Below are positions 1 through 64,000 of a stretch of DNA of 64,000 nucleotides, one piece after another (positions within the stretch are counted from its first letter, which is position 1; every line of letters begins with the position of its first letter). The notes under the pieces were generated by a model that did not search any database, had not been told where the DNA came from, and saw only the letters and a program-made list of their open reading frames with translations. Source of the stretch: a virus; IMG/VR virus record IMGVR_UViG_3300037247_000655, positions 62,001 through 126,000 of that record; one strand, given 5' to 3'. Position numbers and translations under genes: made by a program.

Positions 1-33
1 TTTAGCTCGCCCACCATGTGTGGAAGGAGTAAC

Positions 34-75
34 GGTGTCGTCATTATTGGCGACACTAGATTTTTTATTTTTTGT
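34..75 (+). terminator. Rho-independent terminator at the window edge
   Basis: A stem of about seven base pairs (34-40 with 51-57, the outermost pair G-T) is followed by a T-rich run. It presumably ends transcription from genes left of the window. No convincing gene end is visible in 1-33. Confidence 0.6.
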
Positions 76-104
76 GCAACAAATACTGTTGTTCGGGGTA
101 TAAT
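76..104 (+). promoter_or_regulatory. Phage promoter, GCAACA-17-TATAAT class
   Basis: A -35-like GCAACA (76-81), exactly 17 bases, then TATAAT (99-104) preceded by GG. The same layout recurs on the - strand before ssb, the dnaE C-half and the gene at 56408. Transcription would begin near 111 and enter the leader described next. Confidence 0.65.
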
Positions 105-110
105 GATATT

Positions 111-252
111 GTGATGAACATACATAGACAATATTTGGCCACCGGAGTATTCCACCATCTTAATCCATGCGCATTTGGTAGTGGTGCGGGCTAAGGTCTG
201 TTTGTTATTTGATAGATCTTTTGGCCCGTGAGAAATACTCACGGGGTTTTTT
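111..252 (+). promoter_or_regulatory. Transcribed leader or small RNA, attenuator-like
   Basis: This non-coding stretch lies between a promoter and an intrinsic terminator, just before the DUF4326 gene. It contains CACCA (153-157) complementary to TGGTG (182-186). It also contains GCGGGC (186-191), complementary to GCCCGT (224-229), the ascending arm of the terminator. Two mutually exclusive pairings are therefore possible, as in attenuators and riboswitches. It could equally be a stand-alone small RNA of about 140 nt. No known family was recognised. Confidence 0.45.
225..252 (+). terminator. Rho-independent terminator before the DUF4326 gene
   Basis: An eight-base-pair stem (225-232 with 238-245), five-base loop and run of T. 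It stands only 16 bases before the next start codon, so that gene needs read-through or antitermination unless a promoter is hidden in the gap. Confidence 0.8.
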
Positions 253-267
253 ATTGGATATAGGACT

Positions 268-555
268 ATGGCAAAAACTACTGTTGTTAATATTCGTACA
301 AATAAATATGATGTGTATATCGGCAGGGCGGGATATGGTCATGATGGTTATTTTGGTAATCCTTTCTCGGTAATAAGAGATGGTGGTCGAGAAAACGCTG
401 TTCGCTTGTATAAGGAATATTTTCTCAATCGTATAAAAATCGATCCAGAATTTGCTCTTAAGGTTCAAGAGTTGAAAGGAAAGAAGCTTGGGTGTTTTTG
501 TGCTCCTGAGCGATGTCATGGTAATGTGATTATTGAATATTTGGAGAAATTATGA
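268..555 (+). CDS. DUF4326 family protein
   Basis: This 95-residue protein has the family hallmarks: a YIGR near residue 18, GNPF near 31, an R..A...Y..Y helix, and a C-terminal LGCFCAP..CHG segment followed by a short helix. DUF4326 proteins are frequent in phages and their biochemical role is not established. The CFC/CHG cysteines and histidine could bind metal. The start has an AGGA ribosome-binding site. The stop overlaps the next start by four bases (ATGA), so it is translated together with the SLOG-type gene. The upstream leader and terminator suggest that expression of the pair is controlled. Family assignment is fairly sure; function is unknown. Confidence 0.8.
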   Translation: MAKTTVVNIRTNKYDVYIGRAGYGHDGYFGNPFSVIRDGGRENAVRLYKEYFLNRIKIDPEFALKVQELKGKKLGCFCAPERCHGNVIIEYLEKL

Positions 556-899
556 AAGTGTTAGTGTGTGGTAGTCGTTATTGGATCGATATAGAAATTA
601 TACTAAAACGACTAGATAAGCTTCCTTGTGATACAATAATAGTAGAAGGAGGATGCTGTGGAGCTGACCTTCTGGCACGTAACGTAGCATTGGAGATCGG
701 CTTAGAAGTGATTGAGTTTCCAGCATCTTGGAAAAAACATGGTAAAGCTGCCGGTATAATACGAAATTTTAGAATGCTAGAGACAAAACCGGAATTAATT
801 ATTGCTTTCCATGATAATATGGCTAAGTCAAAAGGGACAAAACATACAGTATCAGAAGCTCGTAAAGCTGGAATTGAAGTTGAGATAATTAGTCATTGA
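552..899 (+). CDS. SLOG-domain protein, DUF2493/YspA-like
   Basis: This 115-residue Rossmann-like protein has the GSR.W.D opening (residues 7-13), an EGG..GAD segment (32-40), FPA.W...G..AG (about 56-68) and a following RN. These match the DUF2493/YspA branch of the SLOG superfamily, whose members bind nucleotides or nucleotide-derived ligands. The actual ligand in phages is unknown. Start and stop overlap the DUF4326 gene by ATGA. A role of the pair in handling or sensing a nucleotide metabolite is inferred from fold and context only. Confidence 0.82.
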   Translation: MKVLVCGSRYWIDIEIILKRLDKLPCDTIIVEGGCCGADLLARNVALEIGLEVIEFPASWKKHGKAAGIIRNFRMLETKPELIIAFHDNMAKSKGTKHTVSEARKAGIEVEIISH

Positions 900-900
900 A

Positions 901-976
901 CGGAATGTAGCTCAGTCTGGTCCAGAGCACTGCGTTTGGGGCGCAGAAGTCGAGAGTTCGAATCTCTCCATTCCGA
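901..976 (+). tRNA. tRNA-Pro(TGG)
   Basis: A full cloverleaf: acceptor 901-907/969-975, anticodon stem 930-934/942-946 with loop TTTGGGG (anticodon TGG), T-arm 952-968 with loop TTCGAAT. Discriminator A976. No 3' CCA is encoded. Confidence 0.93.
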
Positions 977-980
977 ATCT

Positions 981-1053
981 TGCGGGATAGCTCAATTGGT
1001 AGAGCTGGCGGCTGTTAACCGCTGTGTTGCAGGTTCAAGTCCTGCTCCCGCAG
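981..1053 (+). tRNA. tRNA-Asn(GTT)
   Basis: Acceptor 981-987/1046-1052; anticodon loop CTGTTAA at 1012-1018 gives GTT. Discriminator G1053. It lies four bases after tRNA-Pro and has no encoded CCA. Confidence 0.93.
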
Positions 1054-1066
1054 TTGGGGGTGCTGA

Positions 1067-1258
1067 ATGGAAATTATAGTTGTAGTTGGAATGATGCTTT
1101 GTTTTACATTTTTCGGAATGTGTGTAATACTGAAAGTCATTCATCAGCAATATTTGGATAGAAAACCAAGGCATGTGGATGCTGATATTACCATGGGCGA
1201 CAAGGTTGCCAGAATGAGAAAGACGTATGGAGATATGCTAAAAAGGTTGTCTAAGTAG
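1067..1258 (+). CDS. Small single-pass membrane protein
   Basis: This 63-residue protein begins with a hydrophobic segment (about residues 3-24) followed by a basic, polar tail, so it is predicted to span the inner membrane once with the tail in the cytoplasm. A G-rich ribosome-binding site (GGGGGTG) lies eight bases before ATG. No family was recognised. It sits between tRNA genes, where small accessory phage proteins are common. Confidence 0.6.
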   Translation: MEIIVVVGMMLCFTFFGMCVILKVIHQQYLDRKPRHVDADITMGDKVARMRKTYGDMLKRLSK

Positions 1259-1291
1259 AAACAACCATAAGTAGTTGTCTTGGAGATTGGT

Positions 1292-1834
1292 ATGTCATTT
1301 GGTCCATTCAGTATTCATCAAGCCACTGAGGAAGTCGTAGCAACAGGTTGTGATGTGTCTGAACTAGACGTGTTGGTTGTCAATGAAGATGATTGGCTTG
1401 AACTGATTAATGCAAGTCCCATGTTTCAAAATGGAAATTCTGGTGATGGTGATATCAGGGTGTATGGTGTTAAAATTGTAACTAGTCGCCATACAGAACG
1501 AGGAACTATTCTAAAGGTATTTCATAACGATAATCAAATGCTATCTAAAGAGTGGACTTACAAGCGCAGCCATATACCATATGTTCCTACAATGCCTGAA
1601 AATGATTATCTACTTGCAGACAAGGTCGTATCAAGTATTGCTGATGCAGCTAATGGTATGAACAAGTTCAGTACTTCAACCAAACAAGCCGCCGATGCGA
1701 TAAAAAAGTTCGAGTCTGCTACAGCTAATGCATTTGGCATAAATAACAATAATGAAACGACAGAACATACTCCTGATATAAAAAAAGAACAGGAACCAAG
1801 ACATAGTGAGATACGAAAAGTGGAGCTAGGCTAA
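1292..1834 (+). CDS. Hypothetical protein
   Basis: The reading frame is open from a TTG at 1280, but the ATG at 1292 has a well-spaced GGAG and is preferred (180 residues, MSFGPFS). The first 110 residues look globular. The region from about 105 to 145 looks helical and the last 35 residues are polar and charged, probably disordered. No family recognised. The GAGA-type spacing to the next gene suggests co-transcription with the zinc protein downstream. Confidence 0.65.
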   Translation: MSFGPFSIHQATEEVVATGCDVSELDVLVVNEDDWLELINASPMFQNGNSGDGDIRVYGVKIVTSRHTERGTILKVFHNDNQMLSKEWTYKRSHIPYVPTMPENDYLLADKVVSSIADAANGMNKFSTSTKQAADAIKKFESATANAFGINNNNETTEHTPDIKKEQEPRHSEIRKVELG

Positions 1835-1848
1835 AAGGGAGATACAAT

Positions 1849-2043
1849 ATGTTAGAACGTAGAAATCTTACACAAGAAGTTAATGGTAATCAGGCTAAGC
1901 TTGATGACTGCGATCATCCACACAACTTCGAACCGGTTAGACTTGAGGATGGATCTGCCAGCTTCTATCGGTGTTCAAGGTGCGGTGGTTTAGTTGACGC
2001 TTTTAGTGGATTAAGGTATACGCTCAGTGGTAGTTTTGAATAA
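1849..2043 (+). CDS. Small putative zinc-binding protein
   Basis: A 64-residue protein with C-x-H-x-x-H (about residues 22-27) and C-x-x-C-G (about 44-48), a spacing compatible with one zinc site. A GGGAG site lies before the ATG. Function not recognised. Confidence 0.6.
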   Translation: MLERRNLTQEVNGNQAKLDDCDHPHNFEPVRLEDGSASFYRCSRCGGLVDAFSGLRYTLSGSFE

Positions 2044-2058
2044 GGATATAACAGTAAA

Positions 2059-2131
2059 GCCCCGGTATCCCAACGGCAGAGGAACGCGGTTTAGAACCGT
2101 GTTAGTGTAGGTTCAAATCCTACTCGGGGCA
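2059..2131 (+). tRNA. tRNA-Leu(TAG) with an unusually short variable arm
   Basis: Acceptor 2059-2065/2124-2130, three-base-pair D-stem, anticodon stem 2085-2089/2097-2101 with loop TTTAGAA (anticodon TAG, codon CUA), T-arm 2107-2123. The variable region is only five bases (2102-2106), whereas bacterial tRNA-Leu normally has a long variable arm. Discriminator A2131 fits leucine. Confidence 0.85.
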
Positions 2132-2135
2132 TTGT

Positions 2136-2208
2136 GGGCCGGTAACTCAGTGGACAGAGTGGGGATCTTCTACATCCTTAGTCGTAGGTTCGAATCCTAC
2201 TCGGCCTA
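2136..2208 (+). tRNA. tRNA-Arg(TCT)
   Basis: Acceptor 2136-2142/2201-2207 with G-T ends; anticodon loop CTTCTAC (2167-2173) gives TCT, reading AGA. This codon is common in the phage genes here and rare in many hosts. No encoded CCA. Confidence 0.9.
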
Positions 2209-2212
2209 GTCG

Positions 2213-2285
2213 GGGAATGTAGCTCAGTCGGTAGAGCAACGGCCTTTTAAGCCGTGGGTCCTGGGTTCGAGTCCCAGCGTTCCCA
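2213..2285 (+). tRNA. tRNA-Lys(TTT)
   Basis: Acceptor 2213-2219/2278-2284; anticodon loop CTTTTAA gives TTT. Lies eight bases before the HNH-type gene. Confidence 0.93.
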
Positions 2286-2293
2286 ATAGGAGT

Positions 2294-2935
2294 ATGGATA
2301 TGAAATTGATCGATTTGGTAGGGAAAAGATTCGGAAGATTGGTTGTCCTGAAAAGAGTCGATGATGATAAAAATAAAAACAGGAGATGGTTATGTCTGTG
2401 TTACTGTGGTAAAAAGAAAATTGTTCATGGCAGCAGCCTTTATGCTGGCAGAACAAAAAGTTGTGGATGTTTACAGAAGGAAATAGTGAGAAAACTGTTC
2501 ACTAAACATGGGCACAGTAAATGTGCAATCTACAACATATGGGCAAGCATGAATCAGAGATGTATCAATCCAAACAACAAAGAATACCACAATTATGGTG
2601 GAAGAGGAATTAATGTCTGTAAACGATGGAGAAATTCGTTTCCTAATTTTTTAAAGGATATGGGAGAACGATCAAATAAAAAATACACACTTGAAAGAAC
2701 TAATAACAATCGGGGATATTGTAAATCTAATTGTGAATGGGCGACATCGAAACAGAATAGCAGGAATAGGCGAAACAACAGGCCATTAACCCATAACGGT
2801 AAGACACAACTTCTAATAGAATGGGCTGAAGAAACCGGGATCGATAGACAAACTATTGCTACAAGAATAGATAGATACGGGTGGTCTATAACAAAGGCTT
2901 TGACGACTCCTATCAGAAAGAAGAAAAATTTATGA
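2294..2935 (+). CDS. HNH-type homing endonuclease-like protein
   Basis: A 213-residue protein with an N-terminal zinc-finger-like segment (C.C.CG ... SCGC, about residues 34-59), a middle domain with NYGGRGI and the ERT.NN.GYC..NCEWAT block, and a C-terminal helix-turn-helix that ends in the W-S-I-T-K-A-L-T-T-P motif. It is clearly paralogous to the gene at 42876-43505. Such proteins behave as free-standing mobile genes in phages. It interrupts the tRNA array and overlaps the RNA ligase start by ATGA. Nuclease activity is inferred from family behaviour. Confidence 0.72.
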   Translation: MDMKLIDLVGKRFGRLVVLKRVDDDKNKNRRWLCLCYCGKKKIVHGSSLYAGRTKSCGCLQKEIVRKLFTKHGHSKCAIYNIWASMNQRCINPNNKEYHNYGGRGINVCKRWRNSFPNFLKDMGERSNKKYTLERTNNNRGYCKSNCEWATSKQNSRNRRNNRPLTHNGKTQLLIEWAEETGIDRQTIATRIDRYGWSITKALTTPIRKKKNL

Positions 2936-3978
2936 TATTCTCCGAAATAGAAAAACGAGATAAGCTAGTTGAAGAAAAATTACTTAGGTGTGATGACCAA
3001 GGTGACTTGCGAGTATATTCCTACACTAATTGGTGCAAAATATGGAATGATATTACCATGAATAGCAGAGGTATTATTTTTAATCGCAAAACCGGTGAAA
3101 TAATTAGTAGGCCATTTCCTAAATTTTTCAATATGGATCAGACAGCCGAGACTCAGGAGAGAAACCTTCCGTGGCAAGACGGATTTAGGATTTTCCAAAA
3201 ATACGATGGATGGCTAGGAATATTATACAGGGATGGAGGACAATACAGAATAGCTACTAGGGGGTCGTTCCAAAGCACAGGGGCATTGTGGGCTACTGAA
3301 TTCCTGAAAGAATATGACCTTACTGGATTGCCAGACGAGGTAACGTTGCTGTTCGAACTTATCTGTCCTGCGACCAAGATCGTCGTCGACTACCATAATA
3401 GGGAAGAATTAGTATTGTTGGCTGCTTACAATAGACATACCGGTGAAGAGTATGGGTGGGAGCAAGTTGAAGCGTGGGGTGACAAGTTCGGATTTGGTGT
3501 AGCTGATTCTTATGATAGTAATCACCTTAAATATTGTCGTTTGCAAATCGAATCTACATCTGGTCTGGAACTTGAGGGTTTTGTCATTAGGTTTAATAAT
3601 GGCTTGCGAGTAAAGATCAAGTCGGACGACTACTTCCGTAGAAGTAAAATGCGGAGCCATTTGACTTTGTTGACAATTTGGGAAAATATGGTGTGCGGAG
3701 AAGTTCCTCAAGAATTCTGGGACGCAATAGATGACGATTATCATGATGCTTTGAGTAAGATAACAGTAGCGATGGAGTCTCGCTATTTCGAGATTCGACA
3801 AGAAATCAATCATCAGTTTGTAAGTATAGTTGACATTCAAGATCGTAAGGAATTTGCTATCGCAGCTCAAAAGTTGAGCCATACACCTGCGATGTTCGCT
3901 CGCCGAGACAAGCAAGAGAAGCGTGTTGACGATTACGTTATGAAATTTATTCGTCCACATAACAATATAATAGGGTAG
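2932..3978 (+). CDS. RNA ligase, T4 Rnl1-like
   Basis: The frame opens at 2881, but the ATG at 2932 overlaps the previous stop (ATGA) and begins the conserved part (348 residues; T4 Rnl1 has 374). The nucleotidyltransferase motif I K-Y-D-G-W lies near residue 83 with the adenylated lysine. Downstream are ELICP (about 144), EGFVIRF (about 218) and V-K-I-K (motif V). Rnl1 seals 5'-phosphate/3'-OH breaks in tRNA anticodon loops made by host anticodon nucleases. Its place inside the tRNA cluster fits tRNA repair. No polynucleotide kinase partner is in this window. Confidence 0.88.
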   Translation: MIFSEIEKRDKLVEEKLLRCDDQGDLRVYSYTNWCKIWNDITMNSRGIIFNRKTGEIISRPFPKFFNMDQTAETQERNLPWQDGFRIFQKYDGWLGILYRDGGQYRIATRGSFQSTGALWATEFLKEYDLTGLPDEVTLLFELICPATKIVVDYHNREELVLLAAYNRHTGEEYGWEQVEAWGDKFGFGVADSYDSNHLKYCRLQIESTSGLELEGFVIRFNNGLRVKIKSDDYFRRSKMRSHLTLLTIWENMVCGEVPQEFWDAIDDDYHDALSKITVAMESRYFEIRQEINHQFVSIVDIQDRKEFAIAAQKLSHTPAMFARRDKQEKRVDDYVMKFIRPHNNIIG

Positions 3979-3987
3979 TTTGATTTT

Positions 3988-4059
3988 GTCTCTGTAGTGT
4001 TAACGGCAGCACATTAGCCTTCCAAGCTAAAAGTCTCGGTCCGAATCCGAGTAGAGATA
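3988..4059 (+). tRNA. tRNA-Gly(TCC)
   Basis: Acceptor 3988-3994/4052-4058 with G-T closing pairs; anticodon loop CTTCCAA gives TCC. It lies nine bases after the RNA ligase stop. Confidence 0.9.
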
Positions 4060-4062
4060 TTT

Positions 4063-4158
4063 GATAGTGCATGGCGATGAGTAGCTCTCGGGGTGTATGG
4101 TTCGAATCCATACGTATAAATTGGCACCTGAATCCGGTTCAAGTCCGGGTCGCTATCA
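4063..4158 (+). tRNA. Aberrant tRNA-like gene with two T-arm-like hairpins
   Basis: A perfect seven-pair acceptor (4063-4069/4151-4157, one G-T) and a normal T-arm (4133-4149) frame 60 unusual bases. In the middle, stem 4096-4100/4108-4112 carries loop TTCGAAT. Read as an anticodon loop it gives CGA (Ser). It also equals the T-loop of neighbouring tRNAs, so this may be a fusion or remnant of two tRNA genes. No standard D-arm or serine variable arm is evident. Confidence 0.5.
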
Positions 4159-4162
4159 TTAA

Positions 4163-4234
4163 GGGTCTGTAGCTCAGTGGTAGAGCGCTGCCTTGAAGCG
4201 GCAGGCGTCGTTGGTTCGAATCCAACTGGACCCA
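4163..4234 (+). tRNA. tRNA-Phe(GAA)
   Basis: Acceptor 4163-4169/4227-4233; anticodon stem 4188-4192/4200-4204 with loop TTGAAGC (GAA). T-loop TTCGAAT. No encoded CCA. Confidence 0.92.
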
Positions 4235-4245
4235 TTGAACAGAAA

Positions 4246-4310
4246 TACCGTCACAACTGAATAAGTGACGGTAAAAGTTCCAGTACACTTCGTAATAAGT
4301 GACTGTGTAC
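4246..4310 (+). repeat. Two tandem hairpins in the tRNA spacer
   Basis: Hairpin one has a nine-pair perfect stem (4246-4254/4265-4273) with a ten-base loop. Hairpin two has stem 4283-4288/4305-4310. Both contain AATAAGTGAC on the descending side, so they look like diverged copies. No T-run follows, so they are not simple terminators. They may be RNA processing or protein-binding sites. Nothing else is evident in 4235-4345. Confidence 0.6.
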
Positions 4311-4346
4311 AAACATCGGTACTTTGTGATATATGTCGACATTATT

Positions 4347-4355
4347 GTGTATAAT
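4347..4355 (+). promoter_or_regulatory. GTGTATAA(T) promoter-like motif
   Basis: GTGTATAAT at 4347-4355 is one of five intergenic copies of GTGTATAA before + strand genes. No -35 box of the G[G/C]AACA class lies 17 bases upstream. The transcript start would be near 4362, at the start of the next gene, so the message may be leaderless. Confidence 0.4.
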
Positions 4356-4363
4356 GTATTGTG

Positions 4364-4558
4364 ATGTCAGAATTTATTGAAATACATCGTGAAACAGGAA
4401 TTCCATGTTTTGAGTGTGGTGAACGATCTGGTATGGATTGTCCAGGTCGGAGACCAGATGAGGCCACACGTTGTACAGTCTGTCTGGAAAAATTCATGAA
4501 AATCGAGCAGCAACTACAATCATCCCATGATCAACGGTCTAAGGATCGTCTGGGGTAG
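4364..4558 (+). CDS. Small zinc-finger protein
   Basis: A 64-residue protein from ATG 4364 (a GTG at 4361 is also in frame) with C-x-x-C-G, a third cysteine and C-x-x-C (residues about 15-40), consistent with a treble-clef or zinc-ribbon site. No ribosome-binding site precedes it, consistent with a leaderless message from the motif at 4347. A strong terminator follows. Function unknown. Confidence 0.6.
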   Translation: MSEFIEIHRETGIPCFECGERSGMDCPGRRPDEATRCTVCLEKFMKIEQQLQSSHDQRSKDRLG

Positions 4559-4581
4559 ACTGTGTAGACTGAGATACGCAG

Positions 4582-4615
4582 AACCGGATGGTCCAATGGA
4601 CTGTCCGGTTTTTTT
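4582..4615 (+). terminator. Rho-independent terminator
   Basis: AACCGGA pairs with TCCGGTT and GTCC with GGAC around a short AAT loop, followed by a run of T. It ends the tRNA/small-gene unit. Confidence 0.88.
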
Positions 4616-4656
4616 GTGCGCATTGGAAGGTACTGATCCTCTTCCTTCCGTTATTC

Positions 4657-4727
4657 GGCCCTGTGGTGTAATGGTACCCCGCCTGCCTTTGGAGCAGGAG
4701 AACTAAGTTCGATTCTTAGCCGGGCCG
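4657..4727 (+). tRNA. tRNA-Gln(TTG)
   Basis: Anticodon stem CCTGC/GCAGG with loop CTTTGGA gives TTG. T-arm 4703-4719. Acceptor 4657-4663/4720-4726 has one T-C mismatch (4662/4721). It stands alone between a terminator and the next promoter motif. Confidence 0.85.
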
Positions 4728-4743
4728 TTTTCCTTGCCTTTTG

Positions 4744-4758
4744 GTGTATAAAAATAAG
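4744..4758 (+). promoter_or_regulatory. GTGTATAA promoter-like motif before the 4835 gene
   Basis: GTGTATAA at 4744-4751 continues as AAATAAG, resembling the T4 late -10 element TATAAATA. It lies 91 bases before the ATG of the virion-like gene, with no -35 box. Confidence 0.45.
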
Positions 4759-4834
4759 GTAGATGAATCTGTATCGCCTTCAGTTTTTGTGAACTGGAAT
4801 CTTTACAGCCTTATTTTAAGAAAGAGGTAAAGTT

Positions 4835-5386
4835 ATGAGTTTAGTAACAGACAATTGGGCGGCGAATCTTAATCCAGTACCGAAACCAGGTCAGATGTAC
4901 AGGACACTCAGTGCTACAGCCGTATCAGGTTCAGCCGTAACAGATACAGAAGCGTTCTTCACTAAAAGTTGCCCTTTTCCAATCAAGATTGTTGGATTTG
5001 AAGTACAAGCTGTTTCGATGTCCGGTGGAGGATTCAGCGGTAGCGGTTCTGCTCTGACTGTCGCCCTACAGAGTTCCAATGAAGTTGATGTCTCTCCAGC
5101 AGCTCCCACTGCTGTTGTATGGGATACTGTGGTATCTGTTGACGCATCTGGTTCCGCGCAAAGTACTGATAAGCTAATGTTCTCTGCTCCTGGCAACGTC
5201 AGTGGCTTGTTAAATCCTGATATGGACCAGTCGTTTGTTGCTGTACCCAAGGGTGGTTCTTTGAGGGCAACTCTTTCCGCCCAAGCTGCCGATGCTCTAG
5301 GTGTCGCAGGTTCTACTCCAGTTGAACTTCTTGCTGTTGTAGATTTTGTACCAACAGATTTAAAAACACAACGATATAGTTGGTAG
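4835..5386 (+). CDS. Putative virion protein
   Basis: This 183-residue protein is rich in Ser, Ala, Val and Gly, with alternating hydrophobic strands, no signal peptide and a single cysteine: a beta-rich profile typical of small phage structural proteins such as decoration or tail-tube proteins. It has an ideal AGAGG ribosome-binding site. It forms its own transcription unit between a GTGTATAA motif and a strong terminator, which suggests high expression. It opens the tail-gene block. Exact role is not recognisable from sequence. Confidence 0.6.
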   Translation: MSLVTDNWAANLNPVPKPGQMYRTLSATAVSGSAVTDTEAFFTKSCPFPIKIVGFEVQAVSMSGGGFSGSGSALTVALQSSNEVDVSPAAPTAVVWDTVVSVDASGSAQSTDKLMFSAPGNVSGLLNPDMDQSFVAVPKGGSLRATLSAQAADALGVAGSTPVELLAVVDFVPTDLKTQRYSW

Positions 5387-5407
5387 TCATTCATCACATA
5401 AATATTC

Positions 5408-5444
5408 AAAGGGCCTGGAGTGAAAAACTCTGGGCCTTTTTTTT
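5408..5444 (+). terminator. Strong Rho-independent terminator
   Basis: A stem of about fourteen pairs (5408-5421 with 5427-5440, including GGCC/GGCC), a GAAAA loop and eight T. It isolates the 4835 gene from the tail genes. Confidence 0.9.
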
Positions 5445-5455
5445 AATTGCACGTG

Positions 5456-5464
5456 GTGTATAAC
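5456..5464 (+). promoter_or_regulatory. GTGTATAA promoter-like motif before the tail operon
   Basis: GTGTATAAC lies just after the terminator and 76 bases before the ATG at 5532. The position between terminator and operon supports a promoter role. Confidence 0.5.
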
Positions 5465-5531
5465 CTAGTAGGACAGGGCTCAGGCCTGGATAGACAGTAC
5501 CATTGCAAAATTTGGGACTGGGAGAAATAAG

Positions 5532-6608
5532 ATGAATATGGCCGAAACAGAACGGTTAATAGATAAAATTAATTGGGGATATATCTCTGCGACCGTGAGA
5601 ACCCAAGATAATTCAATTCTAATATTCACTCTACGTCCTCCCACACCAGAAGAACGAGGCAAATCAGCAATAACTTATGATAGAGAATACAAAAGATGTA
5701 TTCACATGGGCTTATCTAATGAAGTGGATGCGATAACAGATTTTATAATAACTGATCAATGGGATCCAGAGATAGACATCCAAATAGAAGGATTGCAAAA
5801 AGATATTCATAACATTCGCAAGGGTTTAATAGATTTTGTGTTTAATAGAACTAAACTAGAACAATCTCGCTCCCTTTTGCGTCGTGCAGAAAAAGCTCTC
5901 ATGGATCGTCTAAGTAAAAGACATGTTTTATTGCAGAACACAGCAGAAGCTAGTGCTACAATTACACAACAAAGATACTTAATAAGCGTAGTGACACAGA
6001 CTAAAACTGGTGAACCTTTTTGGGCAACTGAAAAAGATTTCGAAAAATTTGACGACATAGGAATTGTTGTGCAATTGTGTGAATTATTTTTTACACAATC
6101 TAAATTACCTACAGCATTAATACGTGAATTAGCAAGATCGCAACAATGGAGAGTATACTGGGAAGTGGCGAAACATACAAGTGATTTATTTGAGAGTAGT
6201 ATTACTTCGTGGTCTAATAATCAGAGAGAATTAGCTTATTGGTCTTCTATATACGACTCAGTTTATGAAGCATATGAGAGACCAGCTAAAGATATTATTA
6301 TAGATGATGATTTACTCGATTCTTGGTTCATAAAACAAGGTGAGAAAGTAGCGAACAACAAGAATAATGAGACAGTACCTATCAAACCTGGAAGTAATGA
6401 AGTTTTTGTGATGGCTGATGCGGAAGGGGCTAAACGTGTTTATGATATGAATGATCCTACATCTAGAACTAAACTAAGGGCTCGTCAAAGATTTTTACAG
6501 AAACACGGTGATACAAAAGAACAAAATTTGCCAGACAGTAAAAGGGAGATTAAACAACAAATTATGAAAGCTAGATCCCAAAAGGCAAAAGATATTAGTA
6601 GAAGATAG
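5532..6608 (+). CDS. Hypothetical protein upstream of the tape measure
   Basis: A 358-residue, largely helical and charged protein with no signal or membrane segment. A GGGAG site precedes the ATG. The C-terminal third is rich in Lys, Arg and Gln. Position as first gene of the tail operon, two genes before the tape measure, is where phages often encode tail assembly chaperones. That role is inferred from order alone, and no family motif was recognised. No slippery site suggesting a programmed frameshift was seen at its end. Confidence 0.6.
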   Translation: MNMAETERLIDKINWGYISATVRTQDNSILIFTLRPPTPEERGKSAITYDREYKRCIHMGLSNEVDAITDFIITDQWDPEIDIQIEGLQKDIHNIRKGLIDFVFNRTKLEQSRSLLRRAEKALMDRLSKRHVLLQNTAEASATITQQRYLISVVTQTKTGEPFWATEKDFEKFDDIGIVVQLCELFFTQSKLPTALIRELARSQQWRVYWEVAKHTSDLFESSITSWSNNQRELAYWSSIYDSVYEAYERPAKDIIIDDDLLDSWFIKQGEKVANNKNNETVPIKPGSNEVFVMADAEGAKRVYDMNDPTSRTKLRARQRFLQKHGDTKEQNLPDSKREIKQQIMKARSQKAKDISRR

Positions 6609-6616
6609 GGGGTAAA

Positions 6617-6982
6617 ATGTTTGAGAAGGAACAAGAGTTGGCTAGTCTACAAAAAGAACTGCGTAAATCACACGAATCTCGTATAGATGATAAATCAAGG
6701 GGGAGATTGAAGAAGATAGCCAGTAAAAAGTTCAGGACTTGCTTTATTTCAGCGTTATCTGAGTTTGAAAATGAATTTGGTCCTGAAATCTGGGGTCATA
6801 ATATGGATAATGAGACATTGACGGAAAAACAAAGAGATAACCGCATTAGATGGAATGGTGTTAGGAAAAAAATTCTTGATAAGGGCAATGTTCAGCTGCG
6901 TGCGCTGAATATGGAAATGGATCTACACGACATACGATTCAGGGGTTATGTTGTTAATTTCAGGAGAATAGATGATGGATAA
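6617..6982 (+). CDS. Hypothetical protein, tail operon
   Basis: A 121-residue, highly charged, mostly helical protein with a GGGG-type ribosome-binding site eight bases after the previous stop. It overlaps the next gene by eleven bases, with a GGAG site embedded before that start, so the two are coupled by re-initiation rather than by visible frameshifting. Possible tail assembly chaperone by position only. Confidence 0.6.
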   Translation: MFEKEQELASLQKELRKSHESRIDDKSRGRLKKIASKKFRTCFISALSEFENEFGPEIWGHNMDNETLTEKQRDNRIRWNGVRKKILDKGNVQLRALNMEMDLHDIRFRGYVVNFRRIDDG

Positions 6983-7835
6983 TACGTCAAAAGAGATAGT
7001 TGTTGAAACAATTGATAAGGAAGGTAATAAACTCAAGTTACAAATCAACTCGATAGGACATAATATTCTACAAGATGCGCAAATGGTCTATAGCATAAAG
7101 CTTACATCATTGATCAAACAAAGTACAGTAGCTGGTAACGAATTATTATCACGACAACAACTGGAACAGCATCTTGACACTATGGGGATATGGACAGAGG
7201 AGGACAGCAAAAAGTTTCTTGAGATTCAAATAGAACTAAGGGAGATGGAGTTACAGCTCAAGAGTGGCGGGATACGGGTTGCCGAAGCTAAGCAAATAGC
7301 TATATCCATGAAGACAAGAAGAGCTATTTTGTTAGCTCTTTATAATAGGCGTTCACAATTTGATGGTATAACGATGGAATCAATAGCAGAAAATCAGAAG
7401 TTTAAGTTCTTGCTGGTTAGATGTGTAATGAAGGATAATCAGCCATTTTTCAAGAATATGAGTGATTATGATAGTAGACAAAATGAAAAGTCTTCGGTTG
7501 ATGTGGCTGATGCCCTGGCAACTAAGTTATATGGATATGACAGTAAAACTGAATCCAATTTGACAGAAAATCAGTGGTTAAAACAATTTGAGTTTGCTGA
7601 TGATAGTGGTCGGTTGATCGACCTGGAAAAACGTTTGATAGACGTGGATGGTAATCTGATAAATGATGAGGGACGATTGGTAGATGCAGCTGGTAGTCTA
7701 GTTGATAACAAGGGACGACCAGTAGATGAAAATGGTGAGTTTATAGTCGAGGCAAAGCCTTTTTTGGACGATAAAACAGGCAAGCCAATAGAGTCGGATT
7801 GTAAGAAATCTGCTAAGAAGAAGAAAAAAAGATAA
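6972..7835 (+). CDS. Tail-operon protein with seven tandem heptads
   Basis: A 287-residue protein ending 16 bases before the tape measure gene. Residues 1-210 look helical. Residues about 213-261 are seven head-to-tail seven-residue units of the form G-R-L-[IV]-D-x-x (GRLIDLE, KRLIDVD, GNLINDE, GRLVDAA, GSLVDNK, GRPVDEN, GEFIVEA). A lysine-only tail follows. The D-x-[DN]-G pieces could bind calcium or form a beta-roll-like stack, but this is inference. Function otherwise unknown; a tail assembly role follows from position. Confidence 0.62.
   Translation: MMDNTSKEIVVETIDKEGNKLKLQINSIGHNILQDAQMVYSIKLTSLIKQSTVAGNELLSRQQLEQHLDTMGIWTEEDSKKFLEIQIELREMELQLKSGGIRVAEAKQIAISMKTRRAILLALYNRRSQFDGITMESIAENQKFKFLLVRCVMKDNQPFFKNMSDYDSRQNEKSSVDVADALATKLYGYDSKTESNLTENQWLKQFEFADDSGRLIDLEKRLIDVDGNLINDEGRLVDAAGSLVDNKGRPVDENGEFIVEAKPFLDDKTGKPIESDCKKSAKKKKKR
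7608..7754 (+). repeat. Seven tandem 21-base units coding heptads
   Basis: The coding sequence has seven contiguous, diverged 21-base units. The protein pattern is better preserved than the DNA, so the repeat is maintained by selection on the protein. Confidence 0.75.
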
Positions 7836-7850
7836 TTGAAGGTGAGTTGA

Positions 7851-10800
7851 ATGGCACAGGGTTTCGTTGTTGGTGTCGATTTACGTATACAGCGGGTATT
7901 GGGCTTAGACAAGGTCAAGCAACAGCTGTCTAGTATCCAGGGTGTTAGTGGTGGTACGGGTGCTGTACCTGCACAGTTCGATAAGATATCAAGTTCTGCT
8001 TCGAATGCGGCTATAAATACAGCAAAAGTTAACAAGGTTATAGCAGACACTGGGAACAGCGCCCAGACTGCTGGGGGTAAGATAGGTAATGCTGGAAATA
8101 AAGTACAAGGTTTCGGGGATCAACTAGCTCTAGCTGGTAGGCGATACGCTGCTTTCATCGGAGCTACTGCTGTAGCATTCAAGGCCGTACAATTCATAAG
8201 TGCTGGTACCAAGGCTGTCATAGAATTTGACAAATCTATGGTCTCTCTGTCTCAAATACTCAGGGTTTCTACCGATCAGTTAGGTGGATTGTCTCAACAA
8301 TTCTTGGACCTGTCGGTATCTACTGGAACTAGTGCTGCTGAAATTGCTAATGCCGCTAAGCTGTTAGCTCAAGCTGGTTTCAGAGGTGCGGAATTAACAG
8401 AAGCTGTTTCTCAGCTATCCAAAGTACCACTAACCCCCATCTTCGAGAGTATGGATCAAGCTGTTGACGGTGCCATCGCTGCAATGAGACAGTTTTCTAA
8501 CGAAGGGCTAACCGTCGAAACAGTGTTTGATAAAATGATAAATGTATCTAATACATACGCTGCTTCATTCCCCGATATCATAGAAGGACTCAAGAGGGGT
8601 GGTTCAGCATTCCAGGCTATAGGTGGCACTTTAGATGAGTTTATCGCTGCTTTTACAACGATAAGATCCGTCACTAGAGAGAGTGCTTCTGCTGTTGGTA
8701 CTTCACTGAAAACACTTTCTACAAGACTGGCTGATCCCAAGATTCTCAAATTCCTAGAAACTAAAAATATTCGCTTACTAGAAAAGGGTCAATTTGTTGG
8801 TCCCTTGGAGGCACTTAAAAGAATCGGAGACGGTCTTGAGAGAACTAAAAGTGTGCAAGAGAAAGTTAGTATAGCTGTACGGCTGGGCGGTAGACGTCAA
8901 GTCAGCCGTTTTCTCGCCTTGTCTCAAAATATGGAAAAGAATAACAAGATTTTAGAAACATCAAAAAATTCATACGGAGCATTTAGTGAAGTCGCAGAAA
9001 AGGGATTACAGGCCATCAGTGTAAAAATTGATATTCTTGTAGCAAAATCCAAAAAATTAGCCATAGAATTAGGCGAAAATTTATTCATACCATTTGTTAC
9101 TGGTTTAACGAACGCCTCCACCGCAGCTATAGCGCTACTTTCGGCACTACAACCACTCCTTCCTATATTAGCCACTGTTGGTACACTAGTAGCCGGGACA
9201 GCTATTACAAAAGGTATAGGAAAGTTTCTTGGACCTCGCATAGCCAACCTTGCTGGTCCTGCAGCTTTTACCGCCGCAGGTGGTGGCATCAAAGGAGCTA
9301 AAACGGCCTTGGGTTCTAGTCCATTTGTTCAGGCTGGTTTACTAATTGCCGCAGCTGAAGTTACTGCATCGTTTTTGCGAACATCCGATGGTGCGGATAC
9401 TTTTGCTTCGACACTAGTATCATCTACGGCGCTTATAGCTGCTGCCATTGCCATCTTCAGACAACAAACAATAGCACAATTTGCTACCGGTGGAGGATTA
9501 TTACCTAGTTTGGGTAAGTTTGGAGCAATCGCTACTATCGGGGCTATAGCTTTGCCGTTGGCAATAAATGCTGCTCACAACAGTGCCCAGGAATTATCTA
9601 ATAAAATAATTGAAAGTGCTGTGTTATCTATAAAAAGGATCGATATTCAACCAGCTGATCCCCAGTCACTTCAAAAGGGATTAAGTGATTTATATAATAG
9701 TATAGGGCAAAGTGTCCGAGAATTAACCAAAAGCGCTAATGTAAATAGCGAACCAAGTATAAAAAAATCTCTCGCAAGTGTTGGTCGTTTGGTTTCGAAT
9801 ATTGTCGAAGGAGATTACGCTACCCTTGGGAAACTGGGAGGTCTAACTGAGCGTAATGTTAGAGATCAAGTTAAGGAAATCATAGATAAAAGTCCAAAGA
9901 TAGTTGAAGATATTCTGAAGGGTATCAGTCAGAGTATGGTTGACATAACAGGAAGAATTGATACGACAGAATCAGCAGGACGAGATAGGTTGATTGGCCA
10001 AGGGTTGAGACTCGGATTAAACAGAAAACAGGCTGGTAATTTTTCCGAAGTAATCATAGAGTCTGTCGGTGGGTTGGAAACTTGGTTGAAATTAATTCGT
10101 AAGAATACAACATCTATACAGAACGAAATACGATCTAGAGAGCAATTAATACAATTAACCAAAATTTTTATACCACCAAAACTAGTTGGACAACTACAGC
10201 AATTTTCACACGCTGTAGATAAAACCGTCAGGGCTATCAGTACATCTTCTAGGGCATTTTCGTCACAAATATCTGAAATATCAGGGGGAGTCAGGCCTCC
10301 TTCATTTGATTTTGATTTTGGGGCAGAACAAATTCGAGGGCTTATTAGTTCGAATGGTCTTAAGGATGTTTTTTCATTGACTCCAGATATCCCTAAATTT
10401 GTAAGTGGTATGAAAGATATCGATAATCTAATAGATCAGTTCATATTAACGATTAGTAGTCTGCCGTCTGATGCTGATTTTATTGGAGAAACTGATAGGT
10501 TTTTGGATGTCAGAGCCCCTCAGGCTATCAAAGATAATTTCGGTAAATTTTTCGATACTATTGCCCAGGATCTTGTAGAAGTTTCTGAGGGAAAGTTAAT
10601 AACTGCTGATGAAATTAAGGATAGATTCCGTAAAGAATTTGCTGATTTAGGCACGGGAGCTAGTGATGCTGTCGTTGAAAATGTTAGAAAATTCTTGCAA
10701 GGTACTTTCGCACAGATACAGGATGAACTTAGTCGGTTAGGTACCATTAGGGGATTTGAAGCTGCCGTCTCCGTGAGACCAGAAAGTCAGGCAGATTTTC

Positions 10801-12101
10801 TAAGGACACAATTAATGCGTTCTGGGATAAATGCAGGAGGTGTTTCCGCGGCAGATCAACAAGTGAGACAAAGAGGAACTATCAGTGAACTAGATCTGAT
10901 AAGGAGGGAACAGAATGCACGTGTTGGTGGACGTAACCGCTTGAGTCTTCCCACACCAGAACAAGGATTCTTCGAGGGTAGAGGACAAGGTCTAGTCGAT
11001 ATAGCAGGCGACGAATCAGTTCGTCGACAAGTTCGTGAGAGTTTTGCGAGTATGACCATAGTATTATCGGAAGCACGTAAAAGTTTGTCTGGATTAAAAC
11101 CAGGTGCTGAAGGATTTGTTTTTGCTGCGGAAAGAGCCAAGGAATTAGGACGTCAAGTGATAGAACTACAGGTTAGTTTACAAGCATTGGATCAAGCGAC
11201 AAGTGCCGCTGCTGCGTCAGAATTAGAAACGTTAAAAAGAAGGCAAAAATTTGATGTTATACAGAAGCAGGCCGGTCTTGTCGGGAGAGTAACACCCCTA
11301 AGAGGCGAAAGAATTATATTCGACCTACAGAAAAAACACCTACAGGAACAAGCGGAATTACAAAACAGATATGATGTTATCATAGAAAAAGATCACGCTC
11401 TCAGAGTAGACTTAGCTAGAGAGATTAGCGATATCAACCAGGTTGAATCACAAGAATTTGGAAGGTCAGTGAATTCTTTTGCTGAATCTACCCGCATACA
11501 TATTACTGCTGCCGAACTAATGCACAAATCCATAGCTGATTTTGGACAATCAGTTATTGATTTCAAAAATCTCAGCACAAATACATTACCACTAGGGAAT
11601 GATTCTACTAATAGCATCACTAATGAACAAATAAGGTCGGGTGGTTTTAGCAGATCACAAGATACATCAAATGCTCAGATAATAGGTGAAGATACCGACC
11701 AGGCGATACAACAAGAAATGCTAGATATTATGAATCGCGTCATAGAAGGACAAAATAAAGAATCTAGAGAATCTATTGACAGAGAAACTACTAAAGCTAC
11801 TGGCTCGGACAAGTCGCGTGACGAACAAGGTGTGAAAATTGCACAACTGACAGAAAGTTTGAACAACCTACACGGTATTCTTAGTGAACCAAATGAGTTA
11901 AAGTTGGTAACAGATCAACGTATAGATTTAGATATATCGACCCTACCATCAGATATATCCGCTGAGATTCGTCCCCTCCTAGTAGCTGCTGCTACGCTTG
12001 CTGCGGAGACAGTATCTAGAAAAGTTATGGAGAGCTTAGCATCTAAGGGCGATTCTGAATTGTCGATAGCAGCGACAGATGTAGCGCAGGAGTTAGAATA
12101 A
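7851..12101 (+). CDS. Tail tape measure protein
   Basis: At 1416 residues it is the longest gene here. Residues about 95-370 match the phage minor tail/tape measure domain: FDK.M..L, STGTSAAEIANAAKLLAQAG, MINVSN.YAAS, and the LGGRRQV segment. Hydrophobic stretches near residues 420-450, 525-540 and 560-580 are typical of tape measures that insert in the host membrane. The rest is helical and coiled-coil-like. Tape measure length scales with tail length; at the usual about 1.5 angstrom per residue the tail would be roughly 200 nm. It fixes the identity of the flanking genes as a tail module. Confidence 0.92.
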   Translation: MAQGFVVGVDLRIQRVLGLDKVKQQLSSIQGVSGGTGAVPAQFDKISSSASNAAINTAKVNKVIADTGNSAQTAGGKIGNAGNKVQGFGDQLALAGRRYAAFIGATAVAFKAVQFISAGTKAVIEFDKSMVSLSQILRVSTDQLGGLSQQFLDLSVSTGTSAAEIANAAKLLAQAGFRGAELTEAVSQLSKVPLTPIFESMDQAVDGAIAAMRQFSNEGLTVETVFDKMINVSNTYAASFPDIIEGLKRGGSAFQAIGGTLDEFIAAFTTIRSVTRESASAVGTSLKTLSTRLADPKILKFLETKNIRLLEKGQFVGPLEALKRIGDGLERTKSVQEKVSIAVRLGGRRQVSRFLALSQNMEKNNKILETSKNSYGAFSEVAEKGLQAISVKIDILVAKSKKLAIELGENLFIPFVTGLTNASTAAIALLSALQPLLPILATVGTLVAGTAITKGIGKFLGPRIANLAGPAAFTAAGGGIKGAKTALGSSPFVQAGLLIAAAEVTASFLRTSDGADTFASTLVSSTALIAAAIAIFRQQTIAQFATGGGLLPSLGKFGAIATIGAIALPLAINAAHNSAQELSNKIIESAVLSIKRIDIQPADPQSLQKGLSDLYNSIGQSVRELTKSANVNSEPSIKKSLASVGRLVSNIVEGDYATLGKLGGLTERNVRDQVKEIIDKSPKIVEDILKGISQSMVDITGRIDTTESAGRDRLIGQGLRLGLNRKQAGNFSEVIIESVGGLETWLKLIRKNTTSIQNEIRSREQLIQLTKIFIPPKLVGQLQQFSHAVDKTVRAISTSSRAFSSQISEISGGVRPPSFDFDFGAEQIRGLISSNGLKDVFSLTPDIPKFVSGMKDIDNLIDQFILTISSLPSDADFIGETDRFLDVRAPQAIKDNFGKFFDTIAQDLVEVSEGKLITADEIKDRFRKEFADLGTGASDAVVENVRKFLQGTFAQIQDELSRLGTIRGFEAAVSVRPESQADFLRTQLMRSGINAGGVSAADQQVRQRGTISELDLIRREQNARVGGRNRLSLPTPEQGFFEGRGQGLVDIAGDESVRRQVRESFASMTIVLSEARKSLSGLKPGAEGFVFAAERAKELGRQVIELQVSLQALDQATSAAAASELETLKRRQKFDVIQKQAGLVGRVTPLRGERIIFDLQKKHLQEQAELQNRYDVIIEKDHALRVDLAREISDINQVESQEFGRSVNSFAESTRIHITAAELMHKSIADFGQSVIDFKNLSTNTLPLGNDSTNSITNEQIRSGGFSRSQDTSNAQIIGEDTDQAIQQEMLDIMNRVIEGQNKESRESIDRETTKATGSDKSRDEQGVKIAQLTESLNNLHGILSEPNELKLVTDQRIDLDISTLPSDISAEIRPLLVAAATLAAETVSRKVMESLASKGDSELSIAATDVAQELE

Positions 12102-12102
12102 A

Positions 12103-13911
12103 ATGCCTTCTGGATTGTTACATGACGAAAATGTAATCTTCTATCATCCATTGGATGATTTTACTGAATATACCAAGGGTCTAGCGTGGACTTCCCTGGA
12201 TAGCAGCTCAAGTTTCGTTCCTGGAATATTGGTCAGTGGTATCAAGCTTGATCCAGGTGAGGCGTTTGAAAGAATAGTATACCCTGCTTCTACGTATGAT
12301 TCAATAGAAAATGCAAGTGGTCTAACTGCCTCTGTTTGGGTTAGTGGTTTCCTGACCTCAGACACCGTCCAAAGATTAGTAAATATAGGAATAGCCGACG
12401 ACACTATCCCCGCCGAAAGAAACGACGCAATATTATACAAGATTGGAACTACTGATGGATTTAATTCCGCTGGTAGACTCGATGGTACTTTTGGGTCTAA
12501 AGTATGGTCACCACCACCAACTAACGATACCGATTGGCATTTTTTCGTAATAGACCTTAGGTATGAAGGAACTGGGTGGAGACATCGAGTTAGTTTGGAT
12601 GGTGCGGATTGGTTGGACTTAGGAGTTAGCGCACACGGTGGAGATATCGCGACCGCAGACTCTAGGCCAATTATAAGAATAGATGATAGTACTACTGCCA
12701 CGATCGTAGTAGATGAAGTTGTTTTCTGGGGAGATAACAACCTTTTTACTGCTCAAGAACTATCTAATTTATATGAATTATACAACACTTATAACACTAC
12801 AATGGACCAATATACCTCGATTTTTGCAACCCCAGCAAGTGGAGGAATAGATCTTTTTGTCAATGGCCATGCAAGTTCTTATGGAAGTATTTCTCTCTAT
12901 ATACCAGCACAGTATGAGACGGGATCAATAGATCTGTTTCTAGCTTCTTCGCCACCAACCAGCGGTAGTGTAGACAACTTTATACACGGACACCTAGCCG
13001 TATTAGATAACAAAGATCAATACATCAAAGGGCACGAATCTGTTTCTGGTGAAGTAGACTTGTATATAAATGCAATACTTGGCTCGTCGTCACCTCTGTA
13101 CATACGGGGTCCGTTACCATCATCAAGTTCTTTGGATAATATCATTACGGGACATATTGCCGTATCTGGTGAATTCTCATTGTTCGTTGATGGCGGGACT
13201 ATCATCAATGCATTTGTAGGTGTCAATGATAACATAGAATCTGATATTGTGGACTTATTCGTCCATGGTGTCCCGTCTGGTTCTAGTCCAACTACCTCAT
13301 ACACCAATAATTCAATAGGATTATTTATAAGCGACGACGGAGATAATGACACACTAACTTTCAATCGTAACTCGTTTGTGCGAGTGGACGATCCAATATC
13401 TACGCCAAGTAGTGGTGCGTGGACGTCATTTGTAAAGGTTGGTAACTCTACAAATAACACAATGAATTTATATACCAATGGTCATGCTTCTGGTGAGCAA
13501 CCGAATGGCATTTTAGTCACCAATTCGTTCTCAACATTTATAGAAGGTTTGTCTACGAATAGTGGAGACCAGGGATTATTAGAGGACGGTTTTTCTTTTA
13601 TAGCTGAGCAAACAGCCAGTTTTGCTAAGGTGTACGATGGAGTCAGTAACGGATTTAATCTATATACATCCGGAGTAATACCTGTGGCACCACCGTCAGC
13701 GGTTTTGGATATGTTCGTGTTTGGTATTACTGGAACTGAGTCTGGTTTTTTTGATTATTATGTAAAAGGCAAGGCGGCTGTGTATAATGATATAGACCTA
13801 TTTGTTTTCGGCATAATTGGATTACCATCCGACAGTGTCTCTTTGTATCTGGAAGTAACTGCTACTGGGGTATTAAATTCAAGCAATAATGTCTATATAC
13901 ATGGTTATTAA
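12103..13911 (+). CDS. LamG-domain repeat protein, probable tail adhesin
   Basis: A 602-residue protein starting one base after the tape measure stop. Residues 1-230 form a concanavalin-like (LamG) unit: paired strands, a WHFFVIDLRY strand, a VDEVVFWG strand and a final helix. Residues about 240-600 are repeats of roughly 20-25 residues built on S-[IV]-D-L-F-[IV]-x-G-H. LamG plus beta repeats suggests sugar binding at the tail or baseplate. No intramolecular chaperone or peptidase was seen. Assignment as adhesin is an inference from domain type and position. Confidence 0.7.
   Translation: MPSGLLHDENVIFYHPLDDFTEYTKGLAWTSLDSSSSFVPGILVSGIKLDPGEAFERIVYPASTYDSIENASGLTASVWVSGFLTSDTVQRLVNIGIADDTIPAERNDAILYKIGTTDGFNSAGRLDGTFGSKVWSPPPTNDTDWHFFVIDLRYEGTGWRHRVSLDGADWLDLGVSAHGGDIATADSRPIIRIDDSTTATIVVDEVVFWGDNNLFTAQELSNLYELYNTYNTTMDQYTSIFATPASGGIDLFVNGHASSYGSISLYIPAQYETGSIDLFLASSPPTSGSVDNFIHGHLAVLDNKDQYIKGHESVSGEVDLYINAILGSSSPLYIRGPLPSSSSLDNIITGHIAVSGEFSLFVDGGTIINAFVGVNDNIESDIVDLFVHGVPSGSSPTTSYTNNSIGLFISDDGDNDTLTFNRNSFVRVDDPISTPSSGAWTSFVKVGNSTNNTMNLYTNGHASGEQPNGILVTNSFSTFIEGLSTNSGDQGLLEDGFSFIAEQTASFAKVYDGVSNGFNLYTSGVIPVAPPSAVLDMFVFGITGTESGFFDYYVKGKAAVYNDIDLFVFGIIGLPSDSVSLYLEVTATGVLNSSNNVYIHGY
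12838..13908 (+). repeat. Coding repeat array, about 20-25 residues per unit
   Basis: At least ten diverged units with the core V-D-L-F-x-x-G-H or D-x-Y-I-x-G-H can be followed by eye through the second half of the LamG protein. Spacing varies where longer inserts occur (about 13180-13440). Confidence 0.65.
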
Positions 13912-13929
13912 CATTGGAAAGGTGATGTT

Positions 13930-15642
13930 ATGTCTTTAGTTTACACAAAATCTGATAGTGTAGGAAGAAAAATAATACCAGCTCCGATAGTATCGATAGC
14001 TAAAAGTTACGAGACTAACGACAATGATGTGAAAAAAGGAACTACATACTCCATAGTTCTGAAGGGGACCTTACTGCCGTACAATGGAAGCCCCAGTGGA
14101 TCTTACACAAGTATTTCCGATTCGTTTTGGAACCTTGGTGGATATCCACCAGATCAACAAATAGGGATCATTGGTGGTGAACCATTCGATTTATTACTTA
14201 GAAAACAAGAGTCTCTGAGGTGGTTATTTAATGAGGATGGTGGTGCTCTAGAATGGCAACCAGCAGGCGGTCAGCCTCCGGTTAAGTGTTATCCTAAGGT
14301 AATATCCATCAATTTCCAAGAAGGACAGTGGGCGGATAGATGTGATTATGAAATATCCTTAACTGCTTCATTAATCTACATAAATGGTACAGTGGATTCA
14401 GAAGATGATTTTTCTGATGACTTTATATCGTCATCCAACGAAACCTGGTCATTCGAAGAAGTGGATGGTCGGGAAAATAAACAATACAAGGTTGTTCACG
14501 AGGTAAATGCTAAAGGTAAGTTAGGATATGATTCTGTTGGGCATTTACAAGATGATAAACAGGCGTGGGAAAATGCTAAAGATTATGTTGATACCAGAGT
14601 TAATGGTATTGTAGATAACGATGTAATGTTCGCATCTTTAGGTGCTATCGATAAAATTACTGGACAATATAGCACAGTTATAAAGACCGACCAGGATGGT
14701 GGAACATATGGTATTACGGAAGAATGGTTGTTATCAGATGAAACTACCTACGAAGAAAGACAATTTTCCGTAGATTATGACCACGTTAAGGATGAATACA
14801 ACATTACTTATCAAGGAACTATACATGGTGTCACAGCAGATAGTCTCACTGGAGAAGTATCCAACATTGATGTTGCCAAATCTAATATTCCAGACATAGC
14901 AACGGCTAATGCAACTGCTACGTCATATGTTGGATCACTGTTAGATGGACAGACAATACCCGCCTTCCCTAGTAAAGAGACATTTGCTTTGAACCAACTG
15001 GATGGCACGGTATCATTTACATACCAGTGGAACACAGCAGACGACGGTCTATCATATATATCAGATGACTCTCAATTATCATACTCAACAGACGACCTAC
15101 TTCACACATTAACTCTAACCCAGACAGTAAACGGCAAAGGATCAACTCCAAGTTCTCGACTAGTTAATGCACGACAATCGGTATATAGTAATAGCGAAGC
15201 TCTTTTGCAAGCCAAGAGTATCGCCGCAACATCATTGGTTTACAATTTATCGTCTACAGTTCAACTCATTGATCCAAGAGAAGGAACCATTAAAACTACT
15301 TGGGTATGGACTGATAGGGACAGTAATAATTTATCGGTTACAGTTCAAACTCAAGAACAAGTTCCTGTATTAGCTACTATACCCATTCCTGGTAGAGCAA
15401 ATGGTCCAATAATACAAAACATGAATACATTAAGTTCTGAGGTTGTTACTGTAACAATGAAATCTACAAGAAATACTGTGGGATCTAATCCTAAAATACC
15501 ACGGAAACCAACCAATTTGGATCCATTATTATATCTTGATCCAGGAACCGTAGTACTTTACGTATTGAGTGATGTTGAAACATGGAATCCAATAACTAGT
15601 GCAGCAGAAAGAGTCACGAGATATCTTATAGATACACAATAG
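13930..15642 (+). CDS. Tail or baseplate protein with internal modules
   Basis: A 570-residue beta-rich protein after an AAAGG ribosome-binding site. Three diverged modules of about 120-130 residues are visible. Each has a T-V/I-x-G strand (HEVNAKGKLG, YQGTIHG, TQTVNGKG) followed by a helix rich in Ala and Asn. The first 150 residues contain the region with LLLRKQESLRWLF and a conserved-looking ADRCDYEISL strand. Virion location is inferred from its place between the tape measure and baseplate-like genes. No enzymatic motif seen. Confidence 0.62.
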   Translation: MSLVYTKSDSVGRKIIPAPIVSIAKSYETNDNDVKKGTTYSIVLKGTLLPYNGSPSGSYTSISDSFWNLGGYPPDQQIGIIGGEPFDLLLRKQESLRWLFNEDGGALEWQPAGGQPPVKCYPKVISINFQEGQWADRCDYEISLTASLIYINGTVDSEDDFSDDFISSSNETWSFEEVDGRENKQYKVVHEVNAKGKLGYDSVGHLQDDKQAWENAKDYVDTRVNGIVDNDVMFASLGAIDKITGQYSTVIKTDQDGGTYGITEEWLLSDETTYEERQFSVDYDHVKDEYNITYQGTIHGVTADSLTGEVSNIDVAKSNIPDIATANATATSYVGSLLDGQTIPAFPSKETFALNQLDGTVSFTYQWNTADDGLSYISDDSQLSYSTDDLLHTLTLTQTVNGKGSTPSSRLVNARQSVYSNSEALLQAKSIAATSLVYNLSSTVQLIDPREGTIKTTWVWTDRDSNNLSVTVQTQEQVPVLATIPIPGRANGPIIQNMNTLSSEVVTVTMKSTRNTVGSNPKIPRKPTNLDPLLYLDPGTVVLYVLSDVETWNPITSAAERVTRYLIDTQ

Positions 15643-15654
15643 GGGGGATTATTA

Positions 15655-18156
15655 ATGGCAGGACAGGTACAAAGTTATCAATCTTACCACCTATTTGGTG
15701 GATTAGTACGTAATATCAATACGACATTGGGTATAAATCAAAATCCTACTGTTGTGACAGTTTCTGTGGTAAAGGATACGCAAGGTATAACTGTTGAAAA
15801 TAGACGACTTACGCACATACAAATAGGTGTATTTGATTTTCGTGGTATAGTACAGTCGTGGAGTCGGGCGAAGGTTGACATATCTGGTAAAGATGTTTAT
15901 CAGATACGTATAACAGACACCAAACCAGTATTGAATGCAGCTAACGTGATTATTGGATCTTCGTTCGACAGTGACGGTAGTCTATTGTCAACCATGACGC
16001 AATCTGAAAATTACGGGGATAATGTCATATCTATCCTCCCCAATAATGCATCACAAATAATTGAGGGTATCCCCTTTGCAACGATAAAGAGTGCTGTAGA
16101 AAGTTCTGAAATTAAATACGGAAATTCAAGATATACGGTAAAATTTAATTTCACTTTACCTGGTAGGGGAAGTGAGGTTGAATACTCCTTGGGCGGCAGA
16201 GCCCTTTCTTTGTTGGAATTAATATCTCAGATAGGTAATGATCATGGCCTGGATTGGTTCGTAACAACCTCTGAAGATAATGTTATTTCTATAAATATGT
16301 ATGGCAGAACAAGTATAACAGACAAGACTGTCGATCAATTAGCTGCATTACATCAGGGTGCCATTATTAAAAGACACGAAGGAGAGGAAAATAGGGATGC
16401 TGTTCAGAGAGTTGTTCTGATAGGTGGACATAGAACTCGTCTTAGTAAGATAAGTGGATCACAATGGGAACAATTTTGGGGATTTGACTCTAATGGAGAC
16501 AAAAGATCAGAGCCCGTATACTCAATAGAAGAAATGACTAAAATAATCAACAACAATTTTACATCAGACGACTACACAGAAGATGATGCTCAAAAAATCT
16601 TATCTTATGCTAATGAATTTTGGGGACGAAAATTTATTTCTAGCGTTGGTTCTGCCGTGATCGGTTCTGATGGTGAATCGTGGGTATTACCAACTAGTGC
16701 CGGATGGTGGTCATCCGATTCCCCACCAGAAAATCTAGATCAGGATGGTAGATTGAAATTTCAAACAGAGGATGGAAGATGGGTTACTTTTATTGCCCTT
16801 GCAATACCCGGCAATAGATTCGCTTTTGGTCCTCATGCTCTAAACTACGAATGGGATGATGAATTATTTTCTAATCCAAATACACATATCAACGACAATA
16901 ATACTATTTGTATGAAATCATCTTTGGAAATTGTTGATACTGCACAGGGTGGCGATAAATATTTTTTGATAACAACTGCTACTCCATTGCGAGTACAATC
17001 ATCTACAGAAGTAACTGAAGATTCTGTTACTTCTACAGTAACTACCAAGACGAGAGCTGATAATTTGGGATATTTATATTTAGCAGTTATTGATCAGAGG
17101 TTGACATATGGTCCATGGTCTAACGGGAATAACGCAATTGGTCGCGCTGATGTACTAATTGACACATCTTTGACTCCGTGGAATTTCGGGTACAGAGGTA
17201 TTAATGACACGATTGGTCTGAATTTATTGGATCAAGTTGCTAGAGCAAAAATCAAGACAGTTGCAGATACTGTTATGGATGCAAAGACGGTTGAATTAGA
17301 GGTCGCAGGATTACCTCAAATAAACTTAGGTGATCAATTACAAACAACAGGTGCTATAACCTCTATCCAAATAGTATTTGCTGTTAACGGCGTAAGAACT
17401 ACATATAAATCACTGCAATACACCAATGATTTATCTAAACATCTAAGAAAACAACAGGACTTACTAGATCTACTTAGACGTCAAGCATCTGAATTTAATA
17501 ACAAAACCGATAAGGATTTGGAACTAGACAAGGCTGTTAGATCATTAAAAAATGACATACCTGACCCACCAATAGACGCCGGTAATGAAGGGCAACCTAC
17601 TAGACGCGAGCTTAGAACATTACTTGGGAGAGTATATGCACGCAGTAGTTTGGATCAACCTAAATATAATGTCACGCCAATGGCGTGGTCTAGTGATATT
17701 TTTGGTGAACTTACTCTTGTCAGAGATCCTGTTGTTTTCGGGAATTATCTAAATGTGGTAAACATGAGTGAAAAACAAACTGCCCAAGGACGCTTGGCTG
17801 TAGGTACTGATGTTCAAATAAAAGAATTTGCCATTACTGATGGTGGAATAGTTTCGTATTATATGGATATTTCTGTATCTCCAACAGAGAGTTTCAAAGC
17901 AACTATCAATTTACACGTGAGCAATAGTCAACCGACATACAAGGTTACACCAGTGAATAATAGTGTGCAAGAAATCAATTTAACAGATAGGGAGCGTTTA
18001 TCATTGAATGAAGTCCTGAATATCGGAGAACCAGCAAATTTCCGTGGATATATAGACACGGGTACGGAAGTGACGATTAATTGGAATGAAAATTCTGACG
18101 GATCTTTTACTCCATTTATGGAACAGCAACTCAATCTATTTTTGCCACCATTTTAA
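15655..18156 (+). CDS. Large baseplate-hub-like protein
   Basis: An 833-residue protein with a G-rich ribosome-binding site. Residues about 55-270 alternate strands with a helical LSLLELISQIGNDHGLDWF segment, the arrangement seen in hub proteins of the gp27/late-gene-D type, in which a helix precedes a strand that reads out a basis vector. This is a fold-level impression, not a family match. The C-terminal 150 residues are beta-rich. Gene order after the tape measure supports the hub or distal-tail assignment. Confidence 0.58.
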   Translation: MAGQVQSYQSYHLFGGLVRNINTTLGINQNPTVVTVSVVKDTQGITVENRRLTHIQIGVFDFRGIVQSWSRAKVDISGKDVYQIRITDTKPVLNAANVIIGSSFDSDGSLLSTMTQSENYGDNVISILPNNASQIIEGIPFATIKSAVESSEIKYGNSRYTVKFNFTLPGRGSEVEYSLGGRALSLLELISQIGNDHGLDWFVTTSEDNVISINMYGRTSITDKTVDQLAALHQGAIIKRHEGEENRDAVQRVVLIGGHRTRLSKISGSQWEQFWGFDSNGDKRSEPVYSIEEMTKIINNNFTSDDYTEDDAQKILSYANEFWGRKFISSVGSAVIGSDGESWVLPTSAGWWSSDSPPENLDQDGRLKFQTEDGRWVTFIALAIPGNRFAFGPHALNYEWDDELFSNPNTHINDNNTICMKSSLEIVDTAQGGDKYFLITTATPLRVQSSTEVTEDSVTSTVTTKTRADNLGYLYLAVIDQRLTYGPWSNGNNAIGRADVLIDTSLTPWNFGYRGINDTIGLNLLDQVARAKIKTVADTVMDAKTVELEVAGLPQINLGDQLQTTGAITSIQIVFAVNGVRTTYKSLQYTNDLSKHLRKQQDLLDLLRRQASEFNNKTDKDLELDKAVRSLKNDIPDPPIDAGNEGQPTRRELRTLLGRVYARSSLDQPKYNVTPMAWSSDIFGELTLVRDPVVFGNYLNVVNMSEKQTAQGRLAVGTDVQIKEFAITDGGIVSYYMDISVSPTESFKATINLHVSNSQPTYKVTPVNNSVQEINLTDRERLSLNEVLNIGEPANFRGYIDTGTEVTINWNENSDGSFTPFMEQQLNLFLPPF

Positions 18157-18168
18157 GGGAGATGTCTT

Positions 18169-19269
18169 ATGAGGGTGGGACCGAATCAAGATATAAATAA
18201 TCCTGAAGTACTTATAACATTGGCATATGATTTTCAACGTCAAAGTGATGATTTTGGAGATCTGTTAGCAGAATACAATGCACAAAATCCTGATGTGAAT
18301 AGTGGGGCAACTATCGTTGATGTATCAATTCCATTTCTTAAAACTGACGGTTCTACGCAATTATTACATGGAGAGAGTATAGAACCAAGTGGCAACACCC
18401 TTTTATATGATATCGATTTAGTTTCTAATTCTGTTATCACAACTTATATCAACTTAGCTGAACGTTTTAGAGATTATTGGGAAACTTTGAATAATGTCAT
18501 AGATCAGGTTGGTCCATGGACCTATGATACGGAGAACGATATTGATCCAGAAGGGCCTATTTTTCTAGATTTTGGTAACAACATATCGCGTATACGTGGA
18601 TCACTGGGGGGGGTATCCTACACAACAACATCGTTTTCTTATTCCCCGTCTTCGTCCCAACCTATTCCTGCTTGGACTGGCGTTGGACCTACTTATTATA
18701 ACTACAGTACGCATCCACAATTATTACGAGAAATAGGCGATATGTCATTGATTAAAAATACAGATTCTGATATATCTTGGGAAACTATTTATTGGTATAC
18801 TAAAGACACGGATAATGGCGGGAGCTTTAGGGGTGCTGATGCATATTTTGGGGCTAATCCAAATCTCGGCTATCCTGCAGAACTACAGTATATACAATTC
18901 TACAATGATAAAACATTTCCTATATATATATCATTATCTATGAGTATTGCTTCAACAATGGAAGCTGCCTTTAGCGCTGGTCTTAGTTCATGGGCTGAAA
19001 TTGGTGATCTTGATGATTATCCAACTCCTTTTGGAGGTGAAAAATCCTTTTTATCTTCATGGATGTCAGTTGGTCAAGCAGCAACACCAGGTGAAGTTGT
19101 AAGTTTAAGTGCAGAAAGAACTGTAGAGATACCACCTGGAAAATCTGCATTTATAGGGTGTCAAGGTAGTACAGGTACGGCATCTTTCCAAGACGGAGAT
19201 ACTGGTTCCGTATCTATAACGCTAACGCTGGATGAAAAGACAATCACACATTCCGCTGTCCTTGGATAA
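18169..19269 (+). CDS. Putative virion protein
   Basis: A 366-residue protein with an AAGGGAG site seven bases before ATG. It is rich in aromatic, Ser, Thr and Gly residues with long beta-type stretches, and ends with a strand-rich domain (residues about 280-366). No homology recognised. It is the last gene of the continuous tail operon; the next two genes have their own promoter-like motifs. Confidence 0.6.
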   Translation: MRVGPNQDINNPEVLITLAYDFQRQSDDFGDLLAEYNAQNPDVNSGATIVDVSIPFLKTDGSTQLLHGESIEPSGNTLLYDIDLVSNSVITTYINLAERFRDYWETLNNVIDQVGPWTYDTENDIDPEGPIFLDFGNNISRIRGSLGGVSYTTTSFSYSPSSSQPIPAWTGVGPTYYNYSTHPQLLREIGDMSLIKNTDSDISWETIYWYTKDTDNGGSFRGADAYFGANPNLGYPAELQYIQFYNDKTFPIYISLSMSIASTMEAAFSAGLSSWAEIGDLDDYPTPFGGEKSFLSSWMSVGQAATPGEVVSLSAERTVEIPPGKSAFIGCQGSTGTASFQDGDTGSVSITLTLDEKTITHSAVLG

Positions 19270-19275
19270 CTAATT

Positions 19276-19283
19276 GTGTATAA
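19276..19283 (+). promoter_or_regulatory. GTGTATAA promoter-like motif
   Basis: It lies in the 34-base gap before the gene at 19304, preceded by no -35 box. The start codon is 28 bases from the beginning of the motif. Confidence 0.42.
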
Positions 19284-19303
19284 ACAAGTGAAAGGAATAC
19301 AAA

Positions 19304-19912
19304 ATGGCTGAAGTTAAGATGTACGTAGCAGAAACTGATGTTTATATCAGTACTGATGAATCATTGGGATTTTTTGGTCCTGCTGGGTTCGGAGATCCAT
19401 TATCACTTGGCGAATTCAATGGTCGTACATTCATTACAAATTCAAGTGGTTCTGTATCTTATACAGAATGTGACAACTGTAAAAAAGTATCAACATCTGG
19501 TGTTGTTATAGGACAGGTGGGAGATGGGATCAATTTACAGAATCTTCCAAATTACCTAGCAACGCTGAATATAAGGTTTACACATCCACAAGCAGTATTA
19601 GTACAAGATGCTAGATTAATAGTATCCGATGGTAGTTCTAGTGCACCTGTTGGTTTAAGTGTGTATGGCGCAGAGATAATACATACAAGTAAGTTACAAA
19701 CAGATGTTGGAACTGGAGATACGGAATGGCAACTAATGGATGGTTCAGACAACCCATTGTATTTAGTTAGTTCCCCAGGGGAATCTGGGTTTAGTCCTTT
19801 GGGACCAGCCACATTAGATACCAGACACGATTGGTATTGTGCTATGTCTGTTGCCCCAACATTACCTGGGGATAAACAGTTTGTTTTGGAAGTTTCTCTC
19901 GAATTCATCTAA
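19304..19912 (+). CDS. Small virion protein, copy 1 of a duplicated pair
   Basis: A 202-residue beta-rich protein with an AAAGG site. It shares its overall plan with the next gene: a SLGFFG/GMGFFG start, a LNIRFT/MNIRFT strand at mid-length, and a C-terminal block in which DTRHDWY is identical, followed by SVAPT..G.K. Both probably arose by tandem duplication. They may form a tail or capsid appendage with a jelly-roll-like fold. The four cysteines near residue 61-66 and later are not shared. Confidence 0.62.
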   Translation: MAEVKMYVAETDVYISTDESLGFFGPAGFGDPLSLGEFNGRTFITNSSGSVSYTECDNCKKVSTSGVVIGQVGDGINLQNLPNYLATLNIRFTHPQAVLVQDARLIVSDGSSSAPVGLSVYGAEIIHTSKLQTDVGTGDTEWQLMDGSDNPLYLVSSPGESGFSPLGPATLDTRHDWYCAMSVAPTLPGDKQFVLEVSLEFI

Positions 19913-19915
19913 AAT

Positions 19916-19928
19916 GTGTATAATATAT
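19916..19928 (+). promoter_or_regulatory. GTGTATAA promoter-like motif
   Basis: GTGTATAATATAT begins three bases after the previous stop and 55 bases before the next start. Confidence 0.45.
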
Positions 19929-19970
19929 TGGTTAAATGTATGTTTTTAATACAAAAAGGAGGTGAAAAAC

Positions 19971-20612
19971 ATGGCAGCAGCAATTAACTTTTATGCAGGA
20001 GAGGGAGCGGGGGTTTGGACAGATCTTAGTTCGTCTGGTATGGGCTTTTTCGGTGCTACATTTGGGACTTCGGTTCAAGTCGGGCAGTATCAAGATAGCA
20101 CTTTCATAAGTTCAGCTAACGGCGCTTCGGAGGGTCCTCAAGCCACTAACTGTAAGTATGACACGTCTGATGGTTCTGGAACAATCATCAATGGAGATGT
20201 GGCAGTGGCCCCGTCTGCGGTACCTATCAACTCAGGGACCATGAATATAAGGTTTACTTTTGATACGGTTGTCAAAACGCAGAATTGTCAACTACGTATC
20301 TTCGATAGGACGACCATTACCAACGGAGCAACTGGTGTAATTACACAAGTACTTCAAGTTTCCAACGGAGGTTCTGGAGTAAGTTCGAGTGGAACAGCAG
20401 AAGCACCAGCCAGTCATACGGGATGGATAGCTCCGTCTGGCTCTGGCGTAACAGTGGCACTTCTGAGCAGTGCTGGTAGTGGTGGTCTTAGTCCTTCCGG
20501 TACCGACACCACAGACACACGACACGACTGGTACGCTTGTCTATCGGCTACTCCAACCAGTATTGGTTCCAAGGAATTATTCGGACTTTATTGTCAGTTG
20601 GAATATTTGTAA
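19971..20612 (+). CDS. Small virion protein, copy 2 of a duplicated pair
   Basis: The frame is open from a GTG at 19962, but that codon lies inside a perfect AAGGAGGT ribosome-binding site, so the ATG at 19971 is the start (213 residues). It is paralogous to the previous protein, with the identical DTRHDWY near the C-terminus. It carries a Gly/Ser-rich middle (residues about 130-170) that the first copy lacks. The strong ribosome-binding site and own promoter motif suggest abundant synthesis late in infection. Confidence 0.65.
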   Translation: MAAAINFYAGEGAGVWTDLSSSGMGFFGATFGTSVQVGQYQDSTFISSANGASEGPQATNCKYDTSDGSGTIINGDVAVAPSAVPINSGTMNIRFTFDTVVKTQNCQLRIFDRTTITNGATGVITQVLQVSNGGSGVSSSGTAEAPASHTGWIAPSGSGVTVALLSSAGSGGLSPSGTDTTDTRHDWYACLSATPTSIGSKELFGLYCQLEYL

Positions 20613-20698
20613 CCTATTATAAGATAAGAACTTAGGAAAACAGGAGTGTTGATTGTCCCGGCGATCATAGCTCCTTCTTTTATTTTCGGATACTAAAT

Positions 20699-21421
20699 GT
20701 GAAAAGAAAACCCCTGCTGAGAAACGAAGATGGCTGGATAATAAATATTTGTACAGACTGTGGTAAGACGAGGCTTTCTCGACAAAAGAAACTAAAACCA
20801 TTATGTAAAAGTTGTGGCATAAAGAAAAGTTTCGTATCTAGACCTGCCGTTGGGCTTAAAACTCTAGACAATATGGATAAAATAATAATAGAATATAAAT
20901 CTGGTAGAAGTCTATTGTCTCTTGGTAAACAATATGGTGTCTCGGCAATGACAATCAGGACTAAGATTATCGATCTTGGCTGTGAAACAAGACGTCCTCC
21001 AGAGATCTCTATCCGATTAGGTACTATATCAAAGGCACATGAACGCATTAAAGAAATGTGTAAAACAGGTGAATTCCAGCGGAATAGAAGTGCAATGTTA
21101 CAAGGCGTTACAATAGAAGAATGGAAAGGTTTCATAACACCAGAGAACAAGCGACTAGTTGCTAGCCCAGAATATAAACAATGGCAACAATCAGTATTCG
21201 GCAGAGATAATCGTATTTGCCAACTGTGCAGTAAAACAAAATGCCCGATAGCGGCCCATCATATTTATCCTAAAGCCAAATATCCAGACATGGTTTTAGA
21301 TGTTGATAACGGCATAACACTGTGTGATAAGTGTCATCACAAAACAATTGGCAATGAAGATAAATATATAAACTTATTTACTTCAATACTCTTTGGTGGC
21401 TTATGTGGCAAAAAACGATAG
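20699..21421 (+). CDS. HNH endonuclease
   Basis: A 240-residue protein with a GTG start. An N-terminal zinc ribbon (C..C near residues 18-21 and C..C near 37-40) is followed by a helix-turn-helix (about 62-90). The HNH domain is at about 165-225: CQLC, AAHHIYPKAKYP, N-G-I-T-L-C-D-K-C-H-H. This makes it a site-specific DNA cutter, probably a free-standing homing enzyme. It overlaps the following PD-(D/E)XK gene by 19 bases. Two nucleases from different folds encoded back to back look like a composite mobile unit. Confidence 0.85.
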   Translation: MKRKPLLRNEDGWIINICTDCGKTRLSRQKKLKPLCKSCGIKKSFVSRPAVGLKTLDNMDKIIIEYKSGRSLLSLGKQYGVSAMTIRTKIIDLGCETRRPPEISIRLGTISKAHERIKEMCKTGEFQRNRSAMLQGVTIEEWKGFITPENKRLVASPEYKQWQQSVFGRDNRICQLCSKTKCPIAAHHIYPKAKYPDMVLDVDNGITLCDKCHHKTIGNEDKYINLFTSILFGGLCGKKR

Positions 21422-21717
21422 GACTTGACGGAGAAACATATGATTCTATATCAGAATCAAAGGTAGCCGACTGGCTATTAACTAACGATATAGAATACGA
21501 ACCACACAAGCGTCTTCCGAAAAGTCGTAGTATATCCGATTTCTATCTACCAGAATATGACCTCTGGGTTGAATATGACGGTCTCATGGAAGTAAGGACT
21601 GATGATAAACTAAAGAAGAAAATAGCGTTCTACGAAAAAAGCGGATTGAAATTTTTAGTTATTACCAGAAGCAATTGGCAAAGAGACCTTGTTGGGCGAA
21701 TAGAATTGGGAGGATAG
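21403..21717 (+). CDS. PD-(D/E)XK endonuclease, Vsr/DUF559-like
   Basis: A 104-residue protein with the compact Vsr-type core: an N-terminal helix (ESKVADWL), then S-D-F-Y-L-P-E-Y-D-L-W-V-E-Y-D-G (residues about 46-61), giving the D...E-x-D active site, and a C-terminal strand L-K-F-L-V-I-T. It is similar in size to homing nucleases of the I-Bth0305I type. It overlaps the HNH gene, and its stop is immediately followed by the next ATG. Confidence 0.75.
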   Translation: MWQKTIGLDGETYDSISESKVADWLLTNDIEYEPHKRLPKSRSISDFYLPEYDLWVEYDGLMEVRTDDKLKKKIAFYEKSGLKFLVITRSNWQRDLVGRIELGG

Positions 21718-22074
21718 ATGATACAAAAAAGGCACACATTCTACGGTATCTGTGGTACTATACTAGGCGTTATTTGTGGCATAGCTGGTACTGCCTTTTC
21801 TCTTGGCGCAGATAGCCAAGCTACACTGAACTCTATAGTAAAGAATGATTCAGCGATAACAGACCTTAAAACAGCAGATATCAAACATGAAACATCAGTT
21901 CAAAGAGAAATGGACAGATACGTTGTAGTTATAACAGCTCAAATGACTGGTATACAAGAATGTATATCTAATCTCACAGAGACTGTAGGAAAGTTGCGCA
22001 CTGATGTCCAAGTACTAAAGGCTATAATTGAACGTGTTGAACAGAATATACAAAACAGGTCTGATCACGACTAA
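21718..22074 (+). CDS. Membrane-anchored coiled-coil protein
   Basis: A 118-residue protein with an N-terminal hydrophobic segment (about residues 9-29, Gly/Ala/Cys-rich) and a long amphipathic helix (about 50-112). It has the profile of phage holin-accessory, i-spanin or tail-associated proteins, but no family motif decides among them. The ATG directly follows the previous stop. Its own stop overlaps that of the convergent gene. No endolysin is visible next to it, which weakens a lysis assignment. Confidence 0.55.
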   Translation: MIQKRHTFYGICGTILGVICGIAGTAFSLGADSQATLNSIVKNDSAITDLKTADIKHETSVQREMDRYVVVITAQMTGIQECISNLTETVGKLRTDVQVLKAIIERVEQNIQNRSDHD

Positions 22075-22544
22075 TGCCACCTGTATATAACTTCTATTGC
22101 ACGACGCAAAAGAACACTCAGGACACAAGCTTCTCCGCTACTAATTGAATGATGGATCACATCCTGGGCATCACCCCTCTTTGTGCTCAGTCTAATATGA
22201 AATCGACCACCTTCATTCTTGTCAAAACGCAGAATAGCGTTGCCCTTTTCGTTTGAGTGATATAGGCCCTTATATCTGCCTGATTGAGTATCTAAAGAAC
22301 CTACCCCAGCCTGCAACCCGACGAGAGTCGCAAGAATCTCGCCTATATCGGCTATACCTAGCTTGAAGATTAGCTTGCTGTCCCAATCAAACCTGGCATT
22401 GTTGTTACTGTCCTTGCCATCCTGGCTAGCCATTTCTAAAAAGACACAATCTCTTTTAGACCCCAGACTCCACTGAGAGGCAGCACCTTGGCCATCGTTC
22501 TTAGCTTTGTATAACATATATTGTTCACTGAACTTATCTGACAT
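22071..22544 (-). CDS. Unassigned protein, possible ssDNA-binding fold
   Basis: A 157-residue soluble protein. After a polar start come alternating strands (CVFLEMA, LIFKLG), a helix with IGEILATLVG, further strands (YKGLYH, AILRF, FHIRL) and a C-terminal amphipathic helix (GEACVLSVLLRRAIEVIY). The strand-rich core plus last helix resembles the plan of Whirly/PC4-type ssDNA-binding proteins, but this is only a pattern impression. It is coupled by TAATG to the SAP-like gene upstream. It is the last gene of the - strand block. Confidence 0.5.
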   Translation of the reverse strand: MSDKFSEQYMLYKAKNDGQGAASQWSLGSKRDCVFLEMASQDGKDSNNNARFDWDSKLIFKLGIADIGEILATLVGLQAGVGSLDTQSGRYKGLYHSNEKGNAILRFDKNEGGRFHIRLSTKRGDAQDVIHHSISSGEACVLSVLLRRAIEVIYRWH

Positions 22545-23488
22545 TATTTACTATCCTTTTCTGAGGCCATTTCTCTCATTCTCGAAGAAGTAGCAACTGC
22601 GTCCTCATACGACAATGACTTCAAATTTACTTCGCCAGTCTGGTCATTCAATTCATATTTCATACCCATGCCATCCAAGATTTCTGTGATTTTAAAATCA
22701 TGGCGATCGGCCATCATTCTAATGAGTGTAATCTGACCAACATGTATTTTCCCACCAGGCTGGACATCATCCACAGCCGCCATCGTTTTACTTACTTCCT
22801 CTGCGGCCACCACACGCTTGAGAAAAAGTGCATTACGATACATCCTGCCCTTGGCTCTAGTGTCAGCCATGGCAACCAAATACGTCGCATAATCTTCCAG
22901 ACAGTTATCGCTGTGGGCATCCGCAAGGGCTTCGAACCTTTTGGTTCTTCCCTCTGGTGTAATAAATACACCCCATGCTTTGACACATGCACGGAATCTA
23001 TTTTCTTCTGTCGGAGCTGCGATCAGATCGCATCCTTCCTCTATTAGCTCACCGACAAGTTCGCAAGCCACCCGTCTAAGACCTTCAACTCGTGGGTTAC
23101 TCCCATCTACTTCATCTTGAAGGAATTTCCCTAGTACATACTGGGTCCATTCGGGACTACTGGGAGTCGGTGGATCAGTCTCTTCTAGTTCTGGTTCATC
23201 CGTATCCGAGTCCGAGTCCTTTATGTAATCTTTTGCGTCTGGCAAACCACCATTAATGACAGTCTCGACGTCACTATCTCCATCACTACTATTCTCTGCA
23301 ATGTTACTCATGACTTCCAGCCCTTCTTCTCCCTTGTTGTGTTCTTGGAGTTTTTCGCACAACGCAGGCCTCTTCAATTTATACCCTTTTCCGTCTAGCA
23401 ACTGTTCCTGCGTATATCCTAGACCAATCAACGTGTCCCTGAGTTCTTGGGCCTTCATCTTAGTGGGCGGATTGGTTTTGTCTGACAT
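22544..23488 (-). CDS. SAP/HeH-like protein, possible DNA-annealing factor
   Basis: A 314-residue protein. Residues about 11-50 form a helix-extended-helix (MKAQELRDTL..LG ... KRPALCEKLQEH) like SAP/HeH DNA-binding segments. Residues 60-110 are very acidic and low complexity. The C-terminal part has a helical domain with A-D-T-R-A-K-G-R-x-x-R near 213, followed by VVAAEEVS, which faintly recalls a helix of phage annealing proteins (ERF/Rad52 type). A recombination or DNA-binding role with the next gene is a guess from these cues. A GGAG site sets the start. Confidence 0.5.
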   Translation of the reverse strand: MSDKTNPPTKMKAQELRDTLIGLGYTQEQLLDGKGYKLKRPALCEKLQEHNKGEEGLEVMSNIAENSSDGDSDVETVINGGLPDAKDYIKDSDSDTDEPELEETDPPTPSSPEWTQYVLGKFLQDEVDGSNPRVEGLRRVACELVGELIEEGCDLIAAPTEENRFRACVKAWGVFITPEGRTKRFEALADAHSDNCLEDYATYLVAMADTRAKGRMYRNALFLKRVVAAEEVSKTMAAVDDVQPGGKIHVGQITLIRMMADRHDFKITEILDGMGMKYELNDQTGEVNLKSLSYEDAVATSSRMREMASEKDSK

Positions 23489-24068
23489 TTTTCATCTCCG
23501 TTATGACTAATTTGGCTAACATTTCCGCATTAAAATCGGGAATTATAGTGTCGCACACTTGAACTCCAAATTCTTCTTCTATCAATGACTTATGAGACTC
23601 ATGTCTTACCACTACCTTGATCCTGGGATCACAAAATGCCAATTTCATATCAGACGGATCGATGCATGGCTTGTCTATGAATTCTGGATCAAATGCATAA
23701 TGGTAAATAACTGGAGCGTTACTCGCCAAAGCATCTATCGTGGTCCCTATGCTAGTTGAAATCAGCGGGTCTTCCTTCCATCTAGTAAGCTCTGACACAC
23801 TGAATACTGGGTATAGCGGTGTGACACACGGAGGTATAATATGTTGGGCAAAAACACATATGTCCACACCAGCGCACGTCTTACATAGCTCATTCATAGA
23901 CGTAAGCCCAAGATATGTTAAATGCGACACAGCAAGATGACTAAAGACAAAACCTAACACGGATATATCGTCATCCAGGCTAAGACCTATTCTACCAACC
24001 TCTTTCGACGCCTGGGTTTTCCTCATTGTTGCGTCTTTTTGTTGAGTGTTTTTGTTCCTCTTAGTCAC
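23460..24068 (-). CDS. Hypothetical protein of the glycan block
   Basis: A 202-residue protein overlapping both neighbours (8 bases with the GT2 gene before it, 29 bases with the gene after it). It has alternating strands and helices and a segment with S-I-G-T-T-I-D-A-L-A-S-N-A-P-V-I-Y, which resembles the acceptor or donor-binding loop of GT-B type transferases. No conclusive motif. Context suggests a truncated or divergent glycosyltransferase-fold protein. Confidence 0.5.
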   Translation of the reverse strand: MTKRNKNTQQKDATMRKTQASKEVGRIGLSLDDDISVLGFVFSHLAVSHLTYLGLTSMNELCKTCAGVDICVFAQHIIPPCVTPLYPVFSVSELTRWKEDPLISTSIGTTIDALASNAPVIYHYAFDPEFIDKPCIDPSDMKLAFCDPRIKVVVRHESHKSLIEEEFGVQVCDTIIPDFNAEMLAKLVITEMKNVRQNQSAH

Positions 24069-24831
24069 CTGGTTGTCCCCTGCGTCGTACCACCATCTGT
24101 TGGGCTAATTTTTCCGATTGCAGTATACGTTGCCGAGCAGCGTCGTCTACCGGAGTTATAGTATTGTTGTGTAGTGGTGCTGGTATATGGTATATGAGAC
24201 CTATCTCGGATATCCTAAGCATCAAATCGTATTCTTCTCTAGCAGCCATTTGTTCGTTGAAACCACTTTTTAGACTGATGAATACTTGCGACCTAACTAA
24301 AAAATTACCATCATAAGGATAGCCAGCCAATAGCCTCTGCATATCAAAAGAATTACGAAAAACTCTTTCAACTCTACCGTCTGAGTGGTAGTTGTCGCAA
24401 TCACTAACTACACATGCTATCGACGGGTTACTCTGGAAAGCCCTGATAGATTGTGCAATTTTGTCTGGCGAGTACCAACTGACAGGGTCCATAAAACCAA
24501 ATATAGTAACACCCTGCCACTTAGATTGCATGGCTATATTCAAGGTGTGTCCTGCAGAACTGATTCTTTTCCTAAAGATTCGAACAGGAACACCATTTAA
24601 TGTACCTTCGAATTCAGGAGGCAGACCCTTCTTCCCATCTAAAGTAATTTGCTTGGCGCCAAGGATCTTGCACATCAGGTCATAAGTGCCATCAGTACTA
24701 TCGTTATCTCCAACGATTACTTGATTAGCTGGACGAACACCTTTGGTTACGGAATCTAAGGATCTTCTGATAGTTCCCACATTGTTGTGTGTGACAGATA
24801 CTATAGTAACGCTTTCTTTATCTTGCATCAT
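24061..24831 (-). CDS. Glycosyltransferase family 2
   Basis: The frame opens at 24843 (GTG), but the ATG at 24831 overlaps the previous stop as ATGA and is preferred (256 residues). N-terminal GT-A signature: SVTHNN...I..SL.SV, then VGDNDSTDGT. A variant D-x-D region reads F-M-D-P-V-S-W, and a downstream EEYDLMLRI supplies the catalytic-base-like acidic residues. It transfers a sugar from a nucleotide donor to an unknown acceptor in the cytoplasm. Confidence 0.8.
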   Translation of the reverse strand: MMQDKESVTIVSVTHNNVGTIRRSLDSVTKGVRPANQVIVGDNDSTDGTYDLMCKILGAKQITLDGKKGLPPEFEGTLNGVPVRIFRKRISSAGHTLNIAMQSKWQGVTIFGFMDPVSWYSPDKIAQSIRAFQSNPSIACVVSDCDNYHSDGRVERVFRNSFDMQRLLAGYPYDGNFLVRSQVFISLKSGFNEQMAAREEYDLMLRISEIGLIYHIPAPLHNNTITPVDDAARQRILQSEKLAQQMVVRRRGQPGD

Positions 24832-25589
24832 GTCAATCCACACTCAGAACAAAACCAAGAGAGATGCATCTCTGTTGTATTTTCTTCTTTTTTCAACTCT
24901 TCTGAGAATGATTTGCTGTCCAGAGGCTTAGTTAGTGCTAAATATGGTTTGGTTATAAACAAGCCGTACTGGTATTTATTGGGAACGATGACGGTACCTC
25001 CCACAACACAGGGGAATGACCATTGGATAACACGACTAGGTACGTTTTTTACATGGTCGGCTAAGTAGTCCATGTTTTTTACCATATTGCCAGCAGGTAT
25101 TGTCATGAAAAACGGAGACCTAACCTGATTAACTATACGTTTGATAGTATCCTCTCGTTGTAATACCGATTCGTTGTTCACACTACTGTCTACCACCGTA
25201 TCTATGTTATGTTTATGGCCGAGATATTCTAACGCTAAATTACGTCGTCTACCGAAACCAGTAACGTCTATTATAATAGCTCTTTCGGCATATGGTATGT
25301 ACCAACCAGTCCCCAGAGTACGTTCTAAGTCTGCTATGGAATTAAAGTTCTCATCAAAAAACACCAATAGATCAAACTTCAGTTCATTCTCTTTCACCAC
25401 CGCGTTGACCATTTTACCTATGCGTGTATCGTCTTGTCGTTTCGCCCATTTACTACTACGACAATATCTACAGTATCCGGGAGCGAAAACCACATTGTCC
25501 CTTTCGACACACACTTGTTGCAGAGCGCATCCTTTCTTAGAATCATCCTTTTTAAGGAAACAACATCCTTCACATCCCGTAGTTATCAC
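24828..25589 (-). CDS. GT-A-like protein with N-terminal cysteine cluster
   Basis: A 253-residue protein with a GTG start overlapping the previous stop (GTGA) and a GGAGG site. Residues 6-43 contain eight cysteines (CEGCC, C, C, C..C), likely a zinc or iron-sulfur site. A further CSEC ends the protein. In between, FDLLVFFDENFNS..DLERTL and later strands resemble a GT2-type fold lacking a clear D-x-D. It lies between a methyltransferase and a GT2 gene. Glycan role is inferred from context. Confidence 0.55.
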   Translation of the reverse strand: MITTGCEGCCFLKKDDSKKGCALQQVCVERDNVVFAPGYCRYCRSSKWAKRQDDTRIGKMVNAVVKENELKFDLLVFFDENFNSIADLERTLGTGWYIPYAERAIIIDVTGFGRRRNLALEYLGHKHNIDTVVDSSVNNESVLQREDTIKRIVNQVRSPFFMTIPAGNMVKNMDYLADHVKNVPSRVIQWSFPCVVGGTVIVPNKYQYGLFITKPYLALTKPLDSKSFSEELKKEENTTEMHLSWFCSECGLT

Positions 25590-26059
25590 TTTGCAGCCTC
25601 CACATAGATAGCGACACCTTCATATCTCTTGAGTAATATAGACAATCCAGCCTCCTTTATCATAGACAACAATGTTGACGCATCTAATATCGACATCCTT
25701 CTATCATTGTCTGCTTGTGTACCAAAGGTAATCTTAGAATATTCCTGAAGACTAAATTGGCCTTGAACAAACGCATTTGCAACCACATGGCCGTCTGGTA
25801 TGAGAATCTTAAGCACTCCACCAGTTATGAGTTTGCGACCCCAATTGGACAATGTTTGTTGAATTATGTCTGGAGGTAAATATTCTATACAGTCTGCCGC
25901 TATAATTTCATCAACAGTGTTGTCCTCGGTAATCCAATCTAATGATTGTATATCTCCTTGCTTATAGTCAACGCCAGTAGGTAGTGCAGGAGAAGGCAGA
26001 CGGTCTATGTTGACGTATCCTGTTCGTATATCTGTACCACATCCGAGGTTCAATTTCAT
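25586..26059 (-). CDS. SAM-dependent methyltransferase
   Basis: A 157-residue class I methyltransferase: motif I L-N-L-G-C-G (residues 3-8), acidic D at the end of strand 2 (V-N-I-D-R), motif II/III with DEIIAADCIEYLP and an L-I-T-G-G-V-L-K-I-L-I-P-D strand. A strong AAGGAG site precedes ATG. Small methyltransferases in glycan clusters usually methylate sugars or nucleotide sugars. The substrate here is unknown. Confidence 0.82.
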   Translation of the reverse strand: MKLNLGCGTDIRTGYVNIDRLPSPALPTGVDYKQGDIQSLDWITEDNTVDEIIAADCIEYLPPDIIQQTLSNWGRKLITGGVLKILIPDGHVVANAFVQGQFSLQEYSKITFGTQADNDRRMSILDASTLLSMIKEAGLSILLKRYEGVAIYVEAAK

Positions 26060-26069
26060 AATTTACTCC

Positions 26070-27089
26070 TTATGACAATCTACCAGAAGGACACTTAGAA
26101 ACCCTTCTAAAGATCTCATTCCATTTATTAAGAAACTGCTGTTGTCCAAACTGTTCTATAACCGTTTGTCTACCTGCATCACCTATTACTTTAGCAAGAT
26201 CTTTGTCATTAATCAACAATTCTATACGCTCTCTCATAACCTTAGGATCATTTGTTATGAAACCATTTACGCCGTCTTCTATAAATTCAGGCATTGATGT
26301 TGTTGCAGTAGTAACTATCGGGCATCCAACAGACATAGCTTCTAGTAAAGAAAATGGACAGGATGACCAAAGTGTGGTGTTAAGATATACAGACGCACGA
26401 CGATAAAGGTCTCTGAGGTGGTCGGTGTTGTCTGCCATTTTTGACAATCCAGGAGTTTCTCCCCATATACTTACTGGCAATCCTTCTGTCACTTCTTTCC
26501 ATAATGAAAAACCACAAATTCTGTCTCTTTTAATATAGTCCCATACTGCAGACATTACCTTCCCATCGCCACCTACCCATCCGTTCCAGTATTCAGTATC
26601 CATTCCATGCCTTAAAACAGAAACATCTGGATCATCAAGGTCATGGAACCACGCCCCAACAGAGAAATCGGCAACAAAAATATTGTGATCACACTTTAGG
26701 TGACCAACTTGATCTGTTGTTTTATCGTCCCAGTCGGGCCATGGCAGTGTATGTTCCATCTGCAACAATGGGCAATTGAGCTGTTGTGCCAATTGTAGCA
26801 TTATCGGATAATGATCTATTCTATTTTGTGTTAACACAAGATCGAAAGATATATCTATTTTCAATTGATCTGGTATATCTTTGCCGTTAAGCATAAAAAA
26901 GTTGGGAGGTAATGGACGCTCTTTGGTATCCCATGGATGGAATCTAGGATGTTGCAAGACGTAAAAGTTGTGACCTGTTTTTGCCAGGGTGGCACTATAG
27001 CCCTCGTGATTATTGGCGTATAGAATATTCAACGGCCTGTTGTCATCTCTATTGATACTTCTTAATACACTAGAAAGTGGTGCAGCCAT
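26070..27089 (-). CDS. GT-B glycosyltransferase, GT4-like
   Basis: A 339-residue protein with GT-B domain order. The C-terminal half carries S-L-L-E-A-M-S-V-G-C-P-I-V-T-T and G-V-N-G-F-I-T, the typical donor-binding E-x7-E-like region of GT4/GT1 enzymes. The middle holds HGMDTEYWNGW. An AGAGG site precedes ATG. Cytoplasmic, probably using a nucleotide sugar. Confidence 0.8.
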   Translation of the reverse strand: MAAPLSSVLRSINRDDNRPLNILYANNHEGYSATLAKTGHNFYVLQHPRFHPWDTKERPLPPNFFMLNGKDIPDQLKIDISFDLVLTQNRIDHYPIMLQLAQQLNCPLLQMEHTLPWPDWDDKTTDQVGHLKCDHNIFVADFSVGAWFHDLDDPDVSVLRHGMDTEYWNGWVGGDGKVMSAVWDYIKRDRICGFSLWKEVTEGLPVSIWGETPGLSKMADNTDHLRDLYRRASVYLNTTLWSSCPFSLLEAMSVGCPIVTTATTSMPEFIEDGVNGFITNDPKVMRERIELLINDKDLAKVIGDAGRQTVIEQFGQQQFLNKWNEIFRRVSKCPSGRLS

Positions 27090-27099
27090 TTGTTTACCT

Positions 27100-28278
27100 C
27101 TATTCAGTCAAAAGACCCTTGGCTATCATCCCCACTTTGGGATAGCTGAATTCAGCCGCACGTCGTTTTGCAGCATCTCCCCTAATACTCAATTTGTCGT
27201 CTTGCCACGCCGTATATGCGTGTTTCATACATTGAATCAGGGCTTTTATGTCTGGGTCAAACCAGAATTCGTCCCCGGTGTATAAATCAGGGAAACTGTC
27301 AACCATACCAAAACATGGTGTTAACTGTCCATTAACTAGCCAACCACAATTAATACGTGGACACCATCTAAACCGTTTACTATCTGAATCCCAGTCTCTC
27401 TGAGTTGTTTTTATTGTTAGTTCTGGGAAAGAACCCCAGTTGCTCAGAATCACAGGATTACAAAAGCCCATAGCATCGTGTGCTGGGATACCCCAGGCTT
27501 CCCCATGGGATGCCGAAACAAAAACATCACCTGTCACATGGATTTTATCTAGTTCATTTTCAGAAAGAAAGTTGGTCATACACACTACTGGCGGATAGTA
27601 TGGGTGCCTTATGTATATATGTAAAGACTTCTTGATGTCCTGGATTGTGGTTCTTAAGATATTAATTGCTTCGTCTGATTTCTTACCTGGTACATTAGTT
27701 TTGATAACCAAAACAACATCATCTCGAAGACTAAATGCACTATAGAATGCTCTCAAAACTGCTACTATATTTTTCCTCCGAGTCATTTCCCCTATAGTAT
27801 AAAAAACACACTTATTTTTGAATTCTGGTGAATCAATGGGTTCCGGAGGATTGTCGAATCTTTTTATATCACATGCACATGGTAAGATTTTTACTGGTAC
27901 CGTAACACCACTGTCTTTCGCAGCCTGCGCATTCTGTAGAGATGGAACCCATAATTCGTCCATAAGATTGCAACAATGTGCCCAGTTTGATCTACTAAAA
28001 TGAGTTGTCTCCCAACACATCATACCAATATTTTTTACCCCAGCTTTGTATTCGAACTGATGAGGTAAAACGTGTTGAATTACTACCGATACGTTGTCAA
28101 CAGATTTCTTTTCTAGATGTTCTACTTTTTCCGCTAGTTCAAGATTGCTGCTTGGAGATAGTTTTATTGCTCTAGCAACAACATCGATGCCACCAGCTTC
28201 CATAGCCAACATATTATGCACAGCTTGGTTACTATACCCAGTACCATCACGAAATACAGATAAATAAGCAACCTTCAT
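27100..28278 (-). CDS. GT-B glycosyltransferase, GT4-like
   Basis: A 392-residue protein: N-domain with N-x-G-M-M-C-W-E, then VPSLQNAQAAKDSGV, CACD..RF, and the donor domain FYTIGEMTRRKN, VFVSASHGEAWGIPAHDAMGFCNPVI, which is the S-x-x-E-G-x-G-x-P-x-x-E-A region of GT4 enzymes with an acidic D-A in place of E-A. It starts within the TAATG overlap of the intein-bearing transferase, so the two are translated together. Confidence 0.83.
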   Translation of the reverse strand: MKVAYLSVFRDGTGYSNQAVHNMLAMEAGGIDVVARAIKLSPSSNLELAEKVEHLEKKSVDNVSVVIQHVLPHQFEYKAGVKNIGMMCWETTHFSRSNWAHCCNLMDELWVPSLQNAQAAKDSGVTVPVKILPCACDIKRFDNPPEPIDSPEFKNKCVFYTIGEMTRRKNIVAVLRAFYSAFSLRDDVVLVIKTNVPGKKSDEAINILRTTIQDIKKSLHIYIRHPYYPPVVCMTNFLSENELDKIHVTGDVFVSASHGEAWGIPAHDAMGFCNPVILSNWGSFPELTIKTTQRDWDSDSKRFRWCPRINCGWLVNGQLTPCFGMVDSFPDLYTGDEFWFDPDIKALIQCMKHAYTAWQDDKLSIRGDAAKRRAAEFSYPKVGMIAKGLLTE

Positions 28279-31199
28279 TACATCACCACCATACTAATTT
28301 GTCCAGGATCTGCTTTCTTGAGAGAAGATGTTCTTTTCTCTTCAACTACATTAGCCTGTTGCACAAGTCCCATGAAATGCTCAACTAACATCTTGCGATC
28401 AAACGGTACTCGCCTATCTCCAACGGTCCGTGATCCACTATTGAGAGCCTTAAGCCATTCACCGGAAAAATGAGTGTGTAACATTTCTGGGTGATTCCAA
28501 ACCTTGCCTATAACCCAATTGATAAATTCACTATTGTTCATATTGTTGCTAGGAGGTGTCAAATTTGGATTATGAAGACGAGCTGTGGGGCATAGCCAGG
28601 TTTCTGTCTGATCCTGAATTTTGGTTTCACGGATAACTTGTCCCCAGATAGCCGCTGTTCTTTCCCATCCCCTTCTTTTCATGGGTAATTCCTGTCCGTA
28701 AGTTGCAACTGGTTCTTCTATATACGCTCTGGTTTGTTGCATCTTCGTGTTTCTCGCATCTTCGCTAAGTTTGAGAAAACGATCCATTTTTCTGACAAAA
28801 TCGTCATTACTAGGCAAAGCCCTTCTTTGTTCAGTTTCAATAATAGCTTCCCAAAAGAATTTATGTACTTCTATTGGAATAGAGGTAGGATTATCCAAAT
28901 GGTCTTCCATAGCAGAGTATCTCACCGCCATAGTAGGTACGCCACAAGCCTGAGCCTCAGTTAAGGGCATACCCCAGCCCTCACACGTAGAATACTGCAC
29001 GTACAAATCGAAAGACTTGATGATGTCTGCTAACACATTCCGGGGGCACGAATGACTCGCATTAGGCGGATGCGCAGCTAATTTGCCACACTTACGACAA
29101 ACCATGATTTCCCCAGAGAAAAACGATGGATAAGCAGTGTTGCACTCGCTACATAGATATGTCATTATGACCTTGTTGCCTATTTTGAAATCACGAATAG
29201 CTTTCGCTATGTCATAACCAACATCAGGGTAACTAGTATGTAAGTAAAGAAACGTTTTCCTTGCCAACTCCGTATGTCCCTTGGATGTTGATCGATTAAC
29301 CCACATGGCAAACGCTTCTATCAAGTCGTAGTACAACTTTCGTTTTTGATTCCGCATTACGGTTCCGACAATAAGAGAATTAGGATCTATGCCAAGTTTT
29401 TGTTTGTGTTCTCTTTTATTGTCTGGTGGTTTGAATACGTCTAGGTCTGCGCCAGGAGATGCTATAGTTATAAGATTAGTTCCTTTCCTACCGGTTTTTT
29501 TTAATAGCTGCATACCATACTTAGAGTACGTAAGAATACGATCGCACTGCTTGTATGAATCTAACCAAAGCTCTCTCTGCGGCTCCCCATCGATTGTTGG
29601 CATCCATATAAAAGAAAAATTATGACGCACAGAAGAACGTAGTATAAACTCGTCCATCCACCAATCTCGAATACTGCAATTGTGAACACTGAACCCCGTT
29701 ACATAGCTATTATCTTGATCTACTTCTAGGTTATAAACTTGTCCATGATATTGTTCTGTTCGTATCCGCCGAATCGGAACAACTATGTAATCATCTTCGA
29801 TCCATCCAATACCTCCTTTGTCTATCCATTTTGGATTAAGAGATTTTCTCGACAAAAGTTCTGACTGTTTGTTAATAAACTCATGTGCCAAACGGGCTGA
29901 TTGACCATAACATTCTACATCGAACGACAACCTTTCTGTTTTGACCAATTTCGAAGGTTTATTGATCTTCCACATTATCGACGCCTTAACCCCTATTCTC
30001 GCAAACAGCATTCGTACTTGTCTTGCCAAGGTTTCAGAAACAGTGCTCAATGAAACCGTGTCAGGACCGTAATATCCATCGCCCTTAATTAACCCCTCTA
30101 GAAATGACTGGATTAATTCGATATCATTTGATTTCCAAATACAATCTGGTATTCTTTTATTGTGTGCGCCACAACCAACCATCTTCCCCATTAATTCTTT
30201 GATAAGAACAGAACAACATTTTACTGATTGACCATTTGACACTTTTGACTTCACCACGGAAGTAGACAGCCCAAATAAATCCTGTATTAGTGATTGTACG
30301 TCTTTGACATATTCGTTTTCCTTTATGGTAATGCCAAAATCGAGACTAATAGAATTACCAGAGTTTGAGCCTTCTGCGCAATAGTAGCCCAGTAGTCTAG
30401 CAAAACGTTTAGTTATATGGATGTACTTGGGTATGCCGTGGTCTTTTTTGTAATCCTGGTGCCCTGCTGGGTAAACCTTCGTGTCTATATTATCATAGAT
30501 AAATTGATCAAAGTAACAGGTTGTATCTAAAACATTTGACCGCTCTTTTTCGGGACGATGAATGGGAATTAGAACATAATCACCGGAAGACAAGTTTCGT
30601 GCTTCCACGAACTTCGCGTCATCAACAGAATGTCTGTCTCTAACATCTCTTTGTTTCCAAGTTCGTTTCTTACTTTTAATCACTAGGATTGGATGTTCTG
30701 GTGTAAAAGTATAACATTGATTGTCATTGTGTGGATAAATCTTAACAACATCACCTATATGTTGCCGTCTCGTAATATCTAAAACTTTTCGAGCTTTCCC
30801 CGTATGGGAAATAACTAATTCACCTTTTTGAATATCCTCTATATTTTTTACACCACTTGGCGTTTCCACTTTCGTCCCAGGAGGAACACATACTATATCA
30901 GGCTTAAAATCGAGACATACATCATCAAATATTCCTTCGCCGAATTGATTGGTAGGATTAGCCTGATACTTTTGCATAGCCTGCTGGTCACTCCTTGGCG
31001 GCGCAACTGGATAGAACTTCCAAGGAACTTGACTACACCGTTGATCGTCTGCGTGGGCGTAAGAACCCATTTCCGCAATTTCGAATTCGTTAGTTGCATG
31101 CAGTCTTTGAATAACTTCGTTCCAATAGGTACTAAATCCAGTAGCGAGATAAGACGCCTCACCTGTAAACAAAACACGGCGTTTGCGATTAGATTCCAT
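28278..31199 (-). CDS. GT-B glycosyltransferase interrupted by an intein
   Basis: The ATG at 31199 has a GAGGAG site (an in-frame GTG lies at 31205). The precursor has 973 residues; removal of 404 intein residues leaves about 569. The joined extein reads K-P-D-I-V / C-S-I-R-D-W-W-M across the site, a plausible GT-B strand. The C-domain has YVQYSTCEGWGMPLTEAQACGVP, the GT4 donor site. A zinc-ribbon insert (CSEC ... CRKC) sits just before it. Splicing should be needed for activity. This gene also overlaps the sigma-like gene upstream by 11 bases. Confidence 0.87.
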   Translation of the reverse strand: MESNRKRRVLFTGEASYLATGFSTYWNEVIQRLHATNEFEIAEMGSYAHADDQRCSQVPWKFYPVAPPRSDQQAMQKYQANPTNQFGEGIFDDVCLDFKPDIVCVPPGTKVETPSGVKNIEDIQKGELVISHTGKARKVLDITRRQHIGDVVKIYPHNDNQCYTFTPEHPILVIKSKKRTWKQRDVRDRHSVDDAKFVEARNLSSGDYVLIPIHRPEKERSNVLDTTCYFDQFIYDNIDTKVYPAGHQDYKKDHGIPKYIHITKRFARLLGYYCAEGSNSGNSISLDFGITIKENEYVKDVQSLIQDLFGLSTSVVKSKVSNGQSVKCCSVLIKELMGKMVGCGAHNKRIPDCIWKSNDIELIQSFLEGLIKGDGYYGPDTVSLSTVSETLARQVRMLFARIGVKASIMWKINKPSKLVKTERLSFDVECYGQSARLAHEFINKQSELLSRKSLNPKWIDKGGIGWIEDDYIVVPIRRIRTEQYHGQVYNLEVDQDNSYVTGFSVHNCSIRDWWMDEFILRSSVRHNFSFIWMPTIDGEPQRELWLDSYKQCDRILTYSKYGMQLLKKTGRKGTNLITIASPGADLDVFKPPDNKREHKQKLGIDPNSLIVGTVMRNQKRKLYYDLIEAFAMWVNRSTSKGHTELARKTFLYLHTSYPDVGYDIAKAIRDFKIGNKVIMTYLCSECNTAYPSFFSGEIMVCRKCGKLAAHPPNASHSCPRNVLADIIKSFDLYVQYSTCEGWGMPLTEAQACGVPTMAVRYSAMEDHLDNPTSIPIEVHKFFWEAIIETEQRRALPSNDDFVRKMDRFLKLSEDARNTKMQQTRAYIEEPVATYGQELPMKRRGWERTAAIWGQVIRETKIQDQTETWLCPTARLHNPNLTPPSNNMNNSEFINWVIGKVWNHPEMLHTHFSGEWLKALNSGSRTVGDRRVPFDRKMLVEHFMGLVQQANVVEEKRTSSLKKADPGQISMVVM
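29679..30890 (-). mobile_element. Intein with LAGLIDADG endonuclease domain in the glycosyltransferase
   Basis: 404 residues from Cys1 (C-V-P-P-G-T-K-V) to the terminal V-H-N followed by extein Cys+1. Block B appears as TFTPEHPIL. Two LAGLIDADG-type helices, LLGYYCAEG and FLEGLIKGDG, mark a dodecapeptide homing nuclease. Block F/G is Q-V-Y-N-L-E-V...G-F-S-V-H-N. All residues for canonical splicing are present, so both splicing and homing look intact. Confidence 0.95.
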
Positions 31200-31779
31200 A
31201 ACCACTCCTCATGAGTTTGGGACGTAAATTCCTGGTTCGCAACCATCTCTGTTTTCTACTGAGACCTAGCTTGTTGATCTGTCCATCCATCTGTGACACA
31301 ATCATATCCTTATCTTCTTTAGTCAAGTTAATAGACGACAAAATATCTGATAGCACGGAAAACGGATCAATGGTATCAACAGGTTCTACAAATAAAGTTT
31401 GCCAAGACTGTGGGTGGAGCATAGATCTAAGGACTTCTAGTTTAAGCCCTGTTATCTGTAGTTGTTCACAGATCTCGTGGTCATTCTTGCCTAAACCAGA
31501 AAGCATTTCAACCTGATGAATCTGTCTCTTTACTCTGCATGGTGCAGAGACCACGCACATCGCCCCCAAAGCAGTGTCTCTCATCGCACGAGCTATAGAT
31601 ACTATCGCATAGGCAGTGAAGTTATTCTTATTATGTCCCCCAGCTTTAATCTCTGCTAATTTGAGATGTCCAGCTTGTATATAATCTTCTGCATCCGCGC
31701 AACTATTGTTATAGGCAGCATCTATTTTTATAGCGAAATAAGATATAAACTTTTCTAGTGTCTGTTCTGCTTCCTGCAT
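31189..31779 (-). CDS. Probable sigma-70 family transcription factor
   Basis: A 196-residue helical protein. Residues about 28-75 resemble sigma region 2: D-A-E-D-Y-I-Q-A-G-x-L-K-L, then F-T-A-Y-A-I-V-S-I-A-R-A-M, as in 'D-L-x-Q-E-G ... F-x-x-Y-A-x-x-x-I-R-x-A'. Residues about 80-115 resemble region 3: APCRVKRQI followed by EICEQLQITG. The C-terminus (LTKEDKDMI ... LGLSRKQRWLRTRNLRPKLM) resembles a region 4 helix-turn-helix. All are weak but in the right order and spacing. It would redirect host RNA polymerase to phage promoters. The start overlaps the ssb stop as TAATG. Confidence 0.6.
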   Translation of the reverse strand: MQEAEQTLEKFISYFAIKIDAAYNNSCADAEDYIQAGHLKLAEIKAGGHNKNNFTAYAIVSIARAMRDTALGAMCVVSAPCRVKRQIHQVEMLSGLGKNDHEICEQLQITGLKLEVLRSMLHPQSWQTLFVEPVDTIDPFSVLSDILSSINLTKEDKDMIVSQMDGQINKLGLSRKQRWLRTRNLRPKLMRSGYGI

Positions 31780-32207
31780 TAGAATGGGACACTGGGATCG
31801 TTAGTGGGAGCCTGAGCACTTGGTTCAGCTACTTTGGTCGCCTGTGCTGGTTGTGCTTCATCGCTGTTTTTAGCGGTCTTCACACACAACTGAAAATCAC
31901 GGACATTCAAAGAATAGGCGACCCTCTTTTGACCACTATCCTTGTCTTCCCAGCTATCTTGTTTAATATATCCATTGACGTAAATAGGCTGGCCCTTCTT
32001 GACTAGTTCAGACATCCTGGTTGCCTTAGCACTCCATACCTGCGCCCTCATAAAACAGGGTTCGTTCTGCCACTGATCATTATTATCCTTATAACTACGA
32101 TTAAAAGCCAGGTTGACAGTACAAACGGGCGTTTTCTTCTGTCCAACGAACTTTAGCTCCGGATCTGCAGTTGCAACACCAACACCATTAAAACTTAACT
32201 CTGCCAT
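31779..32207 (-). CDS. ssb: Single-stranded DNA-binding protein
   Basis: A 142-residue bacterial-type SSB. The OB fold occupies residues 1-110 (GVGVATADPELKF, VWSAKATRMSELVKKGQPIYVNGYI). A flexible Gln/Ala/Pro linker follows. The acidic, Phe-ended tip D-P-S-V-P-F matches the D-D-I-P-F tip by which SSBs recruit replication partners. Translation appears coupled to an eight-codon leader ORF whose stop overlaps its ATG. Confidence 0.95.
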   Translation of the reverse strand: MAELSFNGVGVATADPELKFVGQKKTPVCTVNLAFNRSYKDNNDQWQNEPCFMRAQVWSAKATRMSELVKKGQPIYVNGYIKQDSWEDKDSGQKRVAYSLNVRDFQLCVKTAKNSDEAQPAQATKVAEPSAQAPTNDPSVPF

Positions 32208-32233
32208 TACACATACCCTTCCAATAAATACAT
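32207..32233 (-). CDS. Eight-codon leader ORF coupled to ssb
   Basis: Just after a strong AAGGAGGA site, ATG at 32233 opens MYLLEGYV and stops at TAA, which overlaps the ssb ATG (TAATG). The ssb start itself has only GGAAGGG at a longer distance. The arrangement suggests that ribosomes load on the leader and re-initiate on ssb. Seen in sequence; role inferred. Confidence 0.5.
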   Translation of the reverse strand: MYLLEGYV

Positions 32234-32248
32234 TAGTTAGTCCTCCTT

Positions 32249-32277
32249 GTTATACGTCCAAAGAGGTATTCTGTTGC
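32249..32277 (-). promoter_or_regulatory. Phage promoter before ssb, GCAACA-17-TATAAC
   Basis: GCAACA (32277-32272), 17 bases, TATAAC (32254-32249). It gives a leader of about 35 bases before ssb and would also serve the sigma-like gene and the glycan block downstream. Confidence 0.62.
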
Positions 32278-32283
32278 ACAAAA

Positions 32284-34152
32284 TTATAATAATTTTTGTA
32301 TATTCTTAACAATAAAGCTGCCCTTTCTTTTATCCCCGTAAACAAGACAGATAACATCATCTTTACATAATCCCCTAAGCTTGGAAAATACGTCGGGGAA
32401 GACTACCGCGTGATCCACTGAATACGTAGAATCTGACATAGTCAAGAAACACATTGGCTTACCGGGATTCTTACCTCTTTTTGTTTTAGTATGTTTCACA
32501 CTATCTATTATGACACACACAACAATATCATCCTGATTAGTAGCCTTAGCTATATCTAGGCAGGTATGTGTGGCAAGTGTTTGGTCTGCATCGTCGGCCT
32601 GAGAACAAGAAAGGGCGATTCCAAGAAAATACTTCTCCGCAGTAGCATTAGCCATGTTTGTATCCTTCAGTGGACTTTCTGTCATGGCGGCTTTCCTGGC
32701 CATCATTGTCCGTCTAGCATCACTGGCACACGGTGGTTTGACGACAATATCTCGATATCCATTGTCTAGCATTAGTTTTTCTAATTTCTTCTTAGTCCGT
32801 CCCCCTAGTTCGGACAACCACGACACTTTCTCTTCACTTGAAGTATATACAAATTTACTGTCCCCATCTGTGATTCCGTCAAAAGCAACATCGGCTTGGT
32901 CCAAGTATTCCTGTGTAGCTTTTACCAATTCACCCTTGGTCATTTGCTTGATAGTTTTTGTTTTGCATCCAGCAGGCTGGGACATTTGTAGTAATATTTC
33001 CTGTGTAGTCATCTCACCAAGTTCCAGTTGATTGAAAAAATAAACTTTCTCTTTACCGGTTAGACCCTTTACTTCTACTTTTTTGCCAGATTCGTCATGA
33101 ACAGAAGTCCCCAGTATTACTTCAAGTTCTCTGACCATCTCACTACGCTCCATACCGTAGCAATCGCACGCACCTGACTTAATTAAAGCTATTCCAACAT
33201 TTCTGTGAAAATCAGGGACAGAGGCCAAAAAGCCACCCCAAGTTCCCAAACATGGACTAGATACTTTTAAAGGGTCCATTCCTGGCGTTTCTGTGGCCGC
33301 TGAGACGATCTTCTTGATAGCCGAGGCACCAACACCCCTAATATGCGCCAGGCCAAAAGCTATGCCATTCTTTGTTTTTTCTGCCATCGTAAAATGTGTG
33401 TTTCCACTTCTGATGTCAGGAGGTAGAATTTCAACACCGAATAACCTGGCATCCTGTACTAATTTGTAAATCTCCTCCTTAGGATCACCCTTATAACTAG
33501 AATATGTAAGGTAACTTGTGAAGAACTCTCTAGGAAAGTGGCACTTTATCCAAGCAGTTTGGTATGCAATCAGACCATAACTTACAGCATGGCTTTTATT
33601 AAAACTGTAGCGTTGACATTTTTCAATCCAACCAAAGATTTCTTCAGCTACTTCTAAGTCAATCTTGCCATATTCTTGGGCACCTTTGATAAATTTAGAC
33701 TTTACTTTAGCCATAAGCTTAGAATCCTTTTTACCTATAGCTTTTCTCAGCGTATCGGCACTTTCGGGACTAAGACCAGCCAAGTCGGTAGCTATTCTCA
33801 GCGCTTGCTCCTGATACACCATCTGGGCGTGAGTAGATTCTAATATCGGTTTTAAGGCGGGATGTAGATAAGTTATTTTTTTCTTTCCAAACTTAACGTC
33901 GACATAGGCTTGACTGAGCCCACTTTCAAGTGGACCTGGACGTAAAATACTCACTAACGCAGCCAATTCTTCTATACTATCGGGCTTTAATTTCTTTGAC
34001 CAATCTTGACCAAGATTTTTTTCAAGCTGGAAGACTCCAACAGTATTACCACTAGCCAGAAGCCTCCATACGGCAGGGCAATCCAAGTTGATGTTGTTGA
34101 TATCGAACTTACCCCTGTCTACGCGACATTTACAATTAGCGAACTCTATCAT
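32284..34152 (-). CDS. dnaE: DNA polymerase III alpha, C-terminal half of split DnaE
   Basis: A 622-residue protein that aligns by eye with DnaE from just after the third catalytic Asp: D-I-N-N-I-N-L-D...L-L-A-S-G-N-T-V-G-V-F-Q-L-E, LRPGPLESG, YQEQ, LRKAIGKKD, then S-F-N-K-S-H-A-V-S-Y, a helix-hairpin-helix region (AHIRGVGASAIKKI) and a C-terminal OB domain. It supplies fingers and DNA-binding parts. The catalytic Asps and PHP domain are in the gene at 44234-46609. No ribosome-binding site is seen; its promoter would start the message at or near the ATG. Confidence 0.93.
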   Translation of the reverse strand: MIEFANCKCRVDRGKFDINNINLDCPAVWRLLASGNTVGVFQLEKNLGQDWSKKLKPDSIEELAALVSILRPGPLESGLSQAYVDVKFGKKKITYLHPALKPILESTHAQMVYQEQALRIATDLAGLSPESADTLRKAIGKKDSKLMAKVKSKFIKGAQEYGKIDLEVAEEIFGWIEKCQRYSFNKSHAVSYGLIAYQTAWIKCHFPREFFTSYLTYSSYKGDPKEEIYKLVQDARLFGVEILPPDIRSGNTHFTMAEKTKNGIAFGLAHIRGVGASAIKKIVSAATETPGMDPLKVSSPCLGTWGGFLASVPDFHRNVGIALIKSGACDCYGMERSEMVRELEVILGTSVHDESGKKVEVKGLTGKEKVYFFNQLELGEMTTQEILLQMSQPAGCKTKTIKQMTKGELVKATQEYLDQADVAFDGITDGDSKFVYTSSEEKVSWLSELGGRTKKKLEKLMLDNGYRDIVVKPPCASDARRTMMARKAAMTESPLKDTNMANATAEKYFLGIALSCSQADDADQTLATHTCLDIAKATNQDDIVVCVIIDSVKHTKTKRGKNPGKPMCFLTMSDSTYSVDHAVVFPDVFSKLRGLCKDDVICLVYGDKRKGSFIVKNIQKLL

Positions 34153-34157
34153 ACTAC

Positions 34158-34186
34158 ATTATACCTCTAACTAAACGATTTGTTCC
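34158..34186 (-). promoter_or_regulatory. Phage promoter before the dnaE C-half, GGAACA-17-TATAAT
   Basis: GGAACA (34186-34181), 17 bases, TATAAT (34163-34158) preceded by GG. The -10 box ends six bases before the ATG at 34152, so the transcript would be leaderless or nearly so. Confidence 0.68.
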
Positions 34187-34192
34187 ATGTTT

Positions 34193-35125
34193 TTACAATA
34201 TAATATCAACAGAAAAAAATTGTCCCTTTATATCTTGCCATATATTATGAGACAATCCTCCGTCAGATTGTATTGCATAGTAATTATTATGTAACTCGTA
34301 TCCGGCTGATGCTATTTTATTAGTTTGTGCATCATTATGGATAGCTTGTTCGCACACATCAAGTAGGTCTGATAAATCTTGCTTGACAGACAAGTAATGC
34401 ACATCTGGTTCCATACAGTTAAGCCATCGAACATCTTGTAGACAACATGACACCACAGCAGAACCGACACCAAGGGTCTCGAACATACGATAGGTTAACG
34501 GACTATTGCCCGGCATACATAGCGATAGCAGTGATTGATTTATGGTTCTGAGATAGAAGCTCCTTGGACGATGACCAATTTCTACACCGCTAATATCTCT
34601 CGGTTCAGTCCCACCCTCTTGCCCAACAATACCACCAACGAACCACGGTTGACTTTTCAGGATTTCGCACGCACGGATTCTTAGGTTGTCTTTTGTACTC
34701 TGTGCTCCTGTTGGCAATCCAAAGAAACACGCCTTGGGCTTCTTTGTCGATGGTTTAGGTAAACCACCAATCAGAAATGGATGTACCGTTATCATCTTAT
34801 CCAGTATCCGTGGATCATAGATGGCAAGGTTATTATCCCACTGTATTTTTGCGAAAGCAGATACTTTATCGATTAATTCATCTGGCAGACCGTCGAGTTT
34901 GAATACATTCAAGTCTCCTAAAGATACAAGAACTATTTGACCACGAAAAGCCAATATTTCATCGACGATAAACTGGTCCAGAGCGTGAGGCCATATGCAG
35001 TCCACAAACCATATATCTGCGTCATTCCTGTTAGTTAGCGTATGTCCATATCTTTGGAGGGTTTGCAGTAAAGCGTACATTCTTGGTGGTGTAGCCTTGT
35101 GGATTGCAAGTGTGCGTATCTTCAT
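34193..35125 (-). CDS. Putative GT-B glycosyltransferase
   Basis: A 310-residue protein. The N-half has strands with ADIWFVDCIWPH and IVLVSLGD. The C-half has ACFFG, a region with R-x-x-x-F-Y, and S-P-L-T-Y-R-M-F-E-T-L-G-V-G-S-A-V-V-S, which matches the donor-binding E-x-x-G-x-G-x-x-V-V element of phage and bacterial GT-B proteins of the spore-maturation/exostosin type. Last gene of the 10-kb glycan island before the dnaE C-half. Confidence 0.65.
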   Translation of the reverse strand: MKIRTLAIHKATPPRMYALLQTLQRYGHTLTNRNDADIWFVDCIWPHALDQFIVDEILAFRGQIVLVSLGDLNVFKLDGLPDELIDKVSAFAKIQWDNNLAIYDPRILDKMITVHPFLIGGLPKPSTKKPKACFFGLPTGAQSTKDNLRIRACEILKSQPWFVGGIVGQEGGTEPRDISGVEIGHRPRSFYLRTINQSLLSLCMPGNSPLTYRMFETLGVGSAVVSCCLQDVRWLNCMEPDVHYLSVKQDLSDLLDVCEQAIHNDAQTNKIASAGYELHNNYYAIQSDGGLSHNIWQDIKGQFFSVDIIL

Positions 35126-35140
35126 TATCTTATCCCCTAA

Positions 35141-35827
35141 TTATTCGAATGTGTATCCAAATCTATTAACAATGTATTTATCCATTTTCTCAACCGATTG
35201 TCTAAGCTTGGCGTCATAATACTCTTGATACCTGCCATGTTTAGAAGTATTCACCTTCGCCATTGTTGCTAGAGTGTTTTTCTGTTGTTCTGTTATTCCA
35301 ACAGTGGTATCTGCCAGGAAATTAGTTAGGTCTTCTCTAAGGTTTTCGGTACGGCACAAATGAATATTAAATACCATATCATCTGTTATGGACTTGGTTT
35401 TCAATGCTTTGAATACCACAGCTTGATTACGACAATAACTTTGTATATAATAGTATGTGTAAATTCCTATCCCAAGCCTATTGATTAATCCAAAATCTAT
35501 GTTATGGACTTTGGTATTCAAATTGGCAATCTTACTCATGAATTCAACAAAGTTTGTTTGTTTGCCATTGGGATGTAATACTTTAAAAGGCCCTTTTAAA
35601 GCTTCTGTTCTCTGAGTACTAGCATACCAGGATACATACCAATCCCACGGATTACGGATTGTGCCCAGTATAGGTTTCTGTCTATATCTCTTTGGGATAT
35701 CACATGCTTTGTCATGAACTATTCCATTGTATTTGGCGTTCGGTATGTTGTTAGTCAGATATTCTCGAATAAATGATCCTCCAGTTTTTTGAAGATGTAT
35801 ACAAATAAAATGTGGTGTGACAATCAT
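35141..35827 (-). CDS. Sulfotransferase family protein
   Basis: The ATG at 35827 overlaps the previous stop (ATGA); a TTG at 35833 is also in frame. Of 228 residues, H-L-Q-K-T-G-G-S at 11-18 is the PAPS 5'-phosphosulfate loop, and R-N-P-W-D-W-Y-V-S-W at about 58-67 is the 3'-phosphate-binding block of carbohydrate sulfotransferases. It should transfer sulfate from PAPS to a glycan hydroxyl. It is a rare activity in phages and fits its place among glycosyltransferases. Confidence 0.82.
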   Translation of the reverse strand: MIVTPHFICIHLQKTGGSFIREYLTNNIPNAKYNGIVHDKACDIPKRYRQKPILGTIRNPWDWYVSWYASTQRTEALKGPFKVLHPNGKQTNFVEFMSKIANLNTKVHNIDFGLINRLGIGIYTYYYIQSYCRNQAVVFKALKTKSITDDMVFNIHLCRTENLREDLTNFLADTTVGITEQQKNTLATMAKVNTSKHGRYQEYYDAKLRQSVEKMDKYIVNRFGYTFE

Positions 35828-36729
35828 TTGCAAATTCCTTGTACTTGATTCAGAAGCTCTACCACGCGATCACTATAAGTGGGACATCTATCAAAACCGC
35901 ACTTACGTATTTTTTCCCTCTCATCATCGTGGTCGCAATAATAATCTATTGTTGTTTTCAGTGAGTTCATGTCGTGTCGCGGGAATACGACCAACTCTTC
36001 CCCAATTACAAATTCCTGCTCCATACCAACTGTTGCTGGATGTAACAAGAATCCACCGCGACCACGTTGTTCGTATAGACGATTACTCCAATAATAATTG
36101 CCAGGTAACGAATCACCAACTACAACCTTTGTCGACCTTAGTAATTTATTTAGCTCTAACCCACGAATTTGGTCGCACGGGTTTTCAGATGCGCCAAAGA
36201 CCTTGAATTTCTTCCCATAAGTGTCTTGCAGGAAGTTTACTAATTTCTTGCGATACTCGTTGTACACACTGCCGACAAAGATAATATCACAATCAACAGC
36301 GATAGGGTCTACCCATACACGATCGGGAGCGTGAAGGCCTTGTCGTAAGGTGATGTGGTCAACTCCAAACTGAGCCTTCCACTGATCGTCGCACCCACCA
36401 TCAGTTGTGCAAACTAGGTCTGACAAATATAGTTTGCGTTTTCTTATTATGGTTTGTGCCCTGTCGAGGTAGAAGAGTCTGTCGAAACTCCAGTGTACCA
36501 CCAGAATATTCTGTTGATTTAACCACGGCAGTAGTATTCCAAAATAGTCAGCCCCTTTGCCACACAACACGAAGTCTGGTTTGTTGCTGGTGATTATCTG
36601 CTTAATCTTAGTCAGGGCTGTTTCTAGAGGCACTTTGGTCACATTGATCCCTAGTTCGTTGAATGCCGTTGTTATGTAGTTGCCGCTAGAGAAGAAGTGG
36701 TCAAACTTATCGATATATATAATGTTCAC
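35824..36729 (-). CDS. GT-B glycosyltransferase
   Basis: An upstream ATG (36762) is in frame, but GTG at 36729 has a GGAGG site eight bases before it and begins the hydrophobic first strand, so 301 residues are proposed. C-domain: DIIFVGSVYNEYRKK, VVVGDSLPGNYYWSNRLYEQRGRGGFLLHPAT, typical of phage and bacterial 'Glyco_trans_1_2' GT-B enzymes. The sugar and acceptor are unknown. Confidence 0.75.
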   Translation of the reverse strand: MNIIYIDKFDHFFSSGNYITTAFNELGINVTKVPLETALTKIKQIITSNKPDFVLCGKGADYFGILLPWLNQQNILVVHWSFDRLFYLDRAQTIIRKRKLYLSDLVCTTDGGCDDQWKAQFGVDHITLRQGLHAPDRVWVDPIAVDCDIIFVGSVYNEYRKKLVNFLQDTYGKKFKVFGASENPCDQIRGLELNKLLRSTKVVVGDSLPGNYYWSNRLYEQRGRGGFLLHPATVGMEQEFVIGEELVVFPRHDMNSLKTTIDYYCDHDDEREKIRKCGFDRCPTYSDRVVELLNQVQGICK

Positions 36730-36768
36730 AATAACATACCTCCACAAAACTGTCCTGTGCAATTCTAA

Positions 36769-37497
36769 TTAAGCAGGCTTCTTCCACAATGCACGGACGT
36801 ATCTCTGCCCCTTGTCTCCACTGAGTTTCCACTTAGCTACTTCTTCCATACCACATCTCTCGCGCAGTATGTCCAGTGCTTTGTATTCGAATTCTGTCAT
36901 ATGTCCCGCTGGGCTGAAGCGTATCAACTCGGAAGCGTTCTTAATTGGAACTTCGATATGGATATGGCCATTCGGCTTCAGCATCTTTACAGCTTTGTCC
37001 ATTGATTCAAGGGGGTTAATAACATGCTCAAGTGTGTTCCAGAACACTACCAAATCGAATTTATTATCAACTGCAAATGGGTCATCTTCCACAAAACCAT
37101 GAAAAATATCTAAGCCATAATTATGTCTTGCCCATGCAATGGCTTGCCAACTTAATTCGTTACCGTATACTTTCCATCCCTTTGATTGGGCAATGTGCAT
37201 TACAAAACCTGCTGCTGCTCCTACATCATAAAGTTTACCTACAGTAACGTGTGGTTTAATGAGATCCAATTGTTCAGAAGCCTGGGTAAGACGCTTCTTC
37301 CTGGTTTCTGAATTGGTACAAGCAGTAAGCATCATATTTGCTAACGACTGCTTCAAAGCAGCCTTGGACGGCACTTCAGTATTCCAATGCACCTGGCACA
37401 TTTTACATGCAAAAAATTTATCAACCACCGGACCAGACAATTTACTTCCGCAAAATCTACATTTCATAATTTTTGTATGACTAATCACTTTATCCAT
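36769..37497 (-). CDS. Methyltransferase with N-terminal zinc ribbon
   Basis: A 242-residue protein (or 232 from M11, which gives the common MKCRFCG opening but lacks a ribosome-binding site). C-x-x-C at about 13-16 and C-x-x-C at 32-35 form a zinc ribbon. Motif I is Y-D-V-G-A-A-A-G-F at about 90-98. DLVVFWNTLEHVINP and L-K-P-N-G-H-I-H-I-E-V-P complete a class I fold of the Methyltransf_23 type often found in sugar-methylating clusters. Confidence 0.8.
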   Translation of the reverse strand: MDKVISHTKIMKCRFCGSKLSGPVVDKFFACKMCQVHWNTEVPSKAALKQSLANMMLTACTNSETRKKRLTQASEQLDLIKPHVTVGKLYDVGAAAGFVMHIAQSKGWKVYGNELSWQAIAWARHNYGLDIFHGFVEDDPFAVDNKFDLVVFWNTLEHVINPLESMDKAVKMLKPNGHIHIEVPIKNASELIRFSPAGHMTEFEYKALDILRERCGMEEVAKWKLSGDKGQRYVRALWKKPA

Positions 37498-38246
37498 CTC
37501 CCAGCTTCACGAATTTTCCTAACCAAACTCTGGTCTTTTGGCCATACTTTTCTGTCTGGCCTACCGTAATTGATTACATCAATTATTACACCCATAGCGT
37601 CACAAGCATGGACAAAAACCGACGAAGATAAAACTCTATACCTAGCCTCACGGGCTAAAACAAAAGAAAAATTGATGTCTGGATCAGCGCAGTAGTGGTT
37701 GCCACCAAGCCCTGTATCTATAACTGGTAAATCTGGTAAGTGTTTTTTGATCCAATCTGCGCAATCCCAATCGTGTGTGGTATGGAATTCTATTTGTGTA
37801 TGTCTGTATATGTACCCGTTTGGGTAGCAAGACGAAACAAGGTCCATGGCTCTTGCTTCGGTATCCGGGGGAATAAAAACTTCAAGTTGATTGTCGTCAG
37901 GTGTAATACCGCATTCCTTCCAGTTGGTCGCAATTTTACATCCTTTTATGATTGATTCGTGCAAACAACTTATGGACATATCATAATGTTTGGATAGTCG
38001 CTCGAATTGTAGAATATTCAATTCCTTTTGACACTCGAATCCTAAATCGGATCTCCACGGGTTGTCAATATTTACAAAACCTTTTACATATGGACATTCT
38101 CTCAATAGGCCAGAATTGAAAACTTCAGGTCTACACATCAAATCAATAGTATGTCCTTGTTTATAAAGATGTCTCAAAATTGGTGTCAATAAGACAACAT
38201 CCCCCAATCCGTGCCAGTATAGAATGATTACTTTCTTATTTTTCAT
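37485..38246 (-). CDS. GT9 heptosyltransferase-like protein
   Basis: A 253-residue protein beginning with W-H-G-L-G-D-V-V-L-L-T-P-I-L-R, the start of the GT9 (LPS heptosyltransferase) N-domain. The C-domain retains S-S-S-V-F-V-H-A-C-D-A-M-G, corresponding to the 'G-P-x-H-x-A' donor region with changed residues. At 253 residues it is shorter than bacterial heptosyltransferases (about 320-350). One of three GT9-like genes here. Confidence 0.68.
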   Translation of the reverse strand: MKNKKVIILYWHGLGDVVLLTPILRHLYKQGHTIDLMCRPEVFNSGLLRECPYVKGFVNIDNPWRSDLGFECQKELNILQFERLSKHYDMSISCLHESIIKGCKIATNWKECGITPDDNQLEVFIPPDTEARAMDLVSSCYPNGYIYRHTQIEFHTTHDWDCADWIKKHLPDLPVIDTGLGGNHYCADPDINFSFVLAREARYRVLSSSVFVHACDAMGVIIDVINYGRPDRKVWPKDQSLVRKIREAGRWIK

Positions 38247-38250
38247 ATAT

Positions 38251-38811
38251 CTAAACCCTTAAGATAACCTCAATAAAAGCTTCTGCTCCCATCTGAGTTT
38301 GGTCAACGTTACCCAGTGAATAATCATAGTCCGTATCTACTATTTTTACAGACAATATGTCAACATCAAACTGTTTCAACCATGATTGAATGTGAATAGA
38401 TTTGGGCAACTGACTGCATGTCTTCATGGTGAAAGACCATAAATGACTTTTGTTAAAAGTACTGGGCCACTTGTCGTGTTCATATAATGTTTCGTCGGGG
38501 ACAGTAAAGAAAACAATCCCGCCCGGCCTTACAATTCGTATCCACGATTTAAGTGCTTGAGCAGGATCGCCGATGTGTTCTAGGCAATTCGATGAATAGG
38601 CGAAGTCAACACTGTCATCTTTCATTTCTCCCATCGTTTGAGCTTCATGGGCACTGCTATGGTGCAACTTATCATAAGGGATCACGTTGCCGTCAATAAT
38701 TTGCAGGATGTCTTTACCACATCCTATGTCTATTCCATTACCACAAAGATACCTATGAAAATATCCAGCTGCTAAGCGACGAGGATATCCTTTTCTTGTT
38801 TCGTTACTCAT
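38251..38811 (-). CDS. SAM-dependent methyltransferase
   Basis: The frame is open from 38847, but ATG 38811 has an AGAGGAGG site and overlaps the previous stop as ATGA (186 residues). Motif I N-G-I-D-I-G-C-G-K-D is near residue 24, D-F-A-Y-S-S-N-C-L-E-H-I near 71 and the I-V-R-P-G-G-I-V-F-F-T-V-P strand near 95: a type-11 class I methyltransferase. Sugar methylation is likely from context. Confidence 0.83.
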   Translation of the reverse strand: MSNETRKGYPRRLAAGYFHRYLCGNGIDIGCGKDILQIIDGNVIPYDKLHHSSAHEAQTMGEMKDDSVDFAYSSNCLEHIGDPAQALKSWIRIVRPGGIVFFTVPDETLYEHDKWPSTFNKSHLWSFTMKTCSQLPKSIHIQSWLKQFDVDILSVKIVDTDYDYSLGNVDQTQMGAEAFIEVILRV

Positions 38812-39494
38812 AATTCCTCCTCTTGTACATGATGATATGGTGCCCACTCTGGTACAATTCGTTCACTATAAGATGGTGAGTCTAGAATATGCCGTATATA
38901 CACGCTACTTTGTATTCGTTGACTGACAGCCATTATACTTATTATTCCTTGAAATGTTGTGACGTGTTGGGCCATGCTTACAACACCAAGTGCTTCCAAT
39001 AAAGATGTTTTATTGGTTAAATTAATAACGTTATCGCCTTTTATCTTCTTAGCTGTCTCACTTGTTCCTAAAACTACAACTGGGTAGCATGAATTTTTAA
39101 TTGTTGTATCTATGATTTTTTCAGTCAATATTCTTTTTTGATCTGGTCTACCAGATCGTGGATTCAAGACAACATAATGTTCTGGTAAATCAGATACTTT
39201 AGGGAAAACAAAGTTTGGGAAGACACACCAGTCGTCTGGGGAAGATAGTATTTTACCAAATTTCTTATGAGGTGTAAAAGCAGAGTATATTCTTGGGTTT
39301 ATTGTGTCTGGTTTGTCTACAAACTCCACACGTATATTTGGCATTAACGAGTAAATTTGTCTAATCAATCCTTGCCATTTTTTGTTATCTGTGTGGTGTC
39401 TACATAGAATATGCTCTATCTTCGCAACGTGATATAGAATACATAAATTTATATATGTATCTCCAATTGTACCGCTACATCCGTAAGTTTTCAT
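38808..39494 (-). CDS. GT9-like glycosyltransferase, divergent
   Basis: The ATG at 39494 has AAGGAG and starts M-K-T-Y-G-C-S-G-T-I-G-D-T, a GT9-type N-terminal loop; 228 residues. Further on are VVLNPRSGRPDQKR (substrate-phosphate loop) and VVVLGTSETAKKI with NLTNKTSLLEALGVVSMAQ, the usual GT9 donor-domain order, although the 'GPxH' element is replaced by T-T-F-Q-G. Overlaps the kinase gene by 20 bases. Confidence 0.62.
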   Translation of the reverse strand: MKTYGCSGTIGDTYINLCILYHVAKIEHILCRHHTDNKKWQGLIRQIYSLMPNIRVEFVDKPDTINPRIYSAFTPHKKFGKILSSPDDWCVFPNFVFPKVSDLPEHYVVLNPRSGRPDQKRILTEKIIDTTIKNSCYPVVVLGTSETAKKIKGDNVINLTNKTSLLEALGVVSMAQHVTTFQGIISIMAVSQRIQSSVYIRHILDSPSYSERIVPEWAPYHHVQEEEL

Positions 39495-40455
39495 CTTGTA
39501 ACTCCTTGAGCGAACACACGGCAGTACCGGTTTTACCCACGACAATTCCTGCCGCCAGGTTGCTTAATTTGACAGCTTGTTGCAAATTGTAGTCATTGGC
39601 GACACAAGCTGCAAAAGTGCTTAATACAGTATCTCCTGCTCCTGTTACATCAAGTATCATTTGTGGATCATCTCGATTGATAGATATGTGTGCTGGGAAA
39701 ATATGTGACTGTCCTTCTTGATCAAGTAAGAAAATACCATCATGCGACATAGTGATTATAACCGCTTTTAAGTTGAATTTTTTCTTAATGGCGTGAGCCA
39801 AATCTTGTACTGTCTCATTATTGTCAGACACTACCAGTTGCTTAGCTTCAGCGAGGTTAGGTGTAATACAAAATACATCACAGAACAATTCACTATTGAC
39901 TGGCTTGATGTCACATATAATTGGACATACAAATGACGATCTGATTACTTTCATTACTTTATCCGTAACAGTTCCTTTAGCATAATCAGACACAACTATT
40001 ACATCAAAGTGTTGCTGTTGACTAAGTTTCTTTAGATGTTCTATCATTGTAGACTCATGTCTTTTTCTGTGCGATAAGGTTTTTATTGTTGAATCATCAT
40101 CGTATCGTACCATATGCTGTCTATTTGCAATAATACGTGTTTTAGAGATAGATGGAGCAGTTGAAAAAATTAAATTATTACATCCAATCAGATGTATCTT
40201 CAATTGTTGTTTTAGTTGATTTCCTGTGTAGTCGTCACCAATATACCCTACAAGTTTAACATTACATCCGAATGATTTAAGATTTACCGCCACATTTGCT
40301 GCTCCACCAGCAGCGACATTTTCTTTAGATATAAGAACAACAGGAACAGGTGCTTCTGGAGATATACGGGTAGCTGTACCATACTTGTAAATATCAAGCA
40401 TAATATCTCCAATCACTAAAATTCGTGCATCATTGAATGTCAATGATTGTGTCAT
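39475..40455 (-). CDS. hldA: PfkB sugar kinase, heptose-7-phosphate kinase-like (HldA/RfaE1)
   Basis: A 326-residue kinase with VIGDIMLD near residue 14, R-I-S-P-E-A-P-V-P-V-V near 31 (a hallmark of the HldE kinase half), A-A-G-G-A-A-N-V-A-V-N near 49 and the catalytic D-V-T-G-A-G-D-T near 272. It lacks the adenylyltransferase half of HldE, so it corresponds to stand-alone HldA, making D-glycero-beta-D-manno-heptose 1,7-bisphosphate. With three GT9-like neighbours it suggests phage-directed heptose chemistry. Coupled by ATGA to the radical-SAM gene upstream. Confidence 0.85.
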   Translation of the reverse strand: MTQSLTFNDARILVIGDIMLDIYKYGTATRISPEAPVPVVLISKENVAAGGAANVAVNLKSFGCNVKLVGYIGDDYTGNQLKQQLKIHLIGCNNLIFSTAPSISKTRIIANRQHMVRYDDDSTIKTLSHRKRHESTMIEHLKKLSQQQHFDVIVVSDYAKGTVTDKVMKVIRSSFVCPIICDIKPVNSELFCDVFCITPNLAEAKQLVVSDNNETVQDLAHAIKKKFNLKAVIITMSHDGIFLLDQEGQSHIFPAHISINRDDPQMILDVTGAGDTVLSTFAACVANDYNLQQAVKLSNLAAGIVVGKTGTAVCSLKELQDENLRM

Positions 40456-42086
40456 GCCTGTCTCCTCACAACAGAAATACCAAAGGTATAAAGTCCTCTT
40501 ACAGACCTCTCTTTTCTGTTTGCAATATCGACGTTGCTGAAGTCGGTGTCACCGACTCTTACAACCCCCATTTGCTTTAACGGTTTGAGGATTCGTTCTT
40601 CAAACGTCTCTGGGGTGTAAACCCTAGAATCTGTATGGGAACCAACAGGTCTATCCAAAACGATGGTCCTGTTTGCGTCTGGATACTCGATATATTTGTC
40701 GTAGAAATCCGTAGAGATCACCATAACGCCACCCGGTTTCAGATAACGAGCGAGATTCTGTATTGCCTTTGTATCTTCGTCAATGTGTTCAATGACACTT
40801 AGGTTAGTTATCAAATCAAATTGACCTTCTAGATCTTGGTCGAATTCTCTTAGGTCTCCGATGATACTCTTTACGCCAAACTTATCTCCAGTCTCATCTC
40901 TATAAGATCCATCAGAAACATCAATTGTTGTAACATTGTATCCCCTGTGTGACAGATAATATGGGAATACCGAGCGGGCACTACCTACATCTAGCGTCTT
41001 GCCTCTGATTCTGTGTCCTGAATATAACAAACTATAAGCATATTCGAACCACTTCAATTCATTACACTCTAACGAGTGTTCTATTCCAAATAATTTAATG
41101 TCTGCAAACAAACTCTCTATCTCAGGCAATTCCCTTTCTCTCTTGTCATAAAGCTTAGTCAACACTTGAGGCTTGGCGGTTTTATTCTTGACACACCCAA
41201 CCCTTGGGACATCGCACCAATTACACAGCCCATAATGACGACAAGTAACAGCTTTGTCTGGTACTGGCTTGAAGTTTTTAACATTACAGACCGGTCCAAT
41301 ATTGTAGTACATCTTATAATGACAGTGATAGTAGTCACCATTAGGCCCAATAATCAAGCTTCTTCTAGGATGAAAACACTGGGCTTCTTTTCCAGTTGCC
41401 TGTCCGCATATGTGTCTATAAGCAGCCAAGTCTGTTAAACCACATCTTTCCCCTACTCGCTTTAAGTCGTGATAATTTTCATCTGGCATCAAGTTCCCTT
41501 GATCAAAAGGAGCATTGAAACCATTTGCGTCATCATGAAATCCCAAGAACGAACCTTCGGTCATAGAAATATTTGCACTAACCTTTTTTATCTCATTTCC
41601 GTATTGTTCCATGACTCCTGGCGCATATACGAATGATGTTTGATCAACAAAGTATGAACCCTTTCTCCATTTTGCAATGACAGCTAAGTATTCATCTGCG
41701 GTAATGTGATTGGGATGAAATGTTGTGTTAATTCTAAGTGTCGAAGTTGGATGAACTTTGAACCTCTTGTCGAAATCGGGGTCTTTATAAAATGGACTTT
41801 TGCAGTTGGTCGTCATTGTGATGTTGTAGTTCTTCAGACCGTTTATGATTTCAACAATATCTGGATGTAGAGTCGGTTCTCCACCAATGATGGACAATTT
41901 TTGTCCATGCTCGTGTTCAACTCCGTTCCACCACTCCAGGATTTCCTTTCCACTCATTTCCTTTTGTGATACTCTACGACCTCTTCCATTGAGAATACAG
42001 AATGGGCATCCAGCACTACAACGTAGTGTGATCATATGCGCCCAATAACACCTCTGGTGATTATAATGTGATGGCAGCTTAGTCAT
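40452..42086 (-). CDS. Radical SAM - methyltransferase fusion
   Basis: A 544-residue two-domain protein. Residues 1-250 are a radical SAM domain with C-S-A-G-C-P-F-C (residues 23-30, C-x3-C-x2-C cluster) and G-G-E-P-T near 69. Residues about 228-310 contain nine or more cysteines and histidines, consistent with a SPASM-like auxiliary cluster. Residues about 345-544 are a class I methyltransferase (L-D-V-G-S-A-R-S, NLSVIEHIDED, LKPGGVMVIS). The fusion suggests successive radical and SN2-type modifications on one substrate, probably a sugar. The substrate is unknown. Confidence 0.85.
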   Translation of the reverse strand: MTKLPSHYNHQRCYWAHMITLRCSAGCPFCILNGRGRRVSQKEMSGKEILEWWNGVEHEHGQKLSIIGGEPTLHPDIVEIINGLKNYNITMTTNCKSPFYKDPDFDKRFKVHPTSTLRINTTFHPNHITADEYLAVIAKWRKGSYFVDQTSFVYAPGVMEQYGNEIKKVSANISMTEGSFLGFHDDANGFNAPFDQGNLMPDENYHDLKRVGERCGLTDLAAYRHICGQATGKEAQCFHPRRSLIIGPNGDYYHCHYKMYYNIGPVCNVKNFKPVPDKAVTCRHYGLCNWCDVPRVGCVKNKTAKPQVLTKLYDKRERELPEIESLFADIKLFGIEHSLECNELKWFEYAYSLLYSGHRIRGKTLDVGSARSVFPYYLSHRGYNVTTIDVSDGSYRDETGDKFGVKSIIGDLREFDQDLEGQFDLITNLSVIEHIDEDTKAIQNLARYLKPGGVMVISTDFYDKYIEYPDANRTIVLDRPVGSHTDSRVYTPETFEERILKPLKQMGVVRVGDTDFSNVDIANRKERSVRGLYTFGISVVRRQA

Positions 42087-42870
42087 CTAAAATTCCTTTG
42101 TCTAGCAAAGTATCAACATTTTGTACCACTTCTTTTGGAGATGGCACCCTATTCTGACAAATAAACTCTACCGGAGTGTTAAACGGATTCCATAGTTTCT
42201 TGTATCTTTTTTCGAGTGTGTGGTGTATGGATGCTATCCATGTAACATGAGGACACCCACATAAACTTGCAAGATGTATGGGTCCGCTACTTGGTCCGAC
42301 AACACACTTTGCTGAGGATATTGCGCTGCACTGTTTTTCCAGTGATTGGCCTCTCAAATCTTCTGCACCATCTGGACAATAATTATCGACACCTCCGAAA
42401 CAAGCAACAGATAAACCCCGCGATATTAGTATTTCAACCAAATGTTGACATTTACCAAAGGGATATTGTTTACCTGATATTATTTTCCCATCAATACGTT
42501 TAATAGGGCGAAATGCACATAAAACATCAGCTACATACCCTGGAGATTCTGGTGACAAGTTTCTCCATAATCGCTTGGTCGATATTCTTTCTGGTTCATC
42601 ACTGTGTTTGGCAAATTCTTTGTGGGGCGACAATGTTTTATCTGCATTTATTATTGGATAATCACCCAATAGCTGGCCATCACAATAAGAAGTACCAATA
42701 GTATCAAGTGGTATAAATTTGTCTGCAAATTCATATAAGTATTGTGACCCTTTTGGCGCTGCGACTATTACATGATTATATTTTTTAGCATGATATCTCA
42801 CCAATGGATTATAAAAACATAATTCCCATCCAAATTCCCCAACCCAGGGTTTACAATATAATGCTGTCAT
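42079..42870 (-). CDS. GT9 heptosyltransferase-like protein
   Basis: Start at ATG 42870 after a GAGAGGG site (a GTG at 42879 overlaps the previous stop); 263 residues. The C-domain has V-V-G-P-S-S-G-P-I-H-L-A-S-L-C-G-C-P, the classic GT9 donor-site block, after a CFGG strand and QCSAISSA. The N-domain opens with W-V-G-E-F-G-W-E-L-C. Best preserved of the three GT9-like genes. Likely transfers heptose or a related sugar. Confidence 0.8.
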   Translation of the reverse strand: MTALYCKPWVGEFGWELCFYNPLVRYHAKKYNHVIVAAPKGSQYLYEFADKFIPLDTIGTSYCDGQLLGDYPIINADKTLSPHKEFAKHSDEPERISTKRLWRNLSPESPGYVADVLCAFRPIKRIDGKIISGKQYPFGKCQHLVEILISRGLSVACFGGVDNYCPDGAEDLRGQSLEKQCSAISSAKCVVGPSSGPIHLASLCGCPHVTWIASIHHTLEKRYKKLWNPFNTPVEFICQNRVPSPKEVVQNVDTLLDKGILDD

Positions 42871-42875
42871 TCTTT

Positions 42876-43505
42876 TCACCCTCTCGTTGGAGTTGTTAAT
42901 GCCTTATTAATTGACCAATGACCCCTAACGAGTCGCTCTCGTATAGTCCTTTTGTTAATACCGGTTTCTTCTGCCCAAGCCGAGATGCATTGCGTTTTTT
43001 TGTTAAACGTAATCATATAATTACTACGTTTATTTCTGCTATTTTCTTTGGGTGTTGTCCATCGACAATTTTCTTTACAATAATTTCCATCGTTGTCGAT
43101 TCTATCTATCTGCAAACCAATTGGGACTTCACCCATATCATCTAAGAAATTCTTAAATTTTTTCCATCGATCACAGATAATGATCCCTCTGCCACCATAA
43201 TTCTTCCAATGCTGATCATTTTGGTTGGTACATCTTTGTATAATGCTTGACCATACATTGTAAGTTTTTCTTGTTCTACCAGCATCGTTTTTTGTATGGC
43301 CGTGTTTAACATTGTTACCTTTTCTACGTAGACATCCGCAGCTTTTAGTATTACCTCTTTTCAAACTATTCCCACAAATTATCTTTTCATTGCCACAATC
43401 ACATTTACACAGCCATTCATAATGACCATCACTACTTTTCCCTGTCGGCTTAATCACGACTAATTTATTAAATTTCTTACCAGTTAGATCTATAAAATTT
43501 GACAT
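42876..43505 (-). CDS. HNH-type homing endonuclease-like protein
   Basis: A 209-residue paralogue of the 2294-2935 gene: the C-K-C-D-C-G ... K-S-C-G-C finger (about 33-58), N-Y-G-G-R-G-I, the D-R-I-D-N-D-G-N-Y-C..N-C-R-W-T-T block and the W-S-I-N-K-A-L-T-T-P-T-R C-terminus. It is inserted between a GT2 and a GT9 gene without disrupting either. Free-standing mobile gene by family. Confidence 0.75.
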   Translation of the reverse strand: MSNFIDLTGKKFNKLVVIKPTGKSSDGHYEWLCKCDCGNEKIICGNSLKRGNTKSCGCLRRKGNNVKHGHTKNDAGRTRKTYNVWSSIIQRCTNQNDQHWKNYGGRGIIICDRWKKFKNFLDDMGEVPIGLQIDRIDNDGNYCKENCRWTTPKENSRNKRSNYMITFNKKTQCISAWAEETGINKRTIRERLVRGHWSINKALTTPTRG

Positions 43506-43511
43506 AATATA

Positions 43512-44249
43512 TCATCTTAAAGTATGACCATCTCTAGTATATATTGTCACACCATTTCTATCAATGACCCTATTGACGTTTAGATGATCCATCAACATAT
43601 TGAGGTGATATTGCATACGTTTATTCCTGTGATTAAAATAGTTTTGATCTCTAATTGGCATATGCCCAGTGACTATACCAGGAGTATACACAATATTCAA
43701 CTTCCCTAAAGCACGACAAAAAAACGGAATATGATCACATGTCTTGAACAAAGCACTCCATCCACCAATTCCCCTGATCTTTTCTGTTCTACCCATCCAG
43801 AACTGAAGAACAATATCCCATAGATCAAAGTTTCTTAGTCGACTGCGCGGATTTGGCTTAAAAATAAGCGCATTGTCTTCTATGTGGAGTGAACTTTGAT
43901 ACTGGGGGTGGCCATCAACTTGTCCTCCTACAATGTCGATTTCTGTATTGTTTTCGAGAATTTCCAACCATTTTGATAATTGTGTCCTGTCATTAAAAAT
44001 AAAATCATCATCAAGAGTTACTACATACGGCGTATCAACCTTACTAAGTGCAAGATTACGGCCAGCCGAAACACCACTATCGTACGGCATTAATAGATGT
44101 TCTGCTCCTGTAATAGAATGTGGTTTAGCACTGTCATCTGCTACAATTATTCTAATATCAGGATACATCATTCTGATGCTATAAATCAGCCTATCTACAC
44201 ATCTAGGTCGTTCAAATGTTTTGACTATCAGAGTTACTTTGTCTCGCAT
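43512..44249 (-). CDS. Glycosyltransferase family 2
   Basis: A 245-residue GT-A protein: L-I-V-K-T-F-E-R-P at 7-15, I-I-V-A-D-D-S at about 33-39, and the metal-binding V-T-L-D-D-D-F near residue 77. Downstream, G-I-G-G-W and a W-D-I-V region are consistent with acceptor binding. Starts inside the end of the dnaE N-half (16-base overlap), so it is the first gene of the island between the dnaE halves. Confidence 0.83.
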   Translation of the reverse strand: MRDKVTLIVKTFERPRCVDRLIYSIRMMYPDIRIIVADDSAKPHSITGAEHLLMPYDSGVSAGRNLALSKVDTPYVVTLDDDFIFNDRTQLSKWLEILENNTEIDIVGGQVDGHPQYQSSLHIEDNALIFKPNPRSRLRNFDLWDIVLQFWMGRTEKIRGIGGWSALFKTCDHIPFFCRALGKLNIVYTPGIVTGHMPIRDQNYFNHRNKRMQYHLNMLMDHLNVNRVIDRNGVTIYTRDGHTLR

Positions 44250-46609
44250 TCTTGCACCTCTTTGAATTCTTCGTCTAACACAGAATCTGCTGATTCTCCA
44301 TTAATTAGATCCATCGCTTTCCATAGCTTATCCAACGCTACGACCCCCAGAAAATCGAATTTCACCGCCCCCATAGCTTCTGCATCAGACATCTCTAGAC
44401 CGACAACTCTATCTTTATTTTTGGCATCATAAACCATTGGTACAAGTTCTTCTATGGGCCTATCTGCTATAACGACACCAGCAGCATGTTTTGATTGTGA
44501 TTTTTTAGTACCTTCGATTCTCATAGCCTGATCAAACAACGGCTTATACCACTCGTAAGCATCTTTTACTTGTTCAATATGGTGTATCGCCCATTGTAAG
44601 ATACCATAATCGTCACCATGATCTTCTCTTGCTTGCCTTAACTCATCAGATATAGACGCCTCATCAGGTATATGACGTGTAATATCGTTACATAAATCAT
44701 GGGGAGTCATACATATATCATCTGCGTTCTTTCCCTCTTTGATTGATTTCACTTTCATAAGATGCTTGACAGTATCTGGATGAGCACGGAACACTTCTTT
44801 CAAAGCTGCTTTACCCTGGAGTCTTCCGAACGTAATCATTTGCGCAACGTATTCTTCACCCCATCTCTTTTTCAGATACGTAATGACTTCGTTGCGAAAC
44901 ACAACCCCTATATCCGTATCAATATCAGGAAGGCTAATATGACCCTTATGGATAGTTACATCTTTGTTGGTGTCCAATTCACAAGATTCAACTATTGTTA
45001 TACCAAGACCATGTGCCAAATGTGAGTTAGATGGATTAGTAGACGGCTTCTCTTTGATCATATCAGCCAAGTACATCCACATACGAGAATTATTGGCATC
45101 AATCCATTCAACTTCCTTCCTCATCATATCCGTAAACACCACGGGGTCAAATGGATCTTTACAATATTGTTCTATTCGTCCAGCCAGGTGAAGAGAGACA
45201 TATTTCCTGTCTGAGTCTATATCCCTTGTGTGTAATAGTTCAAAGTTATCAGACATCCAAGACATGAAACTAGTATGCCCGACATCAAAGTGAGGTGGTA
45301 TGTTACGACTCATATTATAGAATCTTTCAAAATACAAACCGTATTTGATCGGATCTATTCCTGTTATTCCTGTTAGATAATTGATAAGTGATCCTGCTCC
45401 AGAACCTCGTCCCTTGCCTCTTGGTCCGTTGGATTCGTCTACGAACTTACATGCATCCCAAACTATAAGAAAATAATCTGCTAATCCGGCCTCTTGGATG
45501 ACTATGAGTTCCCTTTTTAATCTTTTCCAATATGTAGCCTTTTGTGATTGATCAAGATGGGACAACTTTTCCTTAGCACCTTCTATACACAGGTGTTTGA
45601 GATATTCTATAGAATTCATGCCAAGTTTTTTAGACTCATCATTTGTAAAAATTGGCAAATACGGATTATGGCCAAGCGATGAGTATTCTATACGATCTGC
45701 TATGTCTAATGTCGCTTGCAGTTCTGCTTCCGTAAATGTCTCCCGCATTTCTTCGTATGACGGTATATAGTACTTATCAGAAACAAAAAAGTCCATTACA
45801 TCTTGGCCGGTGGAGATTTTGTAGTCTTGCGCCTCTTTTGTTGTATGGAGACTTGCATACAAAAGCAATCGTTGGTCCTCAGCATCTTCTTGTCTACAAT
45901 AATGGGCATCAATGGTGGCGACTGTGGGAACACCAGTTTCTATACTTAGCTCACGGAGACATTCGACAACCACAGTTTGAATTCCCATCGATTCGTCCTG
46001 TAATTCTAAATAATAATTGTCTTTTCCGAATATCTCTATATGCTTTTGAATTATTGCTTTGCCAACTTCTAACCAATCTGGTTTTAGATACTTTCTAGCC
46101 TCAGCAACATTGTGATTACGACCAGCCATGATAGCTTCTTTAAAATCTATAAACAGCTCCATAGATAACTCCCCTGCGATGCACGCAGTCAGGAATATGA
46201 GATTTCTACGTTTTGCGAATTTAGCTATGCCAGTCAGATCTATTCTAGGTTTTCGATAGAAGTGGTCCGGTTTATTAGTTTCAGATACCAACCGCATTAA
46301 ATCTTCGATTCCTTGATCGTTTTTAGCAAGAACTATTAAGTGATGTCTTTTGTTGTTGGCGTTGTTTTTTATAGTTGGGTCTTGTTCACAGACATATAGT
46401 TCACATCCGATAATGGGTTTGATTTTTGCTTTTCGTGCTGCATCATAGAATGTCTTCATACAGCTTATATTTCCATGGTCTGAAATTGTGCAAGCAGGAA
46501 GTCCCAACTCAACACATCTGTTAACTATGTCTTTTGGTGAACAAAGTCCGTCCAATAAACTAAAGTATGAATGTAAATGAAGTGGGACATATGTTTTTGT
46601 ATTATTCAT
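44234..46609 (-). CDS. dnaE: DNA polymerase III alpha, N-terminal half of split DnaE
   Basis: A 791-residue protein: PHP domain (H-L-H-S-Y-F-S-L-L-D-G at 11-21, S-D-H-G, G-C-E-L-Y-V, T-I-D-A-H-Y), GRGSGAGS, F-E-R-F, then the palm with P-D-I-D-T-D (about 555) and the third catalytic Asp in K-F-D-F-L-G (about 747). It ends about 45 residues later, in the linker before 'FQLE', which is in the 32284-34152 gene. An unusual insertion of about 115 residues lies between F-E-R-F and P-D-I-D-T-D. The PHP metal ligands look intact, so proofreading is possible. Confidence 0.94.
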   Translation of the reverse strand: MNNTKTYVPLHLHSYFSLLDGLCSPKDIVNRCVELGLPACTISDHGNISCMKTFYDAARKAKIKPIIGCELYVCEQDPTIKNNANNKRHHLIVLAKNDQGIEDLMRLVSETNKPDHFYRKPRIDLTGIAKFAKRRNLIFLTACIAGELSMELFIDFKEAIMAGRNHNVAEARKYLKPDWLEVGKAIIQKHIEIFGKDNYYLELQDESMGIQTVVVECLRELSIETGVPTVATIDAHYCRQEDAEDQRLLLYASLHTTKEAQDYKISTGQDVMDFFVSDKYYIPSYEEMRETFTEAELQATLDIADRIEYSSLGHNPYLPIFTNDESKKLGMNSIEYLKHLCIEGAKEKLSHLDQSQKATYWKRLKRELIVIQEAGLADYFLIVWDACKFVDESNGPRGKGRGSGAGSLINYLTGITGIDPIKYGLYFERFYNMSRNIPPHFDVGHTSFMSWMSDNFELLHTRDIDSDRKYVSLHLAGRIEQYCKDPFDPVVFTDMMRKEVEWIDANNSRMWMYLADMIKEKPSTNPSNSHLAHGLGITIVESCELDTNKDVTIHKGHISLPDIDTDIGVVFRNEVITYLKKRWGEEYVAQMITFGRLQGKAALKEVFRAHPDTVKHLMKVKSIKEGKNADDICMTPHDLCNDITRHIPDEASISDELRQAREDHGDDYGILQWAIHHIEQVKDAYEWYKPLFDQAMRIEGTKKSQSKHAAGVVIADRPIEELVPMVYDAKNKDRVVGLEMSDAEAMGAVKFDFLGVVALDKLWKAMDLINGESADSVLDEEFKEVQECETK

Positions 46610-47555
46610 TATCTACTCCCGGTTTTCCAATTGCTAGCTGCTGTTCGTATGTCAACTTGGCATATTTGTTTTTCACAAAGTCTCCTCCAGAAGTATGTAA
46701 ATCGCTCCACACCCTATCACAGATACCATTGCGACCGAAAGAACACATCTTACAAGACCAGTGCTTATTTCTTCGTATCAACGTATCGTTCTTTACAGTT
46801 CTTAAAAAGTCATAGAGAAACTCGACGGTACCAATAAGATCATTGCGAGATAATGCAATTGTTATTGGGCCACCACTATTAGCATAAAAGAAGGTGATAA
46901 TTATATTCTTGTATTGTGGATAAAGAAAGAATGCTGCTAGGTGGTATAGTCTAGGTTGTACTTCTCTCATCAGAACTTTTTCGTCAATTGGTTCCTGTGT
47001 ATGAAAATTTGTTCTATTACCAGATTTCCAGTCTATTATTTCTAAAGTATCTTTGTCTATTTCACGGGTTAGATCAATGAAACCTCGCACAGTAAACTGT
47101 TTCTCTTCTCCTTCATTATTTGAGCATTTCCATTCTTCTCCAGGCATCTCCAGAGAAAACCATTGTTCTGCTTCTAATACATCTACTAAATAGGGATTAT
47201 AAAATTCATCAGCAAGTACGGTCTCAAGAGCAACTCTACACTTCTTGAAGTCAGCAGCTTCCTTTAGGGCACCAGTTTCTCTATCTACACGAGTAGTAAC
47301 TTTCCTGATCTGTATTTCTGGAGAATTTTGAGTGTGCTCGTCCCATGCTCTATTCAGCAACCACATCGGATCAACATTGGTTTTGCCACGTTTTTTTAGC
47401 CGAGCCATCCATTCCAGAGCCTGATGTATGATGCTACCCTGAAGAGCCGCCTTACCAGTTTTAGATTCTAGACCTAAAAGGTAATGCAGATAATAAGCGA
47501 ATTGGCAATGATTATATGTCCCAATTGCACTAGAGCTACATCTTACAATTTTCAT
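46602..47555 (-). CDS. RecB/Cas4-like PD-(D/E)XK nuclease
   Basis: A 317-residue protein: S-x-I-x-x-Y-x-x-C-x-x-x-Y-x-L opening, GSIIHQALE (motif with His), V-R-G-F-I-D-L (catalytic Asp), E-I-I-D-W-K-S-G (E-x-K-type motif: D-W-K), Q-x-x-x-Y, and C-x-x-C...C near the C-terminus. The first Cys plus the last three could hold a 4Fe-4S cluster as in Cas4/AddB. Probably processes DNA ends in replication or recombination. Coupled by overlap to the dnaE N-half. Confidence 0.82.
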   Translation of the reverse strand: MKIVRCSSSAIGTYNHCQFAYYLHYLLGLESKTGKAALQGSIIHQALEWMARLKKRGKTNVDPMWLLNRAWDEHTQNSPEIQIRKVTTRVDRETGALKEAADFKKCRVALETVLADEFYNPYLVDVLEAEQWFSLEMPGEEWKCSNNEGEEKQFTVRGFIDLTREIDKDTLEIIDWKSGNRTNFHTQEPIDEKVLMREVQPRLYHLAAFFLYPQYKNIIITFFYANSGGPITIALSRNDLIGTVEFLYDFLRTVKNDTLIRRNKHWSCKMCSFGRNGICDRVWSDLHTSGGDFVKNKYAKLTYEQQLAIGKPGVDNE

Positions 47556-47857
47556 ATGTAGAAACTCCTAAAATATATCTCTAGAGCCGGAACACAATGG
47601 CAATACGATGGGGGAAATTCTAGAGTGTAACAAGCTGCACTAACAACCTGTGAATTGCTTAATAATAACGAACCCCTAATTGCTATGCGTCTCCGAAATC
47701 TATTCCATTTAGACAGGAGAGGCATATTCACTTTTGGCCAATGTTTATCAATGAATATCTTCCACCACAATACTTCAAATCTGAAAATAATTTCACCTAT
47801 ATCATGAGTCATCCAGTTCCTGTGCGATCCGTGATAGTTCCTGAACAATACCCTCAT
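47552..47857 (-). CDS. Small hypothetical protein
   Basis: A 101-residue protein rich in aromatic and basic residues; its stop overlaps the nuclease start by ATGA. An AGGA-like site lies about nine bases before the ATG. No family recognised and no membrane segment clear enough to claim. It follows a 70-base gap after the pyrophosphohydrolase gene, in which nothing else is seen. Confidence 0.45.
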   Translation of the reverse strand: MRVLFRNYHGSHRNWMTHDIGEIIFRFEVLWWKIFIDKHWPKVNMPLLSKWNRFRRRIAIRGSLLLSNSQVVSAACYTLEFPPSYCHCVPALEIYFRSFYI

Positions 47858-47927
47858 TGATATGGTTCCTGTTTATTCTGACGACTCCGTCTCTCGCGAT
47901 TCAAGGCCATCAATTACACGAGGAACT

Positions 47928-48320
47928 TTAGTCGTTCTTCCCTCGGTTACCACAGTGTTCGTACCACGCCTTGACACGTGGAGTTACGTCGTCCAGGTCA
48001 TCTCTACCACACTCCTGGAAGTGCATAATAGCATTAGCGTTAAACACAACCGCTGCTAAGTGATCTTCATCAGACTCACCACGCTCAAAGGATGCTATGT
48101 GCCGTTTCATACTAGCGAGAAACCGGCTATATGGCATCCCCTTAGCCCAATTCCATTCATCATACTTTTTTGCGCCACTGCTGTAGTGTAATGCCGTTCG
48201 TTGTTCGGCGAGTGGAGGGATGAGGTCAAACCTTGGTTTTCCATCGTCTGTATCTCGAACAGCACCGCCATCAAACTTCTGTCGTTCACCAGAATCCTTA
48301 ATATCAAACTGCTTAGCCAT
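47928..48320 (-). CDS. MazG-like dNTP pyrophosphohydrolase (DUF5664)
   Basis: Two in-frame ATGs (48326, 48320); the second has the better GGAG spacing. About 130 residues with F-D-G-G-A-V-R-D, G-K-P-R-F-D-L-I-P-P, HYSSGAKKYDEWNW..G and a C-terminal helix D-E-D-H-L-A-A-V-V-F-N-A-x-A-I-M-H-F, the pattern of the phage dATP/dGTP diphosphohydrolase N-terminal family. It probably trims the dNTP pool. Overlaps the primase end. Confidence 0.8.
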   Translation of the reverse strand: MAKQFDIKDSGERQKFDGGAVRDTDDGKPRFDLIPPLAEQRTALHYSSGAKKYDEWNWAKGMPYSRFLASMKRHIASFERGESDEDHLAAVVFNANAIMHFQECGRDDLDDVTPRVKAWYEHCGNRGKND

Positions 48321-49479
48321 TTCCATTCTCCATTACATAACCGTCAGAAAAAACCTCAGATCTAGATGTCTGTTGTAAAATAGGACCAATCTTACTCGCT
48401 ATGTCACTTGGTAACATATCTCCAATATCACCTTCTGTATCGGGTGTCACACAAAATACCCTAAAATAGTGTTGGAAATCTTCCTTGATTCTATCCATTG
48501 CTGTCTGTCCGGCTTTATCGTTATCGAACGTACATATAACAGTCAATGCTCCAGCATTTTGAAGCATCAAACGTTGTTGTTTAGATATACTTAATCCAAG
48601 CAATGCTACGCTGTTTCTAATACCAGCAGCCTCGTAAGCCCAGACATCCCCTGGCCCTTCACACAATATTGCTGTACCAGTTTTCCCTATGAATGGCTTC
48701 GCGTACCAAGAGTTATATAAACACAATCCCCCTCGCAACCCCTTTGAGTGTTTCCATTTGGTATACACAGCACTGTATTCAGAATCTGGACACGATGTTC
48801 TATCCGGATGATGGTGCAAACCACAGTCATCACATTTATTATATATACTTCTACCAGACCATCCTACAACATATCTGCCAGTAATATCTAATATGGGGAA
48901 AAATGCCCTTTTGTACATCTGTTTCCCTTTGATATTACAAAAAGATATATGATACTTAGCTATTATCTCTGGTGATACACCTCTATTCGGATAATAAACC
49001 TGATCAGCCTGGAGCTTAGACACTACCGTTGACAATGGTAATCCATTATTTATCTTGGTGACGATGCTTTTTCTCTTGTGCAGTTTTATTACTTTAGATA
49101 TCTCTATATCCTGGGCAGTTGTTTCGCTTGTTCCAAACTGATCCAAACCAAGAGCTTGAGCTACGAATTTTACTGATTGATGAAACTCCCATTTCTTTCC
49201 TGTCTTGCGACTCATAGTCCCTCGCACTAGACCAAAAATACTATTTGAAGGACCTGTCAACGGATCGCGGTGGCACCCCCTTGTTTTGCACTCAAAATGG
49301 TTAGATTGTAATGCCCAGAACAAGCCCCTGTCATTATCACCATCATGAATAGGGCAAGCACTTTGAATATAGTCGTGCCGTTCAGTAAATTCTACACCCA
49401 TAGCATCAAAGATTTCACAAACTCTTTCACAAGCCCTGGCTTGAATAAACTCTACTTGACTCGCATTGAATCTTTGCAC
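48313..49479 (-). CDS. dnaG: DnaG-type primase
   Basis: A 388-residue protein with a GTG start and AAGGA site. N-terminal zinc finger: C-P-I-H near 42 and C-x4-C near 64-69. The TOPRIM domain has I-L-C-E-G-P-G-D near 264 and C-T-F-D-N-D-K-A-G near 307. An extra cysteine cluster (C-x-x-C...C near 205-220) sits between them. No helicase-binding C-terminal domain of E. coli length is present. It primes lagging strands with the adjacent DnaB-like helicase. Confidence 0.9.
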   Translation of the reverse strand: MQRFNASQVEFIQARACERVCEIFDAMGVEFTERHDYIQSACPIHDGDNDRGLFWALQSNHFECKTRGCHRDPLTGPSNSIFGLVRGTMSRKTGKKWEFHQSVKFVAQALGLDQFGTSETTAQDIEISKVIKLHKRKSIVTKINNGLPLSTVVSKLQADQVYYPNRGVSPEIIAKYHISFCNIKGKQMYKRAFFPILDITGRYVVGWSGRSIYNKCDDCGLHHHPDRTSCPDSEYSAVYTKWKHSKGLRGGLCLYNSWYAKPFIGKTGTAILCEGPGDVWAYEAAGIRNSVALLGLSISKQQRLMLQNAGALTVICTFDNDKAGQTAMDRIKEDFQHYFRVFCVTPDTEGDIGDMLPSDIASKIGPILQQTSRSEVFSDGYVMENGNG

Positions 49480-49481
49480 TG

Positions 49482-50921
49482 CTATGATTCCTTAGCTTTA
49501 TTTTCTAAAGAAGACTTAACTACGGCAGAAAATGTTTGTCCTTCTATGAACTTGCCTACCTCAAGCTTCTCTACCACGTTTATATATTCACCACTTTCCA
49601 TACCAGCTCCAAATCTAGTATCTGTTACCACCAACTTCTTTGTACCATTTATTGGGGGATCTTCGTTTAGTTCGGTTTGTGTTTTCTTTTTCAATATAGT
49701 AAAATTGGAACATAACCACGCAATCCTGTCAGAACCCGACACTACCTCTGACCCTTCTTTTTCTATCCCGTCTCTATTAAGTTGAACAGTAGCCAATACT
49801 GGTAGTTTGAATTTAACGGCAAAGTTGTGTAGTGCCGTCACAAGAAAACCAAGCAATTGATACTCCTGTAACCCCTTCTTCAAACCACCATCATCCATGA
49901 GTTTAAGATAATCATATATAATTAGACACGGTTTTGCTGCGCCGCTGTGTGTAAATCCAACCTTCTTTGATAACCATCTTCTTGCTATGGACATGATCGC
50001 ATGCGGAGCTAAGCCCGCTACCGAAAAATGATCTATGGACAGACCTTCTATCTTATCTTGACAACTCCATAATGCTTCCTCTTCTTGCTTGTTGTGCTTA
50101 AAACTTCCAGTCTCTATGCGATTCAAATCTATGCCTGACACTAAAGATGATAGGCGGTGCAACTGGATGTCGCTTGTTAACTCTGTGTCTAAATACAATA
50201 CTGGAATTCCATGCTCTGCTATATTACATGCTACGTTGATGCAGAAAAAACTTTTTCCAATTTTAGTTCTAGCACCTACAACATTTACGGTAGCAGGTCT
50301 CAATCCTCCTCCGATTGCATTATCCCAAGCGGGAAACCCTGTCGGCAAGCCTACTATGTCCTGTGGTGTCTCTGCCAGGGCTTTCATCACACTATCGAAT
50401 TGTTGCCCAAGAGATACAACGGTAGCACCCTGATCCATAATCTGTCCTGTGAATCCAAAGATAGGTTCCTCTATCTGTCCAATTATATCGTCGACATCTT
50501 CTGCCCCTGTGATTTTCTTTAGATTGTTCTGAACAGCAACCGCTGCCATATATCCTTGTCTTGCTATGGATAGCTTGTATACAGCTATCACTAATGATCT
50601 AATATTATCTTTAGATGATTCATTCTCTCCTATTATCGCCTCTAGGTATTCAGTGTGTTTCCCGTCATTTACGAAATTGTCGCAATTAAGAATTTTTGCT
50701 GCTGCTTGAATACTAGGAATATCAAAAGTCTTAGCATCATCATGACTAACAAGATGGGAAAGTATTTTGAATAACTCTTGATTGATTGGCCAATAAAAAT
50801 CCTTCACACCAATAAGGTCTTCAACTTCGAAAAAACAATCGGTGCCATATGTGGTTATACCAGAAAGTATAGCACGCTCCATACCTGCATCTTGTAATAT
50901 AGCATTTGATTTACTTTTCAT
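49482..50921 (-). CDS. dnaB: Replicative helicase, DnaB family
   Basis: ATG at 50921 overlaps the previous stop (TGATG). 479 residues: an N-terminal helical domain (E-R-A-I-L-S-G) and a RecA-like motor with Walker A G-A-R-T-K-I-G-K-S near 217, V-L-Y-L-D-T-E-L near 240, Walker B L-I-I-Y-D-Y-L-K near 320 and the V-Q-L-N-R motif near 380. Hexameric 5'-3' unwinding at the fork; encoded next to the primase. Confidence 0.92.
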   Translation of the reverse strand: MKSKSNAILQDAGMERAILSGITTYGTDCFFEVEDLIGVKDFYWPINQELFKILSHLVSHDDAKTFDIPSIQAAAKILNCDNFVNDGKHTEYLEAIIGENESSKDNIRSLVIAVYKLSIARQGYMAAVAVQNNLKKITGAEDVDDIIGQIEEPIFGFTGQIMDQGATVVSLGQQFDSVMKALAETPQDIVGLPTGFPAWDNAIGGGLRPATVNVVGARTKIGKSFFCINVACNIAEHGIPVLYLDTELTSDIQLHRLSSLVSGIDLNRIETGSFKHNKQEEEALWSCQDKIEGLSIDHFSVAGLAPHAIMSIARRWLSKKVGFTHSGAAKPCLIIYDYLKLMDDGGLKKGLQEYQLLGFLVTALHNFAVKFKLPVLATVQLNRDGIEKEGSEVVSGSDRIAWLCSNFTILKKKTQTELNEDPPINGTKKLVVTDTRFGAGMESGEYINVVEKLEVGKFIEGQTFSAVVKSSLENKAKES

Positions 50922-51493
50922 CAAACAAATCTACTCTTTGTACCCATTAGACATTTCTTACATTTTTGACCCATTTCTCCACCAGGTCTATTAGATTGGA
51001 ACATACTATCACATTCACTACACTCAACATCATAGCTATTTATTTGTGGTCGCTTTACTTGGATAGTTTTAGTTTTCTCAGCTAAAATCTTGTTCTTCTC
51101 TATCTCAATTGGATCTGGATTATTTGTAATAAAACGGACTCCATCAGTTTGTTTCTGTACCGCAGTCTTCCTTCTTGAATCAATATCTGGAGGACTACCT
51201 TCTTCATCTTTATTTACTGATTTAGATTTTTTAGATGTCTTTTTTCTACTAACCTTTTTCTTTAAGGCTTTTGGTGGTTTTGTGGTTGGTGTTTGTTGCA
51301 GCTCAAGAACATTGGATAACATATCTGCAACCTGACGCAATGCAGCTTCCGCATCTTGAATTGTTAACTTAGCAATGAACGCTTTTGCCGAAGGTACACT
51401 TAAAGTTTCTCCGGTAAGTCGCTCATACCCCTCACAAACTATATCCCAGTTTCCTGTGCGAATACCTTCTGCTATATACTCAATAGGACTCAT
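50921..51493 (-). CDS. Hypothetical protein with lysine-rich linker and zinc ribbon
   Basis: ATG 51493 overlaps the previous stop (TGATG) and has GAGGGGAG upstream; 190 residues. An N-terminal helical domain (1-70), a Lys/Ser-rich disordered linker (75-100) and a C-terminal C-x-x-C...C-x-x-C zinc ribbon. It sits directly before dnaB, where phages often encode a helicase loader or ssDNA-binding mediator. That role is a positional guess. Confidence 0.6.
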   Translation of the reverse strand: MSPIEYIAEGIRTGNWDIVCEGYERLTGETLSVPSAKAFIAKLTIQDAEAALRQVADMLSNVLELQQTPTTKPPKALKKKVSRKKTSKKSKSVNKDEEGSPPDIDSRRKTAVQKQTDGVRFITNNPDPIEIEKNKILAEKTKTIQVKRPQINSYDVECSECDSMFQSNRPGGEMGQKCKKCLMGTKSRFV

Positions 51494-51909
51494 CAACAAC
51501 TCCCCTCATTATATCTGGCTCTTACTAAACCATTAATACTCTGTCCAATTACTTCTATCCTACGTGCAAGGTAAACTATTCTATCAAGTCTTAGTTCAAC
51601 CTCTTTAACTAACTTATTAAGCTTAGGACGATCATCACCCAACAAACGGTTTACTACCTGTTTTGACCACCTAAGAAACGTTTGACATTCATTTGTTTTT
51701 TGCTGCAAAAATAAAGCATACTGAGCTAAAATAACTGTATCTTCAGACAGATCTACTGAAGATTGTTCTCTTAACAACTCTCTAGTAAACCCAAGAATCT
51801 TTTCAACTTCATCATTAGATGGCTGATGTTGTGGTAACCCTAATGCTTTACACCACTTATCTAGCTCATCTGAATACAATGCTATTTCATTGGTCAAATC
51901 ACTCATCAT
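51493..51909 (-). CDS. Helical protein, possible UvsY-like mediator
   Basis: A 138-residue all-helical protein with a central segment (Y-A-L-F...F-L-R-W-S-K, then L-V-K-E-V-E-L-R-L-D-R-I-V-Y-L-A-R-R-I-E-V-I). Its size (T4 UvsY is 137), helical content and position between the RecA/UvsX-type recombinase and DnaB fit a recombination mediator, but no diagnostic motif exists. Coupled at both ends by overlaps. Confidence 0.5.
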   Translation of the reverse strand: MMSDLTNEIALYSDELDKWCKALGLPQHQPSNDEVEKILGFTRELLREQSSVDLSEDTVILAQYALFLQQKTNECQTFLRWSKQVVNRLLGDDRPKLNKLVKEVELRLDRIVYLARRIEVIGQSINGLVRARYNEGSC

Positions 51910-52258
51910 AAATTTCTAACATTTTAAACCCATTTAATTCGCACCAATCTCGTTTCTTTTGATCCGTATCTTGTTGTTTGTGAAATTCTCTTTTCGTTTT
52001 GTGAAAATGTTTTACGTGTTCCGTGTGTTGTTTTCCATTACATTCGATCACTAAATTAACTGATGGTATAAAAAAATCTATGATAAATCTCTCAACTGGT
52101 ATGATCACCTCTTCAAAAATAATATCATGAGGGTATTTTTCGGCTAGTTGTTGACCTATCCTATATTGAAACAACGACTTACATTTTTCTTTTGATCTTC
52201 TTTTTTTATTACTTAATCGTATCCTTGTGGTTCCACCATTGAGTAGTTTAACTTCCAT
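51899..52258 (-). CDS. Vsr/DUF559-like endonuclease
   Basis: A 119-residue protein with a Vsr-type core: helix with F-Q-Y-R-I-G-Q-Q-L, strand E-E-V-I-I, then R-F-I-I-D-F-F-I-P and L-V-I-E-C-N-G-K-Q-H, giving the D...E-x-N-G-x-x-H active region, then the R-D-W-C-E-L-N-G-F helix. It lies between dCMP deaminase and the possible UvsY gene with minimal spacing. Probably a homing-type nuclease; a repair role is the alternative. Confidence 0.72.
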   Translation of the reverse strand: MEVKLLNGGTTRIRLSNKKRRSKEKCKSLFQYRIGQQLAEKYPHDIIFEEVIIPVERFIIDFFIPSVNLVIECNGKQHTEHVKHFHKTKREFHKQQDTDQKKRDWCELNGFKMLEIYDE

Positions 52259-52259
52259 G

Positions 52260-52781
52260 TTATGGGTTAATTCCCATCATTATACAATGAATGTATTCAA
52301 GCTCGTCCGAGATAAGACCTTTATCCTTAGGTATCCACCTAACTACTTCTATGTCTTGATTTTCCAACATATCCTTTACGACCTGATTGACATCTTCCAG
52401 TTTTGCATCAGTATATAATCCACTTTGTGATGTAGTAATAGGTCCATACACTACTCGCTTAATACCCTTCTGAATAATATGAGCCCAACAGTGAGTACAT
52501 GGAGGTCCACTCACATACAAAGTAGCATCTTCCAAATCTCCAGTAGAATTTAGTATTGCATTTTCTTCTGAATGCAATATAGGAGGATATTTTTCTGGTC
52601 GCATCTGTGGCATCTTATCATCATTGACACCCCTAGGGTAACCGTTATATCCTTGGCCAACTATACATCCACGACTATTTATAATAACACAACCACATTG
52701 GGTACTTGTATCTGGACTTCGTGTCTTAGCCCAAATAGCTTGTACCATAAAATAGTCGTCCCAGCAAAGTCTAGTTCTCAC
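52260..52781 (-). CDS. dCMP deaminase
   Basis: The frame is open much further upstream, but GTG 52781 follows AAGGAGG at a suitable distance and starts the conserved part (173 residues). Zinc ligands: H in H-S-E-E-N-A-I (about 72) with the catalytic Glu, and C-x-x-C in P-P-C-T-H-C (about 93). S-T-Q-C-G-C-V-I and G-Y-N-G-Y-P-R-G precede them. Converts dCMP to dUMP for dTTP synthesis. Overlaps the recA-like gene by 11 bases. Confidence 0.9.
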   Translation of the reverse strand: MRTRLCWDDYFMVQAIWAKTRSPDTSTQCGCVIINSRGCIVGQGYNGYPRGVNDDKMPQMRPEKYPPILHSEENAILNSTGDLEDATLYVSGPPCTHCWAHIIQKGIKRVVYGPITTSQSGLYTDAKLEDVNQVVKDMLENQDIEVVRWIPKDKGLISDELEYIHCIMMGINP

Positions 52782-53841
52782 TATTATTGTCCTCCTTAGG
52801 TAGAACCACATCTCTAACTTCTTTTTCCAATAATTGTAATTTATCAGGGTTGTCTCTAAGAAAATTGGATAACCTTGCCAATCCCTGGAACTTCGGTGGA
52901 TCACCATCATCTGCGAACATAGGTAATGAGTACCAAGATCCAGCCTTCTCTATTAATCCAAGATTTTCCGCAGTAGTCACAATATCCCTTATAACATCAA
53001 TACCAAAACCATATCTCAATGGTAATATGCACGGAAGAAGAGGTCTGCCAAGCGCAGATGACTGTACAGTAATATGCATGTCGTGACCGTCAGAAGTATT
53101 GGTTTCTGCGTTGCGTTCCCATTGTTGTGTCCACGTTACCTTCAACCACACAGAACACGCATATTGTATAGCCACCCCGCCCTTCTCTACAAATTTTGGA
53201 CCACGTGGTTCCCTACTGGTCATTAGCTGGGATATAAAAATCAGTATTACATTTTTTGAATCAACGATTTGTTGGGCACGTCTAAAGAATGCAGACAACA
53301 ACTTGGCTGGTCCAGCCATGTCTCTACTAGAACCAATGTCGTCCTCTTGTTCTGTCATGGTTGATAAAGCAGCAATGCTATCAATGACAACAACTGCCTT
53401 CTCTTGGGTCTTGGCGATCCGTTCTATAATGTTTAGGTAGTCTTCTGCTGTCAATGGCTTGTCTATATGATGAGGAATGACCTTGAGCTTAGCTGGATCT
53501 AGACCGTGGATAGTGGACAATAACGCAGGAGTACATCTTCGCTCTATATTTATATAGTAGGTTGGTCTGTTAAGTTCTTGTGCATTTCTGAGCAATTCTA
53601 AACATAATGTAGTTTTTCCAGACTTTGCTTTTCCGGTTATCAAACAAATCGTTCCATCAGGGATCCCACCGTTTAGGGCAATGTCTAGCGACAACGGGGT
53701 GTGAAGAATATCTCTGGTACATGGAGGCAAAGCCTTTTCTGCCGTGGCTATAATACCATGGCCATGTATTCTAATCAAAAACTCATCCAAGGATTCATCT
53801 GCAATCTTTGCTTTTGTTTTTGTCTTAGCCATTCTCTTCAT
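52771..53841 (-). CDS. RecA/UvsX-family recombinase
   Basis: A 356-residue protein: an N-terminal helix, Walker A G-K-A-K-S-G-K-T-T near 70, Y-I-N-I-E near 96, Walker B V-V-V-I-D-S-I-A-A-L near 150, and the G-P-K-F-V-E-K-G-G L2-like loop near 212. The C-terminal domain is short. Catalyses strand exchange in recombination-dependent replication. The second ATG (M4) is an equally possible start. Confidence 0.88.
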   Translation of the reverse strand: MKRMAKTKTKAKIADESLDEFLIRIHGHGIIATAEKALPPCTRDILHTPLSLDIALNGGIPDGTICLITGKAKSGKTTLCLELLRNAQELNRPTYYINIERRCTPALLSTIHGLDPAKLKVIPHHIDKPLTAEDYLNIIERIAKTQEKAVVVIDSIAALSTMTEQEDDIGSSRDMAGPAKLLSAFFRRAQQIVDSKNVILIFISQLMTSREPRGPKFVEKGGVAIQYACSVWLKVTWTQQWERNAETNTSDGHDMHITVQSSALGRPLLPCILPLRYGFGIDVIRDIVTTAENLGLIEKAGSWYSLPMFADDGDPPKFQGLARLSNFLRDNPDKLQLLEKEVRDVVLPKEDNNSEN

Positions 53842-54295
53842 CTCTTATCTTAGCAAGTGCAGTTTTTCTTCCTGTATCAACAAACGTAGCGTTCTTTTTG
53901 TTGTCTATTTCGGTGTGTTGCTGTCTTTTGGATAATTCTAAACGTTGTGCAGTCAAAGATTCTACACGGTTATTCGTCCACCGCACTATCGTTGCTATTG
54001 TCTTCTTGGCAACAAGCGCTTTTATATTGCGTTCTCGGATTATCTCTACCAAAGCTCTCCGTAATAGGGCGTCAGAAAGATTCAATTCTTTTCCTAGGTT
54101 GGTTACTCCTCTTATTTCTCTCCCATACTTAGGTCCCCAATATTTCTTATCAGACCAAAATCGTGGACCAATCTTTGGATTAACATTCATACACACCAAT
54201 TCTATTATGTAGTCTCTGAATGTGACATATAATCCAGGCGTAGTAGGAGAAAGGTAAGGATGTTTTTCGCTTTTTGGTTGATGCCTTATTGCCAT
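53825..54295 (-). CDS. Hypothetical protein
   Basis: A 156-residue basic protein with a helical centre (L-S-D-A-L-L-R-R-A-L-V-E-I-I-R-E) and a polar, Gln/Lys-rich C-terminus; TAATG overlap with the gene before it and a 17-base overlap with recA. A winged-helix-like middle (residues 60-110) is possible but unproven. Context: early operon next to recombination genes. Confidence 0.6.
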   Translation of the reverse strand: MAIRHQPKSEKHPYLSPTTPGLYVTFRDYIIELVCMNVNPKIGPRFWSDKKYWGPKYGREIRGVTNLGKELNLSDALLRRALVEIIRERNIKALVAKKTIATIVRWTNNRVESLTAQRLELSKRQQHTEIDNKKNATFVDTGRKTALAKIRDEENG

Positions 54296-54720
54296 TATGG
54301 ATTCCTGATCAAAAAGAAACCTGCATCTGCCACTGTTCTTTCTTCTGTTTGTGCGTGGTCAAAACCTGGTTGTCGGTACCAAACTATATTGATCTTTTGT
54401 CCATCATAATATCCTATGCCGATGTAATTAAACTGGGCACCACCCCAAACAGCCATGTGTTTCTGCCCAAAAAAGTATCCCTTTTGGTTAGGCGGCATTG
54501 GTATGTCCACACCCTTTGGGCCTTGCAGACGAAGGTTTGATATGGATATGTCCTTATTTGCGCCAAGCCATTTAGCCAAACGAACCCATGCATGTCTTTC
54601 TTTAGGCCTATCGTCTTGTATCACGGTTCTCCCATCTGATAACGACACCACGAACCTATTAGTAGGAACAGCATCTGTTACTGCAAATGCCAGGATAGCG
54701 TCGTTTACTGTATTATACAT
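54295..54720 (-). CDS. Hypothetical protein
   Basis: A 141-residue globular protein with mixed strands and helices and several conserved-looking aromatics (H-M-A-V-W-G-G-A-Q-F-N-Y-I-G-I-G-Y). No family recognised. Overlaps both neighbours by a few bases. Confidence 0.6.
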   Translation of the reverse strand: MYNTVNDAILAFAVTDAVPTNRFVVSLSDGRTVIQDDRPKERHAWVRLAKWLGANKDISISNLRLQGPKGVDIPMPPNQKGYFFGQKHMAVWGGAQFNYIGIGYYDGQKINIVWYRQPGFDHAQTEERTVADAGFFLIRNP

Positions 54721-55075
54721 CTACAGATTCCCCCTTGTCTCCTTGTTGGGCATATGGAGAACGGCCTAACTGTTCGTCTGCCCTGCTAGACTCAGTCGCG
54801 TTCATAGCACAAACACCTTTGCCAGCATCCAATGCTTTTCTAGGATCTTCAGGTTTGATCCGTATGACACCGTCTCTAAGAGAGTTGGGTTTCTTTTCGC
54901 GATCCACATTATCATCACATATTTCAGCAACTATCAGACCCTCTCCGTAAGAGTCGAATTTATCTGACACAGCCTTCAAAAACCTTTCCTTAGACTTAGT
55001 ATGCTTGCGACCTAGGTTGACATTAGATTTCTGCAGAAACTCCATTAAATCTGTTTGAAACTCTTTAAAAGTCAT
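54713..55075 (-). CDS. Hypothetical protein
   Basis: A 120-residue charged protein with an AAAGGAG site. The first 70 residues look folded; the last 45 (Gly, Asp, Ser, Gln rich) look disordered. Function unknown. Confidence 0.6.
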   Translation of the reverse strand: MTFKEFQTDLMEFLQKSNVNLGRKHTKSKERFLKAVSDKFDSYGEGLIVAEICDDNVDREKKPNSLRDGVIRIKPEDPRKALDAGKGVCAMNATESSRADEQLGRSPYAQQGDKGESVDV

Positions 55076-55373
55076 TTCTGAATCTCCTTTGAGCGAGAGT
55101 GTATGGTACCTTATTTTTGCTTCTGAGAAAAACAGTGTAATCGCTGTAACACTCTTTACTACAAGACTTCAATCTCCAAAATAATCCGCCACGTTCTTTA
55201 TCTTTTTTCTGCAAATTGTGATCAATATTGTATGGACTGAATAGATCCATCTCGTTAGAAGCCAACACCATGTATCTGTCACCAATCCACTTAGCAAAAA
55301 CAACAAATGTTGGCTCGACATCATGAACAACAGAATGAGGAGTACCATGTATATCTACTGCTATTAAGTTCAC
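55065..55373 (-). CDS. Hypothetical protein
   Basis: A 102-residue protein with a GTG start overlapping the previous stop (GTGA). The N-terminal half is strand-rich with W-I-G-D-R-Y-M-V-L-A and the C-terminal half is basic. Function unknown. Confidence 0.57.
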   Translation of the reverse strand: MNLIAVDIHGTPHSVVHDVEPTFVVFAKWIGDRYMVLASNEMDLFSPYNIDHNLQKKDKERGGLFWRLKSCSKECYSDYTVFLRSKNKVPYTLAQRRFRNDF

Positions 55374-55702
55374 TTATTTCTAGCCTCGAACAAAACATCG
55401 GTCTGTGGGGAATCTGTGTCTACGTCAATAGGTTCGAACATCATATCGTCGTTCGGAGCACCTGGAAAAAACTGACCAGATATCTGCTCGACCAATGAAT
55501 ATCCACTACAAAAACCACACTTCACAGCTACACGCGTCAACACGTTAGCCTTATCCACACCCTGTGTTTTCACCAATTGAAGCACCAGCAATTCATGGTC
55601 ACAATTCGAGCACTTAAAATTAACCTGACCCTGATCAGTCAAACCCTTTAATTTTTTTTCTGCAGAGTCAATCTTACCAGTTGTAATCTTTTGTTTATCC
55701 AT
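55370..55702 (-). CDS. Zinc-ribbon protein
   Basis: ATG 55702 overlaps the previous stop as TGATG (a TTG at 55705 is also in frame); 110 residues. C-S-N-C near 31 and C-G-F-C near 62 form a zinc ribbon with a 28-residue loop. The C-terminus is acidic. Possibly nucleic-acid or protein binding. It follows another zinc-ribbon gene. Confidence 0.62.
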   Translation of the reverse strand: MDKQKITTGKIDSAEKKLKGLTDQGQVNFKCSNCDHELLVLQLVKTQGVDKANVLTRVAVKCGFCSGYSLVEQISGQFFPGAPNDDMMFEPIDVDTDSPQTDVLFEARNK

Positions 55703-56007
55703 CAACCTACCTTACCTTCCTTTATATACTTATCAGGATCTTTAAGTACATCCTTGTTAATCTTTCCATCTCTCCAGAATGGTTTTTCGCCTTTGAACTT
55801 TCCTTCGCCTAACTTATCTTTGTGTGTCTTGCGACCCTTACACGGATTCTCAGTACCTCTTATGATCACAGCCGCTCCAGGGCTGATCAACTTGACCAAT
55901 CCCGGTTTACAACACTCGGGACAAGACAATAGAGGCTCCATGGACATACTATGAAATGCCTCGAACTCAAATCCACACAAACTGCACTCGTAATCATATG
56001 TAGGAAT
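55702..56007 (-). CDS. FmdB-like zinc ribbon protein with probable ATT start
   Basis: Extending the frame upstream of 55980 gives M-P-T-Y-D-Y-E-C-S-L-C-G-F-E-F-E, the canonical FmdB opening (usually MPTYDY.C..CGHEFE), if ATT at 56007-56005 is the start. The ATT overlaps the previous TAA by one base (TAATT, like the TAATG junctions elsewhere), eight bases after GGAGG. No ATG, GTG or TTG exists upstream in frame before the stop. C-x-x-C pairs at 8-11 and 29-32 bind zinc. 101 residues; the lysine-rich tail is atypical. Confidence 0.75.
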   Translation of the reverse strand: MPTYDYECSLCGFEFEAFHSMSMEPLLSCPECCKPGLVKLISPGAAVIIRGTENPCKGRKTHKDKLGEGKFKGEKPFWRDGKINKDVLKDPDKYIKEGKVG

Positions 56008-56408
56008 TACTTATTCCTCCTACTACGTCGATTCATTCTATTATCTTTAAAAGCAACCCTAGCACCATCAGATCTAATTGATGTATCAACATTGATCGAT
56101 TTGACAGAATCTTCCTGTATATTCTCTTCGCATTCTAACGGATCCGTTTCTTTGCTCAAGTGATCAAAATGAGCAAAACCCCCAGAATTATAATGTGTTT
56201 TACCAGCTATTTTTTCCCAGTATCTTGTGAAGCGACGAGACTTTCTTTCTTCTGGAGATAGATCAATTGTAGTACAATCCGCAATTAAACCTTCCGCTAA
56301 CTTAGTTCTTCGCTTTGCAGACTTTAACTTCCATCGCATTACTGCCGATTTCCATCGCCTCATTGACCTACGAGCAAATCTACGAAAACGAAATACAATA
56401 TTCTTCAT
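56007..56408 (-). CDS. Small highly basic protein
   Basis: A 133-residue protein with an Arg/Lys-rich first 45 residues that would bind nucleic acid or the membrane surface, and an Arg-rich end. An AAAGGAG site and its own promoter precede it. First gene of a transcription unit running to recA and beyond. Function unknown. Confidence 0.6.
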   Translation of the reverse strand: MKNIVFRFRRFARRSMRRWKSAVMRWKLKSAKRRTKLAEGLIADCTTIDLSPEERKSRRFTRYWEKIAGKTHYNSGGFAHFDHLSKETDPLECEENIQEDSVKSINVDTSIRSDGARVAFKDNRMNRRSRRNK

Positions 56409-56428
56409 AACAATCTCCTTTACACCTA

Positions 56429-56457
56429 ATTATACCTAAAACTACGTCTTTTGTTCC
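56429..56457 (-). promoter_or_regulatory. Phage promoter, GGAACA-17-TATAAT
   Basis: GGAACA (56457-56452), 17 bases, TATAAT (56434-56429) with GG before it. The predicted start near 56422 gives a 14-base leader with the ribosome-binding site of the 56408 gene. The -35 box lies in the end of the preceding gene. Confidence 0.68.
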
Positions 56458-56966
56458 GCAAAAGTTCCCATTTTCTTTGCGAAATTTCCAAGATCTTTAC
56501 GGTTTTTCTCTAAACGATCTATCTCCGGAACAGTGTCCGGAGCATGAACACACATTTTGAGATGTCGTTTAATTTCTTTAACGACTTCATCTCCAAAAGG
56601 CGAAGCCTCTCCCGCATTTTTAACAGCACGAGTTAACAAACTCAACATACTGCCGCGTTTCATGAAAGCGCGTATCAATAGTAAACCAGCTCCAACGAAA
56701 ATAATTGCCATAACACTAGTTCCGATAACAACCCATCCAGCACCACTGTAATTAATGGTTTCTGCTTGTACACTTTTCTTCCAAATAGATAGTTCTTCTG
56801 CAACTGTCTCAAGATTACCCATGTCCATACGGATTCCTTGTATATCTGCTTTAAAAGCTTCTGGGGCCATGCAGCCTGGCAAGACACAAAAAGATATGAG
56901 AATCATCAATATGACCATGAATGCACCATGTGTCCATAGTATCATCGCTTTCGTTGTTTCTTGCAT
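56442..56966 (-). CDS. Membrane protein with lipobox-like N-terminus
   Basis: A 174-residue protein. Residues 8-31 are a hydrophobic segment ending L-P-G-C, a possible lipobox (Pro at -2 is unusual). Residues about 75-100 are a second membrane span (W-V-V-I-G-T...L-L-L-I-R). The rest is helical and charged. It could be a lipid-anchored or two-pass inner-membrane protein; spanin or superinfection-exclusion roles are possible but unsupported. The start lies inside rnhA after a GGAAAGG site. Confidence 0.58.
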   Translation of the reverse strand: MQETTKAMILWTHGAFMVILMILISFCVLPGCMAPEAFKADIQGIRMDMGNLETVAEELSIWKKSVQAETINYSGAGWVVIGTSVMAIIFVGAGLLLIRAFMKRGSMLSLLTRAVKNAGEASPFGDEVVKEIKRHLKMCVHAPDTVPEIDRLEKNRKDLGNFAKKMGTFAEQKT

Positions 56967-57424
56967 CGCTTTACCTTTCCTTTTTCTTTTCTCCTTAGGA
57001 ACACTTCATTGACAAGTGCATCTGCTCGTTTGTTTAGGTGGCGTGGTACCCACTTGATAGAATAATCCTCAAACTTACTCAACAACTCTAATACAAGATC
57101 TCTATGTTTGATTAGTTCTGGCTTTTTCGCCTTGTACACACCGATAACCTGTCGAACTATTAGTTGTGAGTCTCCAATAATATGAATTGTATCAACTCCA
57201 GCTTTTAAACTGCCCTGAAGCCCGGCGATTAGGGCTCGATATTCTGCAATATTGGACGTCCCTTCTCCACATGTCCTCTTGCCGGATGCTATGATTTTTG
57301 TACCCTCTGAAAGATAGTGTGGTGCTTCGGCAATAATTGAGGGAAAAGGTTTGTCCACCAACAACCAACCATATGCCATGGTTCCTTGTCTAATGCCACC
57401 ATCGAAGTACAGAGTAGCTTCCAT
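56942..57424 (-). CDS. rnhA: Ribonuclease HI
   Basis: A 160-residue protein with all four catalytic acids in place: D in Y-F-D-G-G (8), E in N-I-A-E-Y-R-A-L (about 61), D in I-G-D-S-Q-L (about 85) and D in N-K-R-A-D-A-L (about 136). It degrades RNA in hybrids, such as Okazaki primers. The C-terminus is a lysine/arginine string. TAATG overlap with the nuclease upstream. Confidence 0.93.
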   Translation of the reverse strand: MEATLYFDGGIRQGTMAYGWLLVDKPFPSIIAEAPHYLSEGTKIIASGKRTCGEGTSNIAEYRALIAGLQGSLKAGVDTIHIIGDSQLIVRQVIGVYKAKKPELIKHRDLVLELLSKFEDYSIKWVPRHLNKRADALVNEVFLRRKEKGKVKRCKKQRKR

Positions 57425-58377
57425 TAGAACGGAGTCTCCGAATCATCTATTTCTGTTTGCGCACCCTTGCACATGTCGCGGAAGAAGCACCGATCGCAGG
57501 ATTTTTCGTTGTCCGTCCTTTTGAAGTACGATGGATTATCTTTGTTATCAAATGCCTTTTTCAACATTGGAGTTTCACTTTGTATGATACCAGCCTGCCT
57601 TTTAATGTGTTGCATGGTTACATCGAGGTGAGGTGTTGCCTGCTCGCCAAGCTCTGCAAATGCTGCCAAATAAACTGGTATGATTACAATGTCTTCTGGT
57701 TGGTCTGCCCATCCTTGTTTTAATGCGTACATACTATAACTTACCAATTGGTCTATCACGCTATCACTGACCATACCGGTCTTCCAATCCAATAAGTACA
57801 CTTTACCTTTGTATCTAAAACCACAATCTATTTTAACAGTTACCTCTTCGCCTGTACTTAATTGGAATTTTTGGAAGTCTTCTAGAGTCAGCCAATCTTC
57901 TTTCGGGAGATTTTGTAGTATACTAAACAATGGCATGTCATAAAATGCCTTGAGGGAGCTTAGGACCTTCTGTTTATATGATGCCAATTTATCTGGTGCT
58001 ATTTCTTCTTGATAGAAATGTTCTGCAAGATTGGTATTTTTCTTAGGACTTCCCTGCCATCTCTTTCCTACCGATTGCTTCCAACCTTTTCGAAGTGCCT
58101 GGACACCATCATGTTGTGCTTGTTGAAGTGTCTTCCATTCTCCTGTTGTGCGACCAGTAGTGATGATTTCTTCTATAATATCGTGGACGAGAGAACCCAC
58201 GAACATAGGAAAATTGGTCATATTCTTAAGCATATATGCGCGAGACTTTTCCTGTGGAGCACTGGTTAACCAACCTTCCCAGGCTACGTGATAGATTAAA
58301 TGATATCTCCACGCGCACTCTCTTAGAGTTTTTATACGACTATTTGACCAAGCATACGTCTGTTCTATATTACCCAT
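57424..58377 (-). CDS. RecB/Cas4-like PD-(D/E)XK nuclease
   Basis: A 317-residue protein: S-N-S-R-I-K-T-L-R-E-C-A-W-R-Y opening, G-S-L-V-H-D-I-I-E (motif His), V-K-I-D-C-G-F (catalytic Asp), Y-L-L-D-W-K-T-G (D-W-K), Q-L-V-S-Y, and C-D-R-C...C near the end. The same domain order and cysteine set as the 46602-47555 protein, but low identity, so they are distant relatives with probably different substrates. Confidence 0.83.
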   Translation of the reverse strand: MGNIEQTYAWSNSRIKTLRECAWRYHLIYHVAWEGWLTSAPQEKSRAYMLKNMTNFPMFVGSLVHDIIEEIITTGRTTGEWKTLQQAQHDGVQALRKGWKQSVGKRWQGSPKKNTNLAEHFYQEEIAPDKLASYKQKVLSSLKAFYDMPLFSILQNLPKEDWLTLEDFQKFQLSTGEEVTVKIDCGFRYKGKVYLLDWKTGMVSDSVIDQLVSYSMYALKQGWADQPEDIVIIPVYLAAFAELGEQATPHLDVTMQHIKRQAGIIQSETPMLKKAFDNKDNPSYFKRTDNEKSCDRCFFRDMCKGAQTEIDDSETPF

Positions 58378-58531
58378 TGGTTTTCCTTTTTAGTTTGAGA
58401 CATTTTTTGCATGATACATGTGCCCATCTAGTACGTGAAAATATGTGTGCATTTTTACTATTGAGTTTCGCACAACACAAAGTTGGGTTGTCGTAATGTT
58501 TCTTTGGTGTTATAGCTTTATGTATCTTCAT
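58370..58531 (-). CDS. Small cysteine-containing protein
   Basis: A 53-residue reading frame (M-K-I-H-K-A-I-T-P-K) that fills the gap between two genes: ATG 58531 lies three bases after the upstream stop and TAA overlaps the next gene by eight bases. C-C near 19-20 and C-K-K-C near 45-48 with two histidines could bind zinc. Strongly basic end. Tight packing supports a real gene; function unknown. Confidence 0.6.
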   Translation of the reverse strand: MKIHKAITPKKHYDNPTLCCAKLNSKNAHIFSRTRWAHVSCKKCLKLKRKTNG

Positions 58532-58533
58532 TA

Positions 58534-58776
58534 TTACTTACAATTCTTACAGGTAATCGTCCTGTACTGTGTCCTATTCTCACCACACGAAGCCTGTGCA
58601 TTGGTAGCCTCTCTATCAACTTCACTAACCTTCCTTGTTCCACAACATTTACGACATGTTGCATAACGAGCATTGGTGCTGCATCGTTCACACAAATCAT
58701 AGGTTCCGAACGACACACCCTTGGTATCTTTTATAACTAGAGAACAAAGATCACACTTACGAATTTTCACTTCCAT
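58534..58776 (-). CDS. Small multi-zinc-finger protein
   Basis: An 80-residue protein with five cysteine pairs or singles (C-x-x-C at 8-11, C-x-x-C at 29-32, C-x-x-C-C near 41, a Cys near 63 and C-x-x-C at the end), resembling DnaJ-type or rubredoxin knuckles. ATG 58776 adjoins the AAAGGAG site too closely; the GTG two codons later (58770) has better spacing. Confidence 0.62.
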   Translation of the reverse strand: MEVKIRKCDLCSLVIKDTKGVSFGTYDLCERCSTNARYATCRKCCGTRKVSEVDREATNAQASCGENRTQYRTITCKNCK

Positions 58777-58785
58777 CTCCTTTAG

Positions 58786-58814
58786 TCTATACTACCACTA
58801 TTAAGAATATGCCC
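58786..58814 (-). promoter_or_regulatory. Weak promoter of the 17-base-spacer class
   Basis: GGGCAT (58814-58809), 17 bases, TATAGA (58791-58786). Weaker match to the G[G/C]AACA/TATAAY pattern, but placed just before the 58776 gene. Confidence 0.35.
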
Positions 58815-59322
58815 ACGACCTTTTTCCTTTTATATCAGAAATTGTCATCCGAGTAACACCAAATATATCTGCTATTTGTCTTTGTAAAAGATTGCCCTGT
58901 AATAATAATCGTCTTATTTCCGAGACCTGCTCTAGAGTCAGTTTCGATCTTCCATTCCTTTGGCCCCTGTTGGTTCTGCGATGACGTATTTTATCTTCTT
59001 CGTTTTCTTTCCTTGTACCCCAAGACAAATTAGATCGACAATTGTTCTGTTTATTTCCATCAAAGTGTCTTACTTCATGTTTTATGGTTGGAGGATCACC
59101 AATAAACGCATAAGCTACCAAACGATGTACTCGGTGGTATCTCCTATCGCAATTCACTCTTAAATCTACCATATTATAACCATTAGAAATACGTGGTTTC
59201 AGTATCTTTTTGGTTTGTTTTCGTCTAACATATCCTATATCAGATACTTCATAATACCCTTCATATCCAACAACTGGTTTCCAGTATTCTTTAATCACCT
59301 TGAAGTCTTTCTGTGATACCAT
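58801..59322 (-). CDS. NUMOD4-HNH homing endonuclease
   Basis: ATG 59322 is preferred over the TTG at 59349; 173 residues. NUMOD4 module (E-Y-W-K-P-V-V-G-Y-E-G-Y-Y-E-V-S near 12-27), HNH module (H-R-L-V-A-Y-A-F, V-R-H-F-D-G-N-K-Q-N-N, N-L-S-W-G-T) and a C-terminal helix-turn-helix (V-S-E-I-R-R-L-L...I-A-D-I-F-G-V-T). The usual N-H-I-D is R-H-F-D. Overlaps the phosphoesterase end by 32 bases. Mobile gene. Confidence 0.87.
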   Translation of the reverse strand: MVSQKDFKVIKEYWKPVVGYEGYYEVSDIGYVRRKQTKKILKPRISNGYNMVDLRVNCDRRYHRVHRLVAYAFIGDPPTIKHEVRHFDGNKQNNCRSNLSWGTRKENEEDKIRHRRTNRGQRNGRSKLTLEQVSEIRRLLLQGNLLQRQIADIFGVTRMTISDIKGKRSWAYS

Positions 59323-60481
59323 CTCTCTTAAGATAATATCCACGGTCAAAGAACGGAAAGAACTCAGGGGAAAATTTCGTTATGCTACCCTTAATGTCCT
59401 GCTGTAAAGTTACAATACAAAATCCTACATGAGCTGCAAGCTTTCGTTTACGCATGAATAAAGTTTGGTCTTGCATTGTCCCTGCTTGTAAACAATGAAT
59501 GTTTCTAACGTAACAATATTCCATTTTATGATAATGTCCTATTATGCATACTGCTGGTTTTTCCCCTCCTGTAAAACTTTCTGCCAATTTTTGAGAAGAG
59601 TATGAAAGAGCATATGAACTACCCCCGCCAGCATGAATAACTTTTATAATAGCTGATCCATGTGGCGCCTTTAATTCAAAATCCGACTCCATATATCCCA
59701 GATAGACTAGATCTTCTCGGCCTTGAGCCCTTGCTTCTAACATCAAATAACGACCAAACTCGATTCCTTCTCGTTGGTGCCACCACCCACAATGGTCATC
59801 TCCATCTACGTAATATGTTTTAATTCCTGGTTTTGAAGGCCAGTGATCTATCGCGTATTGACATTGATCTGCGATACCGTGAGCTAGTAATTCGTGAGTA
59901 TTGAATCTACATTCTCCATCTACATAATTTCCTGGGCATAGAACTGTTGTTATCCCCCTTCTTTCGAATTCGTCATAAGCAGCATTAAGTACATCTAGTC
60001 GTTCAGCCTTACTGCATAGATGCATATCTGCAATGACACCGAATGATATTGGTTTTCCGTAGTTATGATTTGCCATTATAATCTTTGGACAAGATTGTTC
60101 CACCGATTTACCAAGTTGAATTGTGCTGCCACGTCGCATTATAATGTAACCGCGCTCTTCCATATCATTAATTACAGCAAGCACATCCTCCTCTGTTGAA
60201 TGCATCTTCTCAGCAACCTTGGCGGGTGTAATCGCTTTCTTTATGCGTCTAGCAACTTCTGATCTAAACAAAGGATCACTTGGATCAATTCCCACAATAG
60301 GTACACCTGATAATATTGTTTCTGCCTGGGTGATAAGCTTCCGAGCCTTCCATACGGAAACACCTAAAGTACTCGCCACTTCTTCCCTTAATGTACCAGT
60401 ACTCCCAGCCTTATTGTGAGATCTAATAAGTTGAATAACTTCCTGCACCTCTGCGCTCAATTGCGGCTTTTCTTTAGCCAT
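59291..60481 (-). CDS. Calcineurin-like phosphoesterase with N-terminal winged helix
   Basis: A 396-residue protein. Residues 1-130 contain two helix-turn-helix-like repeats (T-L-G-V-S-V-W-K-A-R-K-L; A-E-K-M-H-S-T-E-E-D-V). The phosphoesterase domain has A-D-M-H (about 152), P-G-N-Y-V-D-G in place of G-D-x-x-D-G (about 185), G-D-D-H in place of G-N-H-D (about 226), a His in V-I-H-A-G-G (about 283) and G-H-Y-H-K (about 313). Most metal ligands persist, so activity on DNA or nucleotides is plausible. Confidence 0.78.
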   Translation of the reverse strand: MAKEKPQLSAEVQEVIQLIRSHNKAGSTGTLREEVASTLGVSVWKARKLITQAETILSGVPIVGIDPSDPLFRSEVARRIKKAITPAKVAEKMHSTEEDVLAVINDMEERGYIIMRRGSTIQLGKSVEQSCPKIIMANHNYGKPISFGVIADMHLCSKAERLDVLNAAYDEFERRGITTVLCPGNYVDGECRFNTHELLAHGIADQCQYAIDHWPSKPGIKTYYVDGDDHCGWWHQREGIEFGRYLMLEARAQGREDLVYLGYMESDFELKAPHGSAIIKVIHAGGGSSYALSYSSQKLAESFTGGEKPAVCIIGHYHKMEYCYVRNIHCLQAGTMQDQTLFMRKRKLAAHVGFCIVTLQQDIKGSITKFSPEFFPFFDRGYYLKRDGITERLQGD

Positions 60482-60483
60482 AT

Positions 60484-63408
60484 CTAACTTCCACCTTTCG
60501 TTGTATCACATTTACCGCTTGGACAATCATTAACCGCAGCTTCTTCCGCCATGTCATCCAAGTGTTTTTTAGCCTCAGATATAGGCATAGGAACCAGAGG
60601 ACTCTCTCCCTTACTTCCATCCCTATACACGGTTATTCCCTTGAGTTTTACTATATGTTTTCTCAAATCCTTTGACAACTGTTCTACTGGATAATCTGCT
60701 GGTAAATTTATTGTTTTAGAGATAGAGTTGTCTATATGTTTCTGGCAAGCTACCTGCATTACAAGATGCGCTTCTGGTGAGATATCATGAGCACCCTGAA
60801 AATGTTTAGTAGACCTATGCGTTCGTATGAATTTTTTCAACAATGGATGAACAACAACTTCAGTAACACCATCCCTTTTACTGTCATCATGCATATTTTT
60901 ATGTATGTTAAAGCGTCTCTCATATACCGGTTGAAACAATGGTTCAATACCGGATGAACAACCAGCAACGATGGATGTTGTCCCAGTCGGCGCAATACAG
61001 AGTAAAGCACAGTTTCTGATACCATGTTCTTTAATTAATCTCCGATGATTGCGAGTTAAATGTTTCCTAGCAAAACCAGTTTTGATATGCTGTTCTGCAT
61101 CAAAAGAATGGAATGGTCCCTTTTCTATTGCAATTCTTATGCTAGCGTGATAAGCCTGTTTTTTTATGCAGTTCATCACCTTATCAATCAGATCCCTAGA
61201 TTCTTGACTAGAATATTTTATACCTAGTTCAAGCAACATGTCATGAAGTCCCATCACTCCCAAGCCAATTCGACGATGTTTTTGAGATGTTTCTTCTATC
61301 AGAGGCAGTGGATAATTATTTTGATCTAACACGTTGTCTAGGAAACGAACACTTAGAGAAACTGTTTCTTCTAACATATCTAGGTCAATCTCATTATCAA
61401 CGACATGAGTGTGTAAATTTATAGCTCCTAAACAGCAGCATCCATATTCTTCCAAAGTGACCTCACCGCAATTTCCAACAACCAGTCCATTAACTATTAA
61501 GGAATGTGTATCAGGTTCATTAAGACAGTAAACATCTTCTACTCCATCCTTAACTATAGATTTGATTTTAGTGATAAATCTTTCTGGCTTACGACATTTC
61601 CTTCCCCTTTGATCCAATAATTCAGTAAGTTGTTTTTGTTTATTTCCAGCGAAAGCAATAAGTTTCTCAAAAGTAATAGAATTAGGCCTATTTATAATCA
61701 ATTCGTATTGTGTTTTGCACAGATAGGGTTTGTGCCCACCATGACCATCGGGCAAATTGCGGTATTGTTCATCTCTTCTCTTATGGATACTGGATATTAT
61801 TCCAAAATTGTTGAGAAGAATTTGTACATCCTGTAATAACGGAAGATTACTTTGGGAAAGTCTAACAGAAAGGGAACCTTTGGTTCCACGATCTTTGAGT
61901 TGAACAGAACCATCTGCTTGAAACAATCCAGCCAGATAACCCTTTACTAATTCTCGTGACCCTCTCCAAACTAATTCTGGAACACGATTTTTGAATGTTC
62001 TGATGTTCTCATCAAATTCTTCAGAAAAGTATCTAGATAATCTTATCGACGCAATACGTTTTTTATCCGGTTCCAAACAACTCCTAACAGTTACGAATCC
62101 ATATTCCTTTTTAGTCTTAGTAAATTTTTTATTATTTATTTTTCCATTAACTATACACAGCGTTTGGTCGCATAATTCATCTTCACTCCAGTAATCTAAA
62201 CACATTATAACATCTTTGTCGGATCTAATTGTTGTCCCATCTCCAGTAAATGATCCGATTATCAATCCATCTCCATAATCACCGATATCTCCCCAGATAC
62301 CTTCTCCAGATTGTAAATTAAGTTCATGGCCTTCAGATAATACTTTTAATGGCCTACGGCCTAGTTGTGTTATAAATTCATGATATTCAGTACATCTTAT
62401 CGTATGTCCATGTGATGTGGTTACTTTATAAATTTGCTGCTGTTTCCCCGTCATTTTCACAGGACTTGCTTGTCGAACTTTAATACCGCGTAAAATAGAA
62501 TTTACACATCTATTATCTGTAGATACGTGATTATTCCCGCCAGATTCAAATAACTCACCAAAAGATATAATCCCACGATCTGTATGAAGTCGCATTTCCT
62601 TTGTAAAACAAGGATTAGTTGAGGAGAACTCTCCACCACTGGCATAAGCTAATGTATTTTGTTCATCTATAAAACCCTTATTCAGAAAACCAGGATCTCC
62701 ACCCTTCCACGCATTTTGTATAATCTTATCCCAGACTTCCTTAGCAGGAATCCTACCACGTTCTTCCCCTTGCCACTTAAAGACTATCTCTCCTTGGTCG
62801 TCAAGCAACTTAAAAAACTCATTATCAACCAATACGGAAATATTAGCATTAGTTAATTCTTTGTTATCAAGTTTCGCTTCCAAAAATTCAAGCAGGTCTG
62901 GGTGGTCATAATTCAAACAGAATAAAAGAGCGGATCTGCGCCCCCCACCTTCTCGCAACTCATTACAGACACCATTGACGGCCCTCATCAGACTGACAGA
63001 ACCAGTAGCTTCTCCACCAGTCCCTCTAATCTTCGTGCCTCTAGGTCTAATTTTGGAAAAGTTAATGCCGACTCCACCACCCGTTCCGGAAATGATTGTT
63101 ACATTACGGAGGACATCTCCCCACCCTTCTCGACTGTCCTCTGCGGGAATACAGAAACAGTTTAAAAGCTGACCACGAGGACGCCCTGCTCCTCTCCATA
63201 TCCTACCACCCGGAGAAAAACGATTGGTTTGCAATATCTCAATGAATCTAGCGAAGTACTCATCCCTCTTTGTTCCAAGTTCTGCATCAGCTATATTCCT
63301 GGAGACCCTTTCACAAGCCTGAGAGAATGTCTCCTCTTCATGAATAGCATATCTATCCTTAAAGATCTGTAAAGCGAACCCCTGTGGTTCATACATCTCT
63401 GTGCTCAC
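60484..63408 (-). CDS. nrdJ: Class II ribonucleotide reductase interrupted by an intein
   Basis: A 974-residue precursor; about 594 residues after splicing. GTG 63408 overlaps the previous TAG and follows GGAGG. C in L-L-N-C-F-C near 84, the radical cysteine in N-P-C-G-E at the splice junction, A-P-T-G-T-T-S near 830 and a terminal C-P-S-G-K-C redox pair identify adenosylcobalamin-dependent NrdJ. It reduces ribonucleotides without oxygen and needs no small subunit gene, none of which is seen. Provides dNTPs together with dCMP deaminase. Confidence 0.92.
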   Translation of the reverse strand: MSTEMYEPQGFALQIFKDRYAIHEEETFSQACERVSRNIADAELGTKRDEYFARFIEILQTNRFSPGGRIWRGAGRPRGQLLNCFCIPAEDSREGWGDVLRNVTIISGTGGGVGINFSKIRPRGTKIRGTGGEATGSVSLMRAVNGVCNELREGGGRRSALLFCLNYDHPDLLEFLEAKLDNKELTNANISVLVDNEFFKLLDDQGEIVFKWQGEERGRIPAKEVWDKIIQNAWKGGDPGFLNKGFIDEQNTLAYASGGEFSSTNPCFTKEMRLHTDRGIISFGELFESGGNNHVSTDNRCVNSILRGIKVRQASPVKMTGKQQQIYKVTTSHGHTIRCTEYHEFITQLGRRPLKVLSEGHELNLQSGEGIWGDIGDYGDGLIIGSFTGDGTTIRSDKDVIMCLDYWSEDELCDQTLCIVNGKINNKKFTKTKKEYGFVTVRSCLEPDKKRIASIRLSRYFSEEFDENIRTFKNRVPELVWRGSRELVKGYLAGLFQADGSVQLKDRGTKGSLSVRLSQSNLPLLQDVQILLNNFGIISSIHKRRDEQYRNLPDGHGGHKPYLCKTQYELIINRPNSITFEKLIAFAGNKQKQLTELLDQRGRKCRKPERFITKIKSIVKDGVEDVYCLNEPDTHSLIVNGLVVGNCGEVTLEEYGCCCLGAINLHTHVVDNEIDLDMLEETVSLSVRFLDNVLDQNNYPLPLIEETSQKHRRIGLGVMGLHDMLLELGIKYSSQESRDLIDKVMNCIKKQAYHASIRIAIEKGPFHSFDAEQHIKTGFARKHLTRNHRRLIKEHGIRNCALLCIAPTGTTSIVAGCSSGIEPLFQPVYERRFNIHKNMHDDSKRDGVTEVVVHPLLKKFIRTHRSTKHFQGAHDISPEAHLVMQVACQKHIDNSISKTINLPADYPVEQLSKDLRKHIVKLKGITVYRDGSKGESPLVPMPISEAKKHLDDMAEEAAVNDCPSGKCDTTKGGS
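61471..62610 (-). mobile_element. Intein at the radical cysteine of NrdJ
   Basis: 380 residues from Cys1 (N-P / C-F-T-K-E-M) to N646, followed by extein C-G-E. Block B C-T-E-Y-H-E-F. LAGLIDADG-like helices L-I-I-G-S-F-T-G-D-G and Y-L-A-G-L-F-Q-A-D-G. The C-terminus is L-V-V-G-N, so the penultimate His is replaced by Gly. Such variants can still splice. The NPCGE site is a known hotspot for ribonucleotide reductase inteins. Confidence 0.95.
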
Positions 63409-63983
63409 TAAGCATCTCCTCCATTTATTCGTAAGGTTCTGTCACTATCAGAACCAATAATTGCCTGTTGACTACTACTAGGTTGCTTCTTTAAATACGA
63501 CGTCACAGCGGACCTAAACGGATCTATTGTCCTGCTATAATATTCTCCATAACGAGAGTAAGCCATGGAGTCTGCGATGCGCAACTTGAACCAATTCTGA
63601 ATATTATCCCGTCCAACATCAGCGATGAATTTCCTAATGGTTTTTTCCTTGGTGGCCCCAGTTATGTCATACATATGTGTAGACACTAGCCTGACGACAC
63701 GATCTGTCACATACGAAGAGGCACCCCATTCCCCCAACCTCCTGACCGCTATCTTAGCCGACTCTATATCGTGATTCGGAAATCTAGACTGTGGATTAGT
63801 GGTCGGTTTTATACAACTTTTCCCTAGGTCGTGAAATAGGCCAGACAGCAAAGCTATCGAGGTGGCGTCCGACAGACTATCTATGACCAACATTGTATGT
63901 TCCCACACGGATTGGCCGTTGCTGTGCTTAATATCCTTAGCTACTTCTAGCTCTGGGAAATCAGATGGCGCATGATTAGACAT
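63408..63983 (-). CDS. HD-domain phosphohydrolase-like protein
   Basis: A 191-residue protein: V-W-E-H-T-M-L-V-I near 27, L-L-S-G-L-F-H-D-L-G-K near 46 (the H-D pair), N-H-D near 71 and S-T-H-M-Y near 98. The order H...HD...H...H matches HD enzymes, closest in feel to the HD half of tRNA CCA-adding enzymes, here without the transferase half. It could hydrolyse dNTPs or cyclic phosphates. The gene starts 17 bases from the window end, so upstream control is not visible. Confidence 0.75.
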   Translation of the reverse strand: MSNHAPSDFPELEVAKDIKHSNGQSVWEHTMLVIDSLSDATSIALLSGLFHDLGKSCIKPTTNPQSRFPNHDIESAKIAVRRLGEWGASSYVTDRVVRLVSTHMYDITGATKEKTIRKFIADVGRDNIQNWFKLRIADSMAYSRYGEYYSRTIDPFRSAVTSYLKKQPSSSQQAIIGSDSDRTLRINGGDA

Positions 63984-64000
63984 CCAATAATCACTGGGAT

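Follow-up and report, generated by a model that had tools for sequence, protein, structure and literature searches.

A predicted C-family phage replicase encoded as two genes around a variable cargo slot

The window analysed here, a whole stretch of 64,000 nt (positions 62,001-126,000 of the 165.5-kb virus record IMGVR_UViG_3300037247_000655), raises the question of how a dnaE gene came to lie in two parts with a glycan cassette between them, and whether that cassette broke it. An earlier note on this DNA had placed the halves on one strand in N-to-C order about 10 kb apart, and the open reading frames and Pfam matches agree:

44234..46609, minus strand: DnaE-N, with PHP, palm and thumb (catalytic D562, D564 and D752)
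32284..34152, minus strand: DnaE-C, from the fingers to the OB fold

DnaE-N matches PHP (8e-40) and DNA_pol3_alpha (5.5e-67), and DnaE-C matches DNA_pol3_finger (1.6e-47) and HHH_6 (2.2e-11). Each DnaE family matches a single ORF in the record, the palm family as two stretches of one ORF, so that PHP, a palm with three catalytic Asp residues and fingers, the features of a C-family DnaE, are found in the two products combined. Judged by these features, the two products together are a full-size C-family replicase, a predicted polymerase. DnaE-N also has a clade-specific insert preceding PDIDTD, some 113 aa long and spanning approximately residues 443-556, and the N-terminus of DnaE-C forms a new hairpin bearing Cys7, Cys9 and Cys25. 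A complete second dnaE, which the earlier note had held would speak against its reading, was not found in the 165.5-kb record (possibly incomplete), nor were PolA or PolB.

It could be argued that the halves no longer form one enzyme, with the N-half retained for nuclease activity and the C-half for DNA binding while the host replicase copies the phage, and each half alone does give a confident predicted model. However, D562, D564 and D752, correctly assigned to the N-half by the earlier note, are unchanged across the 24 N-halves compared, and a large part of the finger core of the C-halves is invariant across relatives. Furthermore, 18 of the 22 records searched contain both halves, the exceptions being three short contigs (<12 kb) without the C-half and one contig, without the N-half, starting 2.4 kb before the C-half. 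We therefore consider separate functions very unlikely. Between the window and its relatives, pS was 0.75-0.92 and pN 0.13-0.26 for both halves (given as pN/pS rather than dN/dS because synonymous sites are saturated); on these values both DnaE-N and DnaE-C evolve under purifying selection.

The gene is broken at the palm/fingers boundary, at about residue 639/640 of Taq alpha. In the alignment to bacterial DnaE, which had been proposed as a check, the halves map one after the other: the N-half can be aligned as far as Taq residue 636, and the C-half picks up at 642 (583 in E. coli). The AlphaFold model of the N-half superposes on Taq alpha 5-639 (Z 39.5) and that of the C-half on 640-1122 (Z 17.4), so the architecture from PHP to OB fold is recovered from the two parts together; the last domain of Taq alpha, beyond 1122, has no counterpart in the halves. 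Because the models superpose in this way, nothing is lost at the break, in agreement with the claim that no core motif is missing there. The flanking intein halves that the earlier note had found lacking are indeed absent: Pfam detected no intein or Hint domain in either window half, Rfam detected no intron at the break, and the N-half has a stop codon and the C-half a start codon of its own, with short divergent tails at these ends. These results also argue against a joining of the halves after transcription or translation, whether through an intron with very distant exons or by split-intein trans-splicing. In favour of such joining, whole inteins are frequent elsewhere in these halves, and one relative (L092) carries an intein-like insert that appears to lie exactly at the Y/CFNKSH site; but the break matches none of the intein positions observed, and we regard such joining as extremely improbable. 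Non-covalent reassembly of the halves into one polymerase is, in our view, very likely.

The interval between the halves holds 12 ORFs, 11 cassette ORFs plus one HNH gene, which corrects the previous count of ten glycan-modification genes and one homing-type gene. The slot and its neighbours are:

34153..44233, minus strand: variable slot (glycan cassette and HNH gene)
43512..44249, minus strand: family 2 glycosyltransferase; its first 16 nt lie within the 3' end of DnaE-N
42876..43505, minus strand: free-standing HNH endonuclease, phrog_374 family
42079..42879, minus strand: GT9-like protein (weak, under the Pfam cut-off)
40452..42086, minus strand: radical SAM and methyltransferase
39475..40455, minus strand: PfkB-type sugar kinase
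38808..39545, minus strand: cassette ORF without Pfam match
38251..38847, minus strand: methyltransferase
37485..38246, minus strand: cassette ORF without Pfam match
36769..37497, minus strand: methyltransferase
35824..36762, minus strand: glycosyltransferase (PF13524)
35141..35833, minus strand: sulfotransferase-like (weak)
34193..35125, minus strand: glycosyltransferase-like (weak, under the cut-off)
31779..32207, minus strand: SSB, the next gene past DnaE-C, syntenic in relatives
46602..47555, minus strand: PD-(D/E)XK nuclease, syntenic with DnaE-N in relatives
48313..49479, minus strand: Toprim primase
49482..50924, minus strand: DnaB-type helicase

Among the 11 cassette ORFs, six clearly match glycosyltransferase, methyltransferase, radical-SAM or PfkB families, three match weakly (34193, 35141 and 42079) and two have no Pfam match (37485 and 38808). 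The family of the 34193..35125 product adjoins or sits near the C-half in several relatives. Slots were listed across loci from the coding strand only, with strongly overlapping ORFs dropped, so that the window shows 11 of its 12 ORFs there.

The related records indicate how old the break is. All 18 searched records that have both halves carry them apart on the same strand, at 5.0-12.3 kb in 16 records; in the other two, G019 and G021, they are found close to the two ends of the contig, which would put them 17.3 and 8.6 kb apart, respectively, were those ends joined. Adding three further records (G024, G029 and G031), the gene is split in 21 of 21 with both halves, at 5-17 kb (one being the window's own virus). 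The N-half frame of G014 is broken, probably by a sequence error, its near-copy G013 being intact. The nuclease and SSB genes are kept in relatives, as are helicase and primase where the loci reach them, and within the clade the slot carries three or more cassette types. In a wider set, of which 79 distinct loci out of 208 were kept, more distant relatives also have the gene divided at this boundary, some without cargo and some with cargo of another kind (L142; L132, without cargo; and L133, L135, L137, L145, L146 and L162, with quite different cargo); the cargo seen is either a DnaQ-like exonuclease or a dUTPase with a thymidine kinase. The earlier note had suggested looking for a relative with an uninterrupted dnaE, and one was found (L143), in which a continuous gene stands behind genes for a helicase, a primase and a weakly matched nuclease, their order unchanged; the gene was therefore once continuous, or was re-fused there. 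No close continuous allele was found among the relatives, and the genome-collection scan gave relatives of only 26-49%. Together with the collinearity of halves and cassette, L143 would suit an entry of the glycan cassette itself into a continuous dnaE in the window's lineage, breaking the gene. However, some split relatives lack glycan genes, the slot takes several cassette types and the boundary is one throughout. This origin is consequently unlikely, and a recent entry of the cassette was rejected on the same variety of cassettes and of cargo at one boundary. Because relatives are split there without cargo or with other cargo, and at least three cassette types are known, the break is older than the window's glycan cassette. 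The interpretation offered by the earlier note thus stands for an intein-free split, the gene order, the retained catalytic residues and the promoter-like element of the C-half (see below), and is not borne out, as worded there, for the cassette as the breaker.

Could the split instead be the ancient state, the continuous phage DnaE having arisen by fusion? The tree was a quick build with SH-aLRT support only, from 54 complete rows (28 split vs 26 fused), of which ten were omitted beforehand as near-copies, cut or short (L136, L137, L150, L151, L153, L156, L157, L159, L171 and L182). Five incomplete rows (L134, L138, L139, L140 and L173) stayed outside the tree, and ten further loci (nine fused at the boundary, one cut) and most re-fetched clade loci outside the alignment. 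Split rows are as many as fused ones, the fused-at-boundary L141 and L143 nest within the split group, and a study of jumbo phages reads the two-part Pol III of some of them as ancestral-like and proposes such a fusion for it (PMC7824862). On the other side, the tree has 18 rows outside the split group, and the gene is continuous in 16 of these, E. coli among them; the main split group is nested, and 23 of the 30 genome-collection loci with both parts are continuous, which makes an ancestral split rather unlikely. A single origin of all splits was also rejected, a tree that unites the 24 split rows in one clade having p-AU 7e-5, with the caveat that L141 and L143 are long branches.

In regard to the cause of the break, HNH genes occur at or near it in several relatives. 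The window's HNH gene is the second in the slot and not directly at the break, and it is not significant alone because the genome holds three HNH genes of the phrog_374 family. This family occurs in 8 of 29 complete slots, three of these eight genes having supplied sequences to the HNH model. In L192 an HNH gene overlaps the 3' end of DnaE-N, directly at the break, and in L094 and L130 an HNH gene cuts the N-half again, inside the palm insert (with gene overlaps TAATG and ATGA in L094, and with an additional GIY-YIG gene in L130). Phage KLEB27-3 has an HNH gene inside dnaE, where the break lies about 30 aa further on, after FQIE; this dnaE could hold an intron, and Rfam detected none at that break. 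Since HNH genes lie at or near the breaks of several relatives and re-cut the N-half in two, an HNH homing endonuclease is a plausible, though not proven, original cause of the break.

The C-half had also been credited with its own promoter. A generic sigma-70 scan was uninformative (60 sites vs 50 expected) and did not make it evident; comparison across loci supports it through a promoter-like element of one class, found at places that include:

34153..34204, minus strand: conserved promoter-like element of DnaE-C (GGAACA at 34186-34181, 17 nt, TATAAT at 34163-34158, 5 nt to ATG)
32244..32295, minus strand: element of the same class upstream of SSB
56424..56475, minus strand: element of the same class upstream of the minus-strand gene run leading to DnaE-N and the cassette

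As read from the sequences, the element stands 5-6 nt ahead of DnaE-C in 17 of 20 clade loci and is absent in G019, L092 and L192, as well as in all four outside loci inspected (L194, L132, L133 and L137). Among 184 other slot genes only one is preceded by it, and among 16 N-halves none. The matrix was built from 13 loci chosen for carrying the element, so that its own 13/13 counts hold by construction; in the window its four best scores were 38.8 (at a training site), 32.3, 25.7 and 25.1, followed by 7.3, and in three shuffles it did not exceed 15.6. This conservation suggests that the element acts as a promoter.

On balance the data favour, as the probable explanation, a two-chain DnaE whose palm/fingers split is older than the cassette, with the interval as a cargo slot and an HNH gene as the likeliest cause of the split. 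The replicase would be made in two parts, each translated by itself, that meet at the palm/fingers boundary. At the start, an HNH homing gene of the free-standing kind would most likely have inserted, to be replaced later with other genes by recombination. Since then lineages would have gained, lost and swapped cargo while the order helicase-primase-nuclease-DnaE-N ... DnaE-C-SSB stayed. DnaE-N closes the replication genes of a long run, with the cassette following it in the same direction. Because DnaE-C has its own conserved promoter-like element, from which it may be driven, its supply need not depend on the cargo, and a change of cargo would not starve it. More tentatively, recombination in the conserved essential arms might swap the cassette (glycan, nuclease or nucleotide metabolism) with replication unharmed, the C-half having evolved a private, probably leaderless promoter and a C7/C9/C25 hairpin that, perhaps by binding metal, may fasten the new end to the N-half. 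If the explanation is true, a full-size C-family replicase works as two chains without splicing, and the many natural versions make the assembly of palm and fingers modules directly testable. The loci may also represent stages after breakage (a bare break, a nuclease gene, useful neighbours, and finally cassettes that can be exchanged while the stranded half has a promoter to itself). An essential gene, it would seem, can after breakage serve very long as a docking site for other genes, with a bearing on the part of homing genes in reshaping phage genomes and on the location of variable phage glycan genes.

Among the matches listed from the open-access literature we found no description of this full-size split DnaE or its slot, and no paper on the isolates KLEB27-3 and phiT1. 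Cyanobacterial DnaE is also encoded by two genes, whose products are trans-spliced by a split intein at Y/CFNKSH; this joint lies about 170 residues beyond the window's break, which has no intein half. The fractured phage-type genes of Dassa et al. 2009, reportedly broken around an endonuclease gene, are likewise said to carry split intein halves, unlike the window break. A phage replicase in two genes is also described in a review for the T4-related Aeromonas phages 25 and 44RR, where the polymerase gene 43 is split as 43A/43B by a seg homing gene in phage 25 and by an untranslated spacer in 44RR, and the phage 25 halves co-purify and are active (PMC2988022); that polymerase is of family B rather than C, and the passages on it describe no multi-kilobase exchangeable cassette. 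The same review reports that nrdA of phage Aeh1 is split by mobE with a fully active product, and cites T4 gene 60 and mobA likewise (PMC2988022). These cases resemble the proposed origin in that a free-standing homing gene breaks an essential gene, and differ in that a single homing gene lies at the break of other enzymes, whereas the window's clade carries 5-17 kb of cargo. Group 2.2 jumbo phages are described as having a minimal two-part Pol III alpha, encoded apart and inferred to reconstitute (PMC7824862). It is likewise a C-family polymerase made as two stand-alone phage proteins, but it is without the other Pol III domains and stands beside a family B polymerase, whereas the window's pair, in a record without a PolB match, keeps its PHP and OB parts.

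The dnaE split in the window, which takes up positions 62001-126000 of a virus record of 165,526 bp (G000), is real, functional as judged by selection, and old, and it serves as a slot for changing cargo. The features concerned are:

32284-34152 (-): DnaE-C, C-terminal half, 622 aa
34153-44233: slot between the halves, with the glycan cassette and an HNH gene
44234-46609 (-): DnaE-N, N-terminal half, 791 aa
44942-45283 (-): insert of ~113 aa in DnaE-N (residues ~443-556), before the catalytic PDIDTD motif

ORFs with the expected Pfam domains were present at the coordinates that an earlier note, made from the sequence alone, had assigned to both halves. In the alignment to bacterial DnaE that it had proposed as a check, DnaE-N ends at residue 636 of Taq alpha and DnaE-C begins at 642 (583 in E. 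coli). AlphaFold models, built from alignments of 24 (DnaE-N) and 16 (DnaE-C) sequences including the window's own, reached mean pLDDT values of 87.5 and 84.4, respectively, with values below 50 over the final 17 residues of DnaE-N. Superposition on Taq alpha matched the DnaE-N model to residues 5-639 (559 aligned, Z 39.5, rmsd 3.7) and the DnaE-C model to 640-1122 (429 aligned, Z 17.4, rmsd 6.6). These matches put the cut at the palm/fingers boundary, with nothing lost at that point. DnaE-C retains the OB fold, and no counterpart of Taq alpha beyond residue 1122 was matched.

The catalytic residues D562, D564 and D752 were invariant across 24 DnaE-N halves. Nine PHP positions (H11, H13, D20, H45, E70, H90, C143, D234 and H236), which we take to be metal ligands by analogy with the M. 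tuberculosis enzyme, were invariant in a set of nine N-halves, and in the larger set of 24 N-halves eight of them reached at least 90% conservation, C143 not being listed. Between the window and its relatives synonymous sites were saturated (pS 0.75-0.92) and pN was low (0.13-0.26 for the N-half, 0.15-0.23 for the C-half), indicating strong purifying selection on both halves. No match to PolA or PolB was found within the 165,526-bp record, and a DnaQ-type exonuclease domain is encoded at record positions 12886-13386, outside the window.

Among close relatives drawn from viral contigs, both halves were present in 18 of the 22 records searched, always separate and on the same strand. The N-half precedes the C-half by 5.0-12.3 kb in 16 of these records; G019 and G021 carry them close to opposite contig ends, and joining the ends would give the same order with spacings of 17.3 and 8.6 kb. 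A C-half search of 16 further records gave no match in eleven and added three of the same clade (G024, G029 and G031), spaced 8.5, 13.7 and 11.8 kb. G001 comes from the same virus as the window, and the pairs G002/G003 and G013/G014 appear to be near-copies, so the 21 records with both halves, window included, represent 19 distinct viruses. The N-half frame is broken in G014 and intact in G013. The flanks are conserved, with a PD-(D/E)XK nuclease before DnaE-N, SSB after DnaE-C, and a helicase and primase further upstream wherever loci extend far enough.

Coding-strand ORFs fill 88-102% of the slot in 16 distinct viruses (overlaps counted twice), with at least three compositions among them. 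A family 2 glycosyltransferase opens the slot in the window, L090, L096 and L103; families 7, 8, mostly 6, and 9 open it in G021, L091, L094, L095, L098 and L100; and a third gene set (families 21-24) is common to L092, L093 and L106. The Pfam scan covered the window's cassette; for the others, the term glycan-type is based on families in common and on inspection by eye. Beyond the clade, the two dnaE genes are adjacent in L132 (C-half 46% identical), the cargo is a DnaQ/RNase_T exonuclease in L133, L135 and, by resemblance, L137, and in L145, L146 and L162 it consists of genes reading by eye as dUTPase and thymidine kinase. In L194 (G035), whose N-half is 41% identical, a different set of glycan-like genes forms a 10-kb island. 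Splits with no cargo or other cargo therefore indicate that the break predates the window's cassette and that the cargo changes, which argues against the earlier proposal that the cassette entered a continuous dnaE.

A tree was built from 44 of 54 rows, each joining the N and C domains. In it, 24 rows with a split gene grouped with two in which the gene is fused at the palm/fingers boundary, L143 and L141 (SH-aLRT 99). Outside this group 16 of 18 rows were continuous, the split ones being Bacillus phage KLEB27-3 and Rossellomorea phage phiT1. In KLEB27-3 the break lies ~30 aa further on, after FQIE, with an HNH gene in between. The uninterrupted relative that had been called for exists: L143 has a continuous dnaE behind a helicase, a primase and a weakly matched nuclease in the same order. 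At least five state changes are needed, three of them forced by well-supported branches. Constraining the 24 split rows together against L141 and L143 was rejected (p-AU 7e-5), as was holding all 26 rows together (5e-7), both with a long-branch caveat. Either the gene broke repeatedly at or near the palm/fingers boundary, or halves were re-fused. In viral contig L141, the fused gene has a break further upstream within the palm, close to the HNH cut site of L094 and L130. The L194 C-half consists of two ORFs (361 and 200 aa) with one stop between them (reverse complement 12302-13991), which is either a third break or a sequence error.

The window HNH gene belongs to phrog_374 (2.5e-68), and in L192 a gene of this type overlaps the DnaE-N end. 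A family model built from six proteins, with sequences contributed by the window, L192 and L177, matched in 8 of 29 complete and 4 of 6 partial slots. The HNH gene in the window slot proves nothing by itself, because this genome has three such genes; the other two (record 64276-64959, window 2276-2959; and record 54638-55363) have stop codons inside their matches. L094 and L130 show a second cut of the N-half, made by an HNH gene within the insert before PDIDTD, which leaves DnaE-N in two pieces (joints TAATG and ATGA in L094). The L094 C-half is also present, 7.8 kb on, so its DnaE is in three pieces. The insert is absent in the divergent relative G019 and in more distant DnaE. These second cuts support homing as the presumable cause of the break.

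The new N-terminal end of DnaE-C carries a CxC motif and a third cysteine (C7, C9 and C25), found by pattern in 16 of 17 clade C-halves; the one miss, L092, has a misplaced start and its sequence visibly holds the motif. It also occurs in L192, L193, L194, L133, L135 and L137, and is absent in L132, L142, L145, L146, L162 and the continuous DnaE compared alongside. The AlphaFold model places it in a short hairpin, where one might guess at a metal site.

The suggestion that DnaE-C has its own promoter is supported in most of the clade by a promoter-like element: GTATAAT ends 5-6 nt ahead of the DnaE-C ATG in 17 of 20 loci. G019, L092 and L192 lack the element, as do four outside loci inspected (L194, L132, L133 and L137). 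The 13 loci used for a matrix share G(G/A)AACA-like letters, 17 nt and TATAAT, with position-wise agreement to GGAACA in 13, 8, 12, 13, 10 and 13 of the 13. Among 184 other slot genes a -10 part so placed was seen once, and among 16 N-halves never. Taken alone, the -10 part can readily arise by chance in the window, where 4 matches with at most one mismatch, one of them exact, were counted against 2.1 expected. The full matrix gave four window sites, at DnaE-C (a training site), SSB, a gene run from ~56.4 kb and position 58 (+). All four outscored three shuffles (15.6 at most), and the next site lagged far behind at 7.3. As the spacing leaves almost no leader, the DnaE-C mRNA is likely leaderless. 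A scan for terminator-like sites gave none on the coding strand between the halves, and DnaE-C may thus also receive read-through from the cassette. Two genes after DnaE-C, a sigma-70 region 2-like protein (31189-31779, -; a weak match, E 0.005, below the cut-off) is a candidate reader of this promoter class. In L092 (G008) no ATG, GTG or TTG lies in frame before the conserved C-half start, and therefore another start codon may be used.

Inteins occur nearby and in relatives. The window glycosyltransferase at 28278-31205 (-) is interrupted by an intein that stays in frame and contains a LAGLIDADG domain (LAGLIDADG_3 over its Pfam cut-off, Intein_splicing and Hint_2 below theirs). The DnaE halves of L093, L099, L092, L100, L029 and L106 contain inteins at KPIIG/C (PHP domain), RPGPLE/C, Y/C before FNKSH (L092) and FNK/C, some with Pfam matches below cut-off and that of L092 recognized from sequence only. 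The L092 site is that of the cyanobacterial split intein.

Among the matches listed, no description of a full-size split DnaE with a cargo slot was found in the open-access literature. Active reassembled products are described for split gene 43 and nrdA (PMC2988022). The two halves here probably assemble non-covalently. Other papers deal with jumbo phages whose minimal Pol III has two parts (PMC7824862), with fragmented polymerase genes mentioned as intein-split or frameshifted (PMC3919608), and with split phage polymerases (PMC10580990, PMC6892783), among them the split PolB of MIJ3, which comes with both an intein and an HNH gene. The bacterial MAG contigs L226 (8198-11656), L219 (2349-5810), L215 (7004-10303), L223 and L224 also encode a DnaE-type polymerase in two parts, divided at or near the palm/fingers boundary; in L224 the contig ends within the N-half. 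Four of these contigs carry the label Ignavibacteria, Ignavibacteriaceae or Ignavibacterium and one the label BMS3Abin03. The L226 split is probably a two-gene DnaE2-like mutasome, since lexA and a Y-family polymerase gene lie nearby. In these bacterial contigs the order is swapped, the C-half coming before the N-half, whereas in the window the N-half comes first.
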